Source of the DNA: Nitrospira sp.
GTDB lineage: Bacteria; Nitrospirota; Nitrospiria; Nitrospirales; Nitrospiraceae
Reading direction: 5' to 3'
Assembly (NCBI GenBank): GCA_024760545.1
Contig: CP060501.1
Span: forward strand, 4,108,036-4,172,035
DNA length: 64,000 nucleotides
Below the pieces are notes generated by a model. That model saw only the letters and a program-made list of their open reading frames with translations, ran no database searches and had not been told where the DNA came from. Below are positions 1 through 64,000 of this stretch, in pieces. Position numbers and translations under genes: made by a program. Each line of letters begins with the position of its first letter. Within the stretch, counting starts at the first letter, position 1.

Positions 1-111
1 CACCCCTACAGGCGCATTCAAAATGGTGAATATTGGGGAACGGGTCAAGGCGGATTCGGAGGGAACTGGGGCGGCTTTGGCGGCGGCACGAGTGGGGAGG
101 GGTGGAGATAG
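1..111 (+). CDS. C-terminal end of a Gly-rich protein (partial)
   Basis: The frame beginning at base 1 is open from the window edge to a TAG at 109-111. It reads as a tail rich in Gly, Trp and Phe (GTGQGGFGGNWGGFGGG). Such tails occur on exported or surface proteins, but nothing identifies the family. The next gene starts about 100 bases later on the same strand. Only 36 residues are visible, so this could also be chance; the low-complexity glycine pattern and the position just upstream of a + gene favour a real 3' end. Confidence 0.45.
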   Translation, partial: HPYRRIQNGEYWGTGQGGFGGNWGGFGGGTSGEGWR

Positions 112-211
112 CGGAGAGAAGCGAAACTGACCCACGGATTTGGTGCGACTCATCTGTGCAGTGTCCCATACTGCCGGTTCTCAATTTTCTAACCATAGTG
201 GAGATTCAGCA

Positions 212-985
212 ATGAACAGTACCTGTATCTGGAGCCGGTTCCAGTCGACGCTGAGCGTCGTTGCAATCCTATCTCTATTCATATCAGGCTGTGCAACCAC
301 GGCCCATGAAAGTAAGACCGCTTCAACTCCCTCTCAAGACATCACCGATGCCGCGATCGAACGCTACATTCGCACCCACCCGGAAGTGATCGTCCAATCG
401 CTGCAAGCCATGGAAGCCAAGCGGCAGGCTGAACTGCAAGAGCGTCAAAAAACAGCTGTCGCGGCGAAACAAAAGGAGCTGCTGCACGATCCGACATCAC
501 CGGTCAGTGGAAATGCGAAAGGCGAGATTACCGTGGTGGAGTTTTACGACTACCGCTGCGGCTACTGCAAGAAAGCGGCTTCGGCTGTTACGGAACTTCA
601 GAAGGAAGATCGCCGTGTGCGGGTGGTTTATAAGGACTTCCCAATATTGGGCGAGCCGTCGGAGCTTGCGGCCAAGGCCGCGCTCGCGTCTCAGGCGCAA
701 GGCAAGCACCAGGCATTCCATGAAGCGTTGCTTGCGTCTCATGCCGATATGACCAAGGAAGCGATCTTGAAGATTGCCATTCGCGTTGGCCTCGACGCCA
801 AACGTCTGGAGGCTGACATGGCCGACCCAAAGTGGCAGGCTGTCATCGAGAAGAATCGAGCGCTCGCTAACGAGCTCGGCATCTCGGGCACCCCCGGCTT
901 CATCGTGGGAACCGAACTGGTGCCTGGAGCACTGGATTTGAATGGACTGAAAGAATTAATTGCTCGGGCGGGATATGGAAAATGA
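212..985 (+). CDS. DsbA-family thioredoxin-fold lipoprotein
   Basis: Predicted periplasmic, membrane-anchored thiol:disulfide oxidoreductase of 257 aa. The ATG at 212 follows a GGAG eight bases upstream; a longer reading from 140 lacks a ribosome site and was rejected. Residues 1-30 form a lipoprotein signal with lipobox ISGC. A helical, charged stretch (about 45-90) precedes the thioredoxin fold, as in ScsC/BdbD-like DsbA proteins. The redox motif is CGYC at about residues 116-119 and the cis-proline loop is GTPGF near 227. Family knowledge: such proteins oxidise or isomerise exported cysteines. No DsbB partner is adjacent, so the electron acceptor is unknown. Confidence 0.9.
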   Translation: MNSTCIWSRFQSTLSVVAILSLFISGCATTAHESKTASTPSQDITDAAIERYIRTHPEVIVQSLQAMEAKRQAELQERQKTAVAAKQKELLHDPTSPVSGNAKGEITVVEFYDYRCGYCKKAASAVTELQKEDRRVRVVYKDFPILGEPSELAAKAALASQAQGKHQAFHEALLASHADMTKEAILKIAIRVGLDAKRLEADMADPKWQAVIEKNRALANELGISGTPGFIVGTELVPGALDLNGLKELIARAGYGK

Positions 986-1202
986 CGAATGCGGAAATCA
1001 AAGCCGGCCAAACGAAACCAATATGGACTGGCAGTCACCTCGCGGCGCTTGACGACGGCCGCGAACCGGCCGAGAATGTGCGCGCGCGTGGGCGTGTATA
1101 GTCTCTTGCCGAGACCAACAGGATCCTAGAAAGTGAGCCTCCGGCTTACAACGAGAGACGAGGGTAACTTGAGGGACGGAAATATCAACCGGGGAGTCCT
1201 CA

Positions 1203-2171
1203 ATGATCGACATCGTTCGCTGTCGGCATGGGATGCTGGTTGGCGCGGCGTGGTTGTGCTGCACCACATTTCTGTGCAGCCTCTCGATGGCCTTCGCGGA
1301 AGAACCGGCACCGCCGGCCACTGCTGACACGAGCCATGAAGAGATAGGTCAGACGGCAGAAGGTGTCGACAATCAGGGACGAGGGGGCCTGCCGGGGCTT
1401 GTTGAACCCAACGCCACCGTACATGTGACCGCGCCGACAGCGAGTCTCGCCACTGTCCGAAACGCGATCCAGGTGACGTCGAAGAGCGTCTCCGTGAACC
1501 TCCGCATCGCCCCGAACCTTCCGGTGACGGTCCCCGTCGAGATCAGCGTCGCATATATCTCTCCTGCCCAAACCCAGCGCCAGACGAAGACCTATAATCC
1601 CGCCACCGGTCTGACCCTTCTGTATCATGAGGCCGAAGGGGACGGTAAGCCTCGATCTATGCATCTCGATATCACGGTGCGCGAGCTGGTTCCGAATGGG
1701 CAATCTTTCTCATCCGGTAAAGATCTCACGATCATCCCGCTCTACGACGTCTCGCTCAGTCAGTTGAGGTTCGCTATGCTTTCCGCTTGTGATCTCCATG
1801 GGAAAAATGACATCACCTTGCGCTGGGACTCGCCTGACGGACGGAGGAGAGAGGCCAAATTTGTCGTCGCCAAACACGGGGAAAAGGTGATCAGGCAGTT
1901 CTCGTGGGGCCACCGGGGAGTCAGCGCGCAGTCGACTCTCGTTGAGCCAAGCATGCAATTTGTTGAGCGTGATCCCATCCCTGATTTGGGCTTCAACCCG
2001 TTACGTCGTTCATCAACTCCGTTAGTGCCGGGACCGAAGAAACAGGTGTTTAACTTTGTCTTGGATGAGAAGGCATCAGGGCCGTTTGACCAGACGACCG
2101 TGATCGCCGGATGTCAGGCGAGGATTAAATACCGCATCGACCGCAAGGTGATGACGTTTGATCGATTCTAG
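1203..2171 (+). CDS. Secreted protein of unknown function
   Basis: A 322-aa protein that I do not recognise. The ATG at 1203 is preceded by GGGGAG with good spacing. Residues 1-32 are a signal peptide ending ...MAFA before EEPAPP, so the mature protein should be periplasmic or secreted. The mature part starts with a Pro/Ala-rich linker (about 33-75) followed by beta-rich sequence without clear motifs and only two cysteines. It stands alone, about 220 bases after the DsbA-like gene, and need not share its transcript. Confidence 0.7.
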   Translation: MIDIVRCRHGMLVGAAWLCCTTFLCSLSMAFAEEPAPPATADTSHEEIGQTAEGVDNQGRGGLPGLVEPNATVHVTAPTASLATVRNAIQVTSKSVSVNLRIAPNLPVTVPVEISVAYISPAQTQRQTKTYNPATGLTLLYHEAEGDGKPRSMHLDITVRELVPNGQSFSSGKDLTIIPLYDVSLSQLRFAMLSACDLHGKNDITLRWDSPDGRRREAKFVVAKHGEKVIRQFSWGHRGVSAQSTLVEPSMQFVERDPIPDLGFNPLRRSSTPLVPGPKKQVFNFVLDEKASGPFDQTTVIAGCQARIKYRIDRKVMTFDRF

Positions 2172-2507
2172 GGCATCTGTTTTCCTGCACACGACTGTGC
2201 GCGCTATCGACACGGAGTAACGTGCAACGGCGACGTGAGCCACTTAGTCATTACTTCCGAGCACTTGATGAAGGCCCTTCGGCTCGAGAGTGGATCGGAA
2301 TTCTGATGATCCCAGGCGGCGTACTCACTCCTAGCACTAGGAAGATGGATCTACCACGGTGATAGGCCATCATTGAGAAGAATCTGGCTCTCAGCCAAAC
2401 TCAAGATCATACCGTTCGCGAAAAAAAAGAACAGACCCTGACTCATTAACGGCTCACTCAGCCGATCTTGGGCTGCACAAGCCAGGTACTAGCTATACAC
2501 ATCTACC
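2172..2507. other. Intergenic region, 336 bp
   Basis: No supported gene on either strand. It contains an A8 run near 2423-2431 and no convincing hairpin terminator. It probably holds the promoter of the hydrolase gene at 2508, but I see no clear sigma-70 or sigma-54 element. Confidence 0.5.
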
Positions 2508-3452
2508 ATGTCCTCCTTGTTCTGGCTTTTCTTCTGTACGTTGGTTATCGGTGTCGGCATCGTGCTGTGGTTCGGCGTTGATACTAGACGCGCGTACGCA
2601 CGGATCGCCGGCAACAGCAGGATCTTACCGTCGCCGCCGGGAAATATTGAATTCAAGTGCGAAGGCAACGGGGTTCCTGTCCTGGTTATCCACGGAAGCG
2701 GAGGAGGGTACGACCAAGGTGAGCTCATCGCAAAGGCCCTCCTAGACGAACACTTCGAATGGATAGCGCCGTCTCGCTTTGGATACCTGCGCTCGACATT
2801 CCATCAAGGCGCGACGTTTGACGACCAAGCTGAGGCCTATGCCCACCTTCTCGATAGTCTTGGCCTGCATAAGGTTGCCGTCCTGGCACTCTCGCACGGT
2901 GGTCCGTCGGCGCTGCTGTTCGCGGCACTGTACCCTGAGCGGGTCTCCTCGCTTACGCTACTGTCCTGCGGGGTTGCGTCTTCGTTGGATGCGGGACAGG
3001 TCGAGGCAAGTCAAAAGGGGGAGGCGCTGACGATGATTTTCAAGTTCGATGTACTCTACTGGCTTGTCAGGAAGTTTCTGCGCAAGCGCCTGATGCGCTT
3101 GATGGGTGCCAGTGAAAGCGTGATCGCGAATTTCTCAACCGACCAGCGCACCTTGGTCAATCAGGTAATCGATTGCATGGCACCGGTCACTCCACGATAT
3201 GCTGGGGTCGTGTTTGACAACAAGGCAGCGATGCCGAATGCGCGGGTGCACGCCATCCGCGCTCCGACACTCATCTTGCACGCAAAGGACGACAGTCTTC
3301 AGCTCTTTCGAAACGCAGAGTACGCGCTGGCCAATATCCCCGGGGCCCGCTTGGTTGCCTTCGATCGGGGAGGCCATCTTCTGCTTGCGGTCGAGCAGCC
3401 GGCTATTCAAATGGAAGTCAGGAAATTCATCTTGACCCATGCCGGCAAGTAA
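2508..3452 (+). CDS. Membrane-anchored alpha/beta hydrolase
   Basis: A 314-aa alpha/beta-hydrolase-fold enzyme. An N-terminal hydrophobic helix (about residues 4-24) should anchor it in the inner membrane or act as an uncleaved signal. The oxyanion region is VIHGSGGG (about 66-73). The nucleophile elbow reads ALSHGG with Ser near residue 129, a variant of G-x-S-x-G in which the first Gly is Ala. The acid is probably the Asp in LHAKDDS and the base the His in DRGGH near the C-terminus. The substrate cannot be predicted. The stop codon overlaps the first codon of a truncated VOC gene, so sequence behind this gene has been deleted or recombined. Confidence 0.85.
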   Translation: MSSLFWLFFCTLVIGVGIVLWFGVDTRRAYARIAGNSRILPSPPGNIEFKCEGNGVPVLVIHGSGGGYDQGELIAKALLDEHFEWIAPSRFGYLRSTFHQGATFDDQAEAYAHLLDSLGLHKVAVLALSHGGPSALLFAALYPERVSSLTLLSCGVASSLDAGQVEASQKGEALTMIFKFDVLYWLVRKFLRKRLMRLMGASESVIANFSTDQRTLVNQVIDCMAPVTPRYAGVVFDNKAAMPNARVHAIRAPTLILHAKDDSLQLFRNAEYALANIPGARLVAFDRGGHLLLAVEQPAIQMEVRKFILTHAGK

Positions 3453-3586
3453 TCCAGCAGGCTGGGGCCAAGATCGTTGTTCCGATCGGCGATCGCTCCT
3501 ACGGGATGCAAGATTTTCGAATCGCAGATCCAAACGGTAACGAACTCAATATCGGACAGGCGCTCGCAGACGACAGCTGGCGCTGA
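3449..3586 (+). pseudogene. 3' fragment of a VOC (glyoxalase/dioxygenase) family gene
   Basis: Starting at GTA 3449 the frame encodes 45 residues ending at TGA 3584-3586. The stretch AGAKIVVPIGDRSYGMQDF followed by RIADPNGNELNIGQ is the hallmark C-terminal beta-alpha-beta-beta-beta end of VOC-superfamily proteins (DPxGNxL/I). No start codon or N-terminal half exists upstream, because the preceding sequence is the end of the hydrolase gene in another frame. It is therefore a remnant left by a deletion or recombination with its junction near 3450. Confidence 0.75.
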
Positions 3587-3872
3587 CTACTCGCTCTCCA
3601 CCTTGCCATAGACCTGCCTCTCTCGGTGAACGATGGCCGTTCGAACAGCACATTGAACTACGCTCACAGATCGCGATCGGTCAACAGATTAAGGCGAAGC
3701 GAAACTAAGCGGCCATGATGAAGTAAGTACATTCTAGTAAGGTTGTCGCTGAGAACCAGTAGGTGCCCTAGTTGTGAGGAGTGCGATTGCATGTCAGCAT
3801 CGAAATGCCGGATCGCTGAGTACATATCGCCGCGGGGCGCTTCGTGTCATGGCTGCAACGGCCGTGCAGTGA

Positions 3873-5195
3873 GTGGTAAGTGTGATGGACACAAATAATT
3901 CATCATTTAGTCGGAGCTTTTGGATCACTGGTATTGTTTTCATAGCGACAATTTCAGCCTCGTGTTCATATACAGGCCGACATGTGCTTGGGTTTTGTAA
4001 AACATTCGATGAGCTTCCGCTGACTCCGTCGGTTCAGACATTTCCGTCCGTCGGACTTGAAAATCTGGGGATTATCAAAGTGATGAATGGGACCGGCACT
4101 GCGACACTCGATCACGGAGCTTTCATGCGGGTCGAGCACAGTGTAGATATTCCGGACTACGCAAATAAGGCCACCGTTTTTCTTAACGGTTGGAACTTGA
4201 GTTACCGTGGTCCTGACGACCAGCATGTCGTCGGGCTTGCAACGTTAGTCGGTAGGGTCAGACTTGAGGGCAAGAAGCTGACATGGAATGCAATGGGTAT
4301 CCTCAGCGACAATGATGCCGCTGAAGCGTACGCGTGGACCTACCACTATACCGTCATCGCCTGGAACGACACGGCGCTTAATGTGCTCGTGAACCACGAC
4401 GACACCGACAATTTCTGTCAGCCGGGGACCGGCGCCTCGGACAACTTCTATTTCGCCGATAACAGAGAAACCTACACGGCTCTTTCCTCGTTTAGTTCGT
4501 TTCTCCAGAACCCCGACTTTCCTCCAAACGGGCCCGTTGCCATTCTCCCACGCGGGTTTGGATTCAGTTGGACCAACGACCACAAGTTGCTGCAACTGGC
4601 ATACAGTTTGGATCACAGTGAAGCCTTTGCTGAGTACGGCAAGAAATATAAAAAGGCATTTGACGAGATTCCCGCTCCGTTGCCGACTCCCGCCAGCACC
4701 TTGGACGCGCGTTTTGTAAGTTGGAACACCTATGGCATTCTCAAGGACAATAGTCTGAGAAGGGAATATCTATTCGGCGAAATGGTCTCTGCCGTAGGTG
4801 GGAGTGATGTTGGAGCACGGCAACCTCCTTTTTCGATTCTGCCGCTTCAGAGTCCTAGCGGAGATGCCTGCATTCCTCAGGGCGACTTTCATGGTGTGCA
4901 GGCCGAAGACTTTGTCATTGAGAATGTCCCATTCGATTACGCCATACCGATGCTGACGGGTTGGGAGTTGCGTTACCCGTGTAATGATGAAAATGTTAAG
5001 GAGATCGGGATTTGGATAGATAGATGGGAATATGTGAAGGACCCTGCCGTCTCTACGGGAAGATTGAGTTATACGCTTTCTTCAGTCCTGCATGACAAGG
5101 ATAATGATCCCGGACACAACCGCCGTCACAAAGTGACGATCCTTGGACTAAAGCCGACGAGCGCTGTGACAGCGAAACCGGGTGCGCCACGGTAG
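3873..5195 (+). CDS. Putative lipoprotein of unknown function
   Basis: A 436-440 aa protein. Two starts compete: GTG 3873 and ATG 3885; neither has a strong ribosome site. The N-terminus has a hydrophobic segment and a lipobox-like SASC, so it is probably a lipoprotein. The rest is rich in aromatic residues, Asn and Asp with beta-strand character (for example WNLSYRGPDDQHVVG, and a second similar GWELRYPCNDENVKEIG near residue 370). This suggests two repeated beta-sandwich modules, each carrying GW[NE]L[SR]Y. No family recognised. It is isolated, with about 280 and 240 bases of flanking non-coding DNA. Confidence 0.75.
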   Translation: MVSVMDTNNSSFSRSFWITGIVFIATISASCSYTGRHVLGFCKTFDELPLTPSVQTFPSVGLENLGIIKVMNGTGTATLDHGAFMRVEHSVDIPDYANKATVFLNGWNLSYRGPDDQHVVGLATLVGRVRLEGKKLTWNAMGILSDNDAAEAYAWTYHYTVIAWNDTALNVLVNHDDTDNFCQPGTGASDNFYFADNRETYTALSSFSSFLQNPDFPPNGPVAILPRGFGFSWTNDHKLLQLAYSLDHSEAFAEYGKKYKKAFDEIPAPLPTPASTLDARFVSWNTYGILKDNSLRREYLFGEMVSAVGGSDVGARQPPFSILPLQSPSGDACIPQGDFHGVQAEDFVIENVPFDYAIPMLTGWELRYPCNDENVKEIGIWIDRWEYVKDPAVSTGRLSYTLSSVLHDKDNDPGHNRRHKVTILGLKPTSAVTAKPGAPR

Positions 5196-5437
5196 CGCCT
5201 TTCAGTCCGTCGGGATGGTCGATGCTGCGTTGTGTTACGCAAAGCCTTCTCTCGGTCCCACTGGAACTGCATGAAGCCATTCTAGAGGAGTGACTCAGTA
5301 TTGTTCATGAGGCTCCGGCCAAACTTCTGCATCGTGAATAGAGTGCCCACGTTGCCATAGACCTGCCTCTCTCGAAAACGTAGAATGTGCCCAGCTGTCC
5401 TTCCTTCGTGGAGATCAAGAGCTAAGGGAATAGGCAC

Positions 5438-6064
5438 ATGAAGATCGCCATTATCGGTGCCTCGGCCGGTATCGGGCTTGAGGTGACGCGTCTCGCCCTT
5501 CAGAAGGGCCATGAAGTGAGCACCTTGTCGCGGCGGGTCGTTCCACTCCCAGATCACCCCAATCTAAGAAGGGTGCAGGGCAGTGCGACGAACCTCAATG
5601 ACGTCAGGGCTGTAGTGGCGGGAGCCGAGGTTATCCACGTGACACTCGGCACAAAAAGTCCTTTCCCCACAACGATGTTCTCCGACTCGGCGCGCCTCTT
5701 ACTTCAGGCATTACAGGAGACCGGTTCTTCCGCAACGCTTCTCGTGCTCACCGGGTTCGGTGCAGGCGATAGCTGGAGCTACAACGCTCTCCCGATGAGG
5801 ATCCTGTTCACACTGTTGCTCAAGACAGTCTATGCGGACAAGAGCGAACAGGAGCGGCTGATTGCCGAGGCCTATCCACGCTGGGAAATTGTGCGGCCGG
5901 GCCGGTTAACCAACGGCACAATGACGGGCCGTTATCGCGTACTGGATGAGCTGGTCGAAGGGATGCGGATCGGGGCTATTTCCCGATCTGATGTGGCGCA
6001 CTTCATGGTAGCGCAGGCGGAACACCCGACTTGCCTTGGCAAGTACGTGGCGCTTACGTACTGA
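5438..6064 (+). CDS. NAD(P)-binding NmrA/SDR-like protein
   Basis: A 208-aa Rossmann-fold protein. The N-terminus MKIAIIGASAGIG carries the glycine-rich dinucleotide-binding motif, followed by SRR at the end of beta-2, a typical NADP-preferring feature. TGFGAGDSWSY lies in the region of the catalytic Ser/Tyr of extended SDRs, but no clean YxxxK is present, so it may be an atypical reductase or a redox-sensing NmrA-like protein. It resembles the NAD(P)H-binding family PF13460. The next gene starts 21 bases downstream on the same strand and may be cotranscribed. Confidence 0.85.
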   Translation: MKIAIIGASAGIGLEVTRLALQKGHEVSTLSRRVVPLPDHPNLRRVQGSATNLNDVRAVVAGAEVIHVTLGTKSPFPTTMFSDSARLLLQALQETGSSATLLVLTGFGAGDSWSYNALPMRILFTLLLKTVYADKSEQERLIAEAYPRWEIVRPGRLTNGTMTGRYRVLDELVEGMRIGAISRSDVAHFMVAQAEHPTCLGKYVALTY

Positions 6065-6085
6065 CGTCGATCAGGAGGTTCTGTC

Positions 6086-6550
6086 ATGAAGTCAAACACC
6101 AAACGGGTATGCATCATGTCGTTCGTGGCGGCATTGGTGATCACGGGAGACGCTGTTTCTGCGCGAGCAGCAGAGGTTGAACCGATTTCGGAAGGGGCGC
6201 CGGTTCTGATGGTTCAGGCACCGGTTGCGCCTGAAGCCCCACAGTCGAGCACTCCACTGTCTGAGAACGCGCGCATCCTCGTGGGGCACTGGCGCAAGAC
6301 GACCATCGTGTTCGAACAGCCAAAGGACGAACATTTGGTCTTACATGCCGACGGTACGTTGGAGAACTGGATCGTGACGGCTTCCAGCCGCTCGCCGATG
6401 ACGCCTGGTGTGTGGAGAAGCGAAGGGAAGATTCTTGAACTGCTATTAGAAGGACAAGAGCACATCGCTCAGCCGTTTACGATCCACGAGGGGCAGCTTG
6501 TGTTTCCGAACATCCCAAACCGGCGCCGCTTCTGGGAAAAAATCGAGTGA
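6086..6550 (+). CDS. Secreted lipocalin-like hypothetical protein
   Basis: A 154-aa protein with a strong ribosome site (AGGAGG, good spacing) before ATG 6086. Residues 1-28 are a signal peptide ending in ARAA. A Pro/Ala linker leads to a compact beta-rich domain: LVGHWRKT, HADGTLENW, GVWRSEGKIL, FPNRRRFW-like end. The pattern of W/G-rich strands in the order 'GxW ... DGT ... GxW' resembles small lipocalin-like domains that report on folding or lipid binding. Function unknown. Confidence 0.75.
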   Translation: MKSNTKRVCIMSFVAALVITGDAVSARAAEVEPISEGAPVLMVQAPVAPEAPQSSTPLSENARILVGHWRKTTIVFEQPKDEHLVLHADGTLENWIVTASSRSPMTPGVWRSEGKILELLLEGQEHIAQPFTIHEGQLVFPNIPNRRRFWEKIE

Positions 6551-6630
6551 TCGAGCGGCAAAAACAAATACGCGGCGCTCATCTCCTGAAAGCGATGTGA
6601 TGACTTTCGCCTCAGAAGCCCCTACCATTC

Positions 6631-6670
6631 TGTATCTTTTTCGATCCAAGAGTGAATCAAATCTGATTCA
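6631..6670. promoter_or_regulatory. Tandem UAS palindromes (site a)
   Basis: 6653-6670 is a perfect TGAATC-N6-GATTCA. 6631-6648 is a degenerate copy (TGTATC-N6-GATCCA). Centres are 22 bp apart. This matches the paired operators at six other places in the window. It lies about 94 bp upstream of the -24/-12-like element at 6755. Confidence 0.6.
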
Positions 6671-6754
6671 ATTAAAATCTCTGTAAGGGTCTAACTCAAG
6701 CCAGCACCGCCGAATTCATTTGGGGATGCTCGCTGTGAAAGATTCTGACGCCAT

Positions 6755-6770
6755 AGCATCGAACTTGCTA
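6755..6770 (+). promoter_or_regulatory. Degenerate -24/-12 promoter
   Basis: TAGCATCGAACTTGCT fits the sigma-54 consensus TGGCACGrNNNTTGCW in the -12 half exactly, but the first G of the essential -24 GG is A. It is located 53 bases before the zinc-ribbon start codon and at the same distance from UAS site a as the better promoters are from theirs. Weak or decayed. Confidence 0.35.
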
Positions 6771-6822
6771 GCAATAACATATGAAGGTTTGTTCGCGTTC
6801 CTGCAGGGTTGAGGAGAGGTCG

Positions 6823-7185
6823 ATGACTGTGGCGGTTTGTCTTGAATGCGGACGGATGAAGGCTGGCGCATGGACGTCCTGCCCTCACTGTAACTTTCAG
6901 CCACATGGTGAGGAGGAGCTAGCCAAGTCATTGATGGTGTCCGACCAGTGGGTCCCATCCGACATACTGGTAGAGTTCGCCGCTCGCCGGCAGTTGGGTG
7001 AACAGTTCAACTTCGAGCCGGAGTTGGTAGAGCAGTTCAAACAGCGGGTGGTGGCTTTGATCCCGCTTACTCAGGATGGGCTACCAGTTCGGAGCCAGGA
7101 TATGCAGCAGCTCCCCGCCGAGATACCGGCCTTATCCGTTGAGGCTGCGCCGTTCCGCAAGCCGTGGTGGCGGTTTTGGAATTAG
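6823..7185 (+). CDS. Small zinc-ribbon protein
   Basis: A 120-aa cytoplasmic protein. ATG 6823 is chosen because GAGGAGAGG lies immediately upstream with ideal spacing; an in-frame ATG at 6781 has none. The N-terminus has CLECG ... CPHC, a four-cysteine zinc ribbon (about residues 6-25), followed by a charged helical part and a C-terminal PWWRFWN, perhaps a membrane- or protein-docking tail. Function unknown. It lies downstream of UAS site a and may belong to the sigma-54 regulon proposed here. Confidence 0.75.
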   Translation: MTVAVCLECGRMKAGAWTSCPHCNFQPHGEEELAKSLMVSDQWVPSDILVEFAARRQLGEQFNFEPELVEQFKQRVVALIPLTQDGLPVRSQDMQQLPAEIPALSVEAAPFRKPWWRFWN

Positions 7186-7221
7186 GAGAAATGACGGTTC
7201 TCTCGTCAATGTAAGAAAACG

Positions 7222-7677
7222 CTACCGAACGGCAGATTGATCTAGCGGATTCTGTCTAGGAACGGCCCGTCCTTCCTCCAAGTCTTGTAAGTCCGACCAA
7301 GCAGTGATGTCGGTCCGGGATGGATCGATGGCGGCAAGGTATTTTTTGAACCGTGCTGCACTCGCAGGAGAACTCGGTCCGCGGTTCAGCAGCTTCTGAT
7401 TCCATTCTTCCAACTCGGCGGCCGTACGCGGCCGTGCCTGCCGTTCAAACCATCCCACGACTCCTTCATCGGCAGGATTGGCCTGGACAGCGTCCGTGAA
7501 TTGCCCGCTGGTGATTCCCGCAAACTCCATCAGCCGTTCGTCCATCGGGCAGGGATAGATGTATTCGCCTTCGGTGCCGGCAAGCACGGCGCGACACTTG
7601 TCGATCATGCGCGCGAGATGGGCATAGCCCGCCAGCCTGAATCGCATGCTGCGGGGGAAGTTTTTCCGCAGATCCAT
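7222..7677 (-). CDS. DUF5069-family protein
   Basis: A 151-aa protein starting at ATG 7677 (MDLRKNFPRSMRFRLAGYAHLARMIDKCRA), which is the conserved N-terminus of DUF5069 proteins: 'L..L.R.ID K.RA...G'. It is cytoplasmic with no membrane segment. Typical conserved positions are FAGITSGQFTDAV (mid) and GWF near 85. It starts two bases after the stop of the DUF3386-like gene, so the pair is almost certainly cotranscribed and translationally coupled. The biochemical role of the family is unknown. Confidence 0.85.
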   Translation of the reverse strand: MDLRKNFPRSMRFRLAGYAHLARMIDKCRAVLAGTEGEYIYPCPMDERLMEFAGITSGQFTDAVQANPADEGVVGWFERQARPRTAAELEEWNQKLLNRGPSSPASAARFKKYLAAIDPSRTDITAWSDLQDLEEGRAVPRQNPLDQSAVR

Positions 7678-7679
7678 AA

Positions 7680-8351
7680 TCAGAGCAACTTGTGGTTCTT
7701 GAACGTCAGGTGTTTGACCACGACCTGCCCCTGCTCGTAGGAGATAATCCGTCTTGTCGCCGGCAGATCGCATGCGCCGACGCGGACATGGCTGTCGGTG
7801 AAGCTTTCGACATTGGTCAATTTGCCGTCGGTGGGTGAATAGTAATACACCGTGTATTTGGTAGTGAGATTCTTCTGATCCTGCGTGACCGAACTTTCTT
7901 CAACATTGATCGTAAACGCAAACGGATTCATGCCCGGATGGGCCATTTTTCGATTGATCTGTGTGATGCGATTGTCCTTAACGCGGTAAAAGGAATTGGA
8001 GCCATGGATGTTCAGCTTGGCGCCGAATGGATGGCCATCTTCCTCCATCGTGAGCGAATACTTCCCGTCGGATTCTTCGAAGCTCCGCGGCCCACGATGG
8101 ACTGCGATCATGCCCAGCTGCTCTTGCGCCCACTTTTGTGTTTCACCGTCGGTCAACTGAACGGAGACTTCGCGGGGACTCTTGACGAGCACCGAGCCGC
8201 TGGTTTCTTTCCCGTTCACATTCACCGTGAGATCTGCCGTGAATCCCTGAAAATCCTTCGGCCACCGGGCGGTCGATTCGAATGCTCGGCGCAGGACCGA
8301 ACGAGCTTGCGGGTCATCGGTTATGGTCGATGCTTCTTGCGTATGTTCCAT
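7680..8351 (-). CDS. DUF3386-like protein
   Basis: A 223-aa protein. The start at ATG 8351 follows AAGAGGAG at good spacing; an open frame continues upstream to 8531 but crosses the palindromic control region. No signal peptide is visible. The repeated beta-strands FQGFTADLTVNVNGKETSG, YSLTMEEDG, NPFAFTINVEE and KYTVYYYSP resemble DUF3386, a family found with photosynthetic and nitrifying lineages and thought to form a lipoprotein-carrier-like barrel. Function unknown. Forms an operon with the DUF5069 gene. Confidence 0.75.
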   Translation of the reverse strand: MEHTQEASTITDDPQARSVLRRAFESTARWPKDFQGFTADLTVNVNGKETSGSVLVKSPREVSVQLTDGETQKWAQEQLGMIAVHRGPRSFEESDGKYSLTMEEDGHPFGAKLNIHGSNSFYRVKDNRITQINRKMAHPGMNPFAFTINVEESSVTQDQKNLTTKYTVYYYSPTDGKLTNVESFTDSHVRVGACDLPATRRIISYEQGQVVVKHLTFKNHKLL

Positions 8352-8372
8352 GATGGCTCCTCTTAGAGAATG

Positions 8373-8395
8373 TACCAGACTGGTATAGTTATACC
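8373..8395. promoter_or_regulatory. Overlapping palindromes upstream of the DUF3386 gene
   Basis: 8373-8385 is TACCAG-A-CTGGTA, and 8382-8395 is GGTATA-GT-TATACC. The CTGGTA/GGTATA half-site is shared, giving three half-sites in 23 bp. It lies 22 bases from the DUF3386 start codon, where a repressor would block transcription or initiation. Candidate operator; the regulator is unknown. Confidence 0.5.
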
Positions 8396-8597
8396 GAGGC
8401 CCGCGGTATTGCTCAATAGTGAAATCCCCTTGATTCGTCGGCATCTCGCCCTCAAAAGCGTGAGGACGCATTGCGGACAGGCCATACATTCGATATTCAA
8501 AAAACTTTATAGTTCTGATATACTTCGACAATTTTTAGGTCGGGATGTTGAGACCTTGTAGCCCCGATCAGCCGTGAGTCTTTGAGAAAGGGTGGGC

Positions 8598-8933
8598 ATG
8601 GAACGACGAGCTGCTTCGCATACCGAAGAAGAGGAGATGAACCAACGCCGTAAATTGTTGAATGCGGCAAGGCGAGGCGACACGAAAGCCATCAGTAAAC
8701 TGTTCGAGCTCTATCAAGTTCGCGTGCTCAGTGGAGATCAGCTGGCAAAGGTCAACAAAACGTCCATGTATATGGCTCCCGTTAAGAACTCACATGGGAG
8801 CAAGTCCAAGGCTCTGGACAAAAAGGCGAAATCGACCGCTTCGGCGGCGGTGAAGAATGCGAAGACGGTTCCAGCGAAACCAGCCCATAAAAAGCCGGTC
8901 AAAGCAGCTAAAGGCACATCCAAGCATAAGTGA
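8598..8933 (+). CDS. Small protein with lysine/alanine-rich tail
   Basis: A 111-aa protein. GAAAGGG precedes ATG 8598; GTG 8592 and ATG 8637 are alternatives. The N-terminal half is helical and charged (EEEEMNQRRKLLNAARRGD, then AISKLFELYQVRVLSGDQL). The C-terminal 50 residues are a disordered tail of Lys, Ala, Pro and Ser repeats (KKAKSTASAAVKNAK, PAHKKPVKAAKGTSKHK). Such histone-H1-like tails bind nucleic acid. Possibly a small nucleoid- or RNA-associated protein (inference). Confidence 0.65.
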   Translation: MERRAASHTEEEEMNQRRKLLNAARRGDTKAISKLFELYQVRVLSGDQLAKVNKTSMYMAPVKNSHGSKSKALDKKAKSTASAAVKNAKTVPAKPAHKKPVKAAKGTSKHK

Positions 8934-8945
8934 AGGACGATTAGA

Positions 8946-9242
8946 CTACTGCACAACCACTCTTAACCCTCCCCCTGCGAGTTTTGCCGCAATATCATTC
9001 GCCTGTTCCGTCGACCCGGCGAAGACGATCGCCTCTCCGTCGTGATCGATACGCCAAGCCAATTCAAATGCTTTGGTGGAAGTCATGCCGGGAATGAACC
9101 GGCAAAAGAGCTCGATGACTTGTTGGTAGGTGTGACAATCGCAGTTGTACACGACCACGCGCGACTCGAATCCGACGTCCAAGCCGATTTGCACATCTTC
9201 ACTGGTTCCCGGAATCGTCTGTGGTGTGGAGGGTGTCGGCAT
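8946..9242 (-). CDS. ClpS-like adaptor protein
   Basis: A 98-aa protein with the ClpS core. After a disordered 25-residue N-terminal extension comes the strand VVVYN, the substrate-pocket loop NCDCHTYQQV (in place of the usual NDDxTPMxxV), helix IELFCRFIPGMTSTKAFELAWRIDHDG (standard: FGMSxxEAxxxMLxVHxxG), then EAIVFAGSTEQANDIAAKL. Family knowledge: ClpS delivers N-degron substrates to ClpAP. The Asn and second acidic pocket residue and the His of 'IDHDG' are kept, but the TPM triad is replaced by HTY, so specificity may differ. No clpA is adjacent. Confidence 0.75.
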   Translation of the reverse strand: MPTPSTPQTIPGTSEDVQIGLDVGFESRVVVYNCDCHTYQQVIELFCRFIPGMTSTKAFELAWRIDHDGEAIVFAGSTEQANDIAAKLAGGGLRVVVQ

Positions 9243-9319
9243 CGAACAGAAATTCTAGCAGATCCGATGGAAAGGGTTCCTTTTTAAGCTGTTCGATCGC
9301 GAATCAGTAAACCGGATTT

Positions 9320-9532
9320 CTACACCTTGTCCATATCGATCACTTCGGTCGCGTCCCATAGGTTTTTCAATTCGGCGTCGGCTAATTCTTTCTCTCGATC
9401 CTCGGCAGTTTCTGCGCCAAACGTTTGGGCTGGTGGGCTCGATGCCGCGCTCGTGGGCGTATCCGCAGGAGCCGGCAATGTAGCCGGATGAGAGCGGCGA
9501 CGTTTCTTCGTCGGATCCATATTTACCGGCAT
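9320..9532 (-). CDS. Small disordered protein
   Basis: A 70-aa protein from ATG 9532, preceded by GGAGAG eight bases upstream. Composition: basic start (MPVNMDPTKKRRRSHP), a Pro/Ala/Thr/Ser-rich middle, and an acidic C-terminus (EDREKELADAELKNLWDATEVIDMDKV). No domain is recognisable. It sits between the ClpS-like gene and hemW on the same strand. Confidence 0.55.
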   Translation of the reverse strand: MPVNMDPTKKRRRSHPATLPAPADTPTSAASSPPAQTFGAETAEDREKELADAELKNLWDATEVIDMDKV

Positions 9533-9666
9533 GACGTGCTCTCCGAAACTTCTGTTAGTGTCCTCCGGTTGCGAGCGTCTTGTCAATCCGGGAAGCGCTC
9601 GTTCATGTGAGACGGTACAATCAGGATAACCTTGCCGGACTCATGATGCGTCTGGCCCTGACTCAC

Positions 9667-10794
9667 TCAAAAGAGTTTCTCCGCCACGGTATCGGCATAG
9701 TGCCGTCCCAAGGGAGTGAGCCAAACTCGATCCCGATCCGAGTTGAGCAATCCGGACTCCACAAGTTCGTCGATCTGAAGATCTCGCTCTGCCTGTTGAA
9801 TTGTCCTTTGTGGGACACCGCGAAGGAGGCGCAGCCCGAATACCAGGGCGTCTCGCTGGCGCTCGGAGGTCGAAAGCGGTGTGCGATCCGTTATCGGCGG
9901 ACACTGGGTGCTCAGCATGTCCGCATAGGCTTCGAGATCCGCAACGTTCCCAAATCTGGTTCCATCGAGATAGGACTGAGCGCTTGGGCCAAGTCCCAGA
10001 TAGTCACCACCGGTCCAGTACAGCAAATTGTGCCGGCAGGCGAATCCGGGCTTGGCATAGTTGGAAATCTCATAGCGCGAAAATCCTGCCTCAGTGAGGA
10101 GGCCTTCTGCCGCGGACTCCATGTCGGTTTGAAGCGCATCATCGGCGGGCACGATGAGGTTTCGCGCCACGTCATGTGCGAGCCGTGTACCGTCTTCAAC
10201 CGTAAGCGAGTAACAAGAGATATGCGATGGTTCAAGCGTCAGGAGCGATTCCAACGTATTCGTCCAATCCGTCAATGACTGACCCGGTAACCCGTACATC
10301 AGATCGAGGTTGACATTTGTAAACCCGGCGCGGCGCGCGGCCTGAACGGCAGTTGCCGTGTCCTGAACCCGTCCAAAGCGTCCAATGGGCGCAAAATCCT
10401 GGTCGTTCATCGATTCCGCCCCGAGACTGATCCGATTGAATCCGGCATCAGCTAAGACCGAAAGATCTTCGACAGTGACGGTAGATGGATGAGCTTCCAC
10501 TGTGATTTCCGCTATCGGACTGGTCGGCCATGTGTCTCGAATCAGATTCAGAAGCGCGGCCAGGTGATCGGCGGGAAGGGACGTCGGCGTCCCGCCGCCG
10601 AAATAGATACTGTGCAGGGATCGACCGTTCAGAAACTCTTGCCGGCGATAGAGCGCCATCTCTTGGACGAGGGCGGAACGAAATCGGGCCATACGATCGG
10701 ATTGAGCGATCTCCAGGTAGAAGGCGCAGAAATGGCACCGACGGCGACAGAAGGGGACATGAATATACAGGCCGATATCCACTGGGGCTGTCAT
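9667..10794 (-). CDS. hemW: HemW-like radical SAM protein
   Basis: A 375-aa member of the HemN/HemW family, formerly called oxygen-independent coproporphyrinogen oxidase-like; HemW proteins act as heme chaperones. The radical-SAM cluster motif is C16-x3-C20-x2-C23 (PFCRRRCHFCAF), followed by YFGGGTPTSL (SAM-binding GGGTP) and NRISLGAES. The C-terminal part has the HemW-typical KPGFACRHNLLYW and GLGPSAQSY. The length and the short N-terminus fit HemW rather than HemN, which has a longer N-terminus. The start overlaps the end of the preceding 90-aa gene by ATGA, so the two are translationally coupled. Confidence 0.9.
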   Translation of the reverse strand: MTAPVDIGLYIHVPFCRRRCHFCAFYLEIAQSDRMARFRSALVQEMALYRRQEFLNGRSLHSIYFGGGTPTSLPADHLAALLNLIRDTWPTSPIAEITVEAHPSTVTVEDLSVLADAGFNRISLGAESMNDQDFAPIGRFGRVQDTATAVQAARRAGFTNVNLDLMYGLPGQSLTDWTNTLESLLTLEPSHISCYSLTVEDGTRLAHDVARNLIVPADDALQTDMESAAEGLLTEAGFSRYEISNYAKPGFACRHNLLYWTGGDYLGLGPSAQSYLDGTRFGNVADLEAYADMLSTQCPPITDRTPLSTSERQRDALVFGLRLLRGVPQRTIQQAERDLQIDELVESGLLNSDRDRVWLTPLGRHYADTVAEKLF

Positions 10795-11063
10795 CGTTCG
10801 AATGACAATGGAAGAGGCTTGGAAAAATCTCTCGTCAAGACAACCTCGATCTCATCTGTCGGGGACACCCCTCGGTTGCGGATGTGGGAAGCCCACCCTC
10901 CCTGCTGACGGAGCGATTCAAAGACGGTCTTGATCAGTTGCGGTTTGATGCGAGCTTCCCACTCGCGCACCCAGCTGTGCGCATCCTCGTCGCCGGCATA
11001 ATCGTCAGGGAACGAAGCTTCGAGTGAGAAGCGAAGGACGAAAGATTTTTCTTCTTGATACAT
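10791..11063 (-). CDS. Small conserved hypothetical protein upstream of hemW
   Basis: A 90-aa cytoplasmic protein (MYQEEKSFVLRFSLEASFPDDY...), acidic with several Trp residues. I do not recognise the family. Its TGA overlaps the hemW ATG (10791-10794), which argues for a common operon. Divergent from fmdB-like gene at 11134 with only 70 bases between them, which must hold both promoters. Confidence 0.7.
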   Translation of the reverse strand: MYQEEKSFVLRFSLEASFPDDYAGDEDAHSWVREWEARIKPQLIKTVFESLRQQGGWASHIRNRGVSPTDEIEVVLTRDFSKPLPLSFER

Positions 11064-11133
11064 AGAGTTCCTGTCGTTGCCATTCAGCCGGTGTGATTTT
11101 ATAATACGGGCTCACACTAAGGAGTCGTGACCT

Positions 11134-11358
11134 ATGCCTATCTTCGAATATGTGTGCCGTGAATGCAATCATCGTTTTGAGTTGCTGACCCATGGATCGA
11201 CGGCGGCAGTCTGCCCCAAATGCAAGGCCACCGAGCTCGACAAGCAGTTTTCCTCCTTTGGAGTGGGGGCCACGGCTGGCTGGGCTTCATCAGGCGGGTC
11301 AGGTGCCTGCGGCAGTTGCGGTGATCCCCGAGGACCCGGCGCCTGCTCGATGAACTAG
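11134..11358 (+). CDS. FmdB-family zinc-ribbon protein
   Basis: A 74-aa protein. MPIFEYVCRECNHRFE followed by CPKCKATELDKQFSSFGVG is diagnostic of the FmdB/CxxC_CxxC_SSSS family. The four cysteines in CxxC pairs form a zinc ribbon. The C-terminus is Gly/Ser-rich and contains two extra CxxC-like motifs (GACGSCGDPRGPGACS). The family was named after a putative regulator of formamidase, but the general role is unknown. Confidence 0.9.
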   Translation: MPIFEYVCRECNHRFELLTHGSTAAVCPKCKATELDKQFSSFGVGATAGWASSGGSGACGSCGDPRGPGACSMN

Positions 11359-11560
11359 CCACATTATTCATGCGCGCTTCTACTGCAACCGTCAAGACGC
11401 CGCTGCGACAGGCTTGGCCGCGCGCAAGCTCACGGCCAAGCGGGCAGGCTCGCCGCTCGGGCGGTCGACATACTGTTTCAAGTATGCCTCCCTTCCTTGC
11501 GACTCCGCGTGCCCGTCTCGCGTGGCGCCTTGGCGGTTTCGTTGCGAACCGCTATGAACA

Positions 11561-11905
11561 ATGTGGGCTGAACCATCCATGAGCATGGCGGGTGAACAGG
11601 CGCTGCAACAGGCGATCTCGACTATTTTGCAGTCCGATCCTCTGATCAAGCTGCTGCAACAAGTACGATTGGGCCGCATGAAATCGGCGGACGCGGGATT
11701 GCGCGCTGTGACGGAATCGTGGCTCGGCATCTATGGCAAGGCGCTGACCACGGATGGCCTGACTCAATCCGGCCTTCGGCGACTGAATCCCGCCCCTCGA
11801 CTTGGGGTCCTTGTCGAGACCGGGGTGCTCACCGACGAACACGCGGGCGTCATGGCCCTGAGGGCCTCTTACGATGAACTGCTTGCTCGCGCTCCTGTTG
11901 AGTAG
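11561..11905 (+). CDS. Hypothetical protein
   Basis: A 114-aa protein; the true start may be ATG 11579 or 11585, since no clear ribosome site separates them. It is helical (QALQQAISTILQSDPLIKLL, then MKSADAGLRAVTESWLGIYGKALTTDGL). No family recognised. Its last 32 bases overlap the start of the next gene on the same strand, supporting an operon. The position between two convincing genes and its amino-acid composition favour a real gene. Confidence 0.5.
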   Translation: MWAEPSMSMAGEQALQQAISTILQSDPLIKLLQQVRLGRMKSADAGLRAVTESWLGIYGKALTTDGLTQSGLRRLNPAPRLGVLVETGVLTDEHAGVMALRASYDELLARAPVE

Positions 11906-12575
11906 GCTCCTCGCCCCCCTGCTTTCGCTCCTGTGCTTGTCTGATCTGATCCTTGCGCCGGCTGGAGTACGATCGGAAGATGCGGCGGGACTTCATCCCC
12001 TGAAGATGATTCCCTTGGCGCAGCTTGATTCTCTCTTACCATCGGGTACTCATCTCTTGATCGAACGGAGCGCCATTGAGGCGTTTCTGACGGCGTTGGA
12101 AGGGGCGCCTCCCGACTGGGCCGCGGTGTATGGCTCCGGCCACCATGATCCAGGCCATGACGATCGGCTCTTCAACCTGAATCGTGAGCGGGATGCAGCT
12201 CGCGAAGGGAATCCGGCTCTCAACCGGCATGTGGCATTTGTGTGGACCGGAGAATTGTCGCAATTCGATCCGGAGACCAAGGGGTATTCGGTGGCGGTCG
12301 GGCCTGAGTTCAATGCAACAGGTTGGGGGATGGTCCGATTCAAGCCCGAGGAGTTGCCGAGCAATCTGCGGGTACGACCGGACAACACACTCGCTGATCT
12401 CATCCGCAGGCGCCTCGCCGGACATGAGAAGGTGGAAGTGATTGTCGTAATGGCCGGTGCTTTGAGTCCTTCCGAGTCGATCATCTACGACTTCTCGCAC
12501 GACGAGGAAGGCGTTGGTTTGATCATGCCCGTGGTGAGGGTCGAGCAGGTGGAGGTTGTATTCAGAAAACCATAA
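11874..12575 (+). CDS. Secreted protein of unknown function
   Basis: A 233-aa protein with an N-terminal signal peptide (a leucine-rich run LLALLLSRLLAPLLSLL within residues 1-35). GAGGG lies nine bases before ATG 11874. The mature domain includes LLIERSAIEAFLTALEG, DWAAVYGSGHHDPGHDDRLFNLNRERD and a C-terminal beta-rich half. The cluster of His and Asp (SGHHDPGHDD) could bind metal, but the family is not one I know. It overlaps the upstream 114-aa gene. Confidence 0.65.
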   Translation: MNCLLALLLSRLLAPLLSLLCLSDLILAPAGVRSEDAAGLHPLKMIPLAQLDSLLPSGTHLLIERSAIEAFLTALEGAPPDWAAVYGSGHHDPGHDDRLFNLNRERDAAREGNPALNRHVAFVWTGELSQFDPETKGYSVAVGPEFNATGWGMVRFKPEELPSNLRVRPDNTLADLIRRRLAGHEKVEVIVVMAGALSPSESIIYDFSHDEEGVGLIMPVVRVEQVEVVFRKP

Positions 12576-12630
12576 GCGCCCTGATGTTCGCGAAAGATAA
12601 GGTCTGTTGCCCCTAGACAAGGATAGCCGG

Positions 12631-13515
12631 CTAGTGTGCGTCGTTGGCGCAGCGAAACCCGGTCCCACTGGGGCGGCTGTCCATCGTTCCCCAATCACGA
12701 TCGCTTGTTCGAAGGCTTGCCGCGGGTTTCAGCCATGACCCGCCGCGCATGGCTTTGATCGCCCCTCGACTTGGACCCTGAGGATCGCTCAGAGGCGCAT
12801 TCCGGTAATAGTTCGGATCGTACCAGTCCTGCACCCATTCCGCTGCATTGCCGGCCATGCCGAATACACCGTAAGGGCTGACCGATTGGGGAAAGCGGTC
12901 CACCGGCATCGTCAAGATTTCTCCCTGTATGCCTTTTTCTTTGGCCAGACGAGCTCCGTCGCCCCTGATCCAGAAGGCGTCCCATTCCGCTCCGCTGTTG
13001 AACTCGATCGTTCGTTGTGCCCAATAGCTGGCGCTGTTGGCTTGTGTAAAGTCCCAGTCGTTTCCCCAGGGGTATCGCCGGCCGTCGGTTCCGCGCGCCG
13101 CCTTTTCCCATTCGGCTTCAGTGGGCAGGCGTTTCCCGGCCCAATGACAATAGGCGTCGGCATCTTCCCAACTCACGTTGACGACGGGATGGTCTTCGAT
13201 GCCGGGAATAGGCCGATCGTGTGCCCAAAGCGTCGCGGCTTGGCTCGAGTTCGCCGGAGCGCGATGACCGGTCCCTCGAACGAATGCGGCATAGGCCTCG
13301 TTGGTCACCTCGTAACGGTCGAGTAGGTACCCACTGAGAAGGACACGACGTTCCGGGTGTTCGTCAGGAAAGCCGTCGCTCCCCTCGGGCGTTCCCATCG
13401 TAAACTCTCCGGAAGGAATCAAGACCATGTCGCTCGGAATTTCTGCGCCGTCAGCGGGCGGTTGATGGCCGACGGCGATCAACAGCACGCACAACCGGAC
13501 AAGAAACCCTATCAT
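12631..13515 (-). CDS. Exported SUMF1 (FGE-sulfatase) domain protein
   Basis: A 294-aa protein with a signal peptide (MIGFLVRLCVLLIAVGHQPPADGAE) and one SUMF1 domain. Signature motifs in order: IPSGEFTMGT, DRYEVTNEAYAAFV, HPVVNVSWEDADAYCHWAGKRLPTEAEWEKAARG, YPWGN, VFGMAGNAAEWVQDWY, RGGSW, GTGFRCA. True formylglycine-generating enzymes need two active-site cysteines; only the CHWAG and GFRCA cysteines are obvious, so it may be a PvdO/NirV-like member instead. The ATG overlaps the stop of the PqqC-like gene (ATGA), so these two gene products are probably made together. Confidence 0.9.
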   Translation of the reverse strand: MIGFLVRLCVLLIAVGHQPPADGAEIPSDMVLIPSGEFTMGTPEGSDGFPDEHPERRVLLSGYLLDRYEVTNEAYAAFVRGTGHRAPANSSQAATLWAHDRPIPGIEDHPVVNVSWEDADAYCHWAGKRLPTEAEWEKAARGTDGRRYPWGNDWDFTQANSASYWAQRTIEFNSGAEWDAFWIRGDGARLAKEKGIQGEILTMPVDRFPQSVSPYGVFGMAGNAAEWVQDWYDPNYYRNAPLSDPQGPSRGAIKAMRGGSWLKPAASLRTSDRDWGTMDSRPSGTGFRCANDAH

Positions 13516-14261
13516 TGGGGCTTTGTGAGACGGCAGACCTTGGCGACGGCATCGCGATAGGTCAGCCACAACGACAAGCTTCGTTTGACGCACGTCAGGA
13601 CCGATGGTCGAAGCGCCGGCGGTGTGTAGTTCACGACCATGTCATACGCATCATATCGATGTCCTGCTTCAACCAGTTGGTGGGCTCGAACCAGGTCCAT
13701 GCGGTTGGACGAAACACCATGATGACGGACGAGGGGGTGAATGCCGACGATGGATTCGATGTCTTCGGCGCTTTTCTTCTTCGACGGGGCACGAAGTTCT
13801 TGGCGATCCTTCACACTCCCTTCGACGAACACCGTCAAGGTTGCAGCGGCAAACACCCAATGGCGGTGGTTGGACATTCTCTCCAGCCAGGCTCGATAGA
13901 TTCGGGCCGCGGGCAGGAGATGATCGCGTTCGAAATCCTTACGGCTGAAACCCAACCCTTCCATCATCGTCAGGAAAAGTTCAGGATGGGATTTCCCCAA
14001 CGAGAGACCTCCGGTCTCTTCCTCGTAGATGTTTTCGGCCAACATGTGACGGACCGGAAAGGGCGGGTTCTTTCCCAGGATCCGCGCCAAGTAGACCGGA
14101 AAGTCTCGAACATAGACGGCGTACTCGTGCTGGAAGTGAGTCTTGAGCTGGGATTTGGTGAGCCTGCCCGAAGAAAAATGCTCCCAGGCCCAGTGATGTT
14201 TGGTGTCCATGATATCGAGAAGCGCTTCAAGGAACACAGATTTCTTCATGCGCGTGGACAC
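13512..14261 (-). CDS. PqqC/TenA-like (heme-oxygenase fold) protein
   Basis: A 249-aa all-helical protein of the TENA/THI-4/PqqC group. Start GTG 14261 has AAGG just upstream; ATG 14249 is an alternative. Candidate metal ligands resemble those of heme-oxygenase-like diiron oxidases: NIYEEETGG followed by SHPELF, VFVEGSVKDR, and the HHGVSSNRMDLVRAH helix. It is cytoplasmic. Its stop overlaps the start of the SUMF1 gene. PQQ synthesis itself is unlikely because no pqqABDE genes are nearby. Confidence 0.8.
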   Translation of the reverse strand: MSTRMKKSVFLEALLDIMDTKHHWAWEHFSSGRLTKSQLKTHFQHEYAVYVRDFPVYLARILGKNPPFPVRHMLAENIYEEETGGLSLGKSHPELFLTMMEGLGFSRKDFERDHLLPAARIYRAWLERMSNHRHWVFAAATLTVFVEGSVKDRQELRAPSKKKSAEDIESIVGIHPLVRHHGVSSNRMDLVRAHQLVEAGHRYDAYDMVVNYTPPALRPSVLTCVKRSLSLWLTYRDAVAKVCRLTKPQ

Positions 14262-14318
14262 GATACCTTGCCTTCTTGGGTCGTGCGTCGTTACAATTTG
14301 GGTCGAAGGGAACAGCCG

Positions 14319-14603
14319 ATGAACCCGATCACGATACAGAATCCCGACGAAATCCTGAATGTGTTGGCCGACGTCACCCTTCGTGGGGCCGGTTTTACGA
14401 CCGATTCGTTACTCGACTATGTGTTGGAAGAGGGGTTTACCGAACCCATCTTCCTCAATGCCAGCGGTGAAGATCCTACCGCCTTCTTCAAGGGCCAGCC
14501 GAACGCATGGGCGATCTACCAAGTCCGTGAATGGAAACGCGTGCTCACCATTTCGGGAGGTCCAGGCCAGGAACGGCGTGCCCGAATCACGGAAACGCCG
14601 TGA
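14319..14603 (+). CDS. Small hypothetical protein
   Basis: A 94-aa protein. ATG 14319 follows GAAGGGA at good spacing. The frame stays open far upstream (to 13515), but that stretch is antisense to the PqqC-like gene. Recognisable text: ITIQNPDEILNVLADVTLRG, then YVLEEGFTEPIFLN and a W-containing C-terminal part. No family known to me. Divergent from the PqqC-like operon with about 57 bases between starts. Confidence 0.6.
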   Translation: MNPITIQNPDEILNVLADVTLRGAGFTTDSLLDYVLEEGFTEPIFLNASGEDPTAFFKGQPNAWAIYQVREWKRVLTISGGPGQERRARITETP

Positions 14604-14688
14604 CATCTTTTTGAGTGTAAAGAGATGGGCGGCAAAGTGCAATCAATGGAAGGGTTTCAAGCATACATGAGCGAGCAGTAAGCGGCGT

Positions 14689-14922
14689 ATGCGGCGGATG
14701 ATCCATCTCACCAACGCGCAGGACGTCGGCGAGCTCGCGATGATCAAAAGCTTGCTCGACGGCAACCGCATCGCATACGTCGTCCATGGTGAACATGTCA
14801 GCAGCTTGTATCCGGGGATGCCGTTCTTTGTGAGCCGCATCTTGGTCGATGTGGCCGATCAGGTTCGTGCCGAAGTGTTGTTGAGCCGGCTCCGGCTCTC
14901 CATTCGCGAGACACAGGCCTAA
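14689..14922 (+). CDS. DUF2007-family small protein
   Basis: A 77-aa protein (or 74 aa from ATG 14698). It reads LTNAQDVGELAMIKSLLDGN, then IAYVVHGEHVSSLYPGMP and ILVDVADQVRAEVLL. This is the DUF2007 pattern: 'A..L.aeli.slLe..gI.....g', a small alpha/beta domain annotated as a putative signal-transducing protein. Cytoplasmic. Confidence 0.8.
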   Translation: MRRMIHLTNAQDVGELAMIKSLLDGNRIAYVVHGEHVSSLYPGMPFFVSRILVDVADQVRAEVLLSRLRLSIRETQA

Positions 14923-14939
14923 CGCTGCCGCCCGGTAGC

Positions 14940-15380
14940 CTACGGCTGGATTTTGGGGTGGGGTTTCTCGGTCGGGAAGTCGCGAGAGCGGCGTTCGCCG
15001 GATCCTTCGTACCATCCGCCGATCAGGATTCCCTCTTCGAAATAGAGATAGCGGTGACGGACGACCGCCGCGCTTTCCCAATCCTCGAAGATCCATTCCT
15101 CTTGCCGTATTCCGTCTTTGGTGAAGGTGGTATTGATCGTCTGTGGCCCACCCCAGGACTGCAGCACCTGCTCCTTGCTCATGCCCACCATGACACGGTG
15201 TTGTTCGATGTGTTTCTGAAAGTCAGGGTCGCCAAGCTGAACGATCAGCGGCCAAATCACCGCCATGAGGACAAAGAGTGCGAGACCGGCATAGATGATG
15301 ATCCTCACCGGGCGGCGGCGAATAAACGACGGTTCTTCGGGTTGTGATTCGGGCAAAGCCGGCTGAAGGTCGGTGGTCAT
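14940..15380 (-). CDS. Membrane-anchored BamE/SmpA-like protein
   Basis: A 146-aa protein. Residues 1-25 are cytoplasmic and Pro-rich, and 26-48 form a transmembrane helix (RIIIYAGLALFVLMAVIWPL). The periplasmic domain reads VGMSKEQVLQSWGGPQTINTTF, then EEWIFED and YLYFEEGIL. This is the BamE-like fold: 'GMs..qV...lG.P..', then a Tyr/Trp-rich strand 'W.Y......l.F..g.l'. Anchoring by a TM helix rather than lipidation is unusual for BamE itself, so the specific role is open. Confidence 0.75.
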   Translation of the reverse strand: MTTDLQPALPESQPEEPSFIRRRPVRIIIYAGLALFVLMAVIWPLIVQLGDPDFQKHIEQHRVMVGMSKEQVLQSWGGPQTINTTFTKDGIRQEEWIFEDWESAAVVRHRYLYFEEGILIGGWYEGSGERRSRDFPTEKPHPKIQP

Positions 15381-15490
15381 GATGTCTCGCGAAAGCGGCG
15401 CATGCTAACAACGGCGTGTGATGGAGTCAAGGAATGGGCTGTTTTCAGTAATCAATTCCAAATGCCGGGCGAAACGATATACTGACAGCT

Positions 15491-16042
15491 ATGTCGTATC
15501 GAGAATACCGGAGCGTCATTTCGGTCTGCTTGGCCGCTGCGTTCGCCGTCTGGCACTGGGGCGTCGTCGAGGTGCACGCTGCCACCGTGTATTCCTACAT
15601 CGATGATCAAGGGACCCCGGTCTTTACCGACTCACCGGAGACGATTCCTGAAAAGTATCGCGCCAAGGTCAAGACTCACGAGCGTCCCGATCCGGTGAAA
15701 AAGTCGCCCTCAGTGGTGGATACGGTACGGGATACGGTCAAAGAACAGGTCAAAGGTTTCGGGTTTCAGCTGCCTTCGGTCGATATGAAGAATCCCAGTT
15801 GGACTCAGTCGCCCATTCTGACTTATGCCGGTATTGCGGCGATGGTCCTGTTGATTATCATGTATTTGAGCAAAAACAGTCCCATGATCCGGTTGCTGGC
15901 CATGGGTCTGCTGATCGTCATTGCGATCGGCACTCCCGTGCTCATGTATACGAGCGACGGGGGTCCGATGGATACCATGAAGAAGAAGGCCGCTGCATCG
16001 GGACAAGCTCAACTGGATCGCCTACAACAAGTTCCGCAGTAA
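15491..16042 (+). CDS. DUF4124-domain membrane protein
   Basis: A 183-aa protein. A signal-like helix (residues 8-28) leads to a DUF4124 domain (VYSYIDDQGTPVFTDSPETIP at about 33-53), common in exported proteins of Gram-negative bacteria. A linker of charged residues follows, and then two transmembrane helices at about 108-125 and 132-152 (ILTYAGIAAMVLLIIMYL, LLAMGLLIVIAIGTPVLM). Probably inner-membrane, function unknown. Confidence 0.8.
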   Translation: MSYREYRSVISVCLAAAFAVWHWGVVEVHAATVYSYIDDQGTPVFTDSPETIPEKYRAKVKTHERPDPVKKSPSVVDTVRDTVKEQVKGFGFQLPSVDMKNPSWTQSPILTYAGIAAMVLLIIMYLSKNSPMIRLLAMGLLIVIAIGTPVLMYTSDGGPMDTMKKKAAASGQAQLDRLQQVPQ

Positions 16043-16072
16043 GTCCCATCACTTCCAGTAGAATACTGTCGA

Positions 16073-16855
16073 TCATTCCGAATATTTTGGAACGGGAACA
16101 GGCCTGGCTCGCGGTTTATCGGGAGTTAGTCGCTGGTTGAATTGATCAGAATATGGATTGGTCATGGGCTCATGGGTGTGCCGCTGGCGCTGCGTCACCA
16201 AGGCAAGGCTTTGCGCACTGATTTCCACACGATCGATCAGGGCATCGGTTGTGAGCCGGTCGGGAAGACCTTGCAATGAGAATAATTGAAAGCACAGGGT
16301 CCAATCGAGCTGATCCTTGCCGTGTTCTCTCACGATGAAACGCGCTTCCGGTGAGGGCTGGCCTTTGAACAACAACAACCAAATGTTGGATCGAAAGGCA
16401 GGGCTGGTTGCATCGGCCGAAGGACGAAACTCTGAGATGATGGCCGGGAGCCGGCTGATCGGCACAGCCGGGGATAATTCGATGTCCACCAGCCGCACGA
16501 TCAACGGTCGGTTTTCTTCGTGATCGTTCGGATCGACTATGTAGCTGAAGGAATAGCGGATATCGATGCCCTCACGCTTGTAGGTGTACACATCTTCACC
16601 GTTTTCTGGGGAGACCAGCTTGCTGAAGTAGTTAGACCAATCGGCGATCGGGTAATAGGTGAAGACTCGCAGCGCGGATTTTCGGTCCCGTACCGCCTGC
16701 GGCATGCCAAGTTTGTCGTGCAGTTCTTTCTGGGAGAGCCCTAAAAAGCCATCCTCGAAATAGGCCGCCGCATGAGAGAGGCCCGGAAGGAGGATAGGGA
16801 TTCCAAGGACGATCAACGCCGCCAGAGTTCTCGCGGCAACCTGAGGAATTGACAT
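16073..16855 (-). CDS. Exported protein of unknown function
   Basis: A 260-aa protein starting at ATG 16855, with GGGGAG at ideal spacing. Residues 1-29 are a signal peptide ending LSHAAA. The mature start FEDGFLGLSQKELHDKLGMPQAVRDRKSALRVFTY is of the kind seen in BamE-like modules ('GLS..el...lG.P..v'). The C-terminal 30 residues are disordered and basic. No specific function. Convergent with the DUF4124 gene and tail-to-tail with only 30 bases between. Confidence 0.7.
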   Translation of the reverse strand: MSIPQVAARTLAALIVLGIPILLPGLSHAAAYFEDGFLGLSQKELHDKLGMPQAVRDRKSALRVFTYYPIADWSNYFSKLVSPENGEDVYTYKREGIDIRYSFSYIVDPNDHEENRPLIVRLVDIELSPAVPISRLPAIISEFRPSADATSPAFRSNIWLLLFKGQPSPEARFIVREHGKDQLDWTLCFQLFSLQGLPDRLTTDALIDRVEISAQSLALVTQRQRHTHEPMTNPYSDQFNQRLTPDKPRARPVPVPKYSE

Positions 16856-17089
16856 GGCTCCCCATGGTATGCGGATCGGCCGAAAGGTGTCAATTTGCAG
16901 TCTGGCTTCTTCACGAGTGGCCGACTGTCGGAGCCGTTGGCGTGCTGAACACCTTATCTCATCGATCACATATCTCTGGAAAGCGGCGCCTGCTACACCG
17001 TAAAACCTCTGTTGATAGACTTGCCAGGAACACTTTGCTCCAGTAGGATCAGGCGCAATATCTGATTGTGAAAGAAGGGGGTTTTGGCA

Positions 17090-20000
17090 ATGGCGTCCGC
17101 GCCGGGAAGCAGCGAGCTCGAACGGCTTCTACATGAGCGGATTCTCATCCTCGACGGAGCGATGGGCACGATGATCCAGCAACGGAAGCTGGATGAGGCC
17201 GCCTTTCGCGGGGTCCGATTCAAAGATTGGAAGAAGGATCTCAAGGGTCACAACGACCTGTTGAACCTCACGCAGCCCACGGTTATTGAAGAGATCCATC
17301 GGCAGTATCTGGAAGCCGGCGCGGATATTATCGAGACAAATACGTTCAATTCTCAGTCGATCTCGCTGGCGGATTACGGGATGGACACCCTGGGCTATGA
17401 ATTGGCCAAAGCGGGAGCGGAGTGTGCCCGACGGGCAGCCGTGGCCGTAGAGCAGGCCCAGCCGGGACGGCGCTGTTTTGTAGCGGGAGCGATCGGACCG
17501 ACCACAAAGACCTCGTCGATTTCCACCGACGTCAATAGTCCTGCTTCACGTGGGACGACTTATGAAGAGCTGGTCACAGCCTATGACCAACAAGTGAGGG
17601 GTTTGCTCGACGGTGGCGTCGATCTCCTGCTCGTGGAGACCATCTTCGACACGTTGAATGCCAAGGCGGCATTCTTTGCGATCCAACAGGTGTTCGCGTC
17701 CGGCGCGCGGCGGGTCCCGATTATGGCGTCGGTCACGTTCATTCAAGCCGGCAGCAATCGTGGTGTGACCGGCCAAACCGTCGAGGCGTTCTGGAATTCC
17801 ATCTCCCATGTGCCGTTGTTGAGTGTGGGGATGAATTGTGCGCTCGGTCCCAAAGAGATGCGTCCTCTGATCGAAGAATTGTCGCAGATCGCGCCGATCT
17901 ACGTGAGCGCGCATCCCAACGCGGGCCTTCCGAATCCGTTGTTACCGACCGGATTTCCCGAGACGCCGGAAACGTTGGCCCCCCAGCTCCGGGAATGGGC
18001 GGAAAACGGGTGGCTGAACATCGTCGGCGGTTGTTGCGGCACGACGCCGCCTCATATCAAGCAGATTGCGGAAGCTGTGCGCGGGGTGAAACCGCATGCC
18101 CTCTCAAAAGTCGAGCCATACACACGACTGAGCGGTCTTGAAGCCGTCACCATTCGGCCGGACTCAAACTTCGTCAACATCGGCGAGCGAACGAACGTGA
18201 CCGGCTCGCCTGCCTTCGCGAAGCTGATTCTGGCCGGCGATTATGAAGCGGCACTGTCGGTGGCGCGGCAACAGGTCGAGGGCGGCGCCCAAATTGTCGA
18301 TGTGAACATGGATGAAGGCATGCTCGATTCCAGGGCGGCGATGGAAAAGTTTCTTCGCTTAGTCGCCTCGGAGCCGGATATCTGCAAAGTGCCCATCATG
18401 GTCGACAGCTCAAAGTGGGAGGTGCTTGAGACCGGCCTGAGAAATATTCAAGGCAAGGCCGTCGTGAATAGTATCAGTTTGAAGGAAGGCGAGCAGAAAT
18501 TCATCGACCAGGCGACGCTCGTCCGTCGCTACGGTGCAGCGGTCGTCGTCATGGCGTTCGACGAACACGGCCAGGCGGACACACTGGAGCGCAAGAAGGA
18601 GATCTGCGCGCGCTCTTATAAGATCCTCACGGAGCAAGTCGGGTTTCCTCCGCAAGATATCATCTTCGATCCGAACATCCTGACCGTGGCGACGGGCATC
18701 GAGGAACACAATAACTATGCCGTGAATTTCATCGAGGCGGCGCGCTGGATCAAACAGAACCTGCCGGGTGCGAAAGTCAGCGGAGGCATCAGCAATATTT
18801 CGTTCTCGTTCCGAGGAAACAACGTGGTGCGGGAAGCCATGCACGCAGCGTTCCTCTATCATGCCATCAAAGCCGGGCTTGATATGGGCATCGTCAATGC
18901 CGGCCAATTGGCAGTCTACCAGGAGGTTCCTAAAGACTTACTTGAGCTGGTGGAAGACGTGTTGCTCAACCGGCGGCCGGATGCCACCGAACGTCTGGTG
19001 ACGTTCGCGGAAACCGTGAAGGCGAAAGGGAAAACGGTTGCCAAGGACGATGAATGGCGCCAAGGGACGGTAGAGGAACGGTTATCCCATGCGCTCATCA
19101 AGGGCATTACGGACTACATCGATCAGGATACAGAGGAGGCACGTCGGAACTATGCCAAACCGTTGGAGGTGATCGAAGGACCGTTGATGGCCGGCATGAA
19201 CGTCGTCGGCGATTTGTTCGGTTCAGGCAAGATGTTCCTGCCTCAGGTCGTCAAGAGCGCCCGTGTGATGAAAAAGGCCGTGGCCTATCTCATGCCGTTC
19301 ATGGAAGAAGAAAAGAAGCGGACCGGTAATTTTCAGGCGCAGGGCAAGATCTTGCTCGCCACCGTCAAGGGCGATGTCCACGATATCGGGAAAAACATCG
19401 TCGGCGTCGTGCTTGGCTGCAACAACTATGAAGTCATCGATCTCGGCGTGATGGTGCCGTGCGAGAAGATTTTAGCCGCGGCTCGAGAGAATAAACCCGA
19501 CATCATCGGCTTGAGTGGGCTCATCACTCCATCACTTGACGAAATGGTCCATGTGGCGAAGGAAATGACGCGCGAAGGCTTTGACCTGCCGCTCTTGATC
19601 GGTGGCGCGACGACCAGTAAGGCGCACACGGCGGTCAAGATCGCGCCTTCTTATGAACCGGGCGTGGTCCACGTCTTGGATGCGTCACGAGCGGTGGGTG
19701 TCGTGGGAAGTCTGGTCAGCCGAACGCAGAAGCCAGATTTCGTGAAACGAGTGCGGGACGACTATGAGCGAGTGAGACAATCGCACCGCGATCGAGGCGA
19801 GAAACCGCTCGTCTCGATCGCCCACGCGCGCGCCAATCGGTTCATATCGGACTGGGAAAAGACCGATATTCCCATGCCGTCGGCATTGGGCGTCCGGATG
19901 GTCCTCGATCAATCGTTGGTCGAACTGATTCCCTATATCGACTGGTCGCCGTTCTTTCACACGTGGGAATTGAGAGGACGCTATCCGACGATCTTTGAGG

Positions 20001-20788
20001 ATCCAACCGTCGGCCCCAAAGCCAAGGAACTGTACGACGATGCGCGGCGTCTCCTCGATGAGATTGTTCAGAAGGGACAACTCAAGGCCAAGGGCGTCTA
20101 TGGATTCTTCCCCGCATCGAGCGTTGGAGACGACATTGAGCTCTATCAAGATCTGTCTCGGAGGACCGTCCTCACGACGATCCATCATCTGCGTCAGCAA
20201 TCGGAAAAGCCGACGGGACAGCCCAATCTGTCATTGGCCGACTATGTCGCGCCGAAGGAATCAGGCCGGCAGGACTACATGGGAGCTTTCGCCGTTACGG
20301 CCGGCATTGGGCTGGACGAACTGTGTAGGCGGTTTGATAAAGACCATGACGACTACAATTCGATCATGGCCAAGGCCCTCGCGGACCGCTTGGCTGAAGC
20401 CTTTGCTGAATTTCTCCATAAACGGGTCCGAGGAGAGTGGGGGTATGGCAAGAAAGAACAATTGACAAATGAGGATTTGATCCGTGAACGATACCGTGGC
20501 ATCCGTCCCGCACCAGGGTATCCGGCCTGTCCGGATCATACCGAGAAACGGATACTGTTTGATCTCTTGTCGGCGGAAAAGCATGCCGGAATCATCCTGA
20601 CCGAGAGCTTTGCCATGTTGCCAGCCGCGGCGGTAAGCGGGTTCTATTTTGCCCATCCGGACGCCAAATACTTTGCCGTGGGCAAGATCGGGAAAGATCA
20701 AGTCGAAGACTACGCCCACCGTAAGGGAATGGACCTCCGCACCGTCGAACGCTGGCTCTCGCCCAATCTGAACTACGAACCGGCCTGA
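17090..20788 (+). CDS. metH: Cobalamin-dependent methionine synthase
   Basis: A 1232-aa full-length MetH, transferring methyl from methyl-THF through cobalamin to homocysteine. Order of domains: homocysteine-binding (about 10-330; NCALG and [10 protein letters not shown] zinc cysteines), pterin-binding (about 350-610; [11 protein letters not shown]), cobalamin cap and binding domain (about 640-890; [11 protein letters not shown] with the cobalt-ligand His at residue 764), and AdoMet reactivation domain (about 900-1225; [15 protein letters not shown]). ATG 17090 is preferred over TTG 17084 because of AAGGGGG spacing. No B12 riboswitch is evident upstream. A decayed piece of a second copy lies at 28296. 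Confidence 0.97.
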
Positions 20789-21125
20789 CGTTACTCTAGA
20801 ACATCGACGATCGGCCTGCTGACCACGGATGCCGAGGAACCCCTGCGAGACGTCGTGCCACAGACCTCTAGGCTGTTGTCAGTGAGATGGCAGGCGCATT
20901 TCACACTTGAATAATTCTATCGGACAGTGGCTTACTATCGGCTCACTGCCGCAGGCCACGTAAGTCGTCCTTGTTTCCACGGCCTGTAGTCGTAAGTTCG
21001 GGTACATGCTCCGAAGCGATGGGTACGCAGAGGAGCAGAAGACGAGAACGGATGCCTCTCTTCATCGGCCGAAACTATCCAATGCCCCATGGAAGCGTTC
21101 AAATCTGTCTTGCGATGAGGGCTCG
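20789..21125. other. Intergenic region, 337 bp, possible sigma-54 promoter
   Basis: No gene seen. TGGCTTACTATCGGCT at about 20925-20940 on + has the GG-N10-GC spacing of a -24/-12 promoter, but the -12 half is weak and I see no paired UAS palindrome nearby. It could drive the regulator at 21126. No strong terminator after metH was found. Confidence 0.35.
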
Positions 21126-22532
21126 ATGACGGCCAAATTCTTGATCGTAGACGATGACCACGACATCATCGAATCGCTCAAAAACCGTCTCAAATGGATC
21201 GGTCACGAGGTGGTCACGGCAACGGACGGCCATGCCGCGCTCGAGGTCATCGAGAAAGAATCCCCTGATCTCATGCTCCTCGACTTGGAAATGCCCCATG
21301 TGTCGGGGCTCGATGTTCTCGCCCGACTGGCTGCCTGGCGCAGCCAGAAGGAAAAGAGCAAACCCTTCCTTGATCAGCCCGTCGCTATCGTCATGACGGC
21401 GTTTGCGACCGTGAACAGCGCAGTCGAAGCCATGAGGCTCGGCGCGTTCGATTTTTTGACGAAGCCGTTCAAGATGGACCATCTCACCGTCGTCATCGAC
21501 AAAGCGCTTGCCAACCTGTCACTCACACGTCGGGTCGAAACCTTGACCGTCGAACTCGATAAAGCATACGAAGTCGTCATGGGGAAGAGCGCTGCCATGA
21601 AGAGTGTGGTCGACATCGCCCGCCAAGCCGTTTGTTCTCCCGTCACGGTGTTATTGTTGGGAGAAACCGGTACGGGGAAGGAAGTCATCGCCCGCGCCAT
21701 TCATCGGTGGAGCAACCGAGCATCGAAACCGTTCATGGTGGTCAATTGCGCGGCGATGCCCGAAAACCTGCTGGAGAATGAGTTGTTCGGGCATGAAAAG
21801 GGTGCGTTTACGGGAGCCACGACGAGAGAGATTGGGAAGATCGAAGCGGCAGACGACGGGACCATATTCCTCGATGAGATAGGGGACATGCCGCTCGCTC
21901 TTCAATCGAGACTGTTGCGTGTGTTGCAGGACCGGGAGTTCCACCGCATCGGCGGGCACCAGCATGTACGGACCAACGTACGGTTTATCGCGGCGACAAA
22001 CAGAGACCTCCAAGCAGCCGTCAGGAACCAGGCCTTTCGCGCGGATCTCTACTTTCGATTGGACGTGATGACGCTGACGATGCCGCCACTCAGGGAGCGG
22101 GTGGAGGATATTCCGGAGCTGGCCCATCATTTTCTCGGTCAGCACGCGGCCACAGTGCGCAAACGAGGGATGAAGATCAGCCCGGAGGCGATGGCCTGTC
22201 TCTCACGCTATAGCTGGCCGGGCAACGTGCGGGAGTTGGAAAATGTCTTGGCTCGCGCCGTCATTCTCTGCGCGGACGATGCGATCAGGCCGGCCCATCT
22301 CCGTCTGTCGTCGCTGCAGCCTTACGAGGCAAATCACTTGAGTGAGGACGCGTCCGATTCTCTGTATTACGATGCGATGGATCGGTGTAGCCGGAAACTG
22401 ATCGAAGAAGCGTTGAGCCGTGCCGGGTGGAACCAGACGAAAGCCGCAAAGGCGCTGGGCATCCAGCGAACCTATCTCACCAAACTGTTGCGCCAAAAGG
22501 GCATCTCAGGTCATCCTCCCCAGAACCGCTAA
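21126..22532 (+). CDS. Sigma-54-dependent response regulator (module 1)
   Basis: A 468-aa NtrC-type activator. ATG 21126 has GAGGG upstream; the frame is open from 21006 but without a ribosome site. Domains: receiver (about 3-125; VDDDHD acidic pocket, LLDLEMP phosphoacceptor Asp, K in TKPF), AAA+ ATPase (about 145-385; GETGTGKE Walker A, GAFTGA sigma-54 loop, FLDEIGD Walker B), and Fis-type HTH (about 425-465; NQTKAAKALGIQRTYLTKLL). The HTH is nearly identical to that of the regulator at 36762, so both should recognise the same operator. Its 3' end overlaps the convergent kinase gene by 4 bases. Confidence 0.95.
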   Translation: MTAKFLIVDDDHDIIESLKNRLKWIGHEVVTATDGHAALEVIEKESPDLMLLDLEMPHVSGLDVLARLAAWRSQKEKSKPFLDQPVAIVMTAFATVNSAVEAMRLGAFDFLTKPFKMDHLTVVIDKALANLSLTRRVETLTVELDKAYEVVMGKSAAMKSVVDIARQAVCSPVTVLLLGETGTGKEVIARAIHRWSNRASKPFMVVNCAAMPENLLENELFGHEKGAFTGATTREIGKIEAADDGTIFLDEIGDMPLALQSRLLRVLQDREFHRIGGHQHVRTNVRFIAATNRDLQAAVRNQAFRADLYFRLDVMTLTMPPLRERVEDIPELAHHFLGQHAATVRKRGMKISPEAMACLSRYSWPGNVRELENVLARAVILCADDAIRPAHLRLSSLQPYEANHLSEDASDSLYYDAMDRCSRKLIEEALSRAGWNQTKAAKALGIQRTYLTKLLRQKGISGHPPQNR

Positions 22533-24367
22533 GGGGCCTTGCGCACCGGTGGCCCCGGCAAGCGGGGATTCCCATATGGGGAGGTATGTCGGGACATGAG
22601 AACCGGCTCCTCGTGATCAACCAAGCATGGGTTTGCCCCTGTCCATTTGACCAAGGTGAAGAAGAAACAGGCGCCCTGTCCCGCTACACTTTCCGCCCAC
22701 AGGCGACCTCGATGAAGCTCAACCAAGTGTTTGGCGATCGGCAGGCCTAAGCCGGTTCCCCGTGTTTTAAGGGAGACGTGCTCCGATCGGTAAAACGGTT
22801 CGAAGATTCTCTCCGTTTCCCCGTGCGCAATTCCACACCCTGAATCTTGAACGGCGATTCGGACGAAGCCGTCGTCGGTCGGCTGTCCGGTGATCCGGAT
22901 GATCCCGTGGTCCGGCGAAAATTTGACCGCGTTATGCAGGAGATTGGTCACGATTTGATGGAGCTTTTCGGCGTCCGCTTCGACCGAGGATAGTGTCGAT
23001 GGAAACTGGACTTCGAAACGCAACTGTTTTCTGGCGGCAAGAGACTGTAACCCGTCGATTGCCTGAGCGACAACCAACGCCGTATTGACCGCGCGAAGAT
23101 CCACTGTCGTCTCGCCCAGCTCAATTTTTGACAGATCGAGCAACTCCACGAGCAAGTGCTGGAGGCGCCCGATGTTCACTTGCACCCGTTCGAGCGTCTT
23201 CGCTTGCTCCGTTGTCAGCGGACCGTCGACACCCATCAGAAGGTTCTCGAGGCGGCAGGTAATCGAGGTCAATGGAGTCTTGATTTCGTGCGAAGCTGTG
23301 GAAACAAAGAATGACTTCCGTCGATCCAGTTCCCGAAGTTTGCTGTTGACGCGCCGCAGTTCCTCGGTTCTGGCCGCAATCGCGGTTTCCAACGTGTGAT
23401 TCAGGTTGTGCAACGTGGTTTCACGTTCATGAATTGAATGGAGCATATGCGAGAAGACGCGGGTCAGGTCGCCGATTTCGTCGGAAGTCGTCGAGCGTAG
23501 GTCGATCTGGACGTTCCCGGCAGCGACACGGCTCGCAGCGTCCGTGAGGCGACGCAGCGACGTGGTGATGTGATGACTAAAGAAGCCAAGGAGGAGAAAA
23601 CTTAAGACAAGAATGAGGACGGTAATTCCGATGGCCTCCCACATCAGTTTCCGGAGTTGCTCTTGCATCGAGAGGCTCGACATGCCCACTTCGACGATTC
23701 CCAGTAGAGGGCGGGGCGTCGTAGGCGTGCTCAAAACGGGCGCGTCGTATTGTTCGAAGAGGAGCCGCAAACTTGCATCCTGCGCGGTTGAGGACTCACT
23801 TTGGCGGATCGGGATGCCAATATCATAGTAGAGGGCGACATCTCGACCGACGAGCAAGGTCAGAATACTGGTGAGGGTAAAACCGCTTCTTGAGGAAAAC
23901 ATGGGGCGGCCATTCACGATGCGGACTTCACCGGTGACGGAAGATTCCAGGCGGAGAGACGGCAGAACCGGATTGACGGGAAGTACTGTGGACTGCGGCG
24001 TTGCCAGCAGGCGCTCCCACAGGCCTTTCCCGAGAGCCACCAGCGGCCGGCCGTCCGGCGTAAAAATGGACACGTAAGACACATCCTGAACGGCGAGGAT
24101 TCCGCGAGCCAGCCGGACGAGCTCATCCCGGTCGCCCGTCACCACACCGTAGCGGCTGTTCACCGCGAGATTTTCGCCGAGGAGGCTGCCGCTTCTGTAC
24201 AGCCCGCTTGTAATGCTGTCGATTTGCTGGCTGACCAAAAACCATCCGAGGGTGATGCAGGCTGCGCTGAGCAGCATCGCCGCCATGAGCATGAGTTGAC
24301 CGCGAAGGCCATGCGGAACTCTGGGATATCGAAGCGGGGCGGATGAGACGAGGGGCAACTTTTCCAT
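22529..24367 (-). CDS. Membrane histidine kinase (module 1)
   Basis: A 612-aa sensor kinase. ATG 24367 begins 7 bases after the binding-protein stop; its ribosome site is weak. Domains: TM1 about 25-48, periplasmic sensor region about 50-215 (YGVVTGDRDELVRLARGI, VSIFTPDGRPLVALG), TM2 about 222-245, HAMP (about 245-300), HisKA (FVSTASHEIKTPLTSI, phospho-His), HATPase (HQIVTNLLHNAVKFSPDHG; DSGCGI; GTGLGLPIAK). It presumably phosphorylates the regulator at 21126, whose gene meets it tail to tail. The upstream binding protein and TonB receptor suggest that the signal is a small exogenous molecule. Confidence 0.93.
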   Translation of the reverse strand: MEKLPLVSSAPLRYPRVPHGLRGQLMLMAAMLLSAACITLGWFLVSQQIDSITSGLYRSGSLLGENLAVNSRYGVVTGDRDELVRLARGILAVQDVSYVSIFTPDGRPLVALGKGLWERLLATPQSTVLPVNPVLPSLRLESSVTGEVRIVNGRPMFSSRSGFTLTSILTLLVGRDVALYYDIGIPIRQSESSTAQDASLRLLFEQYDAPVLSTPTTPRPLLGIVEVGMSSLSMQEQLRKLMWEAIGITVLILVLSFLLLGFFSHHITTSLRRLTDAASRVAAGNVQIDLRSTTSDEIGDLTRVFSHMLHSIHERETTLHNLNHTLETAIAARTEELRRVNSKLRELDRRKSFFVSTASHEIKTPLTSITCRLENLLMGVDGPLTTEQAKTLERVQVNIGRLQHLLVELLDLSKIELGETTVDLRAVNTALVVAQAIDGLQSLAARKQLRFEVQFPSTLSSVEADAEKLHQIVTNLLHNAVKFSPDHGIIRITGQPTDDGFVRIAVQDSGCGIAHGETERIFEPFYRSEHVSLKTRGTGLGLPIAKHLVELHRGRLWAESVAGQGACFFFTLVKWTGANPCLVDHEEPVLMSRHTSPYGNPRLPGPPVRKAP

Positions 24368-24374
24368 GAGAGTT

Positions 24375-25370
24375 CTATCGAATGCTCTTGTCCGTGTTCG
24401 GATGCTGTGCGACCGCGCCAGGCCCATAGAGAGTGGCGGCCATGCGAACCAGTTCTGGCGGCGGGGAGATCCCTAAATACTCGGCCACACGCAAGTTGAG
24501 TACGAGTCGCGGTTGGTCGGGATTGAGGAGCGAACCCAAGGATTTTGTGTCGCCATGGAGTAACCGAATCGCTTGTCCGCCTGCTTGCTTGCCGAGTTCC
24601 CAGGGCTGGAGCACCAGTCCACCTAAGGCGCCTTGGCGAATCATGGTATCGGAGAACGTGAACATCGGAATTTTGGCATCCAGCAGGGCCTTTTGAAAAA
24701 ACGATACCGAGGCTTCCGTGAGGACGGTGCGGTCCTGGATGACCCACAGCGCATCAACCGTCGGCAAAAGCGCCTTTAAGGCATCGAACACATCGGTTGT
24801 CGAGCGGACAGGTGTGGGTACCAGGGTGATCCCGAGACGGCGTGCGCTCCGTCCGGCCTCGGCAAGAAAAGCGATGCGATCGTCTTCTTCATAGAGAACT
24901 CCCACGCGCTGCGCCCGGGGCAACAGCTCGTGAAGGGTGGATAATTGCCGGTCGGGGGACACCACGACACGAATGCCTACCATTCGTTCTGTCGGTATCT
25001 GATGCGTCTCCGGATTCAGCACTTGACTGAACACGACCGGCGTATCCGGCAATTCGAGCTTGGCGGCCAATGTGGCTTTGAGCCCTACGGCAAAGACGAG
25101 CGCCGGGGGGTCTGCGCGCAGCATTCTGGCAATCTCCCGTCCATTCGAGAGGCTTCCCTCAAGGTTGTATTCTTTGACGGTAGCCTGTGGTGGAATCATT
25201 GTGCGAAATCCTTGAATCGCTTCATCGTAATATGAAATGTCAGCGGATTTGAGGATGGCGATCTCTGCCGCGACTGCGGAGTGAAGGGCGGGTAGCACGG
25301 CGAGCAATCCCAGTGCGAAGCACAGACGGAGGGGAGCAGGCCTTCTATGCGGATGACGATTGATATGCAT
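24375..25370 (-). CDS. Orphan ABC-type substrate-binding protein (module 1)
   Basis: A 331-aa periplasmic protein of the ABC_sub_bind (PF04392, TrpX-like) group. Start ATG 25370 (TTG 25388 possible). Signal peptide to about 35 (AVAAEIAILKS). Family features: EIAILKSADISYYDEAIQGF, FAVGLKATLAAKLE, ERMVGIRV, VGVLYEEDD, DALWVIQD. No ABC permease or ATPase is encoded nearby. Together with the next-door kinase it probably acts as a ligand sensor rather than a transporter component (inference). Paralogue of the protein encoded at 40598, sharing EIAILKS-D, the EAI-GF pair and VGLKA-LAA-LE. Confidence 0.9.
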   Translation of the reverse strand: MHINRHPHRRPAPLRLCFALGLLAVLPALHSAVAAEIAILKSADISYYDEAIQGFRTMIPPQATVKEYNLEGSLSNGREIARMLRADPPALVFAVGLKATLAAKLELPDTPVVFSQVLNPETHQIPTERMVGIRVVVSPDRQLSTLHELLPRAQRVGVLYEEDDRIAFLAEAGRSARRLGITLVPTPVRSTTDVFDALKALLPTVDALWVIQDRTVLTEASVSFFQKALLDAKIPMFTFSDTMIRQGALGGLVLQPWELGKQAGGQAIRLLHGDTKSLGSLLNPDQPRLVLNLRVAEYLGISPPPELVRMAATLYGPGAVAQHPNTDKSIR

Positions 25371-25462
25371 GGAGATCTCAGACCTCAAAGCCTAGCTCAG
25401 TTGCTCTCCATATTTCAAATTGACGTCCTTGTATCAAGTCCGCGGCCGATTCCGTATCGAAT

Positions 25463-27481
25463 CTAATACCGCAGCGTCAGCCATCCCATCAGTCGACTGC
25501 CGATGACATCGCCCAAGGGATGCTCCCGGTGCTTGTCGTTGAGCGCGTTGAACGCGGATATCGCGACCTCCGCTTCGCGTCGATAGCCGGCTACCGCGGC
25601 TTCCTGCCAGAACCGATAGGCCCCGCGCAGATTCAAGAGCTGGTAGCTCCCGACATGTGGATCGGGCTGGATTACGCCGAAGTCGGAGAACATTGAAAAA
25701 GCGGAAGAAAGCGGATAGGTGGCGGCACCGACCCAGTGATAGGTGATCTCCCCGCTGAGTCCGTTTTCCCACTGGCCTCGGAGACCGGCGTTGTATTTGA
25801 AGCGAGGCCCGCCGCGCTGAGAAGTTCCCGTGAGGGTCTGGCCGATTTGTTGATACGAAAAGTTGCCGAACCCGCTCAACCATTTGGTCGCTAGGAATTC
25901 AAGGCCGGCTTCGCCCCCAAAGATGTCGGCCACTCCACCTTGGATGGGTGCCGGGACAGTCGTGGTGATCAAGTCGGAGATGTGGTTATAAAAGATGGCC
26001 GCACGACCCCTGAGCCGGTGCTGTACATACCAACCCTGATACTCCAGTTCATAGGATACGATTTGCTCAGGCCTGAGATTTCCCCTCCCGTTTACTTGGA
26101 TAGGGGGTGGCGAGGGAAAAGGAACTGGGAGGGTGATGAGCACCCGAGAGTCATGATAGGCCTCAAAAAACGTCGGTGGGCGGTACCCAACAGCCATGGT
26201 GGCCCGGAAAGAATGGTTCGGAGCCGGGGTAAACACAAGCGAACCGCGCGGACTGATGGTGGGACTGATGAAGGTATCGAGGTCATACCGCACTCCGCCG
26301 ACTACTTGGAACATGGGTGACGGCTTCCATTCCCCCTGTACATAGAACCCCATGCGATCCTCGGTGCGAAAGCGATCAATGAAGTTATGCGAGAGGGTAT
26401 TATGCCGGTAGTTGATTCCGGCGGTGAGGCGCGTGGTGTCCCCCAACTCGATTCCCTGCTGAGCTTCGATATTGTACGTGTTGCCTCGCAGCCTCTGATC
26501 AGAACTGAAGCTTCGGTCAGTGAAACGCAGCAACGGCGCAAGCAGGGGATTGGTCGCGACAAGGCCTTCATCGATATCGTAGCCGTTCCAAAATCCACGA
26601 ATAAAAAAATTCGGTCGTTCATAGACCGCGTGGGCATGCCCAAAATCTGGCACGCCGGTTTGCACAGCCGCATCTGTAATGAGACCGTCGAAGTGATTCA
26701 CATCAACGAGGCCACCAGAGAACGAGAGCTTGGATTCACCTCCCAGGGCATACTCCGTCTGCACATTGAACTTGTTATCGCGATACGCCAACTCGCTGCC
26801 GTTGCGCCACTGCCGGTTTTGATCGAGGCCGTACGAGAGACGGAATCCCAATTTCTTGTAACTGTTGGCATAGATGGCAGCGCTGTTGATCGTGCCGTAG
26901 GCCCCCCCACCAACTTGAGCGGTGACACCTTTTATCTCTTCCGGCGATTTCGTGATGATATTGATGATGCCATCGAAGGCATTGAAGCCGTAAAGGACGG
27001 AGGCTGGTCCTTTCTGGACCTCGATGCGTTTGATCTCCGGCAAGGTGACAGGAATTGCTTTCCAGTACACGCTTCCTTGCACATCGACATAGATGGAACG
27101 GCCATCGACCATGACCAAGAGTTTGTTGCTGACCAGTTGATTATCCCCACGCATGCTCACGTTGAAGTCCGCGCCTGTAACCTGCATCACTTCCAGGCCG
27201 GGAATGCGCCGGAGCACCGTGGGAAGATCCGGAGCGCCGGACTGGCGGATATCCTCATCGGTGATGACGTACACGTTAGACGGCGCTTGTGAGATCGGCT
27301 GCTCGTGCCGGCTGGCGATGCTGACGGTTTCCTCTCGCATGAAGAGAAGTTCCTCTTTCAGCGCTTGCTCTGACGTCGATGACGTGCGTGGAGGTTCCAT
27401 GCTCTCGTCCTGTGCACGGACTGAGAACAGCGGAAAGAACGGAACGGTGCAGAGGATCAGGCAAATGAGATACCAGCACAT
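25463..27481 (-). CDS. TonB-dependent outer-membrane receptor (module 1)
   Basis: A 672-aa receptor. Signal peptide about 1-23 (FSVRAQ). The plug domain begins at TVSIASRHEQPISQAPSNVYVITDEDI, with IRQSGAPDLPTVLRRIPGLEV and RIEVQKGPASVLYGFNAFDGIINIIT (plug hallmarks). The remainder is a 22-strand-type beta-barrel ending in an aromatic residue (MGWLTLRY), as expected for BAM insertion. The substrate is not evident. The binding-protein gene follows 92 bases after its stop, and the kinase after that, so all three may be cotranscribed. UAS palindromes (site b) lie 120-160 bases upstream. Confidence 0.95.
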   Translation of the reverse strand: MCWYLICLILCTVPFFPLFSVRAQDESMEPPRTSSTSEQALKEELLFMREETVSIASRHEQPISQAPSNVYVITDEDIRQSGAPDLPTVLRRIPGLEVMQVTGADFNVSMRGDNQLVSNKLLVMVDGRSIYVDVQGSVYWKAIPVTLPEIKRIEVQKGPASVLYGFNAFDGIINIITKSPEEIKGVTAQVGGGAYGTINSAAIYANSYKKLGFRLSYGLDQNRQWRNGSELAYRDNKFNVQTEYALGGESKLSFSGGLVDVNHFDGLITDAAVQTGVPDFGHAHAVYERPNFFIRGFWNGYDIDEGLVATNPLLAPLLRFTDRSFSSDQRLRGNTYNIEAQQGIELGDTTRLTAGINYRHNTLSHNFIDRFRTEDRMGFYVQGEWKPSPMFQVVGGVRYDLDTFISPTISPRGSLVFTPAPNHSFRATMAVGYRPPTFFEAYHDSRVLITLPVPFPSPPPIQVNGRGNLRPEQIVSYELEYQGWYVQHRLRGRAAIFYNHISDLITTTVPAPIQGGVADIFGGEAGLEFLATKWLSGFGNFSYQQIGQTLTGTSQRGGPRFKYNAGLRGQWENGLSGEITYHWVGAATYPLSSAFSMFSDFGVIQPDPHVGSYQLLNLRGAYRFWQEAAVAGYRREAEVAISAFNALNDKHREHPLGDVIGSRLMGWLTLRY

Positions 27482-27570
27482 CCCTGTTTGGAGCCTCTCG
27501 TATCAGAAACGCCGCAGGGTACTCCGGTCCTAGGGGCGATATCCATGCTTTTCCTCAGTTGCGAAAAACT

Positions 27571-27586
27571 ACGTAGTCCGTGCCTC
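27571..27586 (-). promoter_or_regulatory. Candidate -24/-12 promoter of the TonB receptor operon
   Basis: On the minus strand AGGCACGGACTACGTA-like sequence has a perfect -24 core (GGCACG) but GT instead of GC at -12. It lies about 90 bases before the receptor start and only 30-50 bp from the UAS centres at site b, closer than at other sites. Plausible but weaker than the other six promoters. Confidence 0.35.
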
Positions 27587-27603
27587 GTTCGATGCTGCCA
27601 AGG

Positions 27604-27641
27604 TGGATCGAATCGATTCAACCTGAATCCTATTGGATTCA
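27604..27641. promoter_or_regulatory. Tandem UAS palindromes (site b)
   Basis: 27624-27641 is a perfect TGAATC-N6-GATTCA. 27604-27620 is TGGATC-N5-GATTCA. Centres are about 20.5 bp apart. It lies between the TonB receptor (minus) and the decayed + reading frame at 27891. Confidence 0.75.
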
Positions 27642-27724
27642 GTTATGCAAACCTAGACATCCTGGTTGATGCGAACGCACATCGAGCGTTCAACCTAAAG
27701 CCTCCATTATTGGACGGAGTTTTA

Positions 27725-27740
27725 AGGGGCGCATGGTGCC
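27725..27740 (+). promoter_or_regulatory. Candidate -24/-12 promoter toward 27891
   Basis: AGGGGCGCATGGTGCC keeps the GG-N10-GC spacing and TGC at -12. It lies 94 bp from the nearer UAS centre at site b, the spacing seen at the other sites. The sequence it would transcribe is a decayed reading frame, so it may be a relic. Confidence 0.3.
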
Positions 27741-27890
27741 ACCGCGGACCACAATATCCGGCACGACAAGGGCCATTTCTGTGCCAAGCTTCTTCGAATT
27801 GCAACGGGAACATACGAGCGGGACAGTCACTTCCTAAATGCTGTCGTGGTTCTCAGGGATTTCAGCGAGCCGATCCGAAGGGAAACAGTA

Positions 27891-28430
27891 GTGTTAACGA
27901 CAGGTAGGCAGGACCGCAGATTATTGTCGCTGGTCGTGAGTGACTTGCTGCTGTTCGGCGCAAGCGGTTGCGGTTCACCGGTTTCCGATGGGCCGGAGAA
28001 TCCGGTGTCCCGCACGGAAGTTGGCAAGGCTGATGATCGCACGACAGCGGCGCCGGCGCTTGCTGGGAAAGCTCGCACAGAGCCGACGATAGGGGCCGAA
28101 TTAACCGACACGAGTCTGCGTAGCGAGGACAGATCGCCCGATGTTCGTGTGCGTTACCGAGCGCTGGAACATTGGGAGCAACAAGACAGCAAACCGAGTT
28201 GGACCACAATGGTGGTCGCCGTGAGCCATTCGAAGCGGGAGGGGGCAGGCGTGCGGAGAAACCGTCTGCCCCCTCATCAGGGACCGGGCGCGGCGTTCAA
28301 CTTCCAGTGTTCGGAATTCGGCTCCTTCGCGATACAAAAAACCGCTAACGATCAACTCGACGACTACGCCCACTGCATGGGAACGGATCTCCGCACCGGC
28401 ATTAGCGGCGGGACTGGGATTGTGGGTTAG
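27891..28430 (+). pseudogene. Degenerate reading frame: lipoprotein-like start, HEAT-like middle, metH-like end
   Basis: From GTG 27891 the frame is open for 179 residues. It begins with a lipoprotein-like signal (RRLLSLVVSDLLLFGASGCG), continues through a low-complexity part to DVRVRYRALEHWEQQ (HEAT-repeat-like), and then loses coding character near a 9-bp inverted repeat (28240-28248 / 28266-28274). The last part (28296-28397) is in frame with, and similar to, the C-terminus of methionine synthase. This mix suggests joined remnants rather than an active gene. A functional small lipoprotein cannot be excluded. Confidence 0.5.
28296..28397 (+). pseudogene. Scrap of a second metH (C-terminal activation domain)
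   Basis: Thirty-four codons align without gaps to the end of metH at 20640-20741. Shared residues include F.F at the start, FA, K, DQ, DYAH and DLRT; roughly half are identical, with DNA blocks such as GACTACGCCCAC conserved. Both flanks are unrelated to metH. A diverged fragment of a former duplicate, or of a transferred metH, is the simplest reading. Confidence 0.6.
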
Positions 28431-28455
28431 GGTGTGGGTGCAGAGCGGGAGCAGC

Positions 28456-28962
28456 TTAGACCACTGATCTCAGCAGGTCATCCTCTACTTGCACCATGGC
28501 GTTTCGTAGAGCATTCACGAGCTGCCGGTACCGCTCTTCGGCCCAGGCGTTGAAGGACTCCGCGTCCGAGAACACGAGGTCCCATGCCTTGGCGGCATCC
28601 AGCATCAAAAGCTGTTGAGGTTTGTTGTGTCCCGGGAACAAGACGATGAGGACCGCAGAGTTGCCGGTGAGGCTGATGTCGGTGAAGATGTGCACCATTG
28701 AGGCGGACGGAAGCAGAACGTCCCGCGAGGCGGCTTCAGCGATCGGGTGATACAGGCGATGCAACAACTGCGCGGTGACCTCGTGAGGATTGGCAGGGGT
28801 CAGGAGGCGCGGGTTTGGTTTTTCCCCGAACAAGTTCTCGGTCAGATAAGTGGCGGCTTCCCACGTCGGCATCGCGCCGGAGGTGACCAAGGCTTCACAG
28901 AGGTACGCGATCCAATTTCGGCTTCGGGTACGCTTTCGAACCGCGGTCATCTTTTTTGCCAT
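28456..28962 (-). CDS. Hypothetical protein
   Basis: A 168-aa protein from ATG 28962 (MAKKMTAVRKRTRSRNWIAYL); the frame is open to 29082 but the upstream part looks non-coding. It is a basic, helical N-terminus followed by an alpha/beta domain (SMVHIFTDISLTGNSAVLIVLFPGHNKP) and a C-terminal helix with several Trp. I do not recognise the family. The next upstream gene on the same strand is the HD-GYP regulator, separated by about 140 bases. Confidence 0.65.
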   Translation of the reverse strand: MAKKMTAVRKRTRSRNWIAYLCEALVTSGAMPTWEAATYLTENLFGEKPNPRLLTPANPHEVTAQLLHRLYHPIAEAASRDVLLPSASMVHIFTDISLTGNSAVLIVLFPGHNKPQQLLMLDAAKAWDLVFSDAESFNAWAEERYRQLVNALRNAMVQVEDDLLRSVV

Positions 28963-29103
28963 GCTCGGCAATGCCTTTCCCTCATTGGCCCCGATTGAGA
29001 GCGGGTGAGGTGCTTCAGGTAGGTTGAAACGAGTATATCGACGGTACCAAAGTGGGTCAACGAATTGCGGAGAAGTGAGCAAGCTGCGGGCCCTGAGCGC
29101 TCT

Positions 29104-30243
29104 CTACGACTGGCGGAATGTGGTGAGGTCCGTGCGGTCTGCGTATTGATCGCGGATATGCGCCAATTCATCGACCGATGCGACGAAGAGATCCAGCAGC
29201 TCGGGGTCGAAATGCTTGCCACGGTTTTTCAGCATCAGTTCAATCGCGTGACTGATCTCGAAGGCCGGTTTATAAACCCGCTGTGTCGTGAGCGCATCAA
29301 AGGCATCAGCGATCGCGACGATTCGTCCCTCGATAGGAATGGCCTCACCCTTCAGTCCGCGGGGATAGCCAGTACCGTCATAGCGCTCGTGATGGGTGTA
29401 GGCGATCAAGGCCGCGACTTTCAGGAGCTCTGCATCAGAACCGCTGAGAATTCGGTAGCCGATCTCCGCATGTTGCGCGATGACTCCGAATTCTTCCTCC
29501 GTGAACCGTCCAGGTTTCAGCAACACATGATCCGGAGTGCCGATCTTGCCGATATCGTGCATGGGGCTGGCGGTACGAATCAGGTCGCACCGTTCGGGAG
29601 ACAGCCCCGCCTTGCGGGCGAGCAACTCGGAGTAGTGGGCCATGCGCTGAATATGTTGTGCGGTCGAGCTGTCACGGAACTCTGCGGCGATGGCCAGCCG
29701 TTGAATGGTCTCTTCGCGCGAGAGGCGGAGCTCTTTTTCGCTACGTTCAAGCCAGTCCAATGCCTGCTGTAACGCCAGCGTTCTCGTCCGGACCATATCC
29801 TCCAGGTTCTCGCGATGGAGACGGTTTTCCATCTCAAGCCGGCGGCGGCGGAGCGCGTTGGCGACGTCGATCAGTACTTCGTTCGACTCGAACGGCTTGA
29901 TGATATATCCAAAGGCGCCGACATCTAGTGCAGCATTGGCCAGGACAGAGCTGTCGAGGCCTGTGACCATGATGGCCGCAGTATGATGATGTTCCCCGAG
30001 GGTGTGGCGTACGAGGTCCATGCCGGATTCTCCGGGCATATTGACGTCGCAGAGCATCAAGGCAAAGGGTTCCGATCCCAGTTTTTGTCGGGCCTCACGC
30101 GCGTCTGCAGCGCAATCAACGGAATAACCGTGAGATTCAAGCATGTAGGCGAGGAGACGTCTGATCGGCTCTTCATCGTCGACAACCAGAATGTTGCGGT
30201 TATCGAGAAGCGCCTGATGCGTGGAATCCAGAAGTGTCGCCAT
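29104..30243 (-). CDS. HD-GYP response regulator (c-di-GMP phosphodiesterase)
   Basis: A 379-aa regulator. Receiver domain about 17-130 (VVDDEEP, LMLCDVNMPGESG with the phosphoacceptor Asp, KPFESNEV). A helical linker of about 45 residues links it to an HD-GYP domain: HDIGK (metal-binding HD), THHERYDGTGYPRGLKG (HHExxDGxGYP), IVAIADAFDALTT. All catalytic metal ligands and the GYP triad are present, so it should hydrolyse cyclic di-GMP. No kinase is adjacent; orphan regulator. Confidence 0.95.
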   Translation of the reverse strand: MATLLDSTHQALLDNRNILVVDDEEPIRRLLAYMLESHGYSVDCAADAREARQKLGSEPFALMLCDVNMPGESGMDLVRHTLGEHHHTAAIMVTGLDSSVLANAALDVGAFGYIIKPFESNEVLIDVANALRRRRLEMENRLHRENLEDMVRTRTLALQQALDWLERSEKELRLSREETIQRLAIAAEFRDSSTAQHIQRMAHYSELLARKAGLSPERCDLIRTASPMHDIGKIGTPDHVLLKPGRFTEEEFGVIAQHAEIGYRILSGSDAELLKVAALIAYTHHERYDGTGYPRGLKGEAIPIEGRIVAIADAFDALTTQRVYKPAFEISHAIELMLKNRGKHFDPELLDLFVASVDELAHIRDQYADRTDLTTFRQS

Positions 30244-30677
30244 GAGTCGGATCTTGTTCGTTTCGTCGGGACCGAGGATTGTGTTGTGTACTCTCTATCG
30301 GCTCATTGGCGTCAGACCTGAATATGCGAGACCGGCGTACCCTTGGTGCACTTTTTATGCCAATGGATTTTGCCTCGATGGGGTCATTTCGTTATTGTCT
30401 CATGGTGATTGACTCGAGCGCTGAAGGATAGAATCGCTGCATCAGGAGAGGTTTTGGGATAGACCCCGTCGGATGATCCGATCCAGTCTCGATTCCGATG
30501 TCGGAGTATGCGTCAAAAGTTTGTACAGAATTCGTCAAACTCGGCCGGCAGCTTTTGTACATATGAGAAGAGAGCGGCACATCGACTCATCCGCGCTGCT
30601 CAACCGAGTGGTTGGTTTGCGCTTTCCCGGAGCCTTCACTATAATTCCGCTTTCACCGGTGAGGAAGGAACTTAGAA
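30244..30677. other. Divergent intergenic region, 434 bp
   Basis: Separates the HD-GYP regulator (minus) from rph (plus). It contains no supported gene and no paired TGAATC palindrome. A short open frame on + from 30473 runs toward rph but has no ribosome site and no protein-like composition. Confidence 0.5.
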
Positions 30678-31421
30678 ATGAGCGGAATTTCAGGGTTAGG
30701 ACGTTTCGATGGGCGTCGGAAGGATCAAGTCCGCCCCGTTAAGGTGACGCGGAATTTTATCAAGCATGCGGAAGGGGCTGTGCTCATCGAGATGGGAGAT
30801 ACGAAGGTGATCTGTACGGCATCGGTGGAGGAAAAGGTTCCGCCGTTTCTCAAAGGCAAGGGCACCGGATGGGTCACCGCGGAATACGCCATGTTGCCTC
30901 GTGCGACGCACGAGCGGTCGCCTCGAGAGGCGGTCAAGGGCAAACAAGGCGGGAGAACGCTGGAAATTCAGCGCCTGGTCGGGCGAGCTTTGCGATCCGT
31001 TACCGACTTGTCTCAATTGGGAGAGCGGTCTATCTGGATCGATTGCGACGTAATTCAAGCGGATGGGGGTACCAGGACAGCCTCCATTACAGGTGCCTTC
31101 ATTGCACTGGCCGATGCCTGTACCGTGCTGAAAAAGAGAGATCTCTTGAAAAAGATGCCATTAACCGACTACTTGGCGGCCATCAGCGTCGGAAAGGTCG
31201 GCGGAGAAGTCATGGTGGACCTGGCGTACACCGAGGATTCGATGGCGGAAGTGGATATGAACTTAGTCATGACCGGTCGCGGCCGCTATGTCGAAGTGCA
31301 AGGCACGGCGGAACGCACGCCGTTTGCCAAGCAGGATATGGATGACTTTTTGGCGCTCGGGTGGCAAGCCATCCAACGGCTTACCGCCATTCAGAAAGAG
31401 CTGATCGGTGAGCTCGATTGA
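30678..31421 (+). CDS. rph: Ribonuclease PH
   Basis: A 247-aa phosphorolytic 3'-5' exoribonuclease that trims tRNA 3' ends. Start ATG 30678 has GGAAGGA upstream. Family signatures: [73 protein letters not shown] and [10 protein letters not shown]. Full length for bacterial RNase PH (about 240 aa). The next gene, rdgB, overlaps or abuts its 3' end, as in many bacteria. Confidence 0.97.
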
Positions 31422-31425
31422 AGGA

Positions 31426-32067
31426 ATGTTAAACGAAATCGTCCTTGCGACTCGAAATCCGGACAAAGTCAAAGAACTTACTGCGCTTCTGGGAGACCTT
31501 GGAATCCGCATTCGAACCCTCGCCGATTTTCCTACTGCGCCGGAAGTAGAAGAAGACGGGCTAACCTGCGAAGCTAATGCTATAAAAAAAGCATCGGAGA
31601 TTGCCCATGCGACGCGGACTCCGGCGGTCGCAGACGATACAGGGCTGGAGGTTGATGCACTGGGGGGGAGACCGGGTGCATTTGCGGCCCGCTATGCCGG
31701 CGAAGGGGCGACCTACCAAGACAACTGCAGGAAACTCCTCAAGGAGTTGGATGGCGTGCCCATGGCTGAGCGGACGGCTCGTTTCTTAACAGTGGCTGCA
31801 TTGGCGATGCCGGGAGGACACTGTCGCGTGACCAAGGGCACCCTCGACGGCGTCATCGCTGAAGAATGCACGGGTTCACAAGGGTTCGGGTATGACCCTG
31901 TATTCTTCGTTCCAGGGCTTGGCCGTACGTTGGCTGAGTTGACTGCTGCGGAAAAGAACCGTGTGAGTCACCGTGCCAAGGCATTCGAAGCTCTGCGGGC
32001 TGTCGTGCAACATGAGATTGATGTCTGCGCTGAACGCAGCCCCACGGTCCATCAGCATTCCCAGTAA
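31426..32067 (+). CDS. rdgB: dITP/XTP pyrophosphatase (RdgB/HAM1)
   Basis: A 213-aa enzyme hydrolysing non-canonical purine triphosphates. Signatures: LNEIVLATRNPDKVKEL, EEDGLTCEANAIKKA, AVADDTGLEVDALGG, GAFAARYAG, and the substrate loop GFGYDPVF with SHRAKAF. ATG 31426 directly follows AAGGA; GTG 31408 within rph is an alternative giving six more residues. Overlap or near-overlap with rph suggests cotranscription. Confidence 0.95.
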   Translation: MLNEIVLATRNPDKVKELTALLGDLGIRIRTLADFPTAPEVEEDGLTCEANAIKKASEIAHATRTPAVADDTGLEVDALGGRPGAFAARYAGEGATYQDNCRKLLKELDGVPMAERTARFLTVAALAMPGGHCRVTKGTLDGVIAEECTGSQGFGYDPVFFVPGLGRTLAELTAAEKNRVSHRAKAFEALRAVVQHEIDVCAERSPTVHQHSQ

Positions 32068-32086
32068 AAGGTACGAACGAGAGACT

Positions 32087-33580
32087 GTGTCACTTTCCAC
32101 GATTGACCCTCACAGTGGGAATGAGTCCAGTAAGGTCACGACGATCGTTTGGGCCACCACGAGCTTCGGCCTTCTGTGGGCGTATATTCTTTGCGTGGGA
32201 TTTCTTGAGGAAACGATAGCTGGGTTTCATGTTTCTACTGCACATGTCCTGATCGCCGTCCTGGTGGGAGTTGTCTTTTTAGGCATCGTGTTCACCTGGG
32301 CCGCGACACGAAGGCTGTTCGGCAACACGGCGATCCGAGACGCAGCCCTCGGAGCTTCGACCGTTGTGATAGGCCTTCTGGTACTTGATATCGGATACAG
32401 CGTTTTCCTGAACTCGTCTCAGCCTCGCTCGTCAGCTGGTGATCGGTCTTCAGATCCGAACACATGGGTCGGAGAGTTATATCCGGAATTGTACTACCCG
32501 ACAGAGAAGAATTTTCGTCTGCATAAACCTGGGCGCACCGTCACCGGCTCCCATTATGGAGATATGTATCGGCCGGCATTGTTGGCTTCCCCGTTATTAT
32601 CCGCTTCGGTGTTTTCCAAGAAGCACGTGACGGTATCGATTAACGATGACGGATTCCGCGAGACGTCCAAGCTCGAGGGGCATAAGATTCTGGCGATTGG
32701 TGACTCATTCACATTTGGCTGGGGGGTTGACCAAAGCCGAACGTGGGTGGAGCTACTGGAACACTCGATAGGCAAATCGATCTACAACATGGGAATGCAT
32801 GATTCTTCCCCCAAACAGGAATTCTTGCTGCTCGAGCATGTGATCGACTCCCGGAAACTCGATCTCAAGGGGGGGCTACTGCTGTGGATGATTTTTGAAG
32901 GTAACGATTTGGAAGACTCCTATGACGACCTCCATCCGGCACAGAGTTCCGTCCCGACATCTGGGAGGCTCTTCAAAGACACGATCATTGAAACCCTCTG
33001 GGGGCTCCCCTCTGTCGTTCGGCAGGAGTCGGTTTTTGCGAGGTTCAAGGATGGCCGCATTGAGTTTTCAGGCCTTGGCGGAGACGATCGAACCAAAAGT
33101 CATTATGTGGTAGATGGGATTGCGTCGCCATTTCCGCTCTACACGTCTTCGCGGTTCGGAGCGACGCTCTTTATCCCCAATCAGCTCAAACGGGCTCAGA
33201 GCCCTGAGCAGTATGTTGAATCGCACCCTAATCGACGGCCGCTTCAGAAGACCTTTGAACAGATGCAGTCCTTGGCGCGTCGAGAAGGCTTTCGGGTTGT
33301 GGTGATTATCGCTCCAACTGATGTGCGATTATACAGAGCAGAGTTCGAAGATTTTCCGAGCTTGTCAGAAAAATCTTATTTCAATATACTGGTCTCACGG
33401 CTGGCTGATCAGTCTGGTTTCGAGGTCGTCAACCTGGAAGAGTCGCTGCGCCCTTATGCCACCAAAGAATTTCTATACTTTCACGATGATGACCATTGGA
33501 ATGAACGAGGCCATGCGGCGGTTGCCAGTATTCTAAGCGGGTTTCTTCAATCGACCTCGGGGCGTAGCGCAGCCCGGTAG
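32087..33580 (+). CDS. Membrane protein with SGNH/GDSL-like extracytoplasmic domain
   Basis: A 497-aa protein from GTG 32087 (GAGAG upstream). Three transmembrane helices lie within about residues 20-110 ([57 protein letters not shown]). The rest should be periplasmic. [12 protein letters not shown] near residue 205 is the catalytic block-I GDS of SGNH hydrolases; [15 protein letters not shown] near 466-480 carries the D-x-x-H dyad. Related folds include polysaccharide O-acetyl hydrolases (AlgX/AlgJ-like). Its last seven codons and TAG stop lie inside the tRNA-Pro gene. Confidence 0.85.
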
Positions 33581-33634
33581 CGCGCCTGCTTTGGGAGCAG
33601 GATGTCGGAGGTTCAAATCCTCCCGCCCCGACCA
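33558..33634 (+). tRNA. tRNA-Pro (UGG)
   Basis: A 77-base cloverleaf with acceptor CGGGGCG / CGCCCCG, discriminator A and encoded CCA. The anticodon stem CCTGC/GCAGG encloses loop TTTGGGA, anticodon TGG. The T-arm is GGAGG TTCAAAT CCTCC. Its first 23 bases are also the 3' end of the SGNH-like gene. Confidence 0.95.
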
Positions 33635-33663
33635 AACCCCACTTCATGCGTACCGTCGGCTAT

Positions 33664-33843
33664 TCATCGCTTTATCGTAATGAGTGCCGGCGGATAAAAC
33701 CCATCAGTGATCTCAAGGTTTTTAACTTGATCGTGCCGACGCCGAATAGCTGGTAACATGCTCATGACGTCGTCCAGAGCTATTCGACGCGAGCCGGTGA
33801 GATAGTAGAAATCATCCGGCTCGCTCCCAGTTTCTATCCTCAC
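33664..33843 (-). CDS. Small 59-aa protein
   Basis: Chosen start GTG 33843 has AAAAGGGGG at six bases; the frame is open further up to 33879, without a ribosome site. Sequence: VRIETGSEPDDFYYLTGSRR, then a helix IALDDVMSMLPAIRRRHDQVK and FYPPALITIKR. Soluble, alpha/beta character; no family recognised. It follows the 26-aa membrane peptide by 45 bases in the same orientation, downstream of the sigma-54 promoter at 34231, so both probably form one inducible unit. Confidence 0.55.
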   Translation of the reverse strand: MRIETGSEPDDFYYLTGSRRIALDDVMSMLPAIRRRHDQVKNLEITDGFYPPALITIKR

Positions 33844-33887
33844 TATGAACCCCCTTTTGATCCAAACTATTCGCCTCACGCCGATTA

Positions 33888-33968
33888 CTAGCGGCCCGGG
33901 TCAATCATTACATACATTACTCCCACTACGGCACTGACCAACAGAACTTCTATCATCAACGCCATCAT
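33888..33968 (-). CDS. 26-aa membrane peptide
   Basis: A perfect ribosome site (AAGGAGG, nine bases) precedes ATG 33968. The peptide MMALMIEVLLVSAVVGVMYV plus MIDPGR is one hydrophobic helix with a short polar end. It is similar in size and style to the 26-aa peptide at 53265. Small single-helix proteins of this kind (for example KdpF or CydX) often stabilise membrane complexes; no partner is known here. Lies downstream of UAS site f and a strong sigma-54 promoter. Confidence 0.65.
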   Translation of the reverse strand: MMALMIEVLLVSAVVGVMYVMIDPGR

Positions 33969-34215
33969 AGCCGCACACCTCCTTTCATGTAGAATTCGTT
34001 GCAATGCTCGCCTCGCACCTCCGTGTCCTGCATGAGCATTGTCAACGCTGTGATTGCAATGTTTATAGCGACTCAGACTCGTTCATATTCATGCCTTCAT
34101 CAAAGATAATTCCCTGGGGCTTAAGCGTCTTGGTTAGACTCAGTGATAAAAACCAGCCTCCAGAGTGCAAATATGCATTGTGGATTCTCCAACCTTTGTT
34201 AATGCACGGTGCTAA

Positions 34216-34231
34216 AGCATTTCTTAGGCCA
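34216..34231 (-). promoter_or_regulatory. Sigma-54 (-24/-12) promoter
   Basis: On the minus strand: TGGCCTAAGAAATGCT, matching TGGCACGrNNNTTGCW at the invariant GG and GC with correct spacing and TGCT end. It points toward the 26-aa peptide and the 59-aa gene. The -24 GG is 82 bp from the nearer centre of UAS site f. The untranslated leader would be about 235 bases. Confidence 0.65.
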
Positions 34232-34303
34232 CGCGTGATCACGCACAAATTATTGTATTTATGTCACTTTCCACTTTGATGCGAAGTTCAGACATCTCGC
34301 CTT

Positions 34304-34342
34304 CGAATCGGAACGGATTCCAACTGGATCGGATGTGATCCG
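34304..34342. promoter_or_regulatory. Tandem UAS palindromes (site f)
   Basis: 34304-34321 is CGAATC-N6-GATTCC, and 34325-34342 is TGGATC-N6-GATCCG. Each keeps the inner ATC/GAT core; centres are exactly 21 bp apart. More degenerate than other sites, but its spacing and position relative to the promoter at 34231 are right. Confidence 0.55.
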
Positions 34343-34421
34343 AAAGGGAGAGGAATTGCGGTTATGGTAATGGTGCTGCACGCTGGCGGTTGGGGGAACT
34401 CACCGAGGACTCACCAGAAGA

Positions 34422-34457
34422 CCCGGTGCGACCGTATCTTGAACGATCGTCACCGGG
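34422..34457 (-). terminator. Hairpin downstream of the cupredoxin-propeller gene
   Basis: CCCGGTG (34422-34428) pairs with CACCGGG (34451-34457) and further imperfect pairing extends inward (CGACCGTAT / GATCGT). It is 33 bases past the stop of the minus-strand gene. There is no T run, so it may stabilise the mRNA end rather than terminate. Confidence 0.35.
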
Positions 34458-34489
34458 CCTTTGGCTGTGCGGGGATATGAGGGTACTGA

Positions 34490-36472
34490 TTATGGCACTG
34501 GATTTTGTTGCGCGGCGGTCAGCTGATTCTTAAATTCGTCCGGCAACTTCTGCACCCAACCATTATAGACATTAGGCACAGGCAACACGCCCTGTCCGCC
34601 CATGCCCTTGTTGCCAGTGATCGGGTCGTCGGTCGGGGCTGCGTCGTTAGCCAGCACCACCCACCCGGCAATCACCGGCGAGTCTGGCCCCGTTTGGGTC
34701 ACAATGCCGTCATTATCCGCATCGTAGTCTAAGACGATCAAACGATTGGAGAACTTGCTGGTGACATAGGCATAGTATCCACCGCCTTTCTTGGCGCCAA
34801 AGTTCACGCCGTGGCAGCCGGGATCGCACGCGATGCTTGCAACCAGGGTGTCGTTCTGGACATCGATGATCGTGATCGTCCCGGTCAAGGTGTTCCCCGT
34901 GATCACGAATTTCCCGTCCGGACTCACCGGCGTTTGGATCGGCAACCCACCGATGGCTCCATTCCCACCAACGGTGCCCGTAATCGGGTCGTAGTTTTGG
35001 AGCAAACTGATGTCCTTGATCTTGTTCCCTGTCGCCATATCGATCACGGAGATACTGTGGCCGAGGTAGTTGGACACATAGTACTTCGTCGAGGTCGGGT
35101 TGATTCCGGCGGCGATCGGCAGAGTGCCGGTAGCAGGTTTAGATTTGATCTTGTCAGTAATGAAATCCCAGAACGTGGAATCATTTGTATTGGAGTTGGG
35201 GGTCACCATCGTCTGGCCGTCATGGCCCATCCAATGGGCGTGCGGCTGTGCTTGCTTCTCCCCAGGTCGTTGCACCAGAATCCGGCGGTTGATAGTCAAG
35301 CTCCCATTTGCAGCCTTGTTCAGCTCAACCACGGCATCTTCCCCGTTAAGTCCCACGTGCACCTGCTCGTTATTGACCCTGGTCATCACGTGAGCGGGAT
35401 CATGGCCGAGCACGAGTTCCTGTAATAACACTCCGTCTGCGCGTCTCAGGACGTATAAGCTGGTGCCGTGCCACTCAGTATTATAAATTTGCGTCTGATC
35501 GTGACTGGCCCACAGATTGTGCGCGTTATTCATTTTTTGAGCAGGCAGCGCGATCTTACGCTTGACGGTCCATTTGTCCGCTCCTTCCACGTCGACCACG
35601 GTCACGGTGCTGGGATAGGCGTCCCCCTTACCAGCGCTATGCTCGTACTGCGTATCGACCCACACTTCGCCCACTCCATCGATTGCGGGTGTCTTCAATG
35701 CGGGAATTGTATCGCCGTCAAACGCTCCTTGGAGCGCCAGGTTTAGGTCTGGAACGACTGCGGAAGCACCATCTTTGTCAGTGACGCGGACAGGTACCGC
35801 AGGGTAGGTTGGCTGATACTTCTCTCCCTCCTTGGTGTAGTCCTTCCAATTGGTCGGACTGGTGACGAGGAAGAATGCACGTAACAGTCTGAGGCCCAGG
35901 TTTGAATTGCTGGGGAAGGCGTTTGCTGCAGTTGCAGGTTTACGAGCATCATCCGTGTGGGTGACGCCTAAGAGATGGAGCTTCTCGCCGATGTCGAGCC
36001 CCTCGGTCTTCGCATCATCGACAATCACACCAGCCAACATGTAAGGATGCAGCTTGCACACGAACACATGGAGACCCGGGCTCCTCAGGACTACGTCATG
36101 GTCGTCCTTGTTCGCTTTGTCCTGATCAAGACGCTCAGCGGGGGTCGCATCGACGGGCCAAATCAGGCTCGTGACGGTGTGAAAGGCCTCAACGCGCGAC
36201 TGGCCATTCGGGCCAAATTGTGACTTCGTTTGGAGAAACCGTACCCTGTCACCTGGCTTTACGATGGCCAAGGAACGAGTTCCGGCAACCGGAGTTCCAG
36301 TATCGAACCAGTAGCCCGGTTCGTCCGTCACGTCAAAGGTCACCGCTGCTGCAGGCCCCTTCCCTTGACTATTAGTGGAACTAGCAACAGGCGAAGCAGC
36401 GTCCTCGCCCGAACAACCGGCGACTCCCGCCGCAAGGCAGAGAGCAGCCACAAAGGTACCAGACCGGTTCAT
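34490..36472 (-). CDS. Lipoprotein with cupredoxin domain and YVTN beta-propeller
   Basis: A 660-aa protein. Lipoprotein signal with lipid Cys at residue 20 (GVAGC). Residues 45-155 form a cupredoxin: GDRVRF, His98 in AFHTV, and C139-x2-H142-x2-M145 (VCKLHPYM), which is the amicyanin-type type-1 copper set. From about 250 on, repeated strands such as YVSNYLGHSISVIDMATG, FVITGNTLTGTITIIDVQN and YVTSKFSNRLIVLDYD form a YVTN/Ncs-type beta-propeller. HDPAHVM, HAHWMGHD and CDPGCHGVNFG hold extra His/Cys. Likely an exported electron-transfer or copper protein. A sigma-54 promoter with paired UAS lies upstream. Confidence 0.85.
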   Translation of the reverse strand: MNRSGTFVAALCLAAGVAGCSGEDAASPVASSTNSQGKGPAAAVTFDVTDEPGYWFDTGTPVAGTRSLAIVKPGDRVRFLQTKSQFGPNGQSRVEAFHTVTSLIWPVDATPAERLDQDKANKDDHDVVLRSPGLHVFVCKLHPYMLAGVIVDDAKTEGLDIGEKLHLLGVTHTDDARKPATAANAFPSNSNLGLRLLRAFFLVTSPTNWKDYTKEGEKYQPTYPAVPVRVTDKDGASAVVPDLNLALQGAFDGDTIPALKTPAIDGVGEVWVDTQYEHSAGKGDAYPSTVTVVDVEGADKWTVKRKIALPAQKMNNAHNLWASHDQTQIYNTEWHGTSLYVLRRADGVLLQELVLGHDPAHVMTRVNNEQVHVGLNGEDAVVELNKAANGSLTINRRILVQRPGEKQAQPHAHWMGHDGQTMVTPNSNTNDSTFWDFITDKIKSKPATGTLPIAAGINPTSTKYYVSNYLGHSISVIDMATGNKIKDISLLQNYDPITGTVGGNGAIGGLPIQTPVSPDGKFVITGNTLTGTITIIDVQNDTLVASIACDPGCHGVNFGAKKGGGYYAYVTSKFSNRLIVLDYDADNDGIVTQTGPDSPVIAGWVVLANDAAPTDDPITGNKGMGGQGVLPVPNVYNGWVQKLPDEFKNQLTAAQQNPVP

Positions 36473-36540
36473 CGAACCCTCCTTTTGTCAGAGTAAAATC
36501 ATTAATGGCGGTTATCTGAATAAGTCGTCGGCCAGGGCTA

Positions 36541-36556
36541 AGCATTTCTCGAGCCA
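36541..36556 (-). promoter_or_regulatory. Sigma-54 (-24/-12) promoter of the cupredoxin-propeller gene
   Basis: Minus strand TGGCTCGAGAAATGCT. GG and GC are 10 bases apart, with TGGC-C-G and TGCT matching the consensus. It begins 84 bases before the ATG, giving an expected leader of about 60 bases. The nearer UAS centre (site c) is 84 bp upstream. Confidence 0.75.
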
Positions 36557-36629
36557 CAGAGGGTTCAAATCTAAGTGATTGTATTACAAAGCCGTTGACT
36601 CTCTTCGCATACATCTGATGGCTCGCTTC

Positions 36630-36669
36630 TGAATCAAAATGGATTCAGGGGGTGAATCAATTAGATACA
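36630..36669. promoter_or_regulatory. Tandem UAS palindromes (site c)
   Basis: 36630-36647 is a perfect TGAATC-N6-GATTCA, and 36653-36669 is TGAATC-N5-GATACA. Centres are about 22.5 bp apart. It lies in the 289-bp gap between the regulator gene and the cupredoxin-propeller gene. Confidence 0.75.
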
Positions 36670-36761
36670 GGAGAGTAGGAGAAGTAATTACGAAGGTCTC
36701 AGGTGGGTTTCCCTGAGAGGCCGAATATGAACGAGGATTTCCAAGAAGAGCCGCTTGCCGG

Positions 36762-38213
36762 TTAGATAAAGGAGGGAGAGGTTGGCGGCCTTCCTGAGAT
36801 CCGTTTTTGGCGCAGCAGTTTGGTCAAGTAGGTGCGCTGAAGGCCGAGTTCGGCTGCCGCTTTCGTTTGGTTCCACCCGTTCCGAATCAACGCATTTTCG
36901 ATAAGCTTTCGGCTATGGGCATCCATACTTTCATGATAAGAATGAAAAACGGTTTGACCATCTGCAGAAATGTCTGGTTCCTGCCTGGGGCGAGTGGGAG
37001 CATCAGGCAATAATAGATCTTCCGGTTCAATCGTGTCTCCGGTACATAAGACGAGAGCGCGGGAGATCACATTCTCTAACTCACGGATATTGCCGGGCCA
37101 GGAATAATGTTGCAATGCCTCCAACGCCACATCGCTGAGCACGAAACGTTTCTGAAGTCCCAGCTTGACGGGTCGAGAACTGATGAAGTGCTGCGCAAGA
37201 GCGAGAAGATCGTCCATTCGCTCCCGCAGGGGAGGCGGTGTGACCGTGATGACGGCAAGGCGAAAATATAAGTCTTCACGGAAAGTTCCTTGACGGATTG
37301 CCTGTCTCAGGTCTTTATTCGTAGCGGCAAGAACCCTCACGTCGACTTTGACCGACTTGGTACCCCCGACCCTGGTGAACACCTGATCTTGCAACGCGCG
37401 CAGGACTTTGGCCTGCGTGCTCATACTCATGTCACCGATCTCGTCGAGAAACAATGTTCCACCGTCCGCTTCTTCGAATTGGCCTCGCTTCATTGACGCG
37501 GCGCCTGTGAAGGCGCCTTTTTCATGCCCGAAGAGTTCGCTCTCGATCAATGTTTCAGGAATGGCTGCGCAATTGACGGCCACGAATGGTTTGTGGGCGC
37601 GAGGACTCCAACGATGAATGGCGCGGGCTAGAATTTCCTTGCCGGTTCCGGTTTCCCCAAGCAATAAAACGGTTGCGGTCGAAGCGGCCGCTTTTTTCGC
37701 ACAAGCGAGTTGTACAGCCATATGCTTGTTTGTGGCGACGATGGGGTCAAGCTGGTCATCAACCTCCTTTCGAAGCCGATTGAATTGGTGATGGAGGGCG
37801 ACGGTCTCCAATGCCTTCTTGATCACGACGGTCAAGTGATCCGCGGTAAACGGCTTCGGAACAAAATCGAAGGCACCGAGTTGCATGGCCTGCACGGCAA
37901 GCTCGATGGTTCCGAACGCCGTAAGGATGACAATGAGCGGGGTCGTGTACGTACCCGAAGTAGGCGGGGTGGCCTCTCCTTTAGGCTGATTCGCATGTGA
38001 CATATCACGAACTTGTCGTAAGACCTCCAGCCCGGATTCCTGGCCAAGCTTCAAATCCAACAAGACGAGATCGGGCACCTCTTCGCGGATCAGGCGAAGC
38101 GCACTCGCGACATCGGTGGCGATGAGGGGCTCATGTCCCATCCAGGTGACGCGATTCTCCAAGCTCATGCGGATATCATTCTCGTCATCCACAATCAGTA
38201 TCTTGGCGTGCAT
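36762..38213 (-). CDS. Sigma-54-dependent response regulator (module 2)
   Basis: A 483-aa NtrC-type activator. Start ATG 38213 (AAAGGA upstream). Receiver about 3-130 (VDDENDIRM, LVLLDLKLG, PKPF), AAA+ domain about 155-400 (GETGTGKE, GAFTGA, FLDEIGD, R-finger region), Fis-type HTH at the end (NQTKAAAELGLQRTYLTKLLRQK). The HTH differs from that of the module 1 regulator by only a few residues. It is the third gene of the operon binding protein / kinase / regulator, which itself has a UAS pair and sigma-54 promoter, implying positive autoregulation. Confidence 0.95.
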   Translation of the reverse strand: MHAKILIVDDENDIRMSLENRVTWMGHEPLIATDVASALRLIREEVPDLVLLDLKLGQESGLEVLRQVRDMSHANQPKGEATPPTSGTYTTPLIVILTAFGTIELAVQAMQLGAFDFVPKPFTADHLTVVIKKALETVALHHQFNRLRKEVDDQLDPIVATNKHMAVQLACAKKAAASTATVLLLGETGTGKEILARAIHRWSPRAHKPFVAVNCAAIPETLIESELFGHEKGAFTGAASMKRGQFEEADGGTLFLDEIGDMSMSTQAKVLRALQDQVFTRVGGTKSVKVDVRVLAATNKDLRQAIRQGTFREDLYFRLAVITVTPPPLRERMDDLLALAQHFISSRPVKLGLQKRFVLSDVALEALQHYSWPGNIRELENVISRALVLCTGDTIEPEDLLLPDAPTRPRQEPDISADGQTVFHSYHESMDAHSRKLIENALIRNGWNQTKAAAELGLQRTYLTKLLRQKRISGRPPTSPSFI

Positions 38214-38279
38214 AGAATTCCCGTCCTTTCGAGATAGGCTTCTCCATCCCAAGGAATATGGCGATGCGCGGCGGATGGT

Positions 38280-40586
38280 TTATGTTGTCTGACTTGGCTC
38301 ATGCGGCGATCCAGCAATGGGCAGCGTAAAGAAAAAACGTGATCCGGTCCCAGGTTGACTTTCCACCCAGATCCGCCCGTGATGTCTCTCGACAAGCGTT
38401 TTTGTGATGTACAGGCCCAGTTGGGCACCCTGTGATGCAGGCATGGCCGACGGCACCTCAGAAAACTCGTCGAAAATATACGGGAGGTGAGAGGAGTCTA
38501 TTCCACAGCCGGTATCGGTGACGCATGTCTGTACGAATCCTGATGGGCATACACTAAAATCGACCACGACACGACCGCCGGATGGTGTGAATTTGATGGC
38601 ATTTCCGACGAGATTCACCAGAATCTGCTCCAATTTGTCGAGGTCACCCTGGATCAATGGAAGATGTTCTCTCGGAGTCACAGCGAGGGACACGTGGCTA
38701 TCTGATGCGACCGTTTCCAAACCTTCGGTAACGATCGTTGCAATCTGCCCGATACAGACATGTTCCAAGCGAAGATTGTCGGAACGTAGCCAATCAAGCA
38801 ACTCATTGGCCAATCTCGCAAGCCGAGCGACGCTGTGTTTGATGCGTGTGAGATAGGTACGCTGTTGTTCGGTGAGCGGTCCAGTGACACCGTCGAGCAT
38901 GTTTTCCGCGAAACTACGGATCGCTGTCATAGGAGTCCGCAGCTCATGCGAAACGACTTTGACATACTTTGATCGGCGCGTGTCGTGGGCCTGAAGCTGT
39001 AAATTGGCGAGTGACAGCTCTTCCGTCCGTTGCGCGATGCGCTCCTCGAGATGCTGCGTGAGCTCGGTCAGTTCGGAATAGGCCTTGGCATTGTCGATCG
39101 CGGCCGCAACGTGGCCGGCGATCGTTACGAGTATATGGAGGTCCTCTTCGCTGCACTGGCGTGAGCAGCGGTCGCCGGCGAGAAATCCCAATATCTTGGT
39201 ATGGCTCTGGAGCGGTACGGCGACGAACGACTGCACGTCTGAACGGCGTGCCATCTCAAGTATCGGCGGGTACATCCGTTGTGTGACGGTTTCGACATCT
39301 TGGATCAGCAATGGTTTGCCATGAACGATGAGGTCGGCCGTGATACTGCCATTATCGACGACTGGTATGTCGATCCGGCGAATAGCCTCTGCGATCTCCG
39401 GCGAGACGCCGATGATTCTGGCAAGTGAAGCACAGTTCCGATCCGGATGGTGTAGGAACACAGTCATCCGAGAAAATCCAAGGTTATCGACGAGCAGGTG
39501 GAGCACCGAATCCAGCAGTTGGTTCATATCGAACATGTTGGCGCTCGCGATCGCAGTGCTGGCTTGATGGACCGTGGTCAATTGTCTGACCTGTTTCCTG
39601 ATCGTGTCGAGGTTCATGGTGATCGCATGATTACGATCATGGAGGGACTGTGTCATCACGTTGAACACCTGTGTCAACTCACCGACTTCGTCGTGGGTGG
39701 AGGCTGTGAGTCGAACCGGTGCATCGTTGCGTTCCGCGAGCTGCCGAGCCGCGCCGGCCAGGCTCCTCAGAGGTGTGGTGATGCGTGATGTCAGAAAGTG
39801 AGCACTGAGGATGCCTGCCATGATGATGAGAACTGTCATGGCCGATACATTGCGGAGGATCACCAATAAAGCCTCTTTGGCCAGTGCGTCGGTAATTCCG
39901 ATGCGCACGACGCCGATCACCGGAGAGAGTGTAGTCGGGGTCATTGAACCCTGCTTGTCTTCCAATTCGACCGAAAAGTGTGGCTGGGTGGGCTCGGACG
40001 AGGATGCCCGAAGGACGGGCATCGCAAAGTCAAACAAGGTTTCCTTGCGTACGAGATAGGGGAGGAGCCAGTCTGAATGCTGTTCTTGGGGGACTAATGT
40101 CTGCTCCGCAGACAGAACCAGTTTGGTCATGAGCGGAACGGTCAGCGGGGCCTGGAGCAGTGATGCTGAGATGCGGTCGTCCGGGTAGAGGGGCTGTTCC
40201 GTGGCCGGAGCGGACCCGTTCGACGTCCTCCGTGTGCGTTTGCTTTGCTGTTCCAGGATACGACCGTCTGCGGAAGTGATGGTTACGTAGACGACGTGGT
40301 CGATCGTCATAAGACTCTGTATAAATTGGCCAAGCGTGATGCGATCCTCGAGAACGACACCGGCGATCCGAAAGTGATCGTTCCGAACGGTATTGGTCAG
40401 CAAGATGTTTCCGAGTTCTTCCAGATTGTCCGTCATGGCCTGGCGTCGTGTTTCGAGGAAATACCAGCTCAGAGACGAACAGGTCATCACGAGAATAAAG
40501 CTGAACAAGCTTACGAACTTCAATCGGAGGCCAAAAAACCGAGCGGTGGACTTCGATTCCTGTCCGTCGTGAAGGTGTGTGCTCAT
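38280..40586 (-). CDS. Membrane histidine kinase with GAF domain (module 2)
   Basis: A 768-aa sensor kinase. ATG 40586 is chosen; TTG 40601, overlapping the binding-protein stop, is possible. TM1 about 20-42, periplasmic region about 45-215, TM2 about 225-248, HAMP (RITTPLRSLAGAARQLAERND), GAF (about 325-480; LGFSRMTVFLHHPDRN, VQSFVAVPLQS), HisKA (VVSHELRTPMTAIRSF), HATPase (ILVNLVGNAIKFTPSGG, DTGCGI, LGLYITKTLVERH). The extra GAF domain distinguishes it from the module 1 kinase and could add a cytoplasmic input. Confidence 0.95.
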   Translation of the reverse strand: MSTHLHDGQESKSTARFFGLRLKFVSLFSFILVMTCSSLSWYFLETRRQAMTDNLEELGNILLTNTVRNDHFRIAGVVLEDRITLGQFIQSLMTIDHVVYVTITSADGRILEQQSKRTRRTSNGSAPATEQPLYPDDRISASLLQAPLTVPLMTKLVLSAEQTLVPQEQHSDWLLPYLVRKETLFDFAMPVLRASSSEPTQPHFSVELEDKQGSMTPTTLSPVIGVVRIGITDALAKEALLVILRNVSAMTVLIIMAGILSAHFLTSRITTPLRSLAGAARQLAERNDAPVRLTASTHDEVGELTQVFNVMTQSLHDRNHAITMNLDTIRKQVRQLTTVHQASTAIASANMFDMNQLLDSVLHLLVDNLGFSRMTVFLHHPDRNCASLARIIGVSPEIAEAIRRIDIPVVDNGSITADLIVHGKPLLIQDVETVTQRMYPPILEMARRSDVQSFVAVPLQSHTKILGFLAGDRCSRQCSEEDLHILVTIAGHVAAAIDNAKAYSELTELTQHLEERIAQRTEELSLANLQLQAHDTRRSKYVKVVSHELRTPMTAIRSFAENMLDGVTGPLTEQQRTYLTRIKHSVARLARLANELLDWLRSDNLRLEHVCIGQIATIVTEGLETVASDSHVSLAVTPREHLPLIQGDLDKLEQILVNLVGNAIKFTPSGGRVVVDFSVCPSGFVQTCVTDTGCGIDSSHLPYIFDEFSEVPSAMPASQGAQLGLYITKTLVERHHGRIWVESQPGTGSRFFFTLPIAGSPHEPSQTT

Positions 40587-40597
40587 GATCAGACCGG

Positions 40598-41563
40598 TCA
40601 ATATGTCTCGTCGATAAGGCTGTCGAACTCTTTCGGAATCGTGATGTCCAAATACCGCGCCATCTTCTGATTGACCGTAATCTTGATCCGGTGAACTGAA
40701 ATTGGCTTGAGCGGCAACTGTTCACCGTTCAAAATCCGTTTGGCAAGCAGGCCGGCTTCACGTCCGACTTCCCCGTAATCGATCGAGATACTGAGTAACG
40801 CGCCGAGACGTGTAAATTCAGAAGAGAACCCGACGACCGGAACCCGTTTGGCTACCGCCGATTCCAGAATGAAGCGAATCGATTCATCCGTCAGGACGGT
40901 TGAGTCCGGAATGAACCATAAGGCTTCGGATTCGGATAAAAGTGATCGCAGTTGCTGCGGGACTTCTTTCTCGTTCTCGACCGGAAACCCCTGTACTTGG
41001 AACTGGTGGTCGGCAGCTTGAGATTCTGCCTCCTTCAGCTTGGCCACAGTCTTGTCGGCACTGTAGATCACGCCGATGCGGCGAAGGGCGGGAAGGAACA
41101 TGCGCATGACTTTGAACTGACGATCCATCGGAACTTCCAGCAGCACGCCGGCCATATTGGCGGCAGTGAGATGGTGTTTCAATGGATCGAGGATCATCAT
41201 GTAAAGAATGGGAACGTCCACAATCTCAAGCTGAGCCGCCAGCGCTGCCTTCAGACCGACGGCAACCACGAGCGAAGATGTCGAATTGCGGATTGTCCTG
41301 GCAAGTTGCTTTCCCCGTTCCAGATCGCCTCGAAGATCATATTCAGCGTAGATGGAAGTCCCTGGCGCCGTCACCTTGAACCCTTCGATTGCCTCGTTGT
41401 AGGCCTTGAGGTCGGATGACTTCAGGATAGCAATCTCGCCCCCGGCAGCGTGAGCGCTCGCAGGGGCAACGGACCAGAGAGCGGTGAACACGAGGGACAG
41501 TAGCCATGTGTGTGAGAAGCACACTCTCATCTGTTTACGGCCGGTAAAAGGAAGAGCGAGCAT
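40598..41563 (-). CDS. Orphan ABC-type substrate-binding protein (module 2)
   Basis: A 321-aa periplasmic protein of the ABC_sub_bind (PF04392) group. Start ATG 41563 (an internal ATG at 41530 is also possible; ribosome sites are weak). Signal peptide to about 40 (ASAHAAG). GEIAILKSSDLKAYNEAIEGF, VAVGLKAALAAQLE, GVLLEVPMDRQ and IGVIYSADK match the module 1 paralogue. No permease or ATPase gene is present. First gene of the operon and directly behind a near-consensus sigma-54 promoter. Confidence 0.9.
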   Translation of the reverse strand: MLALPFTGRKQMRVCFSHTWLLSLVFTALWSVAPASAHAAGGEIAILKSSDLKAYNEAIEGFKVTAPGTSIYAEYDLRGDLERGKQLARTIRNSTSSLVVAVGLKAALAAQLEIVDVPILYMMILDPLKHHLTAANMAGVLLEVPMDRQFKVMRMFLPALRRIGVIYSADKTVAKLKEAESQAADHQFQVQGFPVENEKEVPQQLRSLLSESEALWFIPDSTVLTDESIRFILESAVAKRVPVVGFSSEFTRLGALLSISIDYGEVGREAGLLAKRILNGEQLPLKPISVHRIKITVNQKMARYLDITIPKEFDSLIDETY

Positions 41564-41712
41564 CAATGTGCCGTTCTAGCCATGATCACGGAGACTCTAA
41601 GACCACTGCGTCAGGATAGCGCAACCGAAACGTTTGGATCGGACGAGAGACGGTATGTTTCTGTATGTGAACTTGTTCGGTTGAGAATGTTGTCGTTGTA
41701 TTATTGTGATAC

Positions 41713-41728
41713 AGCAAGCGCTGTGCCA
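41713..41728 (-). promoter_or_regulatory. Sigma-54 (-24/-12) promoter of the module 2 operon
   Basis: Minus strand TGGCACAGCGCTTGCT, the best match in the window to TGGCACGrNNNTTGCW. The leader to the ATG at 41563 would be about 135 bases. The nearer UAS centre is 97 bp upstream. Confidence 0.85.
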
Positions 41729-41815
41729 TTGGGATCAAGGGTTTCCCACTTCCTCAAATGACGCGGACAGGCTAGGGACACTTAGCCTCAGCGGTCTCGA
41801 CTAAACTTCGCAGGG

Positions 41816-41854
41816 TGAATCCAAATAGATACGAACTGAATCCAATTAGATTCT
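41816..41854. promoter_or_regulatory. Tandem UAS palindromes (site d)
   Basis: 41816-41833 is TGAATC-N6-GATACG, and 41837-41854 is TGAATC-N6-GATTCT. Centres are exactly 21 bp apart. Located between the module 2 promoter and the end of the DUF928 gene. Confidence 0.75.
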
Positions 41855-41899
41855 CCAGCCTGGATCGCACATTGATACCGATGGGTAGCGTGCAAGCCA

Positions 41900-42658
41900 C
41901 TATTGAGCATTGATCTGAATGGATCTGAGATCCCAGTCTGCCACGCCATGCAGGCCGACTTGCCTGAGCAAGGTGGCTCGCATCCTTCGCAGCGATGCAT
42001 CTCTGGGATCCTTCGTGATCAATGAGCAGAGACAATCCATTGCGTCGTACCAGAGCCCCATCATGGCGTTGGTACGCACACTCTCACGATCGCAGTTCAT
42101 ATTCGGGGAGGCGATCGTCAGACATTCGCTGAACTCGCATCGCTCGATCATTCCGCCCGCGACGATATCTTGGGAGTGGGAGTCGGCATTGCGACGGGCG
42201 GAGACGAACCATCGATACTGGACATTGGGCTCAAGCACGAGTCCGAAAGCCTTGAGGTCGATAGACTGAACCCCTGCGTCAGTGGGAGTGGGGAGCGGGC
42301 CTTCATAGACCGGACGAATTTTCTGCGTGTCGTTGAGCGTGAATCGTAGAGGGTAGGTCGTCGGTTTCGAGAGATACCAACTGAGCGTGGGCGTCTGCTT
42401 GACGGTCAACCCGACATGGTCGGGCACCAATGCGACGATTTCGGGGTCATTGCCCTCCGTTCCCCGCAATGCTCCCCCGACACGCGCGCGGGGAGTCAAC
42501 TTTTTTGGCGGAGTATAGACAGGATTTGACAAGTCATCCTGCTGACCTGCCGCTGGGCTGGTCGGTTTGTCTGCCGCAGCAACGAACCTATGTGGTCCAA
42601 CAATGGTCAGGACGAGGCTCAATCCTGCGATTAGTAAAGCACTCGTGGAAAATCGCAT
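41900..42658 (-). CDS. DUF928-family exported protein
   Basis: A 252-aa protein. ATG 42658 follows AAAGGAGG five bases upstream, so the longer frame is rejected. Signal peptide about 1-30. The DUF928 pattern is clear: RARVGGALRG, ALVPDHVGLTVKQTPTLSWYLS, PLRFTLND, YRWFVS, and a helical C-terminus with TPR-like repeats. In cyanobacteria and others DUF928 genes sit with two-partner secretion genes and CHAT proteases, exactly as here. Last gene of the TPS/CHAT cluster, 11 bases after the CHAT stop. Confidence 0.85.
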   Translation of the reverse strand: MRFSTSALLIAGLSLVLTIVGPHRFVAAADKPTSPAAGQQDDLSNPVYTPPKKLTPRARVGGALRGTEGNDPEIVALVPDHVGLTVKQTPTLSWYLSKPTTYPLRFTLNDTQKIRPVYEGPLPTPTDAGVQSIDLKAFGLVLEPNVQYRWFVSARRNADSHSQDIVAGGMIERCEFSECLTIASPNMNCDRESVRTNAMMGLWYDAMDCLCSLITKDPRDASLRRMRATLLRQVGLHGVADWDLRSIQINAQ

Positions 42659-42669
42659 GGATCCTCCTT

Positions 42670-45015
42670 TCATAGCCAATTGTTCAGCAGGAGAAATGGT
42701 GACCAGTAAGCCGGATGTTCATACACGCGGTCACCCAAGAGTTTCATCTGTGCGCGCTGGAGCGCGACGGCTTTCGACAGGGATGGATTGCGCAATTGCC
42801 GATAAAATTCGGAAATCAACGTCGCCGACGCTTCGTCGTTGATAAACCATAACGTCGCCAATGCGCTACGGGCCCCGGCCTTCAGTGCGACGCCGGCCAG
42901 GCCCAGAGCGGCGCGATCGTCACCGACCCCTGTCTGGCAAGCGCTCAAGGTCAAAAGTTCCAGCGGCTCTTGCCGGAACCGAAAGAGGCCGACCAGTTGA
43001 TCAAGCGTCTGCATCGTCAATTTCCCGTCGAACGTCAGAAGAAACGAATCGTTTACGTCGGTTGAAAACATACCGTGCGTTGCTATATGCAACGCCCCAT
43101 AGCGTCCATCGCGCAACTCCTGTTCCAGCCTTGGCGCCTGGAAGGCATTATTCATAAGTTGGTCGCTCGTGTACAGCTGCTCGATCGAGGCGACCTCCTC
43201 CGCGACGTAGGGAAGAGGAGGGAAACCCTGGACGGATTTCGTGAGGCCGACGGCTAGGAAGCGCAGCTTATCGCGGTTCAACGGTCTTGGATCGGTCAAC
43301 GTAATGCCCGGAGTCAAGGCCAGGGCGAATTTTGTGATCAGGAAGGAAGAGCCGTCATGGAGGGACGCCAGCGGAATTGTGCGTAGTGAACTGTCCGGCA
43401 CGAATACCAGTGTGGTAATCACTGAATTCAAAAGGTCCGGTTCGATCGGACGCACCAGCCAGTCGTACAACTGTTGTGCATGGGGTAGATACTCCCGGGT
43501 GGTCCGCTTTTCCACCACTCGGCGAAAAGCCCGGATCTCCTGGGTCAACCGGTCGGAGGTCACGGGCACCGAGATGCGCTTGAGTCCGGAGGGCAGGCTG
43601 ACAAGCAGCTCCAGACGGGAGGTGAACATGATAGGGTAAATAACGGCAGTATCCGGAGACAAGTAATCGAACGTCGTCACTCTCGAGCGGACCGCATCGA
43701 CACAGTCGTCCCGAAAATAGTCCCGAAGCTCGGCCGTCTTGTACGCCTCAATCGCATCTCGAGCTGCAAGCAGATACCCTTCGGCTGCTGTGCGCTCATC
43801 AGTGAGCGATGCCCGCTGGAGTAAGAGGTCGGCCAGCTCAAAGAACATCGGCTTTATGGCATCCTGGCCGGCGATAGGATCTTCGGAGGATGTTTGCGCC
43901 ACCTCCACCCGAATCGGTTGGAGCGTGGATACCGCTTGTCGATAGGAAGCGATGGCGTTATCCAATTCTCCGATAGCGGCCAACTGCCGCCCCAACTGCC
44001 ATTGCCAGCGGTAGAGGGACTCGGGTGCGTCCACCGATTGCGCCGCGAACAATGCCCGCCTGGTGAGTCGGAGCGCTTCATCCAGGCGAGACTCTGTCTC
44101 GTAGAGATGGCCGAGATACCCAAGAGCATACGACAAGGTTCTCTTGTCACCCAGCTGTTCAGTGACTGTGGCCGCTTCCTGGAGCATGCCCGCAACTCTC
44201 AATAACAGGGAATCGTGCATCTGGGGCAGCTGTGAGGCAAGGCGTTGGTAGACCAGAGCCATACCGATCAATCCGAGAGCTCTGTTGCGGGATGGTGACA
44301 CGTCCTTCAACTGATCCAGCGCTGCATCGAGAGCCATACGGCTATTGACCGGTTGATTGAGGCGTAGCAGGACACGCGCGGCATTGGTGCGGCCGGTGGC
44401 AGCGAGTAGTTGCAAGTTGGCCTTTTGTGCGAAGCTCACGCATTCATCGAACGCATTCAGCGCTTGCTGGTCTTGCTGCTTCAACACGAACAGGATGCCG
44501 AGATCGTTCAGCGAAGCGGCCATGAGCGGCGAAGAGTCGTGTTTTCGTGCTAACGCCGACGCTTGATGGAGATATTCCGATGCTTCGTCCAGTCGCCGCA
44601 ACGTCAAATAGGTGCGCCCCAGATGGCCGAGGACGGAGGCCTCAACCAGGGGATCGCCGCCCATGTGTGCAAGCGTAAGGGCCAGTTCCAAAGACTGGAG
44701 CGCTTGTGCGGATTGCCCCAAGGCCATCGATGCCTGAGCAGACAGAATGAGCGCTTCGACTTGAGCCGGACCGTTCCCCATACCTTTATAGAGATCCGCA
44801 GCCTGTTTCCAATGGGACAAGGCCTCACCGAACGCGCCGCGCTCAAAATGCTGGCCGCCTTCCCTCATCAATGAATCACCGGGAGATAATGTTTGATGCG
44901 ATTCTGATTGCGTGACGGCGAACAGCAGCACCATCACGAAGAATAGAAAGCAGATTCCGCGCAGAACGAAACGGAGGGCAGGTCGAGTACATAGTGATGT
45001 CGCGTGGTTCATCAT
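42670..45015 (-). CDS. Exported TPR-CHAT protease
   Basis: A 781-aa protein. The N-terminus is a membrane signal (about residues 15-40, RGICFLFFVMVLLFAV), so the protein should be periplasmic or anchored. About 50-400: tetratricopeptide repeats (ALSHWKQAADLYKGMGN, EASVLGHLGRTYLTLRRLDEA). C-terminus: CHAT domain (caspase-like, clan CD) with HIATHGMF (catalytic His near 647) and LLTLSACQTGVGDDRAALGLA (catalytic Cys near 693), plus ATLWFINDEA. The ATG overlaps the tpsB-like stop (TAATG). Catalytic residues are intact. Confidence 0.92.
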   Translation of the reverse strand: MMNHATSLCTRPALRFVLRGICFLFFVMVLLFAVTQSESHQTLSPGDSLMREGGQHFERGAFGEALSHWKQAADLYKGMGNGPAQVEALILSAQASMALGQSAQALQSLELALTLAHMGGDPLVEASVLGHLGRTYLTLRRLDEASEYLHQASALARKHDSSPLMAASLNDLGILFVLKQQDQQALNAFDECVSFAQKANLQLLAATGRTNAARVLLRLNQPVNSRMALDAALDQLKDVSPSRNRALGLIGMALVYQRLASQLPQMHDSLLLRVAGMLQEAATVTEQLGDKRTLSYALGYLGHLYETESRLDEALRLTRRALFAAQSVDAPESLYRWQWQLGRQLAAIGELDNAIASYRQAVSTLQPIRVEVAQTSSEDPIAGQDAIKPMFFELADLLLQRASLTDERTAAEGYLLAARDAIEAYKTAELRDYFRDDCVDAVRSRVTTFDYLSPDTAVIYPIMFTSRLELLVSLPSGLKRISVPVTSDRLTQEIRAFRRVVEKRTTREYLPHAQQLYDWLVRPIEPDLLNSVITTLVFVPDSSLRTIPLASLHDGSSFLITKFALALTPGITLTDPRPLNRDKLRFLAVGLTKSVQGFPPLPYVAEEVASIEQLYTSDQLMNNAFQAPRLEQELRDGRYGALHIATHGMFSTDVNDSFLLTFDGKLTMQTLDQLVGLFRFRQEPLELLTLSACQTGVGDDRAALGLAGVALKAGARSALATLWFINDEASATLISEFYRQLRNPSLSKAVALQRAQMKLLGDRVYEHPAYWSPFLLLNNWL

Positions 45016-46823
45016 TACAATGCCTGGACCACTACCTGGAGATGAATGCCATAGTCTTGGAGGTTGCCGGATGGATGGGGCACATGATTGAGCGGTACGC
45101 CCCAGTAGAGTTCGAATCGAGCCCTGTCTCGGGGCAGGACGTTCCAGCGGACGCCGAGACCGACGCTGGCGAGCGTCTCGGGAGACGGTGTGCTGTCACG
45201 CGAGATCCAGGCTCGTCCGACGTCAACGAACTGGGCAAACTGAACCATATCTTCGCCGCTGGCAAACTTGAGGAGGGGAATCCGGCTTTCCACGGAGGCG
45301 ATGAATCCGTTGTCCCGGACCAGCGTGTTTTCCCGATAGCCGCGCACGCTGAAGCGCCCTCCCATCGGGATCTGTTCGAGCGGAAACAACCGGTTGTTGC
45401 TGAGCTGGAGATCAAACCGTCCTAGGATCTGCCAGCCGCCCCATTGGTCGAGACGTTTCACCGCCTGGAGTTGTCCCAACCAGGACACAAACCGGCCGCT
45501 GGGCAGCGGATCGCCCTCGGGGGTGAGCCTATCGCGCGAATTGATTGTGGCTCCTAGGACATCGAAGCCCAGGCTGACGCGGGAGCGGAACGCAATCACC
45601 GAGGATGAAGTTCGGTGCTGATACTCCTGAATGAACCGAAGGGCGCTCACGGTGCTCACCCCGGTGTCGGATGCCCCGGGAACAAAAATAAACGGTTGCC
45701 CAGGTAAGTCGAAGGCCGAGGTAATCTTGTTGGAGAGATGCTCGCCGGTGATTGCCACGGCGAGTTCGTCGGTCAAGCTTCGATAGATCGGTTGCCGGAG
45801 CGTTAACCCGAAGATTTCCGACTCCGAGTTCAAGTCCAACGCGCGAAACTGGTCGCTGACGACCACAAACTCGTTTCGGCGATACGACGTGGTGAAGGTG
45901 GTATCGTACCGGTTCAGTGGCAAGCTGTAAGAGACGTCGATGATCGGGTGCACCCCACGTGAGCCGCCGACGGTGAGGGTGAGAGGATCTCCGTGGCCTG
46001 TCACATTGAGGTGGGCCATGGTGATCAGACCTCGCTCTGCACCCACCGTCGGCGTCTGGAAGTTATTGAACTCCAGCCACGTTTTCCACGGACTGGTCTC
46101 TTTGACTTTCACGTTGAGAACACTTTCCCCACGCTGGTCGCCTGGGCGCAGTTCGGCATTGATTCGTTCGATGCGGGGATCACGCTGGAGCAATTGCAAT
46201 CGCTCTTGGATCGGTTCGAGTTTGAGTGGAGGACGCGCGCCCAGGGCCACACGGTCGTTCAAGTAGCCGCGCCGAAACCAGTTCGTTCCTTCGACGTCGA
46301 TTCGTGACAGGGCTCCCTCTATGATCTGCACCTGAATGACACCGCCCTTCACATCCTGATCGGGAATGATGGCACCGGAGGTGATGTAGCCATTGTTGAC
46401 GTACAGGAGCGTCAACGCGAGCCGCAGACGTTCCAAATCTTCGGTCGTCAAGGTTCGGTTCGTATAGGCCTTGGTGATGGCTTCGACTTCTGCGTCCGAG
46501 AAGACGGAATTGCCGGTGACCTGGATGGCATTCACAAACACGCGCACCTGGCCGAGTGGTTTCTGCACCTCGCTGTCCGGCAGCGGTGGAGGCACCACCG
46601 GGAGGGTGGGGCTTGGTGTCGGTGAAGGCGGTTTGAACTCTTTCTTGAGCGGAGCAGGCGGTTCGCCGGATCGAAGCGTGGGGTCAAAGATCGGAGGAGC
46701 GACTTGTGCTGAGAGCGGGGAAACAGTCGCGAGGATAGTCATGGCCAGACCACAGGAGAGAAAGGCTTGGGCGATGATCCGGCGCCGGGCTCCTGGAGCC
46801 GAAGCACCGGTGCCAACCGTCAT
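45015..46823 (-). CDS. TpsB outer-membrane pore (ShlB/FhaC/HecB family)
   Basis: A 602-aa two-partner-secretion transporter. Signal peptide about 1-42, a Pro-rich linker (PPAPLKKEFKPPSPTPSPT), two POTRA domains (about 95-260; FVNAIQVTGNSVFSDAEVEAI, VKGGVIQVQIIEGALSRIDVEG), then a 16-strand barrel including the family motif region GRFSVRGYREN (VRGY). It exports the adjacent TpsA protein. The start overlaps the tpsA-like stop by ATGA. Confidence 0.93.
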   Translation of the reverse strand: MTVGTGASAPGARRRIIAQAFLSCGLAMTILATVSPLSAQVAPPIFDPTLRSGEPPAPLKKEFKPPSPTPSPTLPVVPPPLPDSEVQKPLGQVRVFVNAIQVTGNSVFSDAEVEAITKAYTNRTLTTEDLERLRLALTLLYVNNGYITSGAIIPDQDVKGGVIQVQIIEGALSRIDVEGTNWFRRGYLNDRVALGARPPLKLEPIQERLQLLQRDPRIERINAELRPGDQRGESVLNVKVKETSPWKTWLEFNNFQTPTVGAERGLITMAHLNVTGHGDPLTLTVGGSRGVHPIIDVSYSLPLNRYDTTFTTSYRRNEFVVVSDQFRALDLNSESEIFGLTLRQPIYRSLTDELAVAITGEHLSNKITSAFDLPGQPFIFVPGASDTGVSTVSALRFIQEYQHRTSSSVIAFRSRVSLGFDVLGATINSRDRLTPEGDPLPSGRFVSWLGQLQAVKRLDQWGGWQILGRFDLQLSNNRLFPLEQIPMGGRFSVRGYRENTLVRDNGFIASVESRIPLLKFASGEDMVQFAQFVDVGRAWISRDSTPSPETLASVGLGVRWNVLPRDRARFELYWGVPLNHVPHPSGNLQDYGIHLQVVVQAL

Positions 46824-49800
46824 GAGTGGCAGCCTGTGGATCCACTCGCAAACGCTCGAACCAAAAACCCTGGCGGCGTCAGCCGTCGAAGGGACACGAT
46901 CTCGGTCTCAGTCACACGTGCGATCGCACTCGGACTTGTCGTATGCTCCAGTTCCTCTCCAGTGAAATGATCCATCGACACGGGGCTACTGAGCCACCCG
47001 CCTGGCTGGGAGGGGAGGGCATCACGTCCGGCGACAATGAACGTGCTCTGTTCGCCGCCGGCAAGTGCCGCACAACGGTTTTGCAAGAGCGCCTGGATTT
47101 CGCTCGGCTTCGACGGGAGCTGCGTGACCGTCTCACTCAAGTTCGAGGTCGACGATTGAATCGATACCTTGCCGCTCTGGCCAAACTGTGACGATGCGTC
47201 CACGAGGCTGGTGGGATCCTGTAGGAACCGGGCTGTACTAATCGTGATATCTCCCCCGCGTCCTAGCACCGCCTGTGTGAGGATCGCACTGTTGTCTTGT
47301 ACGATAACTTCTTTCGGGTCGATGGTGATTCTTCCACTGTCTCCAGAACCCTCGAGCACCGACGTGCTGATTCGGCCATTCGCTAAGTGAATACGATCGA
47401 TCGCGATAATATCGATATTGCCACCTCTCGCTGATTCTGCTTCAGTCGTAATTCCGCCGTTTCGTACCATGAGTTCCCGTCCGGCATCTACTTTGATATT
47501 TCCTGCGCTTCCTGGACCGGTACTGCGGCTGGATATGTGTGCACCGTTCTGAAGCGTGACGGAGTTGGCATTGACGAAAATGCTCCCGCCCAGCCCGGGT
47601 CCTTTTGTTTCAGAAAAGATACCGCTTCCCGAGCCGTCAATGACTACCGACGCCGCCGGACTGCCTAAGGCCTGGATCGTAATAGACCCACCCACACCCG
47701 AACTGCCAGAGAGTATAGAGCTGTTGAGCTTGCTTCCCTCCGAAAGGGAAACGTTCTGTGCATTAATGTTAATCGGACCGGAATTTCCAGCGCCTTGCCC
47801 TATTGTGTTCATTACGGATTGGCCAGAGAGCAAGATCATAGGCGAAGAAATCTCAAGGCTGCCTACATCCGATAGGAAGCTAAAAACTCGAATGTCGCTT
47901 CTGTCATTCATTAAGATTGATTCTGTTGCGTGGATATTAATTTTAGGAATCGTGGAGGGCAGCGGCTCAGAGAATGTAGAGCTGTATATTCTGGCTTGAT
48001 TCGACAGAGTAAGCGTTTTAGTTTCAAGATTGATTACACCAGTTCCGCCAGTCCCTTCGGGGTTCTCGTTTGTAATAGGAAAAGGTGGTTGGCCTAAGAT
48101 ATCTCCTTCCAAGGAAATTGCATCTGATGTGACCACAGAGATGTTCCCTGACCTCCCATTCCCACCGGTTGTACGGATACTTCCATTCGAGATGTTGAGA
48201 TTTCTAATTGCGAGCGAGATATTGCCAGACGGCTCAGTGCTGCTACCTGGTAATGTCTCAATTCTTCCACCATTCTCAATGTTCACGGTAGCTGAAGGAG
48301 CGGTGATATTGATTGATGCACTGGTTCCACCATTCGCTCCCATGGTGGCTGTCTGAATGATGCTTGGGTTGTCAAAGATCCCCATGCCCGCAATAGAGAT
48401 GAAGTCGGCTCCATGAATAGTGATTGGGCCTGCCTGGCCAGGACCGTCACCAAATCCGCGTAACAAGTAATTCCATCCACCGGTTGAGGCAATACGACCT
48501 CCTGATAAGATATTGAGTTTGGTAACATCTATTGTGATAGGCTGACCAGAACCCGCCCCTGTAGTAAAAGTTGCAACCTCACCCGAATTCTCAATGGTCA
48601 GCCTCGGGGTTGAGATGGTCAAAGCTCCGTCCCCACCACCCCCCAGAGTTCCTGCGAAAATTCCACTCGGTATAATTCCGATATCTGACCAAACGCCAGA
48701 GGTGGAAGTGTCACCATATCCAGAAATACTGATGGCTTCTGTAGCGACGACATTCAAGTTCCCACCACCTACAGATGATGAACTTTCATTGCTCGTGACT
48801 ATCTGAGAAGCTCCGCTTAGATCAAGAGATCCAGTCACAATACTTATCGCTGTACCATCTGCTCCACTGGTTGTAGTACCGAGAACACGACTCCCTTCTG
48901 TCAAGGTGATAGAGTCCCTATTATCGCTGGTTGTGGAGGGAGTCCCAGTTGAGAGAGTCGCTTTCGTGACATTGAGTACAAATTCACCGCTGCGAATAGA
49001 TATAACACTTGTGGCACTATCACGGTTGTCTATCCATGATTGTGGGGAGAGCGAAATGACGCCATAAGTATGGAACACTTGTCCGTCTCGATTGGGAGCG
49101 GCTTGCAAATTCTCATAAATGAACTCTCCAGGCGAGTGAGCACTTCCTAGACGAATGTACCCATTTGGCGCAAGTAGTTTAGCTGTTTGAGACGTGCCGC
49201 TCTCGAATGCTCCCTTCTGGATCTCGACATTTCCACCGGCCAATGTAAGCTGAGATCCAGTTGAGACAGCCAGATGGGCACCTTGCACGATGATTCCGCC
49301 AGAGTTTGAGGTGAGAAACCCAAAGGCTACCACTGGAGCTGCGCTGAGCAGAGCATCTGACCCTACGTCTGGCACTGCGTTAAATAGAGAGCCATCGGTC
49401 GAGCGAAGATAATTGGCTGTGGTGAAATTGACTGAACCCCCGACATTTAATGTTGCCCCGGGGCCAAAGACAATGCCAGCAGGGTTCATAAAAAAGAGGT
49501 TTGCGTTTGGATAATAAGAGGCACTATCGATAGAGCCGAATAAATGGGAAGGGTAGCCACCGGTAACCCGCGCAAGAAGATTACTGACGGAGTTATCTGG
49601 TACTAAAGTTGTGGTTTGGAATTGGCCAGTCTCCAGAGGACCAACGGAAAATTTCCCAAAACTATGAAACAGATTGCTCCCCACCTGGATGCCGTGCGTA
49701 ATACTATATACGGTTCCGCCATGAGGTGGAGGAGTTACGGTGGTGTGAAGACCTGACGGCGTAATGTCGGTTGATACCTCCGCTTGGATTTCGGTACTGG

Positions 49801-49843
49801 CAATCAACAGTAGGAGGCAGATTATTTGAGTTAGGATCAGCAC
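46820..49843 (-). CDS. TpsA: filamentous-haemagglutinin-type secreted protein
   Basis: A 1007-aa exoprotein. Signal peptide about 1-22 (STEIQA). The TPS secretion domain (haemagglutination activity) spans about 25-170, with HGIQVGSNLFHSFGKFSV, FGSIDSASYYPNANLFFMNPAGIVFGPGATLNVGGS. The rest is a right-handed beta-helix with many GxI.I....[LI] repeats (ISIRSGEF, GPITIHGADFISI, GSITIQAL), like S-layer-type TpsA proteins. The C-terminus has Cys-containing ending. Base composition is more A+T-rich than neighbouring blocks, suggesting transfer. Confidence 0.92.
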   Translation of the reverse strand: MLILTQIICLLLLIASTEIQAEVSTDITPSGLHTTVTPPPHGGTVYSITHGIQVGSNLFHSFGKFSVGPLETGQFQTTTLVPDNSVSNLLARVTGGYPSHLFGSIDSASYYPNANLFFMNPAGIVFGPGATLNVGGSVNFTTANYLRSTDGSLFNAVPDVGSDALLSAAPVVAFGFLTSNSGGIIVQGAHLAVSTGSQLTLAGGNVEIQKGAFESGTSQTAKLLAPNGYIRLGSAHSPGEFIYENLQAAPNRDGQVFHTYGVISLSPQSWIDNRDSATSVISIRSGEFVLNVTKATLSTGTPSTTSDNRDSITLTEGSRVLGTTTSGADGTAISIVTGSLDLSGASQIVTSNESSSSVGGGNLNVVATEAISISGYGDTSTSGVWSDIGIIPSGIFAGTLGGGGDGALTISTPRLTIENSGEVATFTTGAGSGQPITIDVTKLNILSGGRIASTGGWNYLLRGFGDGPGQAGPITIHGADFISIAGMGIFDNPSIIQTATMGANGGTSASINITAPSATVNIENGGRIETLPGSSTEPSGNISLAIRNLNISNGSIRTTGGNGRSGNISVVTSDAISLEGDILGQPPFPITNENPEGTGGTGVINLETKTLTLSNQARIYSSTFSEPLPSTIPKINIHATESILMNDRSDIRVFSFLSDVGSLEISSPMILLSGQSVMNTIGQGAGNSGPININAQNVSLSEGSKLNSSILSGSSGVGGSITIQALGSPAASVVIDGSGSGIFSETKGPGLGGSIFVNANSVTLQNGAHISSRSTGPGSAGNIKVDAGRELMVRNGGITTEAESARGGNIDIIAIDRIHLANGRISTSVLEGSGDSGRITIDPKEVIVQDNSAILTQAVLGRGGDITISTARFLQDPTSLVDASSQFGQSGKVSIQSSTSNLSETVTQLPSKPSEIQALLQNRCAALAGGEQSTFIVAGRDALPSQPGGWLSSPVSMDHFTGEELEHTTSPSAIARVTETEIVSLRRLTPPGFLVRAFASGSTGCHS

Positions 49844-49859
49844 AGATTCTCCCTAGATC

Positions 49860-50693
49860 TCATTTCACAATCTGCACTCCAATACAGCCTCCATCCAGTA
49901 AGGAAATGCCCAGACAGGCCCTACTTCCTTGGCTCAATAGCCCCTGAAGTTCTGACAGTAGAGATGTCGAAGGGGCCGAAACTGTCTCGTCTTTAGGGGG
50001 ACATCCCATTTGCCCATCCTCTTCATCCGGACAATCATCTGGGTTCATTTGTGCCGAGGCTCTTGCGTAGCCAGTTGTGGCAGGAAACTCTATAGACTGA
50101 CCACTTGCAATAGAGAACTTAAGTTTTACTATGACTTTCCGGTTTCCTGTCATGACGTTGGTAGTTGATGGAGTTGGTGATACCGTCTTGTCAAATGTAA
50201 TAGTGGGATATTGAGCTGTGATGGCAGACGAGGCGAAAAGCTGTGTCCCAACCGGATGTTCCAAAGCTGACGAAAGCGTAATCTTATTAGAAGGAGAAGC
50301 CCCATTGATTCTTCCATTCATGCGAGTGTTGTAGTAGATGGGGCTGTAATCAACACTAGTTGGGCCAGGAACAAACACGTGTTCGAATGTCAAGACGTAA
50401 TCTGTGATTGTGGTTTTCGCTACGAGTTTAGTGTTTACTAGTTTAAGAATATCGTTGGTTCCACCATCTATAGCCTCGATCCGTGCCGTCCCTCCACTAG
50501 ACTGAAAGTCAAGATTTGCATTGCATGTTGCGGGGAGGTTGGCGGTTGGTGCTCCACTTCCAGAACAATAAACCGTAGTGCCAGCTAAATTTGTAACTTT
50601 CCAGTTTATGGCACCAGCCTCCGGGGCGTGAAGAAGTGGTGTTAGAAGGCCTGTCACCAAAAAACCTAGTAACGTCAATCTTGCCTTAGGCAT
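49860..50693 (-). CDS. Secreted protein of unknown function (TPS cluster)
   Basis: A 277-aa protein from ATG 50693 (GGGGAG upstream). Signal peptide about 1-30 (PEAGA). Mature protein is rich in Thr, Ser and Asn with beta-sandwich character and a short acidic Cys-containing segment (NPDDCPDEEDGQMGCPP). It ends in a hydrophobic stretch. Located between the metzincin gene and TpsA, 16 bases before the latter. Possibly another surface protein; no family known. Confidence 0.7.
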   Translation of the reverse strand: MPKARLTLLGFLVTGLLTPLLHAPEAGAINWKVTNLAGTTVYCSGSGAPTANLPATCNANLDFQSSGGTARIEAIDGGTNDILKLVNTKLVAKTTITDYVLTFEHVFVPGPTSVDYSPIYYNTRMNGRINGASPSNKITLSSALEHPVGTQLFASSAITAQYPTITFDKTVSPTPSTTNVMTGNRKVIVKLKFSIASGQSIEFPATTGYARASAQMNPDDCPDEEDGQMGCPPKDETVSAPSTSLLSELQGLLSQGSRACLGISLLDGGCIGVQIVK

Positions 50694-50762
50694 GTTCTTC
50701 TCCCCTCGTAAGAAAATGATCATGTACCGCGTGTCTCGCCTGGGTCTTAATACTTTGAAAAA

Positions 50763-52118
50763 TTATCTGTTCCTGGAGACAATCGCACAGGACTGTTTTC
50801 TAATATATTCCGAGTTGTCTACTTTGGCTGTGTCGTCTGCGCTTCCAGCGGGGGTGCGGGTGTTCTTATAGAAAACATTCGGATTCGAATACAGAGCAGC
50901 GCGCTGGCAGTCTCGAATATTATTGGCTTTGCATTCCCTCTTAGTTGCCATCACCGTATAGGTCTTTTCTTCAAGACTTAGATGCCCAAAATTAGAGGAA
51001 GTGTTATTGCCATTAGGTACCTGCTCATCAAATCGTGTATGTCGCGTACCAAGGTTATGCCCAATTTCATGCGCAAGAGAGTAATAATTTGCCGCACAGC
51101 CTACCTGAACAACTGAAAAACCATCCTTCGCATTTGGAAGTCGACCATCAAATTTCGGCGACGCCCCACAATAGTCACCACTGGAAACCAATAGACTTAC
51201 GAGATCGGCCTTTACCGCATCGCGTAATGCACTCGCTTTGGTTCCAAAATGAGCTGGGTCTTGAAGTTTACCTAGATCATCCTCTAGTACCCCGCTTTCT
51301 TGAAAGTCGTCCCGTGGGACTAACATCGTGTCCGCGATTTGGACTTCTGCGTTAATGTAACTGTGTTTAAAGGCGTCATTCGTTACTCCTATGGCCCTGT
51401 TAACTACTCCAGTGATATTTCCAAGTTGGTGATTCTGCAAAAAATCTTTAGTATCTTGGGTGTAGAGGATTAGTACATCAATAATGCATTGTCCCGAGTC
51501 TTGCTCCTCATGAACCAGGCCACGACGTTCACGCCGGTCATCGTCGGGAAACCGATCTGAGTCCCACTCGTAGATGCGAGTTAGGCCGCTCTCTAGAGTG
51601 ACGATTTCATAAATTAGCCCCTCACTCGTGATCGTGGCTGTAATTTGCTGGCTCACTGTATCTACGATGAAAATGGCATCGCCAACTACCTTGCCCTCGA
51701 GGGCTACAGGGCCCGACCAACGATAGGTGTTCACAAACGTATCTGTTTTTCCTTTGACACGCGTGTATGTGTTTGGTGAGAATTGTAGCGTGACATCGGG
51801 AAACAGCCTCAGGGGGATCGGGTGTAATGGGGTGTTGATGATGCGGGGAGCTAACCTTTTCCAGTCCAGTTTACCCTCACGAAAACGACTTCCTGCTATG
51901 ACCTTGTTATAGAATTTTTGACCGTTCCCGGGTGGAACATAATTGGTTTGACCTTCGCGAGGCATAGTGTCAATGGCAGAGTTATCACCTGTGCTTTTCT
52001 CATCAAATAAGTCTAGTATCGGAGTATCAGGATAACCACTGCCTGTGAGCAACGGGACTAAACTCAGCAGAAAGACGGCGCAAACGCGCACACCATCTTG
52101 GTAGCTGGGTAGCTTCAT
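50763..52118 (-). CDS. Secreted metzincin (reprolysin-like) zinc protease
   Basis: A 451-aa protease. Signal peptide about 1-28. The N-terminal 200 residues may be a propeptide (beta-rich). The catalytic domain starts near 205 (DVLILYTQDTKDFL) and holds HEIGHNLGTRH near residue 350, the HExxHxxGxxH zinc motif of metzincins, and the Met-turn YTVMATKRECKAN downstream. Cys pairs (DYCGASP, QVGCAANYYS, CKANNIRDC) probably form disulfides. First gene of the cluster; it may process TpsA or other surface proteins (inference). Confidence 0.88.
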   Translation of the reverse strand: MKLPSYQDGVRVCAVFLLSLVPLLTGSGYPDTPILDLFDEKSTGDNSAIDTMPREGQTNYVPPGNGQKFYNKVIAGSRFREGKLDWKRLAPRIINTPLHPIPLRLFPDVTLQFSPNTYTRVKGKTDTFVNTYRWSGPVALEGKVVGDAIFIVDTVSQQITATITSEGLIYEIVTLESGLTRIYEWDSDRFPDDDRRERRGLVHEEQDSGQCIIDVLILYTQDTKDFLQNHQLGNITGVVNRAIGVTNDAFKHSYINAEVQIADTMLVPRDDFQESGVLEDDLGKLQDPAHFGTKASALRDAVKADLVSLLVSSGDYCGASPKFDGRLPNAKDGFSVVQVGCAANYYSLAHEIGHNLGTRHTRFDEQVPNGNNTSSNFGHLSLEEKTYTVMATKRECKANNIRDCQRAALYSNPNVFYKNTRTPAGSADDTAKVDNSEYIRKQSCAIVSRNR

Positions 52119-52492
52119 TTAGTCATCTCCTTAGTCCAGCGGACCAATTATCCGAATCTCCCCCATATCCACTCTGAGAGGTGGGGATGGTAGTAGCGCT
52201 AAAGTGTAATTACAAGAGGTCTAGAAGGTCCTAATATTTTCGTATTGAGTTTTCCAAAAACTAGCCACTAAGGCCTAATTCTATACGGCATATGCAGTTG
52301 AACTAAGCACTACCGATTTCAGCAGATAGGGCGCGATCCCTTTTCTGCGCGGTGTATATTCCTGTTGCGTATTCTGAACAATAACCCTTATGAGGCAGTG
52401 GCTTTCCCCTTCATTGCCTCAGACGCTAAAGCTCAGCCAATCATTTCCACTGTATCCTGTATCCCCAGTTACAATGGTCCGTGCATCTAAGC
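52119..52492. other. A+T-rich intergenic region, 374 bp
   Basis: No gene seen. It presumably holds the promoter of the metzincin/TPS cluster. An inverted repeat TGAGGCA (52391-52397) / TGCCTCA (52415-52421) with a 17-base loop is present; no sigma-54 element or paired UAS was found. Confidence 0.45.
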
Positions 52493-52702
52493 TCAGCCCT
52501 CTCGTAAAGTCCGTTCAGCTCTGACTTGATCGAATCGACAGGCAATCTCGAAGTTGTGCTCATCGGGATATGCCTTGGCCATCTCATCACCGATACGATC
52601 ACGCTCGCTGTGGCACTCCTGGGATGTCGGATATGTCTGGAGCAAGGTCACTGTGTTTATTCCGGGTACTGTGTTCATGAGAACGATCACCAACATCCAC
52701 AT
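52493..52702 (-). CDS. Small exported 69-aa protein
   Basis: ATG 52702 follows AAAGGAG at good spacing. The N-terminus MWMLVIVLMNTVPGINTV is a signal peptide or membrane helix; the mature part is a charged helix with two cysteines (TSQECHSERDRIGDEMAKAYPDEH, EIACRFD). No family recognised. A good sigma-54 promoter (52815-52800) and a UAS pair (site e) lie upstream, so it is likely an inducible member of the proposed regulon. Confidence 0.65.
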   Translation of the reverse strand: MWMLVIVLMNTVPGINTVTLLQTYPTSQECHSERDRIGDEMAKAYPDEHNFEIACRFDQVRAERTLREG

Positions 52703-52799
52703 GGTGTCTCCTTTCGGTAGACACGCTGGTTCCGTTCAAGGAACCCTGCCACTTGCCGATCTGCTTTTGGTCTGATCGGCCCTATAGTCTGCTCGCACT

Positions 52800-52815
52800 A
52801 GCAAAGGGCGAGCCA
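52800..52815 (-). promoter_or_regulatory. Sigma-54 (-24/-12) promoter of the 69-aa gene
   Basis: Minus strand TGGCTCGCCCTTTGCT: TGGC-C-G and TTGCT at the correct spacing. The leader would be about 85 bases. UAS site e centre is 131 bp upstream. Confidence 0.75.
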
Positions 52816-52936
52816 TGCATGCGACTTCAAATTCTCGCGTGCACAAAAATTCGCGCGAGGGCTTGACTGTCACGCTGCTGCCGCATTTGTCGATGACAAG
52901 ATTCCTATTTTGTATTTTATGGAAAGGGAATAGTAG

Positions 52937-52975
52937 TGAACCCAAACAGATTCAACCTGAATCCAATTTGATTCA
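52937..52975. promoter_or_regulatory. Tandem UAS palindromes (site e)
   Basis: 52958-52975 is a perfect TGAATC-N6-GATTCA, and 52937-52954 is TGAACC-N6-GATTCA. Centres are exactly 21 bp apart. Confidence 0.8.
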
Positions 52976-53264
52976 CCGCACGCTGTCGACTATGACTGGA
53001 ACGGTGGTGAGGGACTTATGAGATGGTCTGCTTGACCACGTAGCAGGACAATGAATACATGCTTACCTCTGGAGCCGAAAGGCGTCAAAGGTTTTCATTG
53101 CCTCGTTAGAGGCGGGGGCTTGAGACGGTGTAAAGCGGCGCGCCAGTCAATGGCACCGTGGAGGTGTTCATTCAACTGTGCAAGGACGGTCCGACCAGGG
53201 AGCATTTAGGACCTCAGATACCCACGGTACCGTTGCTCTCTCCCGTCCTTGAGAGTCGAGCTCG

Positions 53265-53345
53265 TCAACGGCTGGCGAGCTGCAACATTCCGTAGAGCGT
53301 TCCGAAGATAGCAACCAGTATGTACACTTCCATAAAAGACATCAT
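53265..53345 (-). CDS. 26-aa membrane peptide
   Basis: AAAGGGG eight bases upstream of ATG 53345. The peptide MMSFMEVYILVAIFGTLYGM plus LQLASR is a single hydrophobic helix with a basic end. It has the same length and layout as the 26-aa peptide at 33888 (MM, M at position 5, GluVal, then a hydrophobic helix and a C-terminal Arg). No convincing sigma-54 promoter is directly upstream of this copy. Confidence 0.55.
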   Translation of the reverse strand: MMSFMEVYILVAIFGTLYGMLQLASR

Positions 53346-53499
53346 GATGAGCACCCCTTTCTTGTGTTTACCAGCGCTATTAGTACACCCCCAAGATGAA
53401 ACCTCCATGATGAAACCGTGAAGAGTTCTTCATAAATGTCTGTTTTTCCATTGTTTCTTCCTCCAACGTCCATCTCATACCCGTGAAACTTGCGGAAAA

Positions 53500-53712
53500 A
53501 CGAGGCGAATGTTGCAGCGGCGACAATACCTTTGCAGAGATTCAGGAAGTGCTCGGGCACAAGTCCTTCAACATGGCGTTACGCTATGCGCATATGAGCA
53601 GATGCATCTGCGAACGGCATTGGAGTCGCTCGACGGCCTGACACCGGATGTTGCATTGCTTGACCGAATGGCACATAAAATGGCACAAAATGCTACATCC
53701 ACCAGTGATTGA
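53500..53712 (+). pseudogene. Phage-type integrase C-terminus, frameshifted
   Basis: One frame reads DNTFAEIQEVLGHKSFNMALRYAHM (53522-53596), the tyrosine recombinase box LGHxSxxMxxRYAH; the neighbouring frame continues QMHLRTALESLDGLTPD to TGA at 53710-53712. A single frameshift near 53597 joins the two. No N-terminal half exists. It lies immediately upstream of tRNA-Arg, outside the att repeat. Confidence 0.75.
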
Positions 53713-53724
53713 GTCCTCTCATGT

Positions 53725-53801
<77 letters not shown>

Positions 53802-53970
53802 CTTTTCGCGTACTTACAAACCACCGTTCACTATGGGAACCGTCTGGGAACCGCGTGGCGAGACGGCTATAGCCTTCTCCGTGGATAAAGGGGCCATAGG
53901 CTCGCCCACGAACCTTCCGAACAATCAGTGATAAAGATTGAAAAGGTTGGTTGCGGGGAGGCGATTCGGT

Positions 53971-54015
53971 CACGATTTAACCCCACGGTGACCATCGCCT
54001 TGACGGCGTGAATTC
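53971..54015 (+). repeat. Direct repeat, copy 1
   Basis: A 45-bp stretch from TCACGATTTAACCC to GGCGTGAATT repeated at 54908-54952 with five mismatches. The two copies flank the gene at 54221. Confidence 0.75.
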
Positions 54016-54220
54016 CCCCCGCTAAGCATGACGAAATCGACCCGTGCTTTCCCGTTCTATTTCCGCTTTCCCCCGCATATACCCCTACGCTATCCCTGCG
54101 GTTTCTCGCGCCTATTTCTTCCAGATTGGATACGATAGTTCTGCCACAGTTTAGCCACGACACGAGCACTATGGTATGGTGTAGCCACTGGTTTGGTCGT
54201 GCTATTTCAAAGGTCAGAAG

Positions 54221-54895
54221 ATGGTTGGATATATCACGTTTTTCGTGTTGCTTCTAATTGCCGCTGGAGTAAATGCGGCCGAACGTATGAATGGTCTTGT
54301 GGAGGTTCCCGCCCTCCATGCAAACCTTAATGCAGGTGGCCCCGACACGCCGAGGGGGCCGGTAGTGTTGTTCACGGAGCCGTCTCTCCAGGCGCCAGTG
54401 GCGGTTGTGGTTCGAGACCGGAAGCATCTTGAGTCTAGGGAGCACGGCTATGGGCAGGTTTCAGCAGTGGTCTACGATATCAAGTATCATCTCGATGTAC
54501 CGTGGTACAAGTTGCGATATTCTGATGGGAAGAACGAGATGTTCGCATGGCTCAATCAAGCCAATGCTGGACAGTTTCGGATGTACTATGACCTTGTTGC
54601 TAAGTCCCTGACTCATTTCACCGACGCCTGGGACAAGCGTGTCTATCAACTTCCTGAGGCGTCTGCTCCGTTCACACGCTATGACCAGTTCGGAAGGTAT
54701 AAGAGTGTAGCGGTGGCAGGTGCACGGTATGGAAAAGACCTGAAAGATCTGTGGTTGCTGGTCGTCATAGTGGATGGCAGCATCTGTCATGGTCCGGATG
54801 GCCCTGATGGGAACACCATTCTTGCGACTGGCTGGGTTCCGGCCTACGCCGAGAACGGCTCTGAGACGGTGTGGTATTCCTCAAGGGGTTGCTGA
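54221..54895 (+). CDS. Exported hypothetical protein within the tRNA-Arg island
   Basis: A 224-aa protein with a signal peptide (residues 1-19, FFVLLLIAAGVNA). The mature part resembles small exported SH3-like proteins: VLFTEPSLQAPVAVVVRDRKHL followed by W-rich strands (DVPWYKLRYSDGKNEMFAWLNQ), reminiscent of bacterial SH3 segments with the terminal 'W-x-x-V/L...G..GW' pattern. Function unknown. Flanked by 45-bp direct repeats; its position in an integrated island suggests cargo. Confidence 0.65.
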   Translation: MVGYITFFVLLLIAAGVNAAERMNGLVEVPALHANLNAGGPDTPRGPVVLFTEPSLQAPVAVVVRDRKHLESREHGYGQVSAVVYDIKYHLDVPWYKLRYSDGKNEMFAWLNQANAGQFRMYYDLVAKSLTHFTDAWDKRVYQLPEASAPFTRYDQFGRYKSVAVAGARYGKDLKDLWLLVVIVDGSICHGPDGPDGNTILATGWVPAYAENGSETVWYSSRGC

Positions 54896-54907
54896 GGGGC
54901 GCTTCGT

Positions 54908-54952
54908 TCACGACTTAACCCTACCGTGCCTATCGCCTTGACGGCGTGAATT
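54908..54952 (+). repeat. Direct repeat, copy 2
   Basis: Second copy of the repeat at 53971-54015; forty of 45 positions match. It immediately follows the stop of the 224-aa gene. Confidence 0.75.
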
Positions 54953-55144
54953 ACCGATCCAGTGCGGGATCTTTCTGTCCCTCCAGAATCTGTGTTGTTA
55001 CATCGGAGACCGATTGGCGGATGCTGTCTTTCTCGCCTTCCGAAAGGCCATCCGTGAGGAACAAGGCCTCGGAGACGAATGTTGCGGGCGTGATTCGATC
55101 ACGAATCTGGTACCCAGGAGGGCTGTAGCCCTTCCTGTGCACAA

Positions 55145-55307
55145 GGGGTCCGTCGTTTCCTTGCTCCTAAACGAAGGCCTCACGCCCTGGGAGGTGCAGA
55201 GCTACATCGGGCATCGCTCTCTGGTCATGACCTGCAATACCTATGGGCACCGGTACCCAGGCTCGAGCCGGGTCGAAGAAGCTTTAGTGAAGTTTCTACC
55301 GGAGTAA
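55145..55307 (+). pseudogene. Integrase/recombinase C-terminal remnant
   Basis: The frame gives SVVSLLLNEGLTPWEVQSYIGHRS, then TYGHRYPG and a C-terminal helix (VEEALVKFLPE). This is the tyrosine-recombinase C-terminal block (usual text: LLxxGxxxxxVQxxLGHxSxxMTxxxYxHxxPG). Upstream DNA has no matching N-terminal part. A remnant of the element that integrated at tRNA-Arg. Confidence 0.75.
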
Positions 55308-55522
55308 CTGTTCCTTGTAGCCTAGAAATACCCTCAATACAACGGATCTGGTCAAACATACCCCGCAAGATCCGTCTAGGCATCGACCGCGAAAGGCCAG
55401 GCTTCAAAAACCCTTCTTTGCCAGTGATATAGCGTTATTGATTTTCTTAGGTTTTTATCTCATCCTCTGCGCTGTTTTTGGCGTTCATTCAAACGTGCAC
55501 TGATTAGACAAGGGAGGGGTGA

Positions 55523-55918
55523 ATGAGTCTAAAAATAGGTACATGGCGCTGTAACATTAATGGCGTTGAATGCGACCTTAATATTGGAAGCGTCAATGGC
55601 GAAGGCGTTATGACCGGCGAACTGAAAAGATTCATACCAGAAGGAACTATTACAGTAGAAGGAATCTGGGACGAAACGTCTCGCAAGCTTTCGTTCACTA
55701 TTCCGCCAAAACCAGGACCCATAGCGGACCAATACGCGCCAGCGATATTTGAAGCCGTCGTATTTAGTACGCCCCGCAATCCAGCACCTGGTGTCGATGT
55801 TATATGGACAATGAGTGGATTCCTTAATGCTGCTGGCCTAGGGTTTGTATTTTCTCAGGGGGGCAATGCGAGGCGAACCACCTTTGGTTGGTTTGCCAGC
55901 ATCACAGAGGTTGCGTAA
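55523..55918 (+). CDS. Hypothetical 131-aa protein
   Basis: ATG 55523 follows GGGAGGGG. The protein starts MSLKIGTWRCNINGVECDL and is predicted beta-rich throughout (EGTITVEGIWDETSRKLSFTI, VIWTMSGFLNAAGLGFVFSQGG). It has only two cysteines and no signal peptide. No family known. Located between the integrase remnant and the distal att repeat, so probably island cargo. Confidence 0.6.
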   Translation: MSLKIGTWRCNINGVECDLNIGSVNGEGVMTGELKRFIPEGTITVEGIWDETSRKLSFTIPPKPGPIADQYAPAIFEAVVFSTPRNPAPGVDVIWTMSGFLNAAGLGFVFSQGGNARRTTFGWFASITEVA

Positions 55919-56137
55919 TCCTCTTGATCCAAGCGAACTGAATATATTCGCCCGACGGGGGACCCAGGCGCGTCAGACGCCTGAGCGATGATGAATTAAA
56001 GCGAATAATGTTTACAGTAGAGTGCAACTCTGCATGGTGCGCGGGTGGTGCGTCGAGGGGGTAGGATCAGGGTCGTTTTGCCGCATTCTGCCCACCAAAG
56101 GGCTTGAACTCATTGAGGGGCACAACCCCGGAGCGAA

Positions 56138-56182
56138 CTTCTAAGCTGAGGGTCGCTGGTTCGATTCCAGCCGGGCGCACCA
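56138..56182 (+). repeat. att repeat (distal)
   Basis: Exact copy of the 3' 45 bases of tRNA-Arg (53757-53801). It lacks the 5' half of the tRNA, so it is not a functional tRNA gene but the other end of the island. Confidence 0.85.
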
Positions 56183-56454
56183 TGCCTTGCTTGGCGTGTA
56201 CCGCCGCCTCTTTAGAGTTTTCTGGAATTAATTGGCGGCGGATAGACCCCTTGAGTGTCCCTCCTGTTTCTTCGAGAATTCTTACTCGTGCCGCGCGCTC
56301 GTCATCGAACTGTCATAGCGGCGAATACATTCTGATTCTTAGCGTTACCAACAATCGAAGGGCCTACGTGATCGCGAATAATCGGGCTGAGGGGAATGCA
56401 CCGGTAACGATTCAGGCATTGATGAACGGCTTTCAACCTGATTTTGGCGCGGTA

Positions 56455-56673
56455 TTATGACGTGGGCTCCCGTGAATCGATCAGTCGCTGTGCCTGTTTC
56501 AACGCGGCAGCTTGTGCCTCTTCGCGGGATTTAAAGCTGCCTTCAGGTCGTCCTCTGTTACATCTCCATCGTGTTGACTCGAACTCAAAGATGACATAGC
56601 GACAACTCCAAGTTCCATCCGCATGCTGATCAGGAGTCCTCAGTTCGACCCAGCGCTTATTGTTGTCGGGCAT
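56455..56673 (-). CDS. Small 72-aa protein
   Basis: Start ATG 56673 follows GGAG at six bases; the frame extends to 56715, but that start would sit at the predicted transcription start. Sequence: MPDNNKRWVELRTPDQHADG, a Trp- and Arg-rich strand section (RYVIFEFESTRWRCNRG) and a C-terminal helix (SREEAQAAALKQAQRLID). Soluble; no family recognised. Expressed from the sigma-54 promoter 56751-56736 with UAS site g behind it. Confidence 0.6.
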   Translation of the reverse strand: MPDNNKRWVELRTPDQHADGTWSCRYVIFEFESTRWRCNRGRPEGSFKSREEAQAAALKQAQRLIDSREPTS

Positions 56674-56735
56674 TGAGGTCTCCACCAGGCTCTCGCCATC
56701 CATGACCATGAGCATTCCTGACGCTCAGCTTCATA

Positions 56736-56751
56736 AGCAAGCCACAGGCCA
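56736..56751 (-). promoter_or_regulatory. Sigma-54 (-24/-12) promoter, leftward
   Basis: Minus strand TGGCCTGTGGCTTGCT: TGGC, G at position 7 and TTGCT match. It faces the 72-aa gene with a leader of about 50 bases; the nearer UAS centre is 79 bp away. Confidence 0.7.
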
Positions 56752-56820
56752 CGGCTGATCCCCGCGAATGCTGTGAATGCTGAGTATCGCGGGTTTCCTC
56801 CAGAGGAAAGTCCCATGAGG

Positions 56821-56859
56821 TGAATCACAGTTGATACATAGAGAATCTAAATGAATTCA
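56821..56859. promoter_or_regulatory. Tandem UAS palindromes (site g), shared by divergent promoters
   Basis: 56821-56838 is TGAATC-N6-GATACA, and 56842-56859 is AGAATC-N6-AATTCA. Centres are exactly 21 bp apart. It lies midway between the leftward promoter (79 bp) and the rightward promoter (86 bp), so one bound activator could serve both. Confidence 0.65.
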
Positions 56860-56934
56860 GGCTGCTTTTCGGGAAGAGCAGGGGATAGTCCTGAATCTCC
56901 AGCATTTGTGAGTCTGAGTCCTCGTGGCCGTCAG

Positions 56935-56950
56935 TGGTCTGCAACTTGCT
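56935..56950 (+). promoter_or_regulatory. Sigma-54 (-24/-12) promoter, rightward
   Basis: TGGTCTGCAACTTGCT on +: TGG, G at position 7 and TTGCT match. It faces the 61-aa membrane protein at 57107 with a leader of about 145 bases; UAS centre 86 bp upstream. Confidence 0.65.
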
Positions 56951-57106
56951 GATGGAAATGCATACGCATCTTGGACCGTCCAACCCGTAAGGTTCCAATC
57001 ATCGGGACGCCGAACGCTGACGACAGTTTACACACGCAATCATGGGATCACCCATTTGCAAACTATTCGAATGTCCTAGAAGAGAGCCAGGAAGGAGGGA
57101 CCTATC

Positions 57107-57292
57107 ATGAGAGTCAAGCGTCCACTTGTTCAGCAGTTGTTGGCGGGGATTACACTCTTTTTCGTGCTCGGTGCTCTCTCGATGATCTGGCCCGCCATCA
57201 TGACGCTCTTCCTTGGTGTACTCCTGCTTCTCCAATCGTGCAGCGCCGAACCGACAATGACGGCGCTGTTGTGGACCGAAGTCGGTAATTAG
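57107..57292 (+). CDS. Small 61-aa membrane protein
   Basis: AGGAGGGACC precedes ATG 57107. MRVKRPLVQQLLAGITLFF and following residues form two closely spaced hydrophobic segments (VLGALSMIWPAIMTLFLGVLLLLQS), with a basic start and a short polar tail containing Cys. Probably inner-membrane. Lies downstream of the rightward sigma-54 promoter at 56935, so likely another small inducible membrane protein of the proposed regulon. Confidence 0.7.
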   Translation: MRVKRPLVQQLLAGITLFFVLGALSMIWPAIMTLFLGVLLLLQSCSAEPTMTALLWTEVGN

Positions 57293-57620
57293 CCAATCTT
57301 TGTCGGCTCTTTTCGACGCCCAGGTCTCCCCGCGATGCTCTCGCGAGAAGCAAGAACACCGGCATTGTCTGCCGAAACATTCGCCAGGAAGGGAGGGTTT
57401 TCTGATACTCGTGAGAACTCTCCGGCGGGGATAAACCCCTCCAGCGTGCGCTGTATCGTCGTCATGCCTCAAAGCGCCCGCCAGTCGTTCGGGTAAGCGC
57501 AGAAGCGGGTTGCATTCCCTAATAAATTCCATGACAAGCGGGTTCCCCCAGTAGACATTCAACAGTGTCGTCCCCTATAGTTTTAGGCGCAATCTCAACC
57601 TTCCAAGGATCCGATCGCGT
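57293..57620. other. Intergenic region, 328 bp
   Basis: No supported gene. An open frame on the minus strand (56999-57562) runs across the 61-aa gene and the promoter region; its Arg/Cys-rich sequence does not look like protein. Presumably holds the promoter of the DUF748 gene. Confidence 0.45.
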
Positions 57621-60557
57621 ATGCGCCAGTTCCTTCGCCTCCGTGTCGTGATCGGTATTCTGGCTGGTCTTCTTGTTCTCTACGCGCTGGTTGGGTTTTT
57701 CCTGCTTCCCTATCTCATCAAAGCGTATGGTATTCCCGCTGCCGCCGAGGGGATCAAGCATCCCGTCGTCCTACGTGACGCGGCGTTCAACCCATTCACG
57801 CTGTCTCTGCAGCTCAATGGATTAGAAGTGCGGGATTTAGATCAGACGCCGCTCTTGGGGTTTGAAGAATTGTTCGTCGATCTCGATGTGAGCACGCTGT
57901 TCTTTCAGAAGATCTCGTTCGACGAAATTCGCCTGTCGATGCCCTTTGTGGCGGCCAGGGTGAATTCTGAGGGGAAGCTGAATCTGATGTCGTTGGCTTC
58001 CCCGGCCGATGACACGGGGTCGAAACCGACTCCGACGACAAGCGAGCCTAAGCGGATGATGCCAGTGGAGATCGATCTGCTGGACATTGACCGGGGGATC
58101 TTGGAATACCGAGATGAATCCAAGCCGAAGCCGGTCATCATCGATGTCGTGCCGATCCAGATCGTGCTACGGAACTTCAGCACCATTCCGTCGCAGGGAA
58201 GCGAAAACGCCCATGCCTTTAGGGCGGAGATCGGGAAGGACGAAGTGGTGACGTGGGAGGGAACGATCTTTCTGGAACCGGTGGAGTCCGACGGCAAGAT
58301 CAGTTTATCCGGGGTCAAACTGAAGACCCTCTATCAAGCTGTGCGCGACCAGTTTCAGTTCGATATTCCGCAGGGCGTTCTTGGTCTGTCGGCGTCCTAT
58401 CATTTCGATCTCCGAGGTCAGGGGCCTGAGGCGATCGTGAACAACGGAAAAGTGTCGTTGCGGAATCTGGCAATCGTGGAACGGGGTGAGATCGAACCGG
58501 TGGTGAATATCCCGGCCTTTGATGTGGAGGGGATTCACTTGGATTTACAAAAACAGACGATCGATATCACCAAGGTCCAGTCGATGAATGCCCGGTTCGA
58601 TGCGTGGCGGGAATCGGATGGTGTGCTCAACTATCAACCGCTGTTTACACCGGTCGGCGGTGGAGAAGCAGTGGAGAAATCCTCGCGTGGGAACGTCAAG
58701 GAAGCGAAGCCGGCAAAGCCCTGGTCCATCACTGTCGACGAGGTCGCCATCAAGAACTATGGCGCGTCGTTCGAAGACCGGACGCTTGAGCGCCCCGGCC
58801 ATGTGAATGTAGATGCGATGAACGTCACGGTAAAGGATGTACAGATTCCGTTCCGGAAACCGCTGCCGATCGATGTGTCGCTGAAATTGAATGAGACCGG
58901 ATCTATCAACGTGAAAGGGAAGGTGGAGGTGGAACCGCTGGTTGCCGATGTGGACCTCAAACTGGAACACATCGACATCCATCCCTTTCAACCGTATCTC
59001 GATCAGTTCCTCAAGGCCGACGTCGTGGAGGGCGCGATTGATCTCAATGGAACGGCGCACTTTGCCAAGGAGCATGTGAACGAGCCCTTGCTGCGGTTTC
59101 AGGGAAACCTGGCGGTGAATCGGTTGGCGCTCGTGGATCGGAAAGACTTTGAAAACGTGGTGACGTGGAAAGCGTTGAACGTGAATCAGATCGCGCTGGG
59201 TGTTGAGCCGACGGCAGTGAAGATCGCAGAAATCATCTGGCAAGAACCGTCCCTCCAGATGATGATCGATGCCGAAGGGCAACTCAACCTCTCGCGTCTC
59301 GCCGCATCGCCTCCCCCCGGCGATCAGGCAGCGGATCAAAAGGGACCCAAGGCCGAGAAGTCTCCAGCCAAATCGGCGGAGCCCGTCCCTGTGACGATCG
59401 ACCAGGTCAAGTTGGTGAAGTTGGCTGCGACGTATCAGGACCTGTCAATTGAGCCAAAGGTACGGACCAGTCTCACGGATTTCGGTGGCACCATCAAAGG
59501 ATTGTCGTCGAAGCAACTAAAAAAAGCCGATGTCAACCTGGCCGGCAAAGTCGGACGCGCGGCCCCGCTCAAAATCGCGGGGAAGATCAACCCATTGAGT
59601 GAAGACGCCTTCACCGATCTGATCATCACACTCGGCGGGATGGATTTGACACCGAGCAGTCCCTACACCGGCAAGTACGTAGGATATGGCTTGTCGAGAG
59701 GTAAGCTGTCGCTCGATTTGAGGTACAAAGTCTCGCAGAAAGTGCTGGAAGCGGAGAACCTTGTGCATGTCGACCAATTGACGTTTGGCGAGAAGACGAA
59801 TAGCCCGGATGCGACCTCGCTCCCCGTTCCGCTGATTGTGGCGCTCTTGAAGGATCGCAAGGGCATGATTGAAATCGACATGCCCATTCGAGGCAATCTC
59901 AAGGATCCGGATTTTAAGTACGGCAAGGTGGTCATCTCGACGTTGCTCAATCTGCTGGGGAAAGTCGTCGCGTCGCCCTTTGCCTTGATGGGAAAACTCG
60001 TGCCGGGTGGCGGGGGCGAGGAGGATTTGCAATTTATCGAGTTTCAGCCCGGGAGCGCTTCGCTGGCCAACGGCGAGATAGCAAAACTAGACGCATTGGA
60101 GAAGGCGTTGGATGAGCGAACTGGGCTCAGGCTGGATATCACGGGAACGTTTGATGCGACGCTTGACGGCGCGGCGCTTCGGACGATGAAACTGCGGGAA
60201 CAACTCTTCGCGCTACGTGGTGGAGCGAAATCCAATCAGGAGGAACTTTCGCCACAAGAGGAACAAGGGCTGGTGGAAAAACTCTTTGCCAAACTGCCCG
60301 TGCAACCCACAGACCCAACCGCAGATGGGTCAACTCAGCCGACGGTGGAAGAGATGAAGCGGAAATTGGCGGCAGCCGTTCAAATTTCCAATAGTGAGCT
60401 GGAAACGCTGGCACGCCAACGCGCTGAGGCGGTACGCGATCGGCTCCTGGAGGATGAAAAGCTCACGGAGGAGCGAATCGGCCTCCTTGATCCGGCCGGT
60501 GCCGAGTCCGGACATGAAAAGGTTCGAACTCAGTTGTCGCTGTCTGCCGGCTCATGA
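57621..60557 (+). CDS. DUF748 (AsmA-like) protein
   Basis: A 978-aa protein. One N-terminal transmembrane helix (about 8-32, VVIGILAGLLVLYALVGFFLLPYL) and a large periplasmic beta-rich part. DUF748 features: HPVVLRDAAFNPFTLSLQLNGLEV, SFDEIRLSMPFVAARVN, and repeated IDLNGTAHF / ISLKGEV-type strands; the C-terminal quarter has the 'DLSG.G...Y.G..I..GKL.ldl.Y' type block (TGKYVGYGLSRGKLSLDLRYKV) and a final helical, OmpA-like region (ALDERTGLRLDITGTFD). AsmA-like proteins bridge the envelope and transport or organise lipids. Confidence 0.9.
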   Translation: MRQFLRLRVVIGILAGLLVLYALVGFFLLPYLIKAYGIPAAAEGIKHPVVLRDAAFNPFTLSLQLNGLEVRDLDQTPLLGFEELFVDLDVSTLFFQKISFDEIRLSMPFVAARVNSEGKLNLMSLASPADDTGSKPTPTTSEPKRMMPVEIDLLDIDRGILEYRDESKPKPVIIDVVPIQIVLRNFSTIPSQGSENAHAFRAEIGKDEVVTWEGTIFLEPVESDGKISLSGVKLKTLYQAVRDQFQFDIPQGVLGLSASYHFDLRGQGPEAIVNNGKVSLRNLAIVERGEIEPVVNIPAFDVEGIHLDLQKQTIDITKVQSMNARFDAWRESDGVLNYQPLFTPVGGGEAVEKSSRGNVKEAKPAKPWSITVDEVAIKNYGASFEDRTLERPGHVNVDAMNVTVKDVQIPFRKPLPIDVSLKLNETGSINVKGKVEVEPLVADVDLKLEHIDIHPFQPYLDQFLKADVVEGAIDLNGTAHFAKEHVNEPLLRFQGNLAVNRLALVDRKDFENVVTWKALNVNQIALGVEPTAVKIAEIIWQEPSLQMMIDAEGQLNLSRLAASPPPGDQAADQKGPKAEKSPAKSAEPVPVTIDQVKLVKLAATYQDLSIEPKVRTSLTDFGGTIKGLSSKQLKKADVNLAGKVGRAAPLKIAGKINPLSEDAFTDLIITLGGMDLTPSSPYTGKYVGYGLSRGKLSLDLRYKVSQKVLEAENLVHVDQLTFGEKTNSPDATSLPVPLIVALLKDRKGMIEIDMPIRGNLKDPDFKYGKVVISTLLNLLGKVVASPFALMGKLVPGGGGEEDLQFIEFQPGSASLANGEIAKLDALEKALDERTGLRLDITGTFDATLDGAALRTMKLREQLFALRGGAKSNQEELSPQEEQGLVEKLFAKLPVQPTDPTADGSTQPTVEEMKRKLAAAVQISNSELETLARQRAEAVRDRLLEDEKLTEERIGLLDPAGAESGHEKVRTQLSLSAGS

Positions 60558-60632
60558 GAGCGGCCTCTGTCAGGTAGGTTCTTTCTAGAAATGTAGTGGA
60601 ATGACGTCCGGCGAGTAGAGGTCGTGATTTTG

Positions 60633-60998
60633 TTACTTGACGTTGTACCGCATCCGTGTCCCGTGCAGGAGTGACAGCTCAATTTCTGAAGCGCTGAGCT
60701 CCCGAGGAAAGAGCACCCCTGAAATCTTACAGGCGTTGATACTGGCGCCGTCCATAATCGCCTTGCTTAAGTCGACCCCTCGGAGGTCGGATTGTCGAAA
60801 GTAGCAGTCGCTGAAATCGAGCCCGTCCGCATCGAGGCCCCGGAGGTCGAGACCACGCAGATCACACCCCCGTAGATCGCATGTATCCCCCGAGGCCTTC
60901 TTCACGTTGAACTCCTTGATGCAGCCTTCACGCAGCATCAAATACATCGGATCATTCGAAATATGCAGATTCGTACGTGTTGGGACTGTCTTATCCAT
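60633..60998 (-). CDS. Pentapeptide-repeat protein
   Basis: A 121-aa protein from ATG 60998 (GGAGCAGG upstream); an open frame to 61127 has no ribosome site. After about 40 residues comes a run of pentapeptide repeats A(D/N)LxX: CDLRG, CDLRG, LDLRG, LDADG, LDFSD, SDLRG, VDLSK. These form a short right-handed quadrilateral beta-helix. Cytoplasmic. Function unknown; longer proteins of this type can mimic DNA, but this one is short. Confidence 0.85.
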   Translation of the reverse strand: MDKTVPTRTNLHISNDPMYLMLREGCIKEFNVKKASGDTCDLRGCDLRGLDLRGLDADGLDFSDCYFRQSDLRGVDLSKAIMDGASINACKISGVLFPRELSASEIELSLLHGTRMRYNVK

Positions 60999-61203
60999 AT
61001 CCTGCTCCGCCGAAAGCCTCATGAGCCATATCGGCATGAGGACACAAAACTTGAGGTGGTCAGTGCTGTTCGTCCAGTGTGAATCAGAGCGTCCGGTGTT
61101 CGACGCGTGGCGCTCTCCCTCTTGCACTCGCCTGTTGCAAAACAGTATGGTACTGATTCAGCGTATTTTACGTAGACTACATTACGACACAAGGAGGTTT
61201 GTC

Positions 61204-61839
61204 ATGGCAGTACGATTGGGAGACGAGGCGCCGAACTTTACGGCGGAGACGACAGAGGGAACCATTAATTTTCATGAATGGCTTGGGAACGGCTGGGGAA
61301 TCTTGTTTTCACACCCCAAGGACTATACACCCGTCTGCACGACAGAGTTGGGGACGATGGCCAAGATCACCCCGGAGTTCAAGAAGCGGGGAGTGAAGGT
61401 TATCGCGGTCAGCGTTGATCCGATGGATTCTCATAAGGGTTGGATCAACGACATCAACGAAACCCAAAAGACGACGGTGAATTATCCCATCATCGCCGAT
61501 CCGGATAAGAAGGTGGCGACGCTGTACGACATGATCCATCCCAACGCCCTCGACAATATGACCGTGCGATCGGTCTTTATGATCGGTCCAGATAAGAAGG
61601 TGAAGCTGACATTGACCTATCCGGCGTCCTGCGGCCGGAACTTCGATGAGCTGTTGAGGGTGATTGACTCCCTGCAACTGACATCGAAGTTCAAAGTCGC
61701 GACCCCGGCGAACTGGAAGGAGGGCGAAGATTGCATCATCACTCCAGCGGTGAGTGACGCCGAAGCGAAAGATCTCTTCCCTAAGGGATTCAAGACCGTG
61801 AAGCCCTATTTACGGTATACGCCGCAGCCTAACCGGTAA
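61204..61839 (+). CDS. 1-Cys peroxiredoxin (Prx6 family)
   Basis: A 211-aa peroxidase. ATG 61204 follows AAGGAGG. Motifs: GDEAPNFTAETTEG, SHPKDYTPVCTTELG (peroxidatic Cys), the Prx6-specific extended C-terminal part with PASCGRNFDELLRVIDSLQLT and the ending KPYLRYTPQP. No second resolving Cys at the usual 2-Cys position, so reduction by thiol or ascorbate-type donors is expected. Followed by a strong terminator. Confidence 0.95.
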   Translation: MAVRLGDEAPNFTAETTEGTINFHEWLGNGWGILFSHPKDYTPVCTTELGTMAKITPEFKKRGVKVIAVSVDPMDSHKGWINDINETQKTTVNYPIIADPDKKVATLYDMIHPNALDNMTVRSVFMIGPDKKVKLTLTYPASCGRNFDELLRVIDSLQLTSKFKVATPANWKEGEDCIITPAVSDAEAKDLFPKGFKTVKPYLRYTPQPNR

Positions 61840-61865
61840 GTTTTGCCGATCATTTTGAATGTAGA

Positions 61866-61902
61866 CGAGCGGGGAAGTGCCCTTCCCCGCTCGTTTCTTT
61901 TT
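61866..61902 (+). terminator. Rho-independent terminator
   Basis: CGAGCGGGGAAG pairs perfectly with CTTCCCCGCTCG around a 4-base loop (stem 61866-61893), followed by TTTCTTTTT. Ends the peroxiredoxin transcript. Confidence 0.92.
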
Positions 61903-62346
61903 CCCCGGTATTAAGGTCTTCCCTGCGAGCATCTCCGTTGCGACTTTATGCCATGCGTTCCATCGGCAAATTATTAAATTATAATACCCACGTAAATATC
62001 ATGAATTGATCAATAAACGAAAAGGATTCTGCCCCCAGAGAATCCGTGATAGTCTCGCCGGTATCACTTCCCCATCCCCGATGATCCCCGTGCCTAACGG
62101 GAGAGTTGTTTGATAAACAGCGGCCGACAGCATCCTTCGTCATCCGAACTAGGGGAAGCCCGATCAAGATCTAGGGGAAAGCTGGGTCTGTATTAGGGAA
62201 AAGCCTGGGTTCAAGCCTGGTTAGGAGGGTTCTGTGAGAAAAAAATCTTGCTATGTTTTGACGACTTAGGCATACTTACCGCCGACTTTCTGAGTTCATC
62301 TGTCGTGGGCAACTGGTACATATTACTCACAAGGGAGGGCATCAGT
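61903..62346. other. Intergenic region, 444 bp
   Basis: No gene seen. It is A+T-rich near 61968-61986 (AAATTATTAAATTATAAT) and must contain the promoter of the highly expressed-looking porin gene. Confidence 0.5.
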
Positions 62347-63636
62347 ATGAAGGGACATTTTAAAAGGCGGTGGTCAAGGTTTGCAGTTGCTGGCGCCGTT
62401 ATGGCCCTGGTAGCTGGAATGGGATCCACGCTGCCCAGTGCCTATGCTGGTGGCACAATCAAAGCCGATGATGATAAGTGGATTTCCGTTGGTATGGGTA
62501 TCCGCACCAGCTTCAACGGCATAGAGGGCGCTGCAGGGGGCGCTTACAGCAACGACTTCAAAGTGGACAATGCTCGTATCTACATCAACGGGCAGATCCA
62601 CAAGTACGTCAAGTTTACGTTCAACACGGAATGTTTCAACTGTAACGTCGGTGGTGGCGCCAGTCAGTTTGGCGGTAACTCCAACATTGGGCTGCTCGAC
62701 GCGATCGGAAAATTCGAGTTCAACGAGTTGATCAACCTCTGGGTCGGACGTACCTTGGTACCGAGCGAGCGCGGTGAGTTGAACGGTCCTTACTACCATG
62801 CGACCTATGATGGCTTCCGGACACCATTTTTCCCGTCTGATTTCAGCGGCAACTTCCCAAGCGGTCCTAATGGAGGTACTGGTGGACAGGCCGGTCTCTA
62901 TGGTCGTGACAACGGCGCGGTCTTCTTCGGAAAGGTCCATCCATTTGGCACCCACCTGTTGTACGTCGCATCCGTATTCACAGGGAACCGTGGTGGTCCA
63001 AATCCAACTGGCAGCTTGTTGTACGCCGGTCGTCTGCAGTGGAACCTGTTGAACGATGAAGACAACCCCGGCTACTACACGAGCGGTACCTACTATGGGA
63101 CGGCTGGAGACATCCTCGCGATTTCAGGAAACGTGGTGCACCAGAAGGATGGCGCTGGTAATCCTGTGGCCAATGCTGTTTCCGATTTTACCGGTCTCTC
63201 CGTCGATCTGTTGTTTGAAAAACTGTTGCCGAACAACCTCGGTGTGTTCACATTCAACGGTGAGTTTAAGCGCTTCTTCGCAAATTACGGCACTCAGGCT
63301 TTCGAACCAGGCAATGGCGCCTTTGGAAACTGCTTTTGTATATTCAACGGCCACTCCTGGTCGGTGTATGGCTTGTACTTGATCCCGCATCAGGTTGGTA
63401 TCGGACGGTTCCAACCCTATGTTCGGTTTACCAGTATTGACCCACGCTACTCTAACACGCGGCAGGAATGGGAAACCGGGGTCAACTATATCATTGCCGG
63501 CCACAATGCCCGCATTTCTGCCTACTACCGGTATGGGGATTTCAACGGGAGCGCAGGAGGGTTCTCATTCATGGCTCCTGGTCAAGCCGTGCAAAAAGTC
63601 GATTCGTTCCATGTGGCCTTGCAGTTGCAGTACTAA
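62347..63636 (+). CDS. Outer-membrane porin
   Basis: A 429-aa protein. GGGAGGG nine bases upstream of ATG 62347; the frame begins earlier at 62248 without a ribosome site. Signal peptide about 1-33 (LPSAYAGG). The mature protein has alternating aromatic beta-strands typical of a barrel (SVGMGIRTSF, ARIYINGQIHKYVKFTFNTE, LWVGRTLVPSERG, AYYRYGDFNG) and ends with an aromatic/Tyr strand (VALQLQY). Resembles phosphate-selective porin-like proteins. The strong terminator and ribosome site suggest high expression. Confidence 0.88.
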   Translation: MKGHFKRRWSRFAVAGAVMALVAGMGSTLPSAYAGGTIKADDDKWISVGMGIRTSFNGIEGAAGGAYSNDFKVDNARIYINGQIHKYVKFTFNTECFNCNVGGGASQFGGNSNIGLLDAIGKFEFNELINLWVGRTLVPSERGELNGPYYHATYDGFRTPFFPSDFSGNFPSGPNGGTGGQAGLYGRDNGAVFFGKVHPFGTHLLYVASVFTGNRGGPNPTGSLLYAGRLQWNLLNDEDNPGYYTSGTYYGTAGDILAISGNVVHQKDGAGNPVANAVSDFTGLSVDLLFEKLLPNNLGVFTFNGEFKRFFANYGTQAFEPGNGAFGNCFCIFNGHSWSVYGLYLIPHQVGIGRFQPYVRFTSIDPRYSNTRQEWETGVNYIIAGHNARISAYYRYGDFNGSAGGFSFMAPGQAVQKVDSFHVALQLQY

Positions 63637-63675
63637 GCACGTCGCGTGAACTAGAAAGTCTGTTCCTCAAATGAG

Positions 63676-63714
63676 AGCCGGAACCCACATCGTGGGTTCC
63701 GGCTTTTCTTTTTT
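63676..63714 (+). terminator. Rho-independent terminator
   Basis: AGCCGGAACCCAC pairs with GTGGGTTCCGGCT (13 bp, 3-base loop), followed by TTTTCTTTTTT. Ends the porin transcript. Confidence 0.95.
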
Positions 63715-63792
63715 ATCCTTCCGCTAAAGTGTTGTTTCCTGCTGGAAGGAGCACGTGGCGGTCTCAGCCGACTAAAAGGTGAAGTGAGGAAA

Positions 63793-64000
63793 CTAGACAA
63801 GCACTAGGCCGGCAGCGCGGACCTTTCTCCACGAAGGGGTGGTCAGAAAGGTGTTGAACTCCGATGACATCCCTGGAAACAGACTGGAGGCCTCCCGTAT
63901 GTGCGGATAGGCCGGAGATGGACGTTGTGGCGTGGCCTCTCTGGTCAGTTGCTCCAGCCATTGGGCTTGCGCTTCCGGTAAGATGAGTACCTGATCTGTT
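63793..64000 (-). CDS. C-terminal end of a gene (partial)
   Basis: On the minus strand the frame entering at the window edge (codons from 63999) is open for 68 residues to TAG at 63795-63793. It reads LILPEAQAQWLEQLTREATP followed by SPAYPHIREASSLFPGMSSEF and TTPSWRKVRAAGLVLV, which has normal protein composition. Family unknown. Convergent with the porin. Confidence 0.6.
   Translation of the reverse strand, partial: TDQVLILPEAQAQWLEQLTREATPQRPSPAYPHIREASSLFPGMSSEFNTFLTTPSWRKVRAAGLVLV

Follow-up and report, generated by a model that had tools for sequence, protein, structure and literature searches.

On its sequence and on models of its structure, the gene at 34490-36472 (minus strand) encodes a real, conserved and inducible copper-propeller lipoprotein of Nitrospira, 660 amino acids in length. 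The reading that we prefer, with a probability of about 0.5, is that this protein is a lipid-anchored extracytoplasmic copper oxidoreductase with two predicted redox parts, the production of which is induced through sigma-54. The gene lies in a window of 64,000 nucleotides (the whole stretch of DNA that was analysed, G000:C1:4108036-4172035) from a 4.81-Mb Nitrospira genome. AMO (amoA) genes are present twice in that genome, and a Nitrospira sp. MAG (locus L003) encodes a protein 100% identical to the window lipoprotein; the window genome is therefore that of a comammox-type Nitrospira. In Nitrospira, which include complete ammonia oxidisers, much of the energy metabolism is extracytoplasmic and many of its proteins are without assignment. 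A literature search, thin for subscription journals, found no published description of the protein, its domain plan or its regulon.

The open reading frame, which is also supported by Pfam and by homologues, was re-derived from the sequence together with the residue numbers and promoter coordinates given in an earlier note on this DNA, and all were as that note had them. Residues 1-20 (36413-36472, minus strand) form a predicted signal peptide and lipobox, MNRSGTFVAALCLAAGVAGC-S, in which VAGC occupies positions 17-20 behind a short hydrophobic stretch; C20 is followed by serine at +2. The same lipobox is found in the lipoprotein-type orthologues, and the close orthologues share this N-terminus. 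The note had further described a lipoprotein in which a copper set of His98, Cys139, His142 and Met145 precedes a propeller, and both conservation and the predicted folds bear this out.

The cupredoxin domain comprises residues 42-160 (35993-36349, minus strand) and carries the ligands H98, C139, H142 and M145, that is, the His and Cys-x2-His-x2-Met of a type-1 cupredoxin. Conservation was assessed in a homologue alignment of 45 rows, from which hits shorter than 560 amino acids, rows with identical last 300 residues and L001/L003 (the window’s own copy) had been left out. C139, H142 and M145 are kept in 45/45 rows and H98 in 43/45, the remaining two being one gap and one masked X. The earlier note had called for a structure prediction of the copper site, and when residues 42-262 were folded alone with AF2 (pLDDT 81.7) the fold was indeed that of a type-1 cupredoxin. 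The 50 Foldseek matches listed for this model are all cupredoxins; the best one in the PDB is 2ux6 (E 5.5e-6), a pseudoazurin with an engineered amicyanin loop. VIA-align superimposed it on pseudoazurin 5z0x with Z 9.8 (rmsd 3.1, 109 aligned); beyond about residue 205 the model is hardly covered by cupredoxin fold matches. A Pfam scan of the window protein detected the propeller (PF10282) only and not Copper-bind, and among 20 family members profile hits were obtained for amicyanin in four and for pseudoazurin, plastocyanin and Copper-bind in one each, so that a sequence scan of a single protein overlooks the copper domain. The domain is thus like amicyanin and pseudoazurin in its ligands, its fold and its best PDB match, but unlike them in being fused to a propeller, anchored to the membrane and too divergent for Pfam Copper-bind. 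Taken as a prediction from alignment, model and fold matches, the copper domain of the lipoprotein is well supported, and the predicted site is very likely to be loaded with copper.

The second domain, from about residue 265 to 640 (34553-35680, minus strand), is a propeller with seven blades in the full-length model (pLDDT 83.9, pTM 0.86). VIA-align gave Z 38.0 against 1l0q (rmsd 1.9, 296 aligned), Z 33-36 against lactonase-type propellers and Z 30-31 against nitrous oxide reductases, the last being level with many metal-free propellers. The sequence scores above the gathering cut-off of Pfam Lactonase PF10282 (29.8 bits against 21.7). The earlier name of “YVTN propeller” holds for the seven-bladed fold but is loose as a label, as the repeat model scores 17.4 bits against a cut-off of 27.85. 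The domain therefore resembles the lactonase-like, YncE and YVTN propellers (PF10282, 1l0q) in its fold and in its PF10282 score; it differs from them in its invariant set of His, Cys and Met and in the fused copper domain. Heme d1 proteins were also considered as relatives and set aside: the A1 profile matched NirF at E 0.13 only, and NirN (6rtd) was at rank 14 in Foldseek.

Six propeller histidines (H318, H361, H372, H411, H413 and H554) are invariant in 45/45 rows. They represent 6 of the 12 histidines of the propeller, compared with 77 of 395 propeller columns, a modest enrichment among related sequences (hypergeometric P 0.016). C549 and C553 of the sequence CDPGCH, a CX3CH motif, are likewise present in 45/45 rows, as are M363, M415 and M422, with M314 in 44/45. 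According to our reading of the strand list of the model, H318, H361, H411/H413 and H554 are on the innermost strands of blades 2, 3, 4 and 7, whereas H372 is on a second strand and blades 1, 5 and 6 are without an invariant histidine; the six may therefore not make one site. C549 and C553 could form a structural disulfide. Nevertheless, given the six histidines, the CX3CH and the invariant methionines, the propeller probably does more than serve as a scaffold. The most interesting claim of the analysis is that of a candidate second site, active or metal-binding, in this domain, and we put its chance just short of even.

Expression of the gene appears to be governed by sigma-54. A -24/-12 element, TGGCTCGAGAAATGCT, is found by pattern match at 36541-36556 (minus strand), 84 nucleotides before the start; it agrees with TGGCACG-N4-TTGCW at 10 of 12 positions, has the GG-N10-GC spacing and is conserved in orthologues. 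Upstream of it on the same strand are a perfect enhancer dyad, TGAATC-N6-GATTCA (36630-36647), and a degenerate one with an N5 spacer, TGTATC-N5-GATTCA (36653-36669). The promoter and the pair of upstream activating sites proposed in the earlier note are thus both real. In the window there are 6 matches to TGGCNYRNNNNNTGCW, of which this promoter is one, with 1.10 expected, and 0 of 100 shuffles reach 6; dyads are present upstream of four of the six strict matches. The perfect dyad occurs at eight places in the genome, four of them in the window, compared with 0 for a reversed-pattern control. A looser paired pattern combined with the -24/-12 box gave 10 hits, some unconvincing, against 1. The genome has a single RpoN (one PF04552 match).

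The combination of box and dyad recurs upstream of 13 of 14 lipoprotein-type orthologues (window included). Of 5000 control windows, 18 contain it, and a few of these could be genuine sites. The same architecture is seen in 0/26 further family members: 0/4 same-clade relatives that are not lipoproteins, 0/13 paralogues linked to a multicopper oxidase (MCO) and 0/9 other members. The orthologue count left out L018, which is masked upstream; L024, a fragment; L009, L010 and L013, whose start is lost or truncated; L038 and L043, in which the start is unclear; the own copy of the window (L001/L003); and L027-L033, L035 and L036, which are the same loci as others already named. In most orthologues the box is located between -242 and -262, and the dyad lies another 79-111 bp upstream, compared with 73 bp in the window; in L015 and L016, whose start is uncertain, the box is at -18 and -91. 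The enhancer is missing from L008, in which the lipobox and a -24/-12 match are present. With box and enhancer conserved across species and one RpoN in the genome, sigma-54 control of the gene is highly probable and better supported than when it was first suggested. That the lipoprotein clade has kept such control as a shared trait is, on the upstream sequences, well supported, and it is the strongest result of the analysis. The arrangement is like other NtrC-type sigma-54 regulation in its GG-N10-GC RpoN box, its tandem dyad enhancers 21-23 bp apart and its adjoining NtrC-type regulator; the particular enhancer, TGAATC-N6-GATTCA, is different, and no printed account of it or of its Nitrospira regulon was found in the literature search made. 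Several orthologues (L005, L007, L011, L012, L034, L040 and others) also have, at about -130 to -180 and within the stretch from the sigma-54 box to the gene, a CTAAT-N-ATTAG-like palindrome and after it a TTGACa-N17-TAT..T-like promoter; this arrangement, judged by eye and uncounted, is not seen in the window copy.

Adjoining the gene, all on the minus strand, are an NtrC-type response regulator, RR1, with receiver, AAA+ and Fis HTH domains (36762-38252, likely ATG near 38213), and, by domain scan, a sensor histidine kinase with HAMP, GAF, HisKA and HATPase domains (38280-40601) and an ABC-type substrate-binding protein (PF04392, 40598-41566), the last being the first gene of the sensor operon. 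This operon has its own -24/-12 element (41713-41728) and tandem enhancer dyads (41816-41833 and 41837-41854), which suggests autoregulation. RR1 is likely, at somewhat better than an even chance, to be the activator of the lipoprotein gene; the alternative is a second NtrC-type regulator encoded in the window, RR2 (21006-22532, plus strand), which is about 53% identical and has nearly the same recognition helix (QRTYLTKLLRQK). Of the 14 genomes with lipoprotein-type orthologues, 12 have RR1 at >=60% identity; it is missing from G046 (80% complete) and G057. In G057 the orthologue does have the promoter, but at the E-value used only the RR2 type is found. The trio of ABC-type protein, kinase and regulator adjoins the gene in the window locus, L003 and L018 (26 stretches compared).

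Two further sites with both elements are present on the minus strand of the window, one at 52800-52975 (-24/-12 element 52800-52815, dyads 52937-52954 and 52958-52975) and one at 56736-56859 (-24/-12 element 56736-56751, dyads 56821-56838 and 56842-56859). On the plus strand there are a perfect dyad at 27624-27641 and tandem dyads at 6631-6670, the second of which is perfect. Behind the 52800-52975 site is a single run of genes (41900-52118, minus strand) for a Reprolysin-like metalloprotease, an unassigned protein, a two-partner-secretion exoprotein, a ShlB/FhaC-type transporter, a CHAT-TPR protein and a DUF928 protein. The sites in the window thus precede this run, the sensor operon and the lipoprotein gene, in keeping with the view, stated in PMC3162934, that sigma-54 governs the cell exterior. 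Elsewhere on the minus strand, the two matches to the sigma-54 box without GATTCA dyads (34216-34342 and 30347-30500) have a common upstream 10-mer (ATCCGATCCA/TGGATCGGAT), and 34304-34342 holds a tandem palindrome (CGAATCGGAACGGATTCC, TGGATCGGATGTGATCCG); these are perhaps sites of another regulator or a terminator.

Among 98 relatives searched, 46 have matches at E <= 0.001, weak propeller-only ones counted. Of the 59 genomes of the genus, 33 have a match below 1e-90, and the 26 without one mark the gene as accessory. A function specific to comammox was rejected, such matches being present in 22/34 amoA-positive and 11/25 amoA-negative genomes (Fisher P 0.18). A quick tree of the 45 rows, with long branches and unsure deep splits, has a group of 23 that includes the window protein and a group of 22 made up of paralogues and others; a third set of members is from Nitrosomonas, an Acidobacteriaceae MAG and Nitrospira. 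The paralogues have a multicopper oxidase (PF07732, PF07731) encoded upstream in 13/13 clade-B loci tested, and one pair of this kind is located in the window genome itself at C1:259136-263269 (L081), with a perfect dyad (G000:C1:258381-258398, L081:6382-6399) about 0.8 kb past the 3' end of the paralogue. No multicopper oxidase adjoins the window gene. Some neighbours recur in the window clade, namely NnrS (identified by Pfam) and, as judged by eye, genes resembling RecQ, ArsM and GTPases, and they look like plain synteny.

A propeller joined to a cupredoxin recalls nitrous oxide reductase (NosZ), and the window protein could be a divergent member related to clade III L-NosZ (NF052460; He et al. 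2025, as cited in PMC13122619), a lactonase-type NosZ-like group also being described in PMC11033732. Common to both are a cupredoxin and a lactonase-type seven-bladed propeller in which hub histidines are conserved. Of 20 family members, 17 match the NCBIfam L-NosZ model at E <= 0.01, under its cut-off (best E 2e-13). The L-NosZ set used for comparison was of six sequences from Nitrospirota, where 2 of 295 genomes exceed the cut-off; it left out L065 (represented by the wrong ORF of its locus), L066/L067 (more distant) and L063 (fragment). When the family propeller was aligned with clade-III L-NosZ by hhalign (probability 95.6, E 1.1e-8), H318, H411 and H554 were paired with L-NosZ His 134, 220 and 384, but a second, shifted alignment had a near-equal score (probability 94.9), so the register of these three is not unique and the correspondence is tentative. 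L-NosZ His 80, 135, 263 and 326 have no histidine counterpart, leaving 3 of 7 CuZ histidines aligned. In NosZ, as described in PMC11573801, the CuZ hub cluster is held by seven histidines, two from blade 2 and none from blade 4; the pattern of the window propeller is different, with an additional histidine on blade 3 and His-x-His on blade 4. The order of the domains is also reversed: the L-NosZ propeller is followed by a C-terminal CuA cupredoxin (C527, C531, H535), whereas the window protein begins with a mononuclear type-1 domain that has a single Cys and no C-x3-C. The window protein scores 18.1 bits where the curated cut-off of NF052460 is 700, it is a lipoprotein, and of the two nos accessory genes tested NosL has 0 matches in its genome and NosD none over the cut-off. 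On domain order, CuA, CuZ histidines, score and the absence of NosL, membership of this family was rejected, and we consider it very improbable.

The main rival to an oxidoreductase is that the protein is an inducible electron carrier only, with the propeller serving as a docking scaffold for a multicopper oxidase or dehydrogenase partner and its invariant His and Cys being structural. This is quite possible, though we would bet against it. The cupredoxin is clear from ligands and fold, a multicopper oxidase, which would be a natural electron partner, stands beside the paralogues in all clade-B loci, and the propeller is nearer to plain lactonase/YVTN propellers than to nitrous oxide reductases, which score no better than metal-free ones. 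However, six invariant histidines that are mostly innermost, a CX3CH and the methionines exceed the needs of a docking face, and the window gene lacks the adjoining oxidase. A copper-handling surface protein for storage, sensing or detoxification, induced by metal stress and not a redox enzyme, is improbable. The many invariant Met, His and Cys outside the cytoplasm would suit it, and multicopper oxidases, which can be copper-detoxification enzymes, adjoin the paralogues; in Nitrosomonas marina (L022) a copper-type P-ATPase-like ORF (by eye) is located 0.6 kb downstream. The intact type-1 ligand set is, however, suited to electron transfer, and the 20 window ORFs scanned included no neighbour recognisable as a copper-resistance gene.

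The earlier note had read the protein as a copper electron carrier in an inducible redox step. The cupredoxin-propeller and its sigma-54 control stand; the adjoining regulator may be the activator, and the term “electron carrier” may be too modest, given the invariant His, CX3CH and Met of the propeller and the paralogues beside multicopper oxidases. That the protein is an enzyme and not a pure carrier falls a little below an even chance. According to the oxidoreductase reading, transcription would stay low until a signal is sensed by the two-component system, made up of the periplasmic binding protein, the histidine kinase and the NtrC-type regulator; once phosphorylated, the regulator would bind the TGAATC-N6-GATTCA dyads some 70-110 bp upstream and activate RpoN polymerase at the -24/-12 box. 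In the protein so produced, the N-terminal type-1 (amicyanin/pseudoazurin-like) domain would pass single electrons, and the His/Met/Cys set on the inner strands of blades 2, 3, 4 and 7 would probably bind either a substrate or a further metal, copper being the likeliest. With two candidate redox sites in one copper protein, and a dedicated sensor that would switch it on through a conserved enhancer, the signal could be found from one promoter and the chemistry from one purified protein. If the propeller holds a metal, nature would have two versions of the combination of propeller and cupredoxin known from nitrous oxide reductase. A broader proposal, which we regard as unlikely on present evidence, is that of a new class of copper oxidoreductase in nitrifiers, with a type-1 domain before a propeller bearing a candidate His/Met/Cys hub metal site (His on blades 2, 3, 4 and 7; CX3CH on blade 7), either independent of or divergent from the nitrous oxide reductase plan and occurring in at least three forms: the sigma-54-induced lipoprotein, a secreted form paired with a multicopper oxidase, and that of Nitrosomonas and Acidobacteria.

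Two orthologous loci have features of their own. In L013 (the same locus as L035, G028:C110) the orthologue is in two pieces, residues 4-208 and 207-660, about 1.5 kb apart with another ORF in the gap, which suggests an insertion. In L010 a vanadium-haloperoxidase-like protein (DUF6851, VCPO_2nd; L010:3429-4940) is encoded 3' of the cupredoxin-propeller gene, and a homologue of it is found upstream in L011.

Follow-up and report, generated by a model that had tools for sequence, protein, structure and literature searches.

Two-partner secretion (type Vb, FHA/HMW-type) joins a TpsA protein carrying a TPS domain with a POTRA/barrel TpsB in one operon. The gene cluster described here has the same arrangement and, by analogy, would export its TpsA N-terminus first, but it adds a caspase-like protein, a DUF928 protein and a swappable block of enzyme, partner and passenger. 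According to a review, genes for TpsA maturation proteases do not appear to belong to TPS operons (PMC5422565). SphB1, the extracytoplasmic subtilase linked to FhaB, is an autotransporter encoded elsewhere, and while S8 variants of the present cluster likewise link a subtilase to a TpsA, here the peptidase type varies and the gene lies in the operon. LapG cuts the periplasmic C-terminal tail of CdrA (PMC5422565; PMC4694147). Our cluster parallels this pair with a cysteine protease that is predicted to be exported and a TpsA whose C-terminal tail is conserved, but the protease is a CHAT protein (TPR and CHAT by Pfam) as opposed to the transglutaminase-like LapG, its gene is inside the TPS operon, and the likeness is one of function only, through a presumed cleavage. 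With respect to CHAT proteins, TPR-CHAT Csx29 cuts Csx30 in a loop in which no single residue is essential (PMC10028731). Both Csx29 and the membrane-anchored HetF combine TPR with a CHAT His-Cys dyad, as does the protein studied here, which differs in being predicted extracytoplasmic and linked to secretion, with no CRISPR or cell-division setting. In CDI systems and polymorphic toxins, too, recombination joins a variable module to a TPS apparatus that stays constant. In the present cluster, however, the C-terminal tail is constant while the N-terminal side and the upstream genes vary, and TpsA is followed through an ATGA overlap by TpsB, with no C-terminal toxin and no immunity gene after it.

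Cyanobacterial TPS/CHAT/DUF928/CHASE2 clusters share the core genes (Planktothrix plasmid L071 and Nostoc plasmid L158), as the initial annotation of this DNA had stated for cyanobacteria, together with a similar TpsA tail motif, but show no peptidase gene next to TpsA in the few regions of plasmid that were read. A search of open-access literature gave no account of TPS together with CHAT or DUF928, and we rate the system as a new variant of two-partner secretion. Our reading, which we hold to be probable, is that of a TPS operon whose back half is constant and whose front half can be exchanged, in which CHAT likely works on the TpsA tail and the swapped enzyme at the cell surface.

The gene cluster and its constant core

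The window, by which we mean the whole 64,000-nucleotide stretch of Nitrospira sp. DNA that was analyzed, contains between 41900 and 52118 six minus-strand genes at the coordinates listed in Table 1. Their families are those already claimed (metzincin, secreted protein, TpsA, TpsB, TPR-CHAT and DUF928), as supported by Pfam and NCBIfam for all but the secreted protein. The tight coupling proposed for the core was borne out by stop/start overlaps of ATGA between TpsA and TpsB and TAATG between TpsB and CHAT. The DUF928 start as listed (TTG 42679) is probably wrong and should be the in-frame ATG at 42673, which gives a further ATGA overlap between CHAT and DUF928, so that all four core genes are chained. 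The TPS domain of TpsA matched PF05860 with 110.5 bits over residues 27-241. Between DUF928 and the ABC_sub_bind gene lie 333 bp, which hold the exact sigma-54 site. A tRNA-Arg gene at 53725-53801, approximately 1.6 kb upstream of the metzincin, is a possible integration site.

Table 1. Features of the cluster and its neighbours, in window coordinates.
Feature	Position	Strand	Basis or remark
Metzincin (M12B/reprolysin-like), signal peptide; variable cassette enzyme	50763..52118	-	PF13688, E 3e-9
SEC, small secreted partner, predicted beta jelly-roll core; variable cassette partner	49860..50723	-	AF2
TpsA, whole gene	46820..49843	-	PF05860, E 2e-31
TpsA signal peptide, TPS domain and passenger; exchangeable part	47538..49843	-	PF05860; DNA identity against L025
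TpsA constant C-terminal tail	46820..47537	-	84% DNA identity with L025, running on through TpsB-DUF928
Conserved TpsA tail motif RCAALAGGEQSTFIVAGRDALPSQPGGWLSSP, residues 923-954	46982..47077	-	Candidate CHAT site after R940
Second conserved Cys of TpsA, C1005	46829..46831	-	
TpsB outer-membrane transporter (POTRA and barrel)	45015..46823	-	PF08479 (POTRA_2), PF03865 (ShlB)
Exported TPR-CHAT (caspase-like) protein, H647/C693 dyad	42670..45015	-	PF12770, E 4e-56
DUF928 protein, signal peptide, Ig-like sandwich and C-terminal helices	41900..42673	-	PF06051, E 2e-33
Exact sigma-54 promoter consensus TGGCACAGCGCTTGCT before two-component genes	41713..41728	-	
Exported ABC_sub_bind protein, recurrent neighbour	40598..41566	-	PF04392; in relatives, homologous genes lie downstream of DUF928
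Sensor histidine kinase (HAMP, GAF), recurrent neighbour	38280..40601	-	Pfam
NtrC-type sigma-54 activator response regulator	36762..38252	-	PF00158, E 5e-72

DUF928 was detected in 97 of the 175 family genomes. The survey covered 60 regions of up to 20 kb each around DUF928 hits and a second, independent set of 77 named loci collected via TpsB alignment, with some loci common to both sets; many of the loci surveyed are from metagenome assemblies. In total 139 loci were considered, which after removal of near-copies (TpsB ≥97%) left 73 non-redundant loci with TpsA and TpsB. The named loci belong almost exclusively to Nitrospira, with N. moscoviensis (L145) and Ca. N. defluvii (L118, L140) among them. 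The gene order TpsA-TpsB-CHAT-DUF928 is recurrent in dozens of genomes, and the constant core consists of TpsA, TpsB, the exported TPR/CHAT protein and DUF928, after which a two-component system usually lies. In L097, L106 and L050 as many as three TpsA genes in tandem have a single TpsB between them, and DUF928 is duplicated in the defluvii-like clade.

The genome of the window also carries a second TPS-TpsB-CHAT cluster, L008 (C1:1150000-1169999), with a CHASE2-cyclase and DUF928 and without a metzincin. Identity to the window cluster is 50% for TpsB, 46% for CHAT, 32% for TpsA and 31% for DUF928. A larger secreted protein is encoded before TpsA in this second cluster; a close homologue of it in L119 has SpaA-like and C-type lectin domains. 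Profile comparison related its N-terminal domain family to the SEC family of the window (92%, E 6.5e-7), and direct BLAST of the L008 protein against window SEC gave no match. The clade formed by L008, L119, L128 and L132 has a CHASE2-type cyclase gene in place of the two-component system, as in cyanobacterial plasmids.

Occupants of the slot before TpsA

The initial annotation had missed that the metzincin is only one of the enzymes that can fill an exchangeable slot, that SEC is its partner and that most of TpsA is swapped along with the two. The zinc site HEIGHNLGTRH, followed by the Met-turn VMA (TVMAT), fits HExxHxxGxxH plus Met-turn, and the PF13688 match is over the cut-off. Assignment to Mep72 was rejected (NCBIfam NF052434, 61.9 bits against a cut-off of 645). 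SEC had no sequence match in Pfam, NCBIfam or PDB. A fold search with its AF2 model (mean pLDDT 67, core strands 39-222) returned generic jelly-rolls only, the match to TmCBM61 (Z 7.9, rmsd 3.1, 118 aligned) being tied with unrelated jelly-rolls, and SEC is predicted to be a jelly-roll of uncertain kin.

Slot contents were counted wherever CHAT was adjacent and the sequence upstream sufficed, which was the case at 58 non-redundant loci. A slot peptidase was detected by model in 27 of these: C39/C70-like (papain-like) in 15, S8 subtilase in 6, metzincin in 3, M43-like in 2 and an FG-GAP metalloprotease in 1. The S8 count hides one more locus, L066, which near-copy removal had discarded since its TpsB is almost the same as that of L065. 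A lectin-type protein occupies the slot in 6 further loci, and 25 have neither a peptidase nor a lectin-type protein. Pfam support, looked up for seeds and examples, is clear for the S8 and metzincin examples, while the C39/C70 and M43-like matches are mostly below the gathering score, the C39-type call being additionally based on a conserved CW motif. The peptidase models were made from slot members, which renders the absence of peptidases elsewhere in the loci partly circular. One slot S8 protein (L109:4013-5974) did not have the usual HGT motif by simple search and may be inactive or divergent.

Some of the 25 loci in which the models had detected no peptidase were inspected further. Occupants beyond the models were an S8 enzyme (L043), GMC oxidoreductases (L056 and L110, a cytochrome c gene accompanying one of them) and, in L045, an animal haem peroxidase, which indicates a slot for secreted enzymes and not for proteases alone. 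The L045 product (2398-5340), encoded in the slot before TpsA, is predicted to be a lipoprotein and carries the haem peroxidase domain of the animal type (PF03098, E 1.5e-68). In the model-based survey a SEC-family protein adjoins every metzincin, S8, M43-like and FG-GAP slot enzyme, and the C39-type enzymes are paired with a C10-family protein; this pairing rule is limited to the surveyed set, since the L043 subtilase, which lies outside the models, has a small Cys-rich protein as its next gene. Small Cys-rich secreted proteins (approximately 100-190 aa), often together with a lipoprotein, were also seen directly before TpsA in L056, L110, L091, L055 and C39-type loci, and are possibly substrates.

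The metzincin had been described as a less usual addition to the TPS/CHAT/DUF928 group; it is present in 3 of 58 assessable loci. In the neighbourhood survey, which had been suggested at the same time, metzincins adjoined TPS/CHAT homologues of other species, at L101/L025 and at L065, so it does not hold that the neighbours of such genes never include a metzincin. A fixed membership of the metzincin in TPS/CHAT clusters was rejected on the same count and on its absence from the second cluster of the same genome. This absence, and the reprolysin genes found away from TPS genes in other genomes of the family, among them those of S8 type, would also suit an unrelated secreted protease that is a chance neighbour of the TPS operon. 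Against such a coincidence, the only Reprolysin_5 gene of the window genome (4.8 Mb) is the metzincin of the cluster, the sole reprolysin gene is likewise the slot gene in G085 and G158, the metzincin is 39 bp from SEC (with SEC a further 16 bp from TpsA), and equivalent cassettes recur. The unbiased copy-number check, made in 12 genomes for two families, gave 0-1 matches for Reprolysin_5 and 0-3 for S8. Chance adjacency, already disfavoured, is considered most improbable.

Replacement of the front block

The front half of the operon consists of the secreted enzyme, its partner and the TPS domain and passenger of TpsA, and the back half of the TpsA tail, TpsB, CHAT, DUF928 and, usually, the two-component system. 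In the close pairs compared, the front block (enzyme, partner and most of TpsA, about 80% of it in relatives with TpsB 98% identical and about 75% in the window) has been replaced repeatedly as a unit. L065, with a metzincin, and L066, with a subtilase, are 97.7% identical in TpsB and 96% in CHAT. Their DNA is 93% identical from the last 177 TpsA codons through the two-component genes and 88% identical in the upstream flank, with no DNA match across the enzyme, the partner and the remainder of TpsA. When the window was compared with its nearest relative, L025, DNA identity broke inside TpsA at 47537 and resumed only upstream of the metzincin, near 52532; identity was 89% for TpsB and 88% for both CHAT and DUF928, as against 28% for the metzincin and 29% for SEC. 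Among pairs with TpsB at 95-99%, the TpsA tail had a median identity of 94%, the TPS domain one of 58% and the passenger one of 54%, as calculated from the 15 closest pairs, which come from about two near-relative groups and include duplicate loci. On a TpsB tree of 61 loci the slot type requires 20 changes, with well-supported branches forcing at least 2 changes for metzincin, 9 for C39 and 4 for S8. In L041/L090, L033/L098, L023 and L024 the region upstream of the cassette carries recombinase- or integrase-like genes, which, from a reading of the sequence only, might drive the swapping.

Divergence of the peptidase follows that of its partner (C39, rho 0.55, p < 0.001; S8, rho 0.72, p 0.004) and does not follow TpsB, while divergence of the TpsA tail tracks TpsB (rho 0.82 and 0.85). 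With respect to the TpsA passenger, S8 divergence tracks it (rho 0.49, p 0.02) and C39 divergence does not (rho 0.02), which means that the cassette does not strictly co-evolve with the passenger as a single unit. The joint replacement of peptidase, partner and passenger in close pairs, the S8 correlation and the precedent of SphB1 (PMC5422565) are what would be expected if the slot peptidases were passenger-specific maturases, each co-inherited with its TpsA passenger and acting like SphB1 on FHA, with CHAT merely finishing or regulating. The behaviour of the C39 peptidases, the redox enzymes in the same slot and the many clusters without a peptidase count against this, and we regard it as rather doubtful. 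The redox enzymes make a general exoenzyme role likelier than that of a dedicated TpsA maturase.

Fast replacement and co-divergence of enzyme and partner also resemble effector-immunity pairs, and among the toxin domains of polymorphic toxins peptidases are frequent (PMC3482391). The cassette could on these grounds encode a TPS-carried antagonistic effector with its inhibitor or immunity protein, used in microbe-microbe competition. However, TpsA has no fused toxin and its variable end is N-terminal, not C-terminal; unrelated enzymes of several types share a single partner family, SEC; the SEC jelly-roll core bears only a weak resemblance to binding modules; and a relative is fused to a C-type lectin domain. 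Such an antagonistic role is held to be quite unlikely.

CHAT, the TpsA tail and DUF928

The membrane signal and the intact His and Cys that had been ascribed to the CHAT protein were both confirmed. The CHAT domain matched PF12770 with 191 bits, H647 and C693 are each kept in 65 of 66 homologues, and by a simple rule 59 of the 66 have an N-terminal hydrophobic segment preceded by basic residues, which places the TPR and CHAT domains, by prediction, outside the cytoplasm. A PDB sequence search with the protein matched TPR proteins and nothing for the CHAT domain, a defence-system library gave weak TPR and BovA matches alone, and a phage library gave weak matches of unknown function. The initial annotation had further proposed an extracytoplasmic protease acting on or with TpsA; here an export-competent CHAT with an intact dyad in a TPS cluster stands, and cleavage of TpsA is still inferred. 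A role for CHAT as a scaffold or sensor, rather than a protease, would be in keeping with a CHAT protein that has no known substrate and with HetF, a CHAT protein that acts at the divisome and is termed a putative protease (PMC8406250), but the near-complete conservation of the dyad, together with the loss of function on mutation of the conserved HetF active site (PMC8406250), makes this unlikely.

The search for a conserved cleavage site in TpsA that had been advised yielded a candidate in the constant tail, after R940 in the xGR[D/G]xLP motif. The tail consensus is rCaAla.G..SsfvxaGRd.lP.ePgGwL.SP ... tgC.S, with the motif C...SF..xGRxxLP..P...C. Among loci with room on both sides, CHAT accompanied the motif in all 98 that had it, so that the motif was never seen on its own, while 4 loci had CHAT with the motif undetected and 4 had neither (Fisher 1.4e-5, near-copies included, and indicative only because of locus relatedness). 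The tail-motif profile gave no detection in two cyanobacterial TpsA proteins, in which C...SF...RGGLP..P and a later Cys were seen by eye, and whose clusters contain CHAT and DUF928. The role of the GR motif could instead lie in folding or anchoring, not in cleavage.

In the mechanism that we propose, TpsA would cross the outer membrane through TpsB with its N-terminus first, by analogy with known TPS systems, leaving the two-cysteine tail as the last part in the periplasm, where it may keep TpsA attached to the surface. CHAT, located in the periplasm or anchored in a membrane, would recognise this tail and probably cut it, possibly after the Arg of the motif, and the cut would lead to maturation or release of TpsA in the manner of LapG on CdrA. 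DUF928 may assist in the periplasm, and the metzincin and SEC, as enzyme and partner, would work jointly with the passenger that matches them, either at the cell surface or beyond it. A more specific version, to which we give less than even credence, is a polymorphic surface-enzyme platform in which one export-release machine (TpsB, periplasmic CHAT, DUF928 and two-component control) would serve recombined modules of enzyme, partner and passenger, with CHAT cutting a universal tail and so controlling release.

Nitrospira are key nitrite oxidisers with biofilm growth, and a variable surface enzyme system would bear on their attachment, competition and use of extracellular protein. If the mechanism is right, exported CHAT proteins gain a concrete candidate substrate, the TpsA tail, and a cellular place; the company that DUF928 and CHAT keep with TPS genes in Nitrospira and cyanobacteria is explained; and type Vb systems would include module swapping on the N-terminal side, with whole enzyme genes.

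The DUF928 protein, predicted to be periplasmic, had no PDB match by sequence. Its AF2 model (pLDDT 83) was best matched by the C-terminal domain of MtxA (4z29; Z 10.3, next 6.5), with 160 residues aligned at an rmsd of 4.8, a match which yields no function. With respect to regulation, a sigma-54 site with a mismatch at 52800, upstream of the metzincin, was not above chance and was discarded. Across the 73 loci (1.39 Mb) the strict sigma-54 pattern was observed 33 times against approximately 2.7 expected, about 12-fold over, with 32 of the 33 sites co-oriented with the cluster and about half located shortly after DUF928. Sites similar to that of the window are present in many relatives, 48-509 bp past DUF928.
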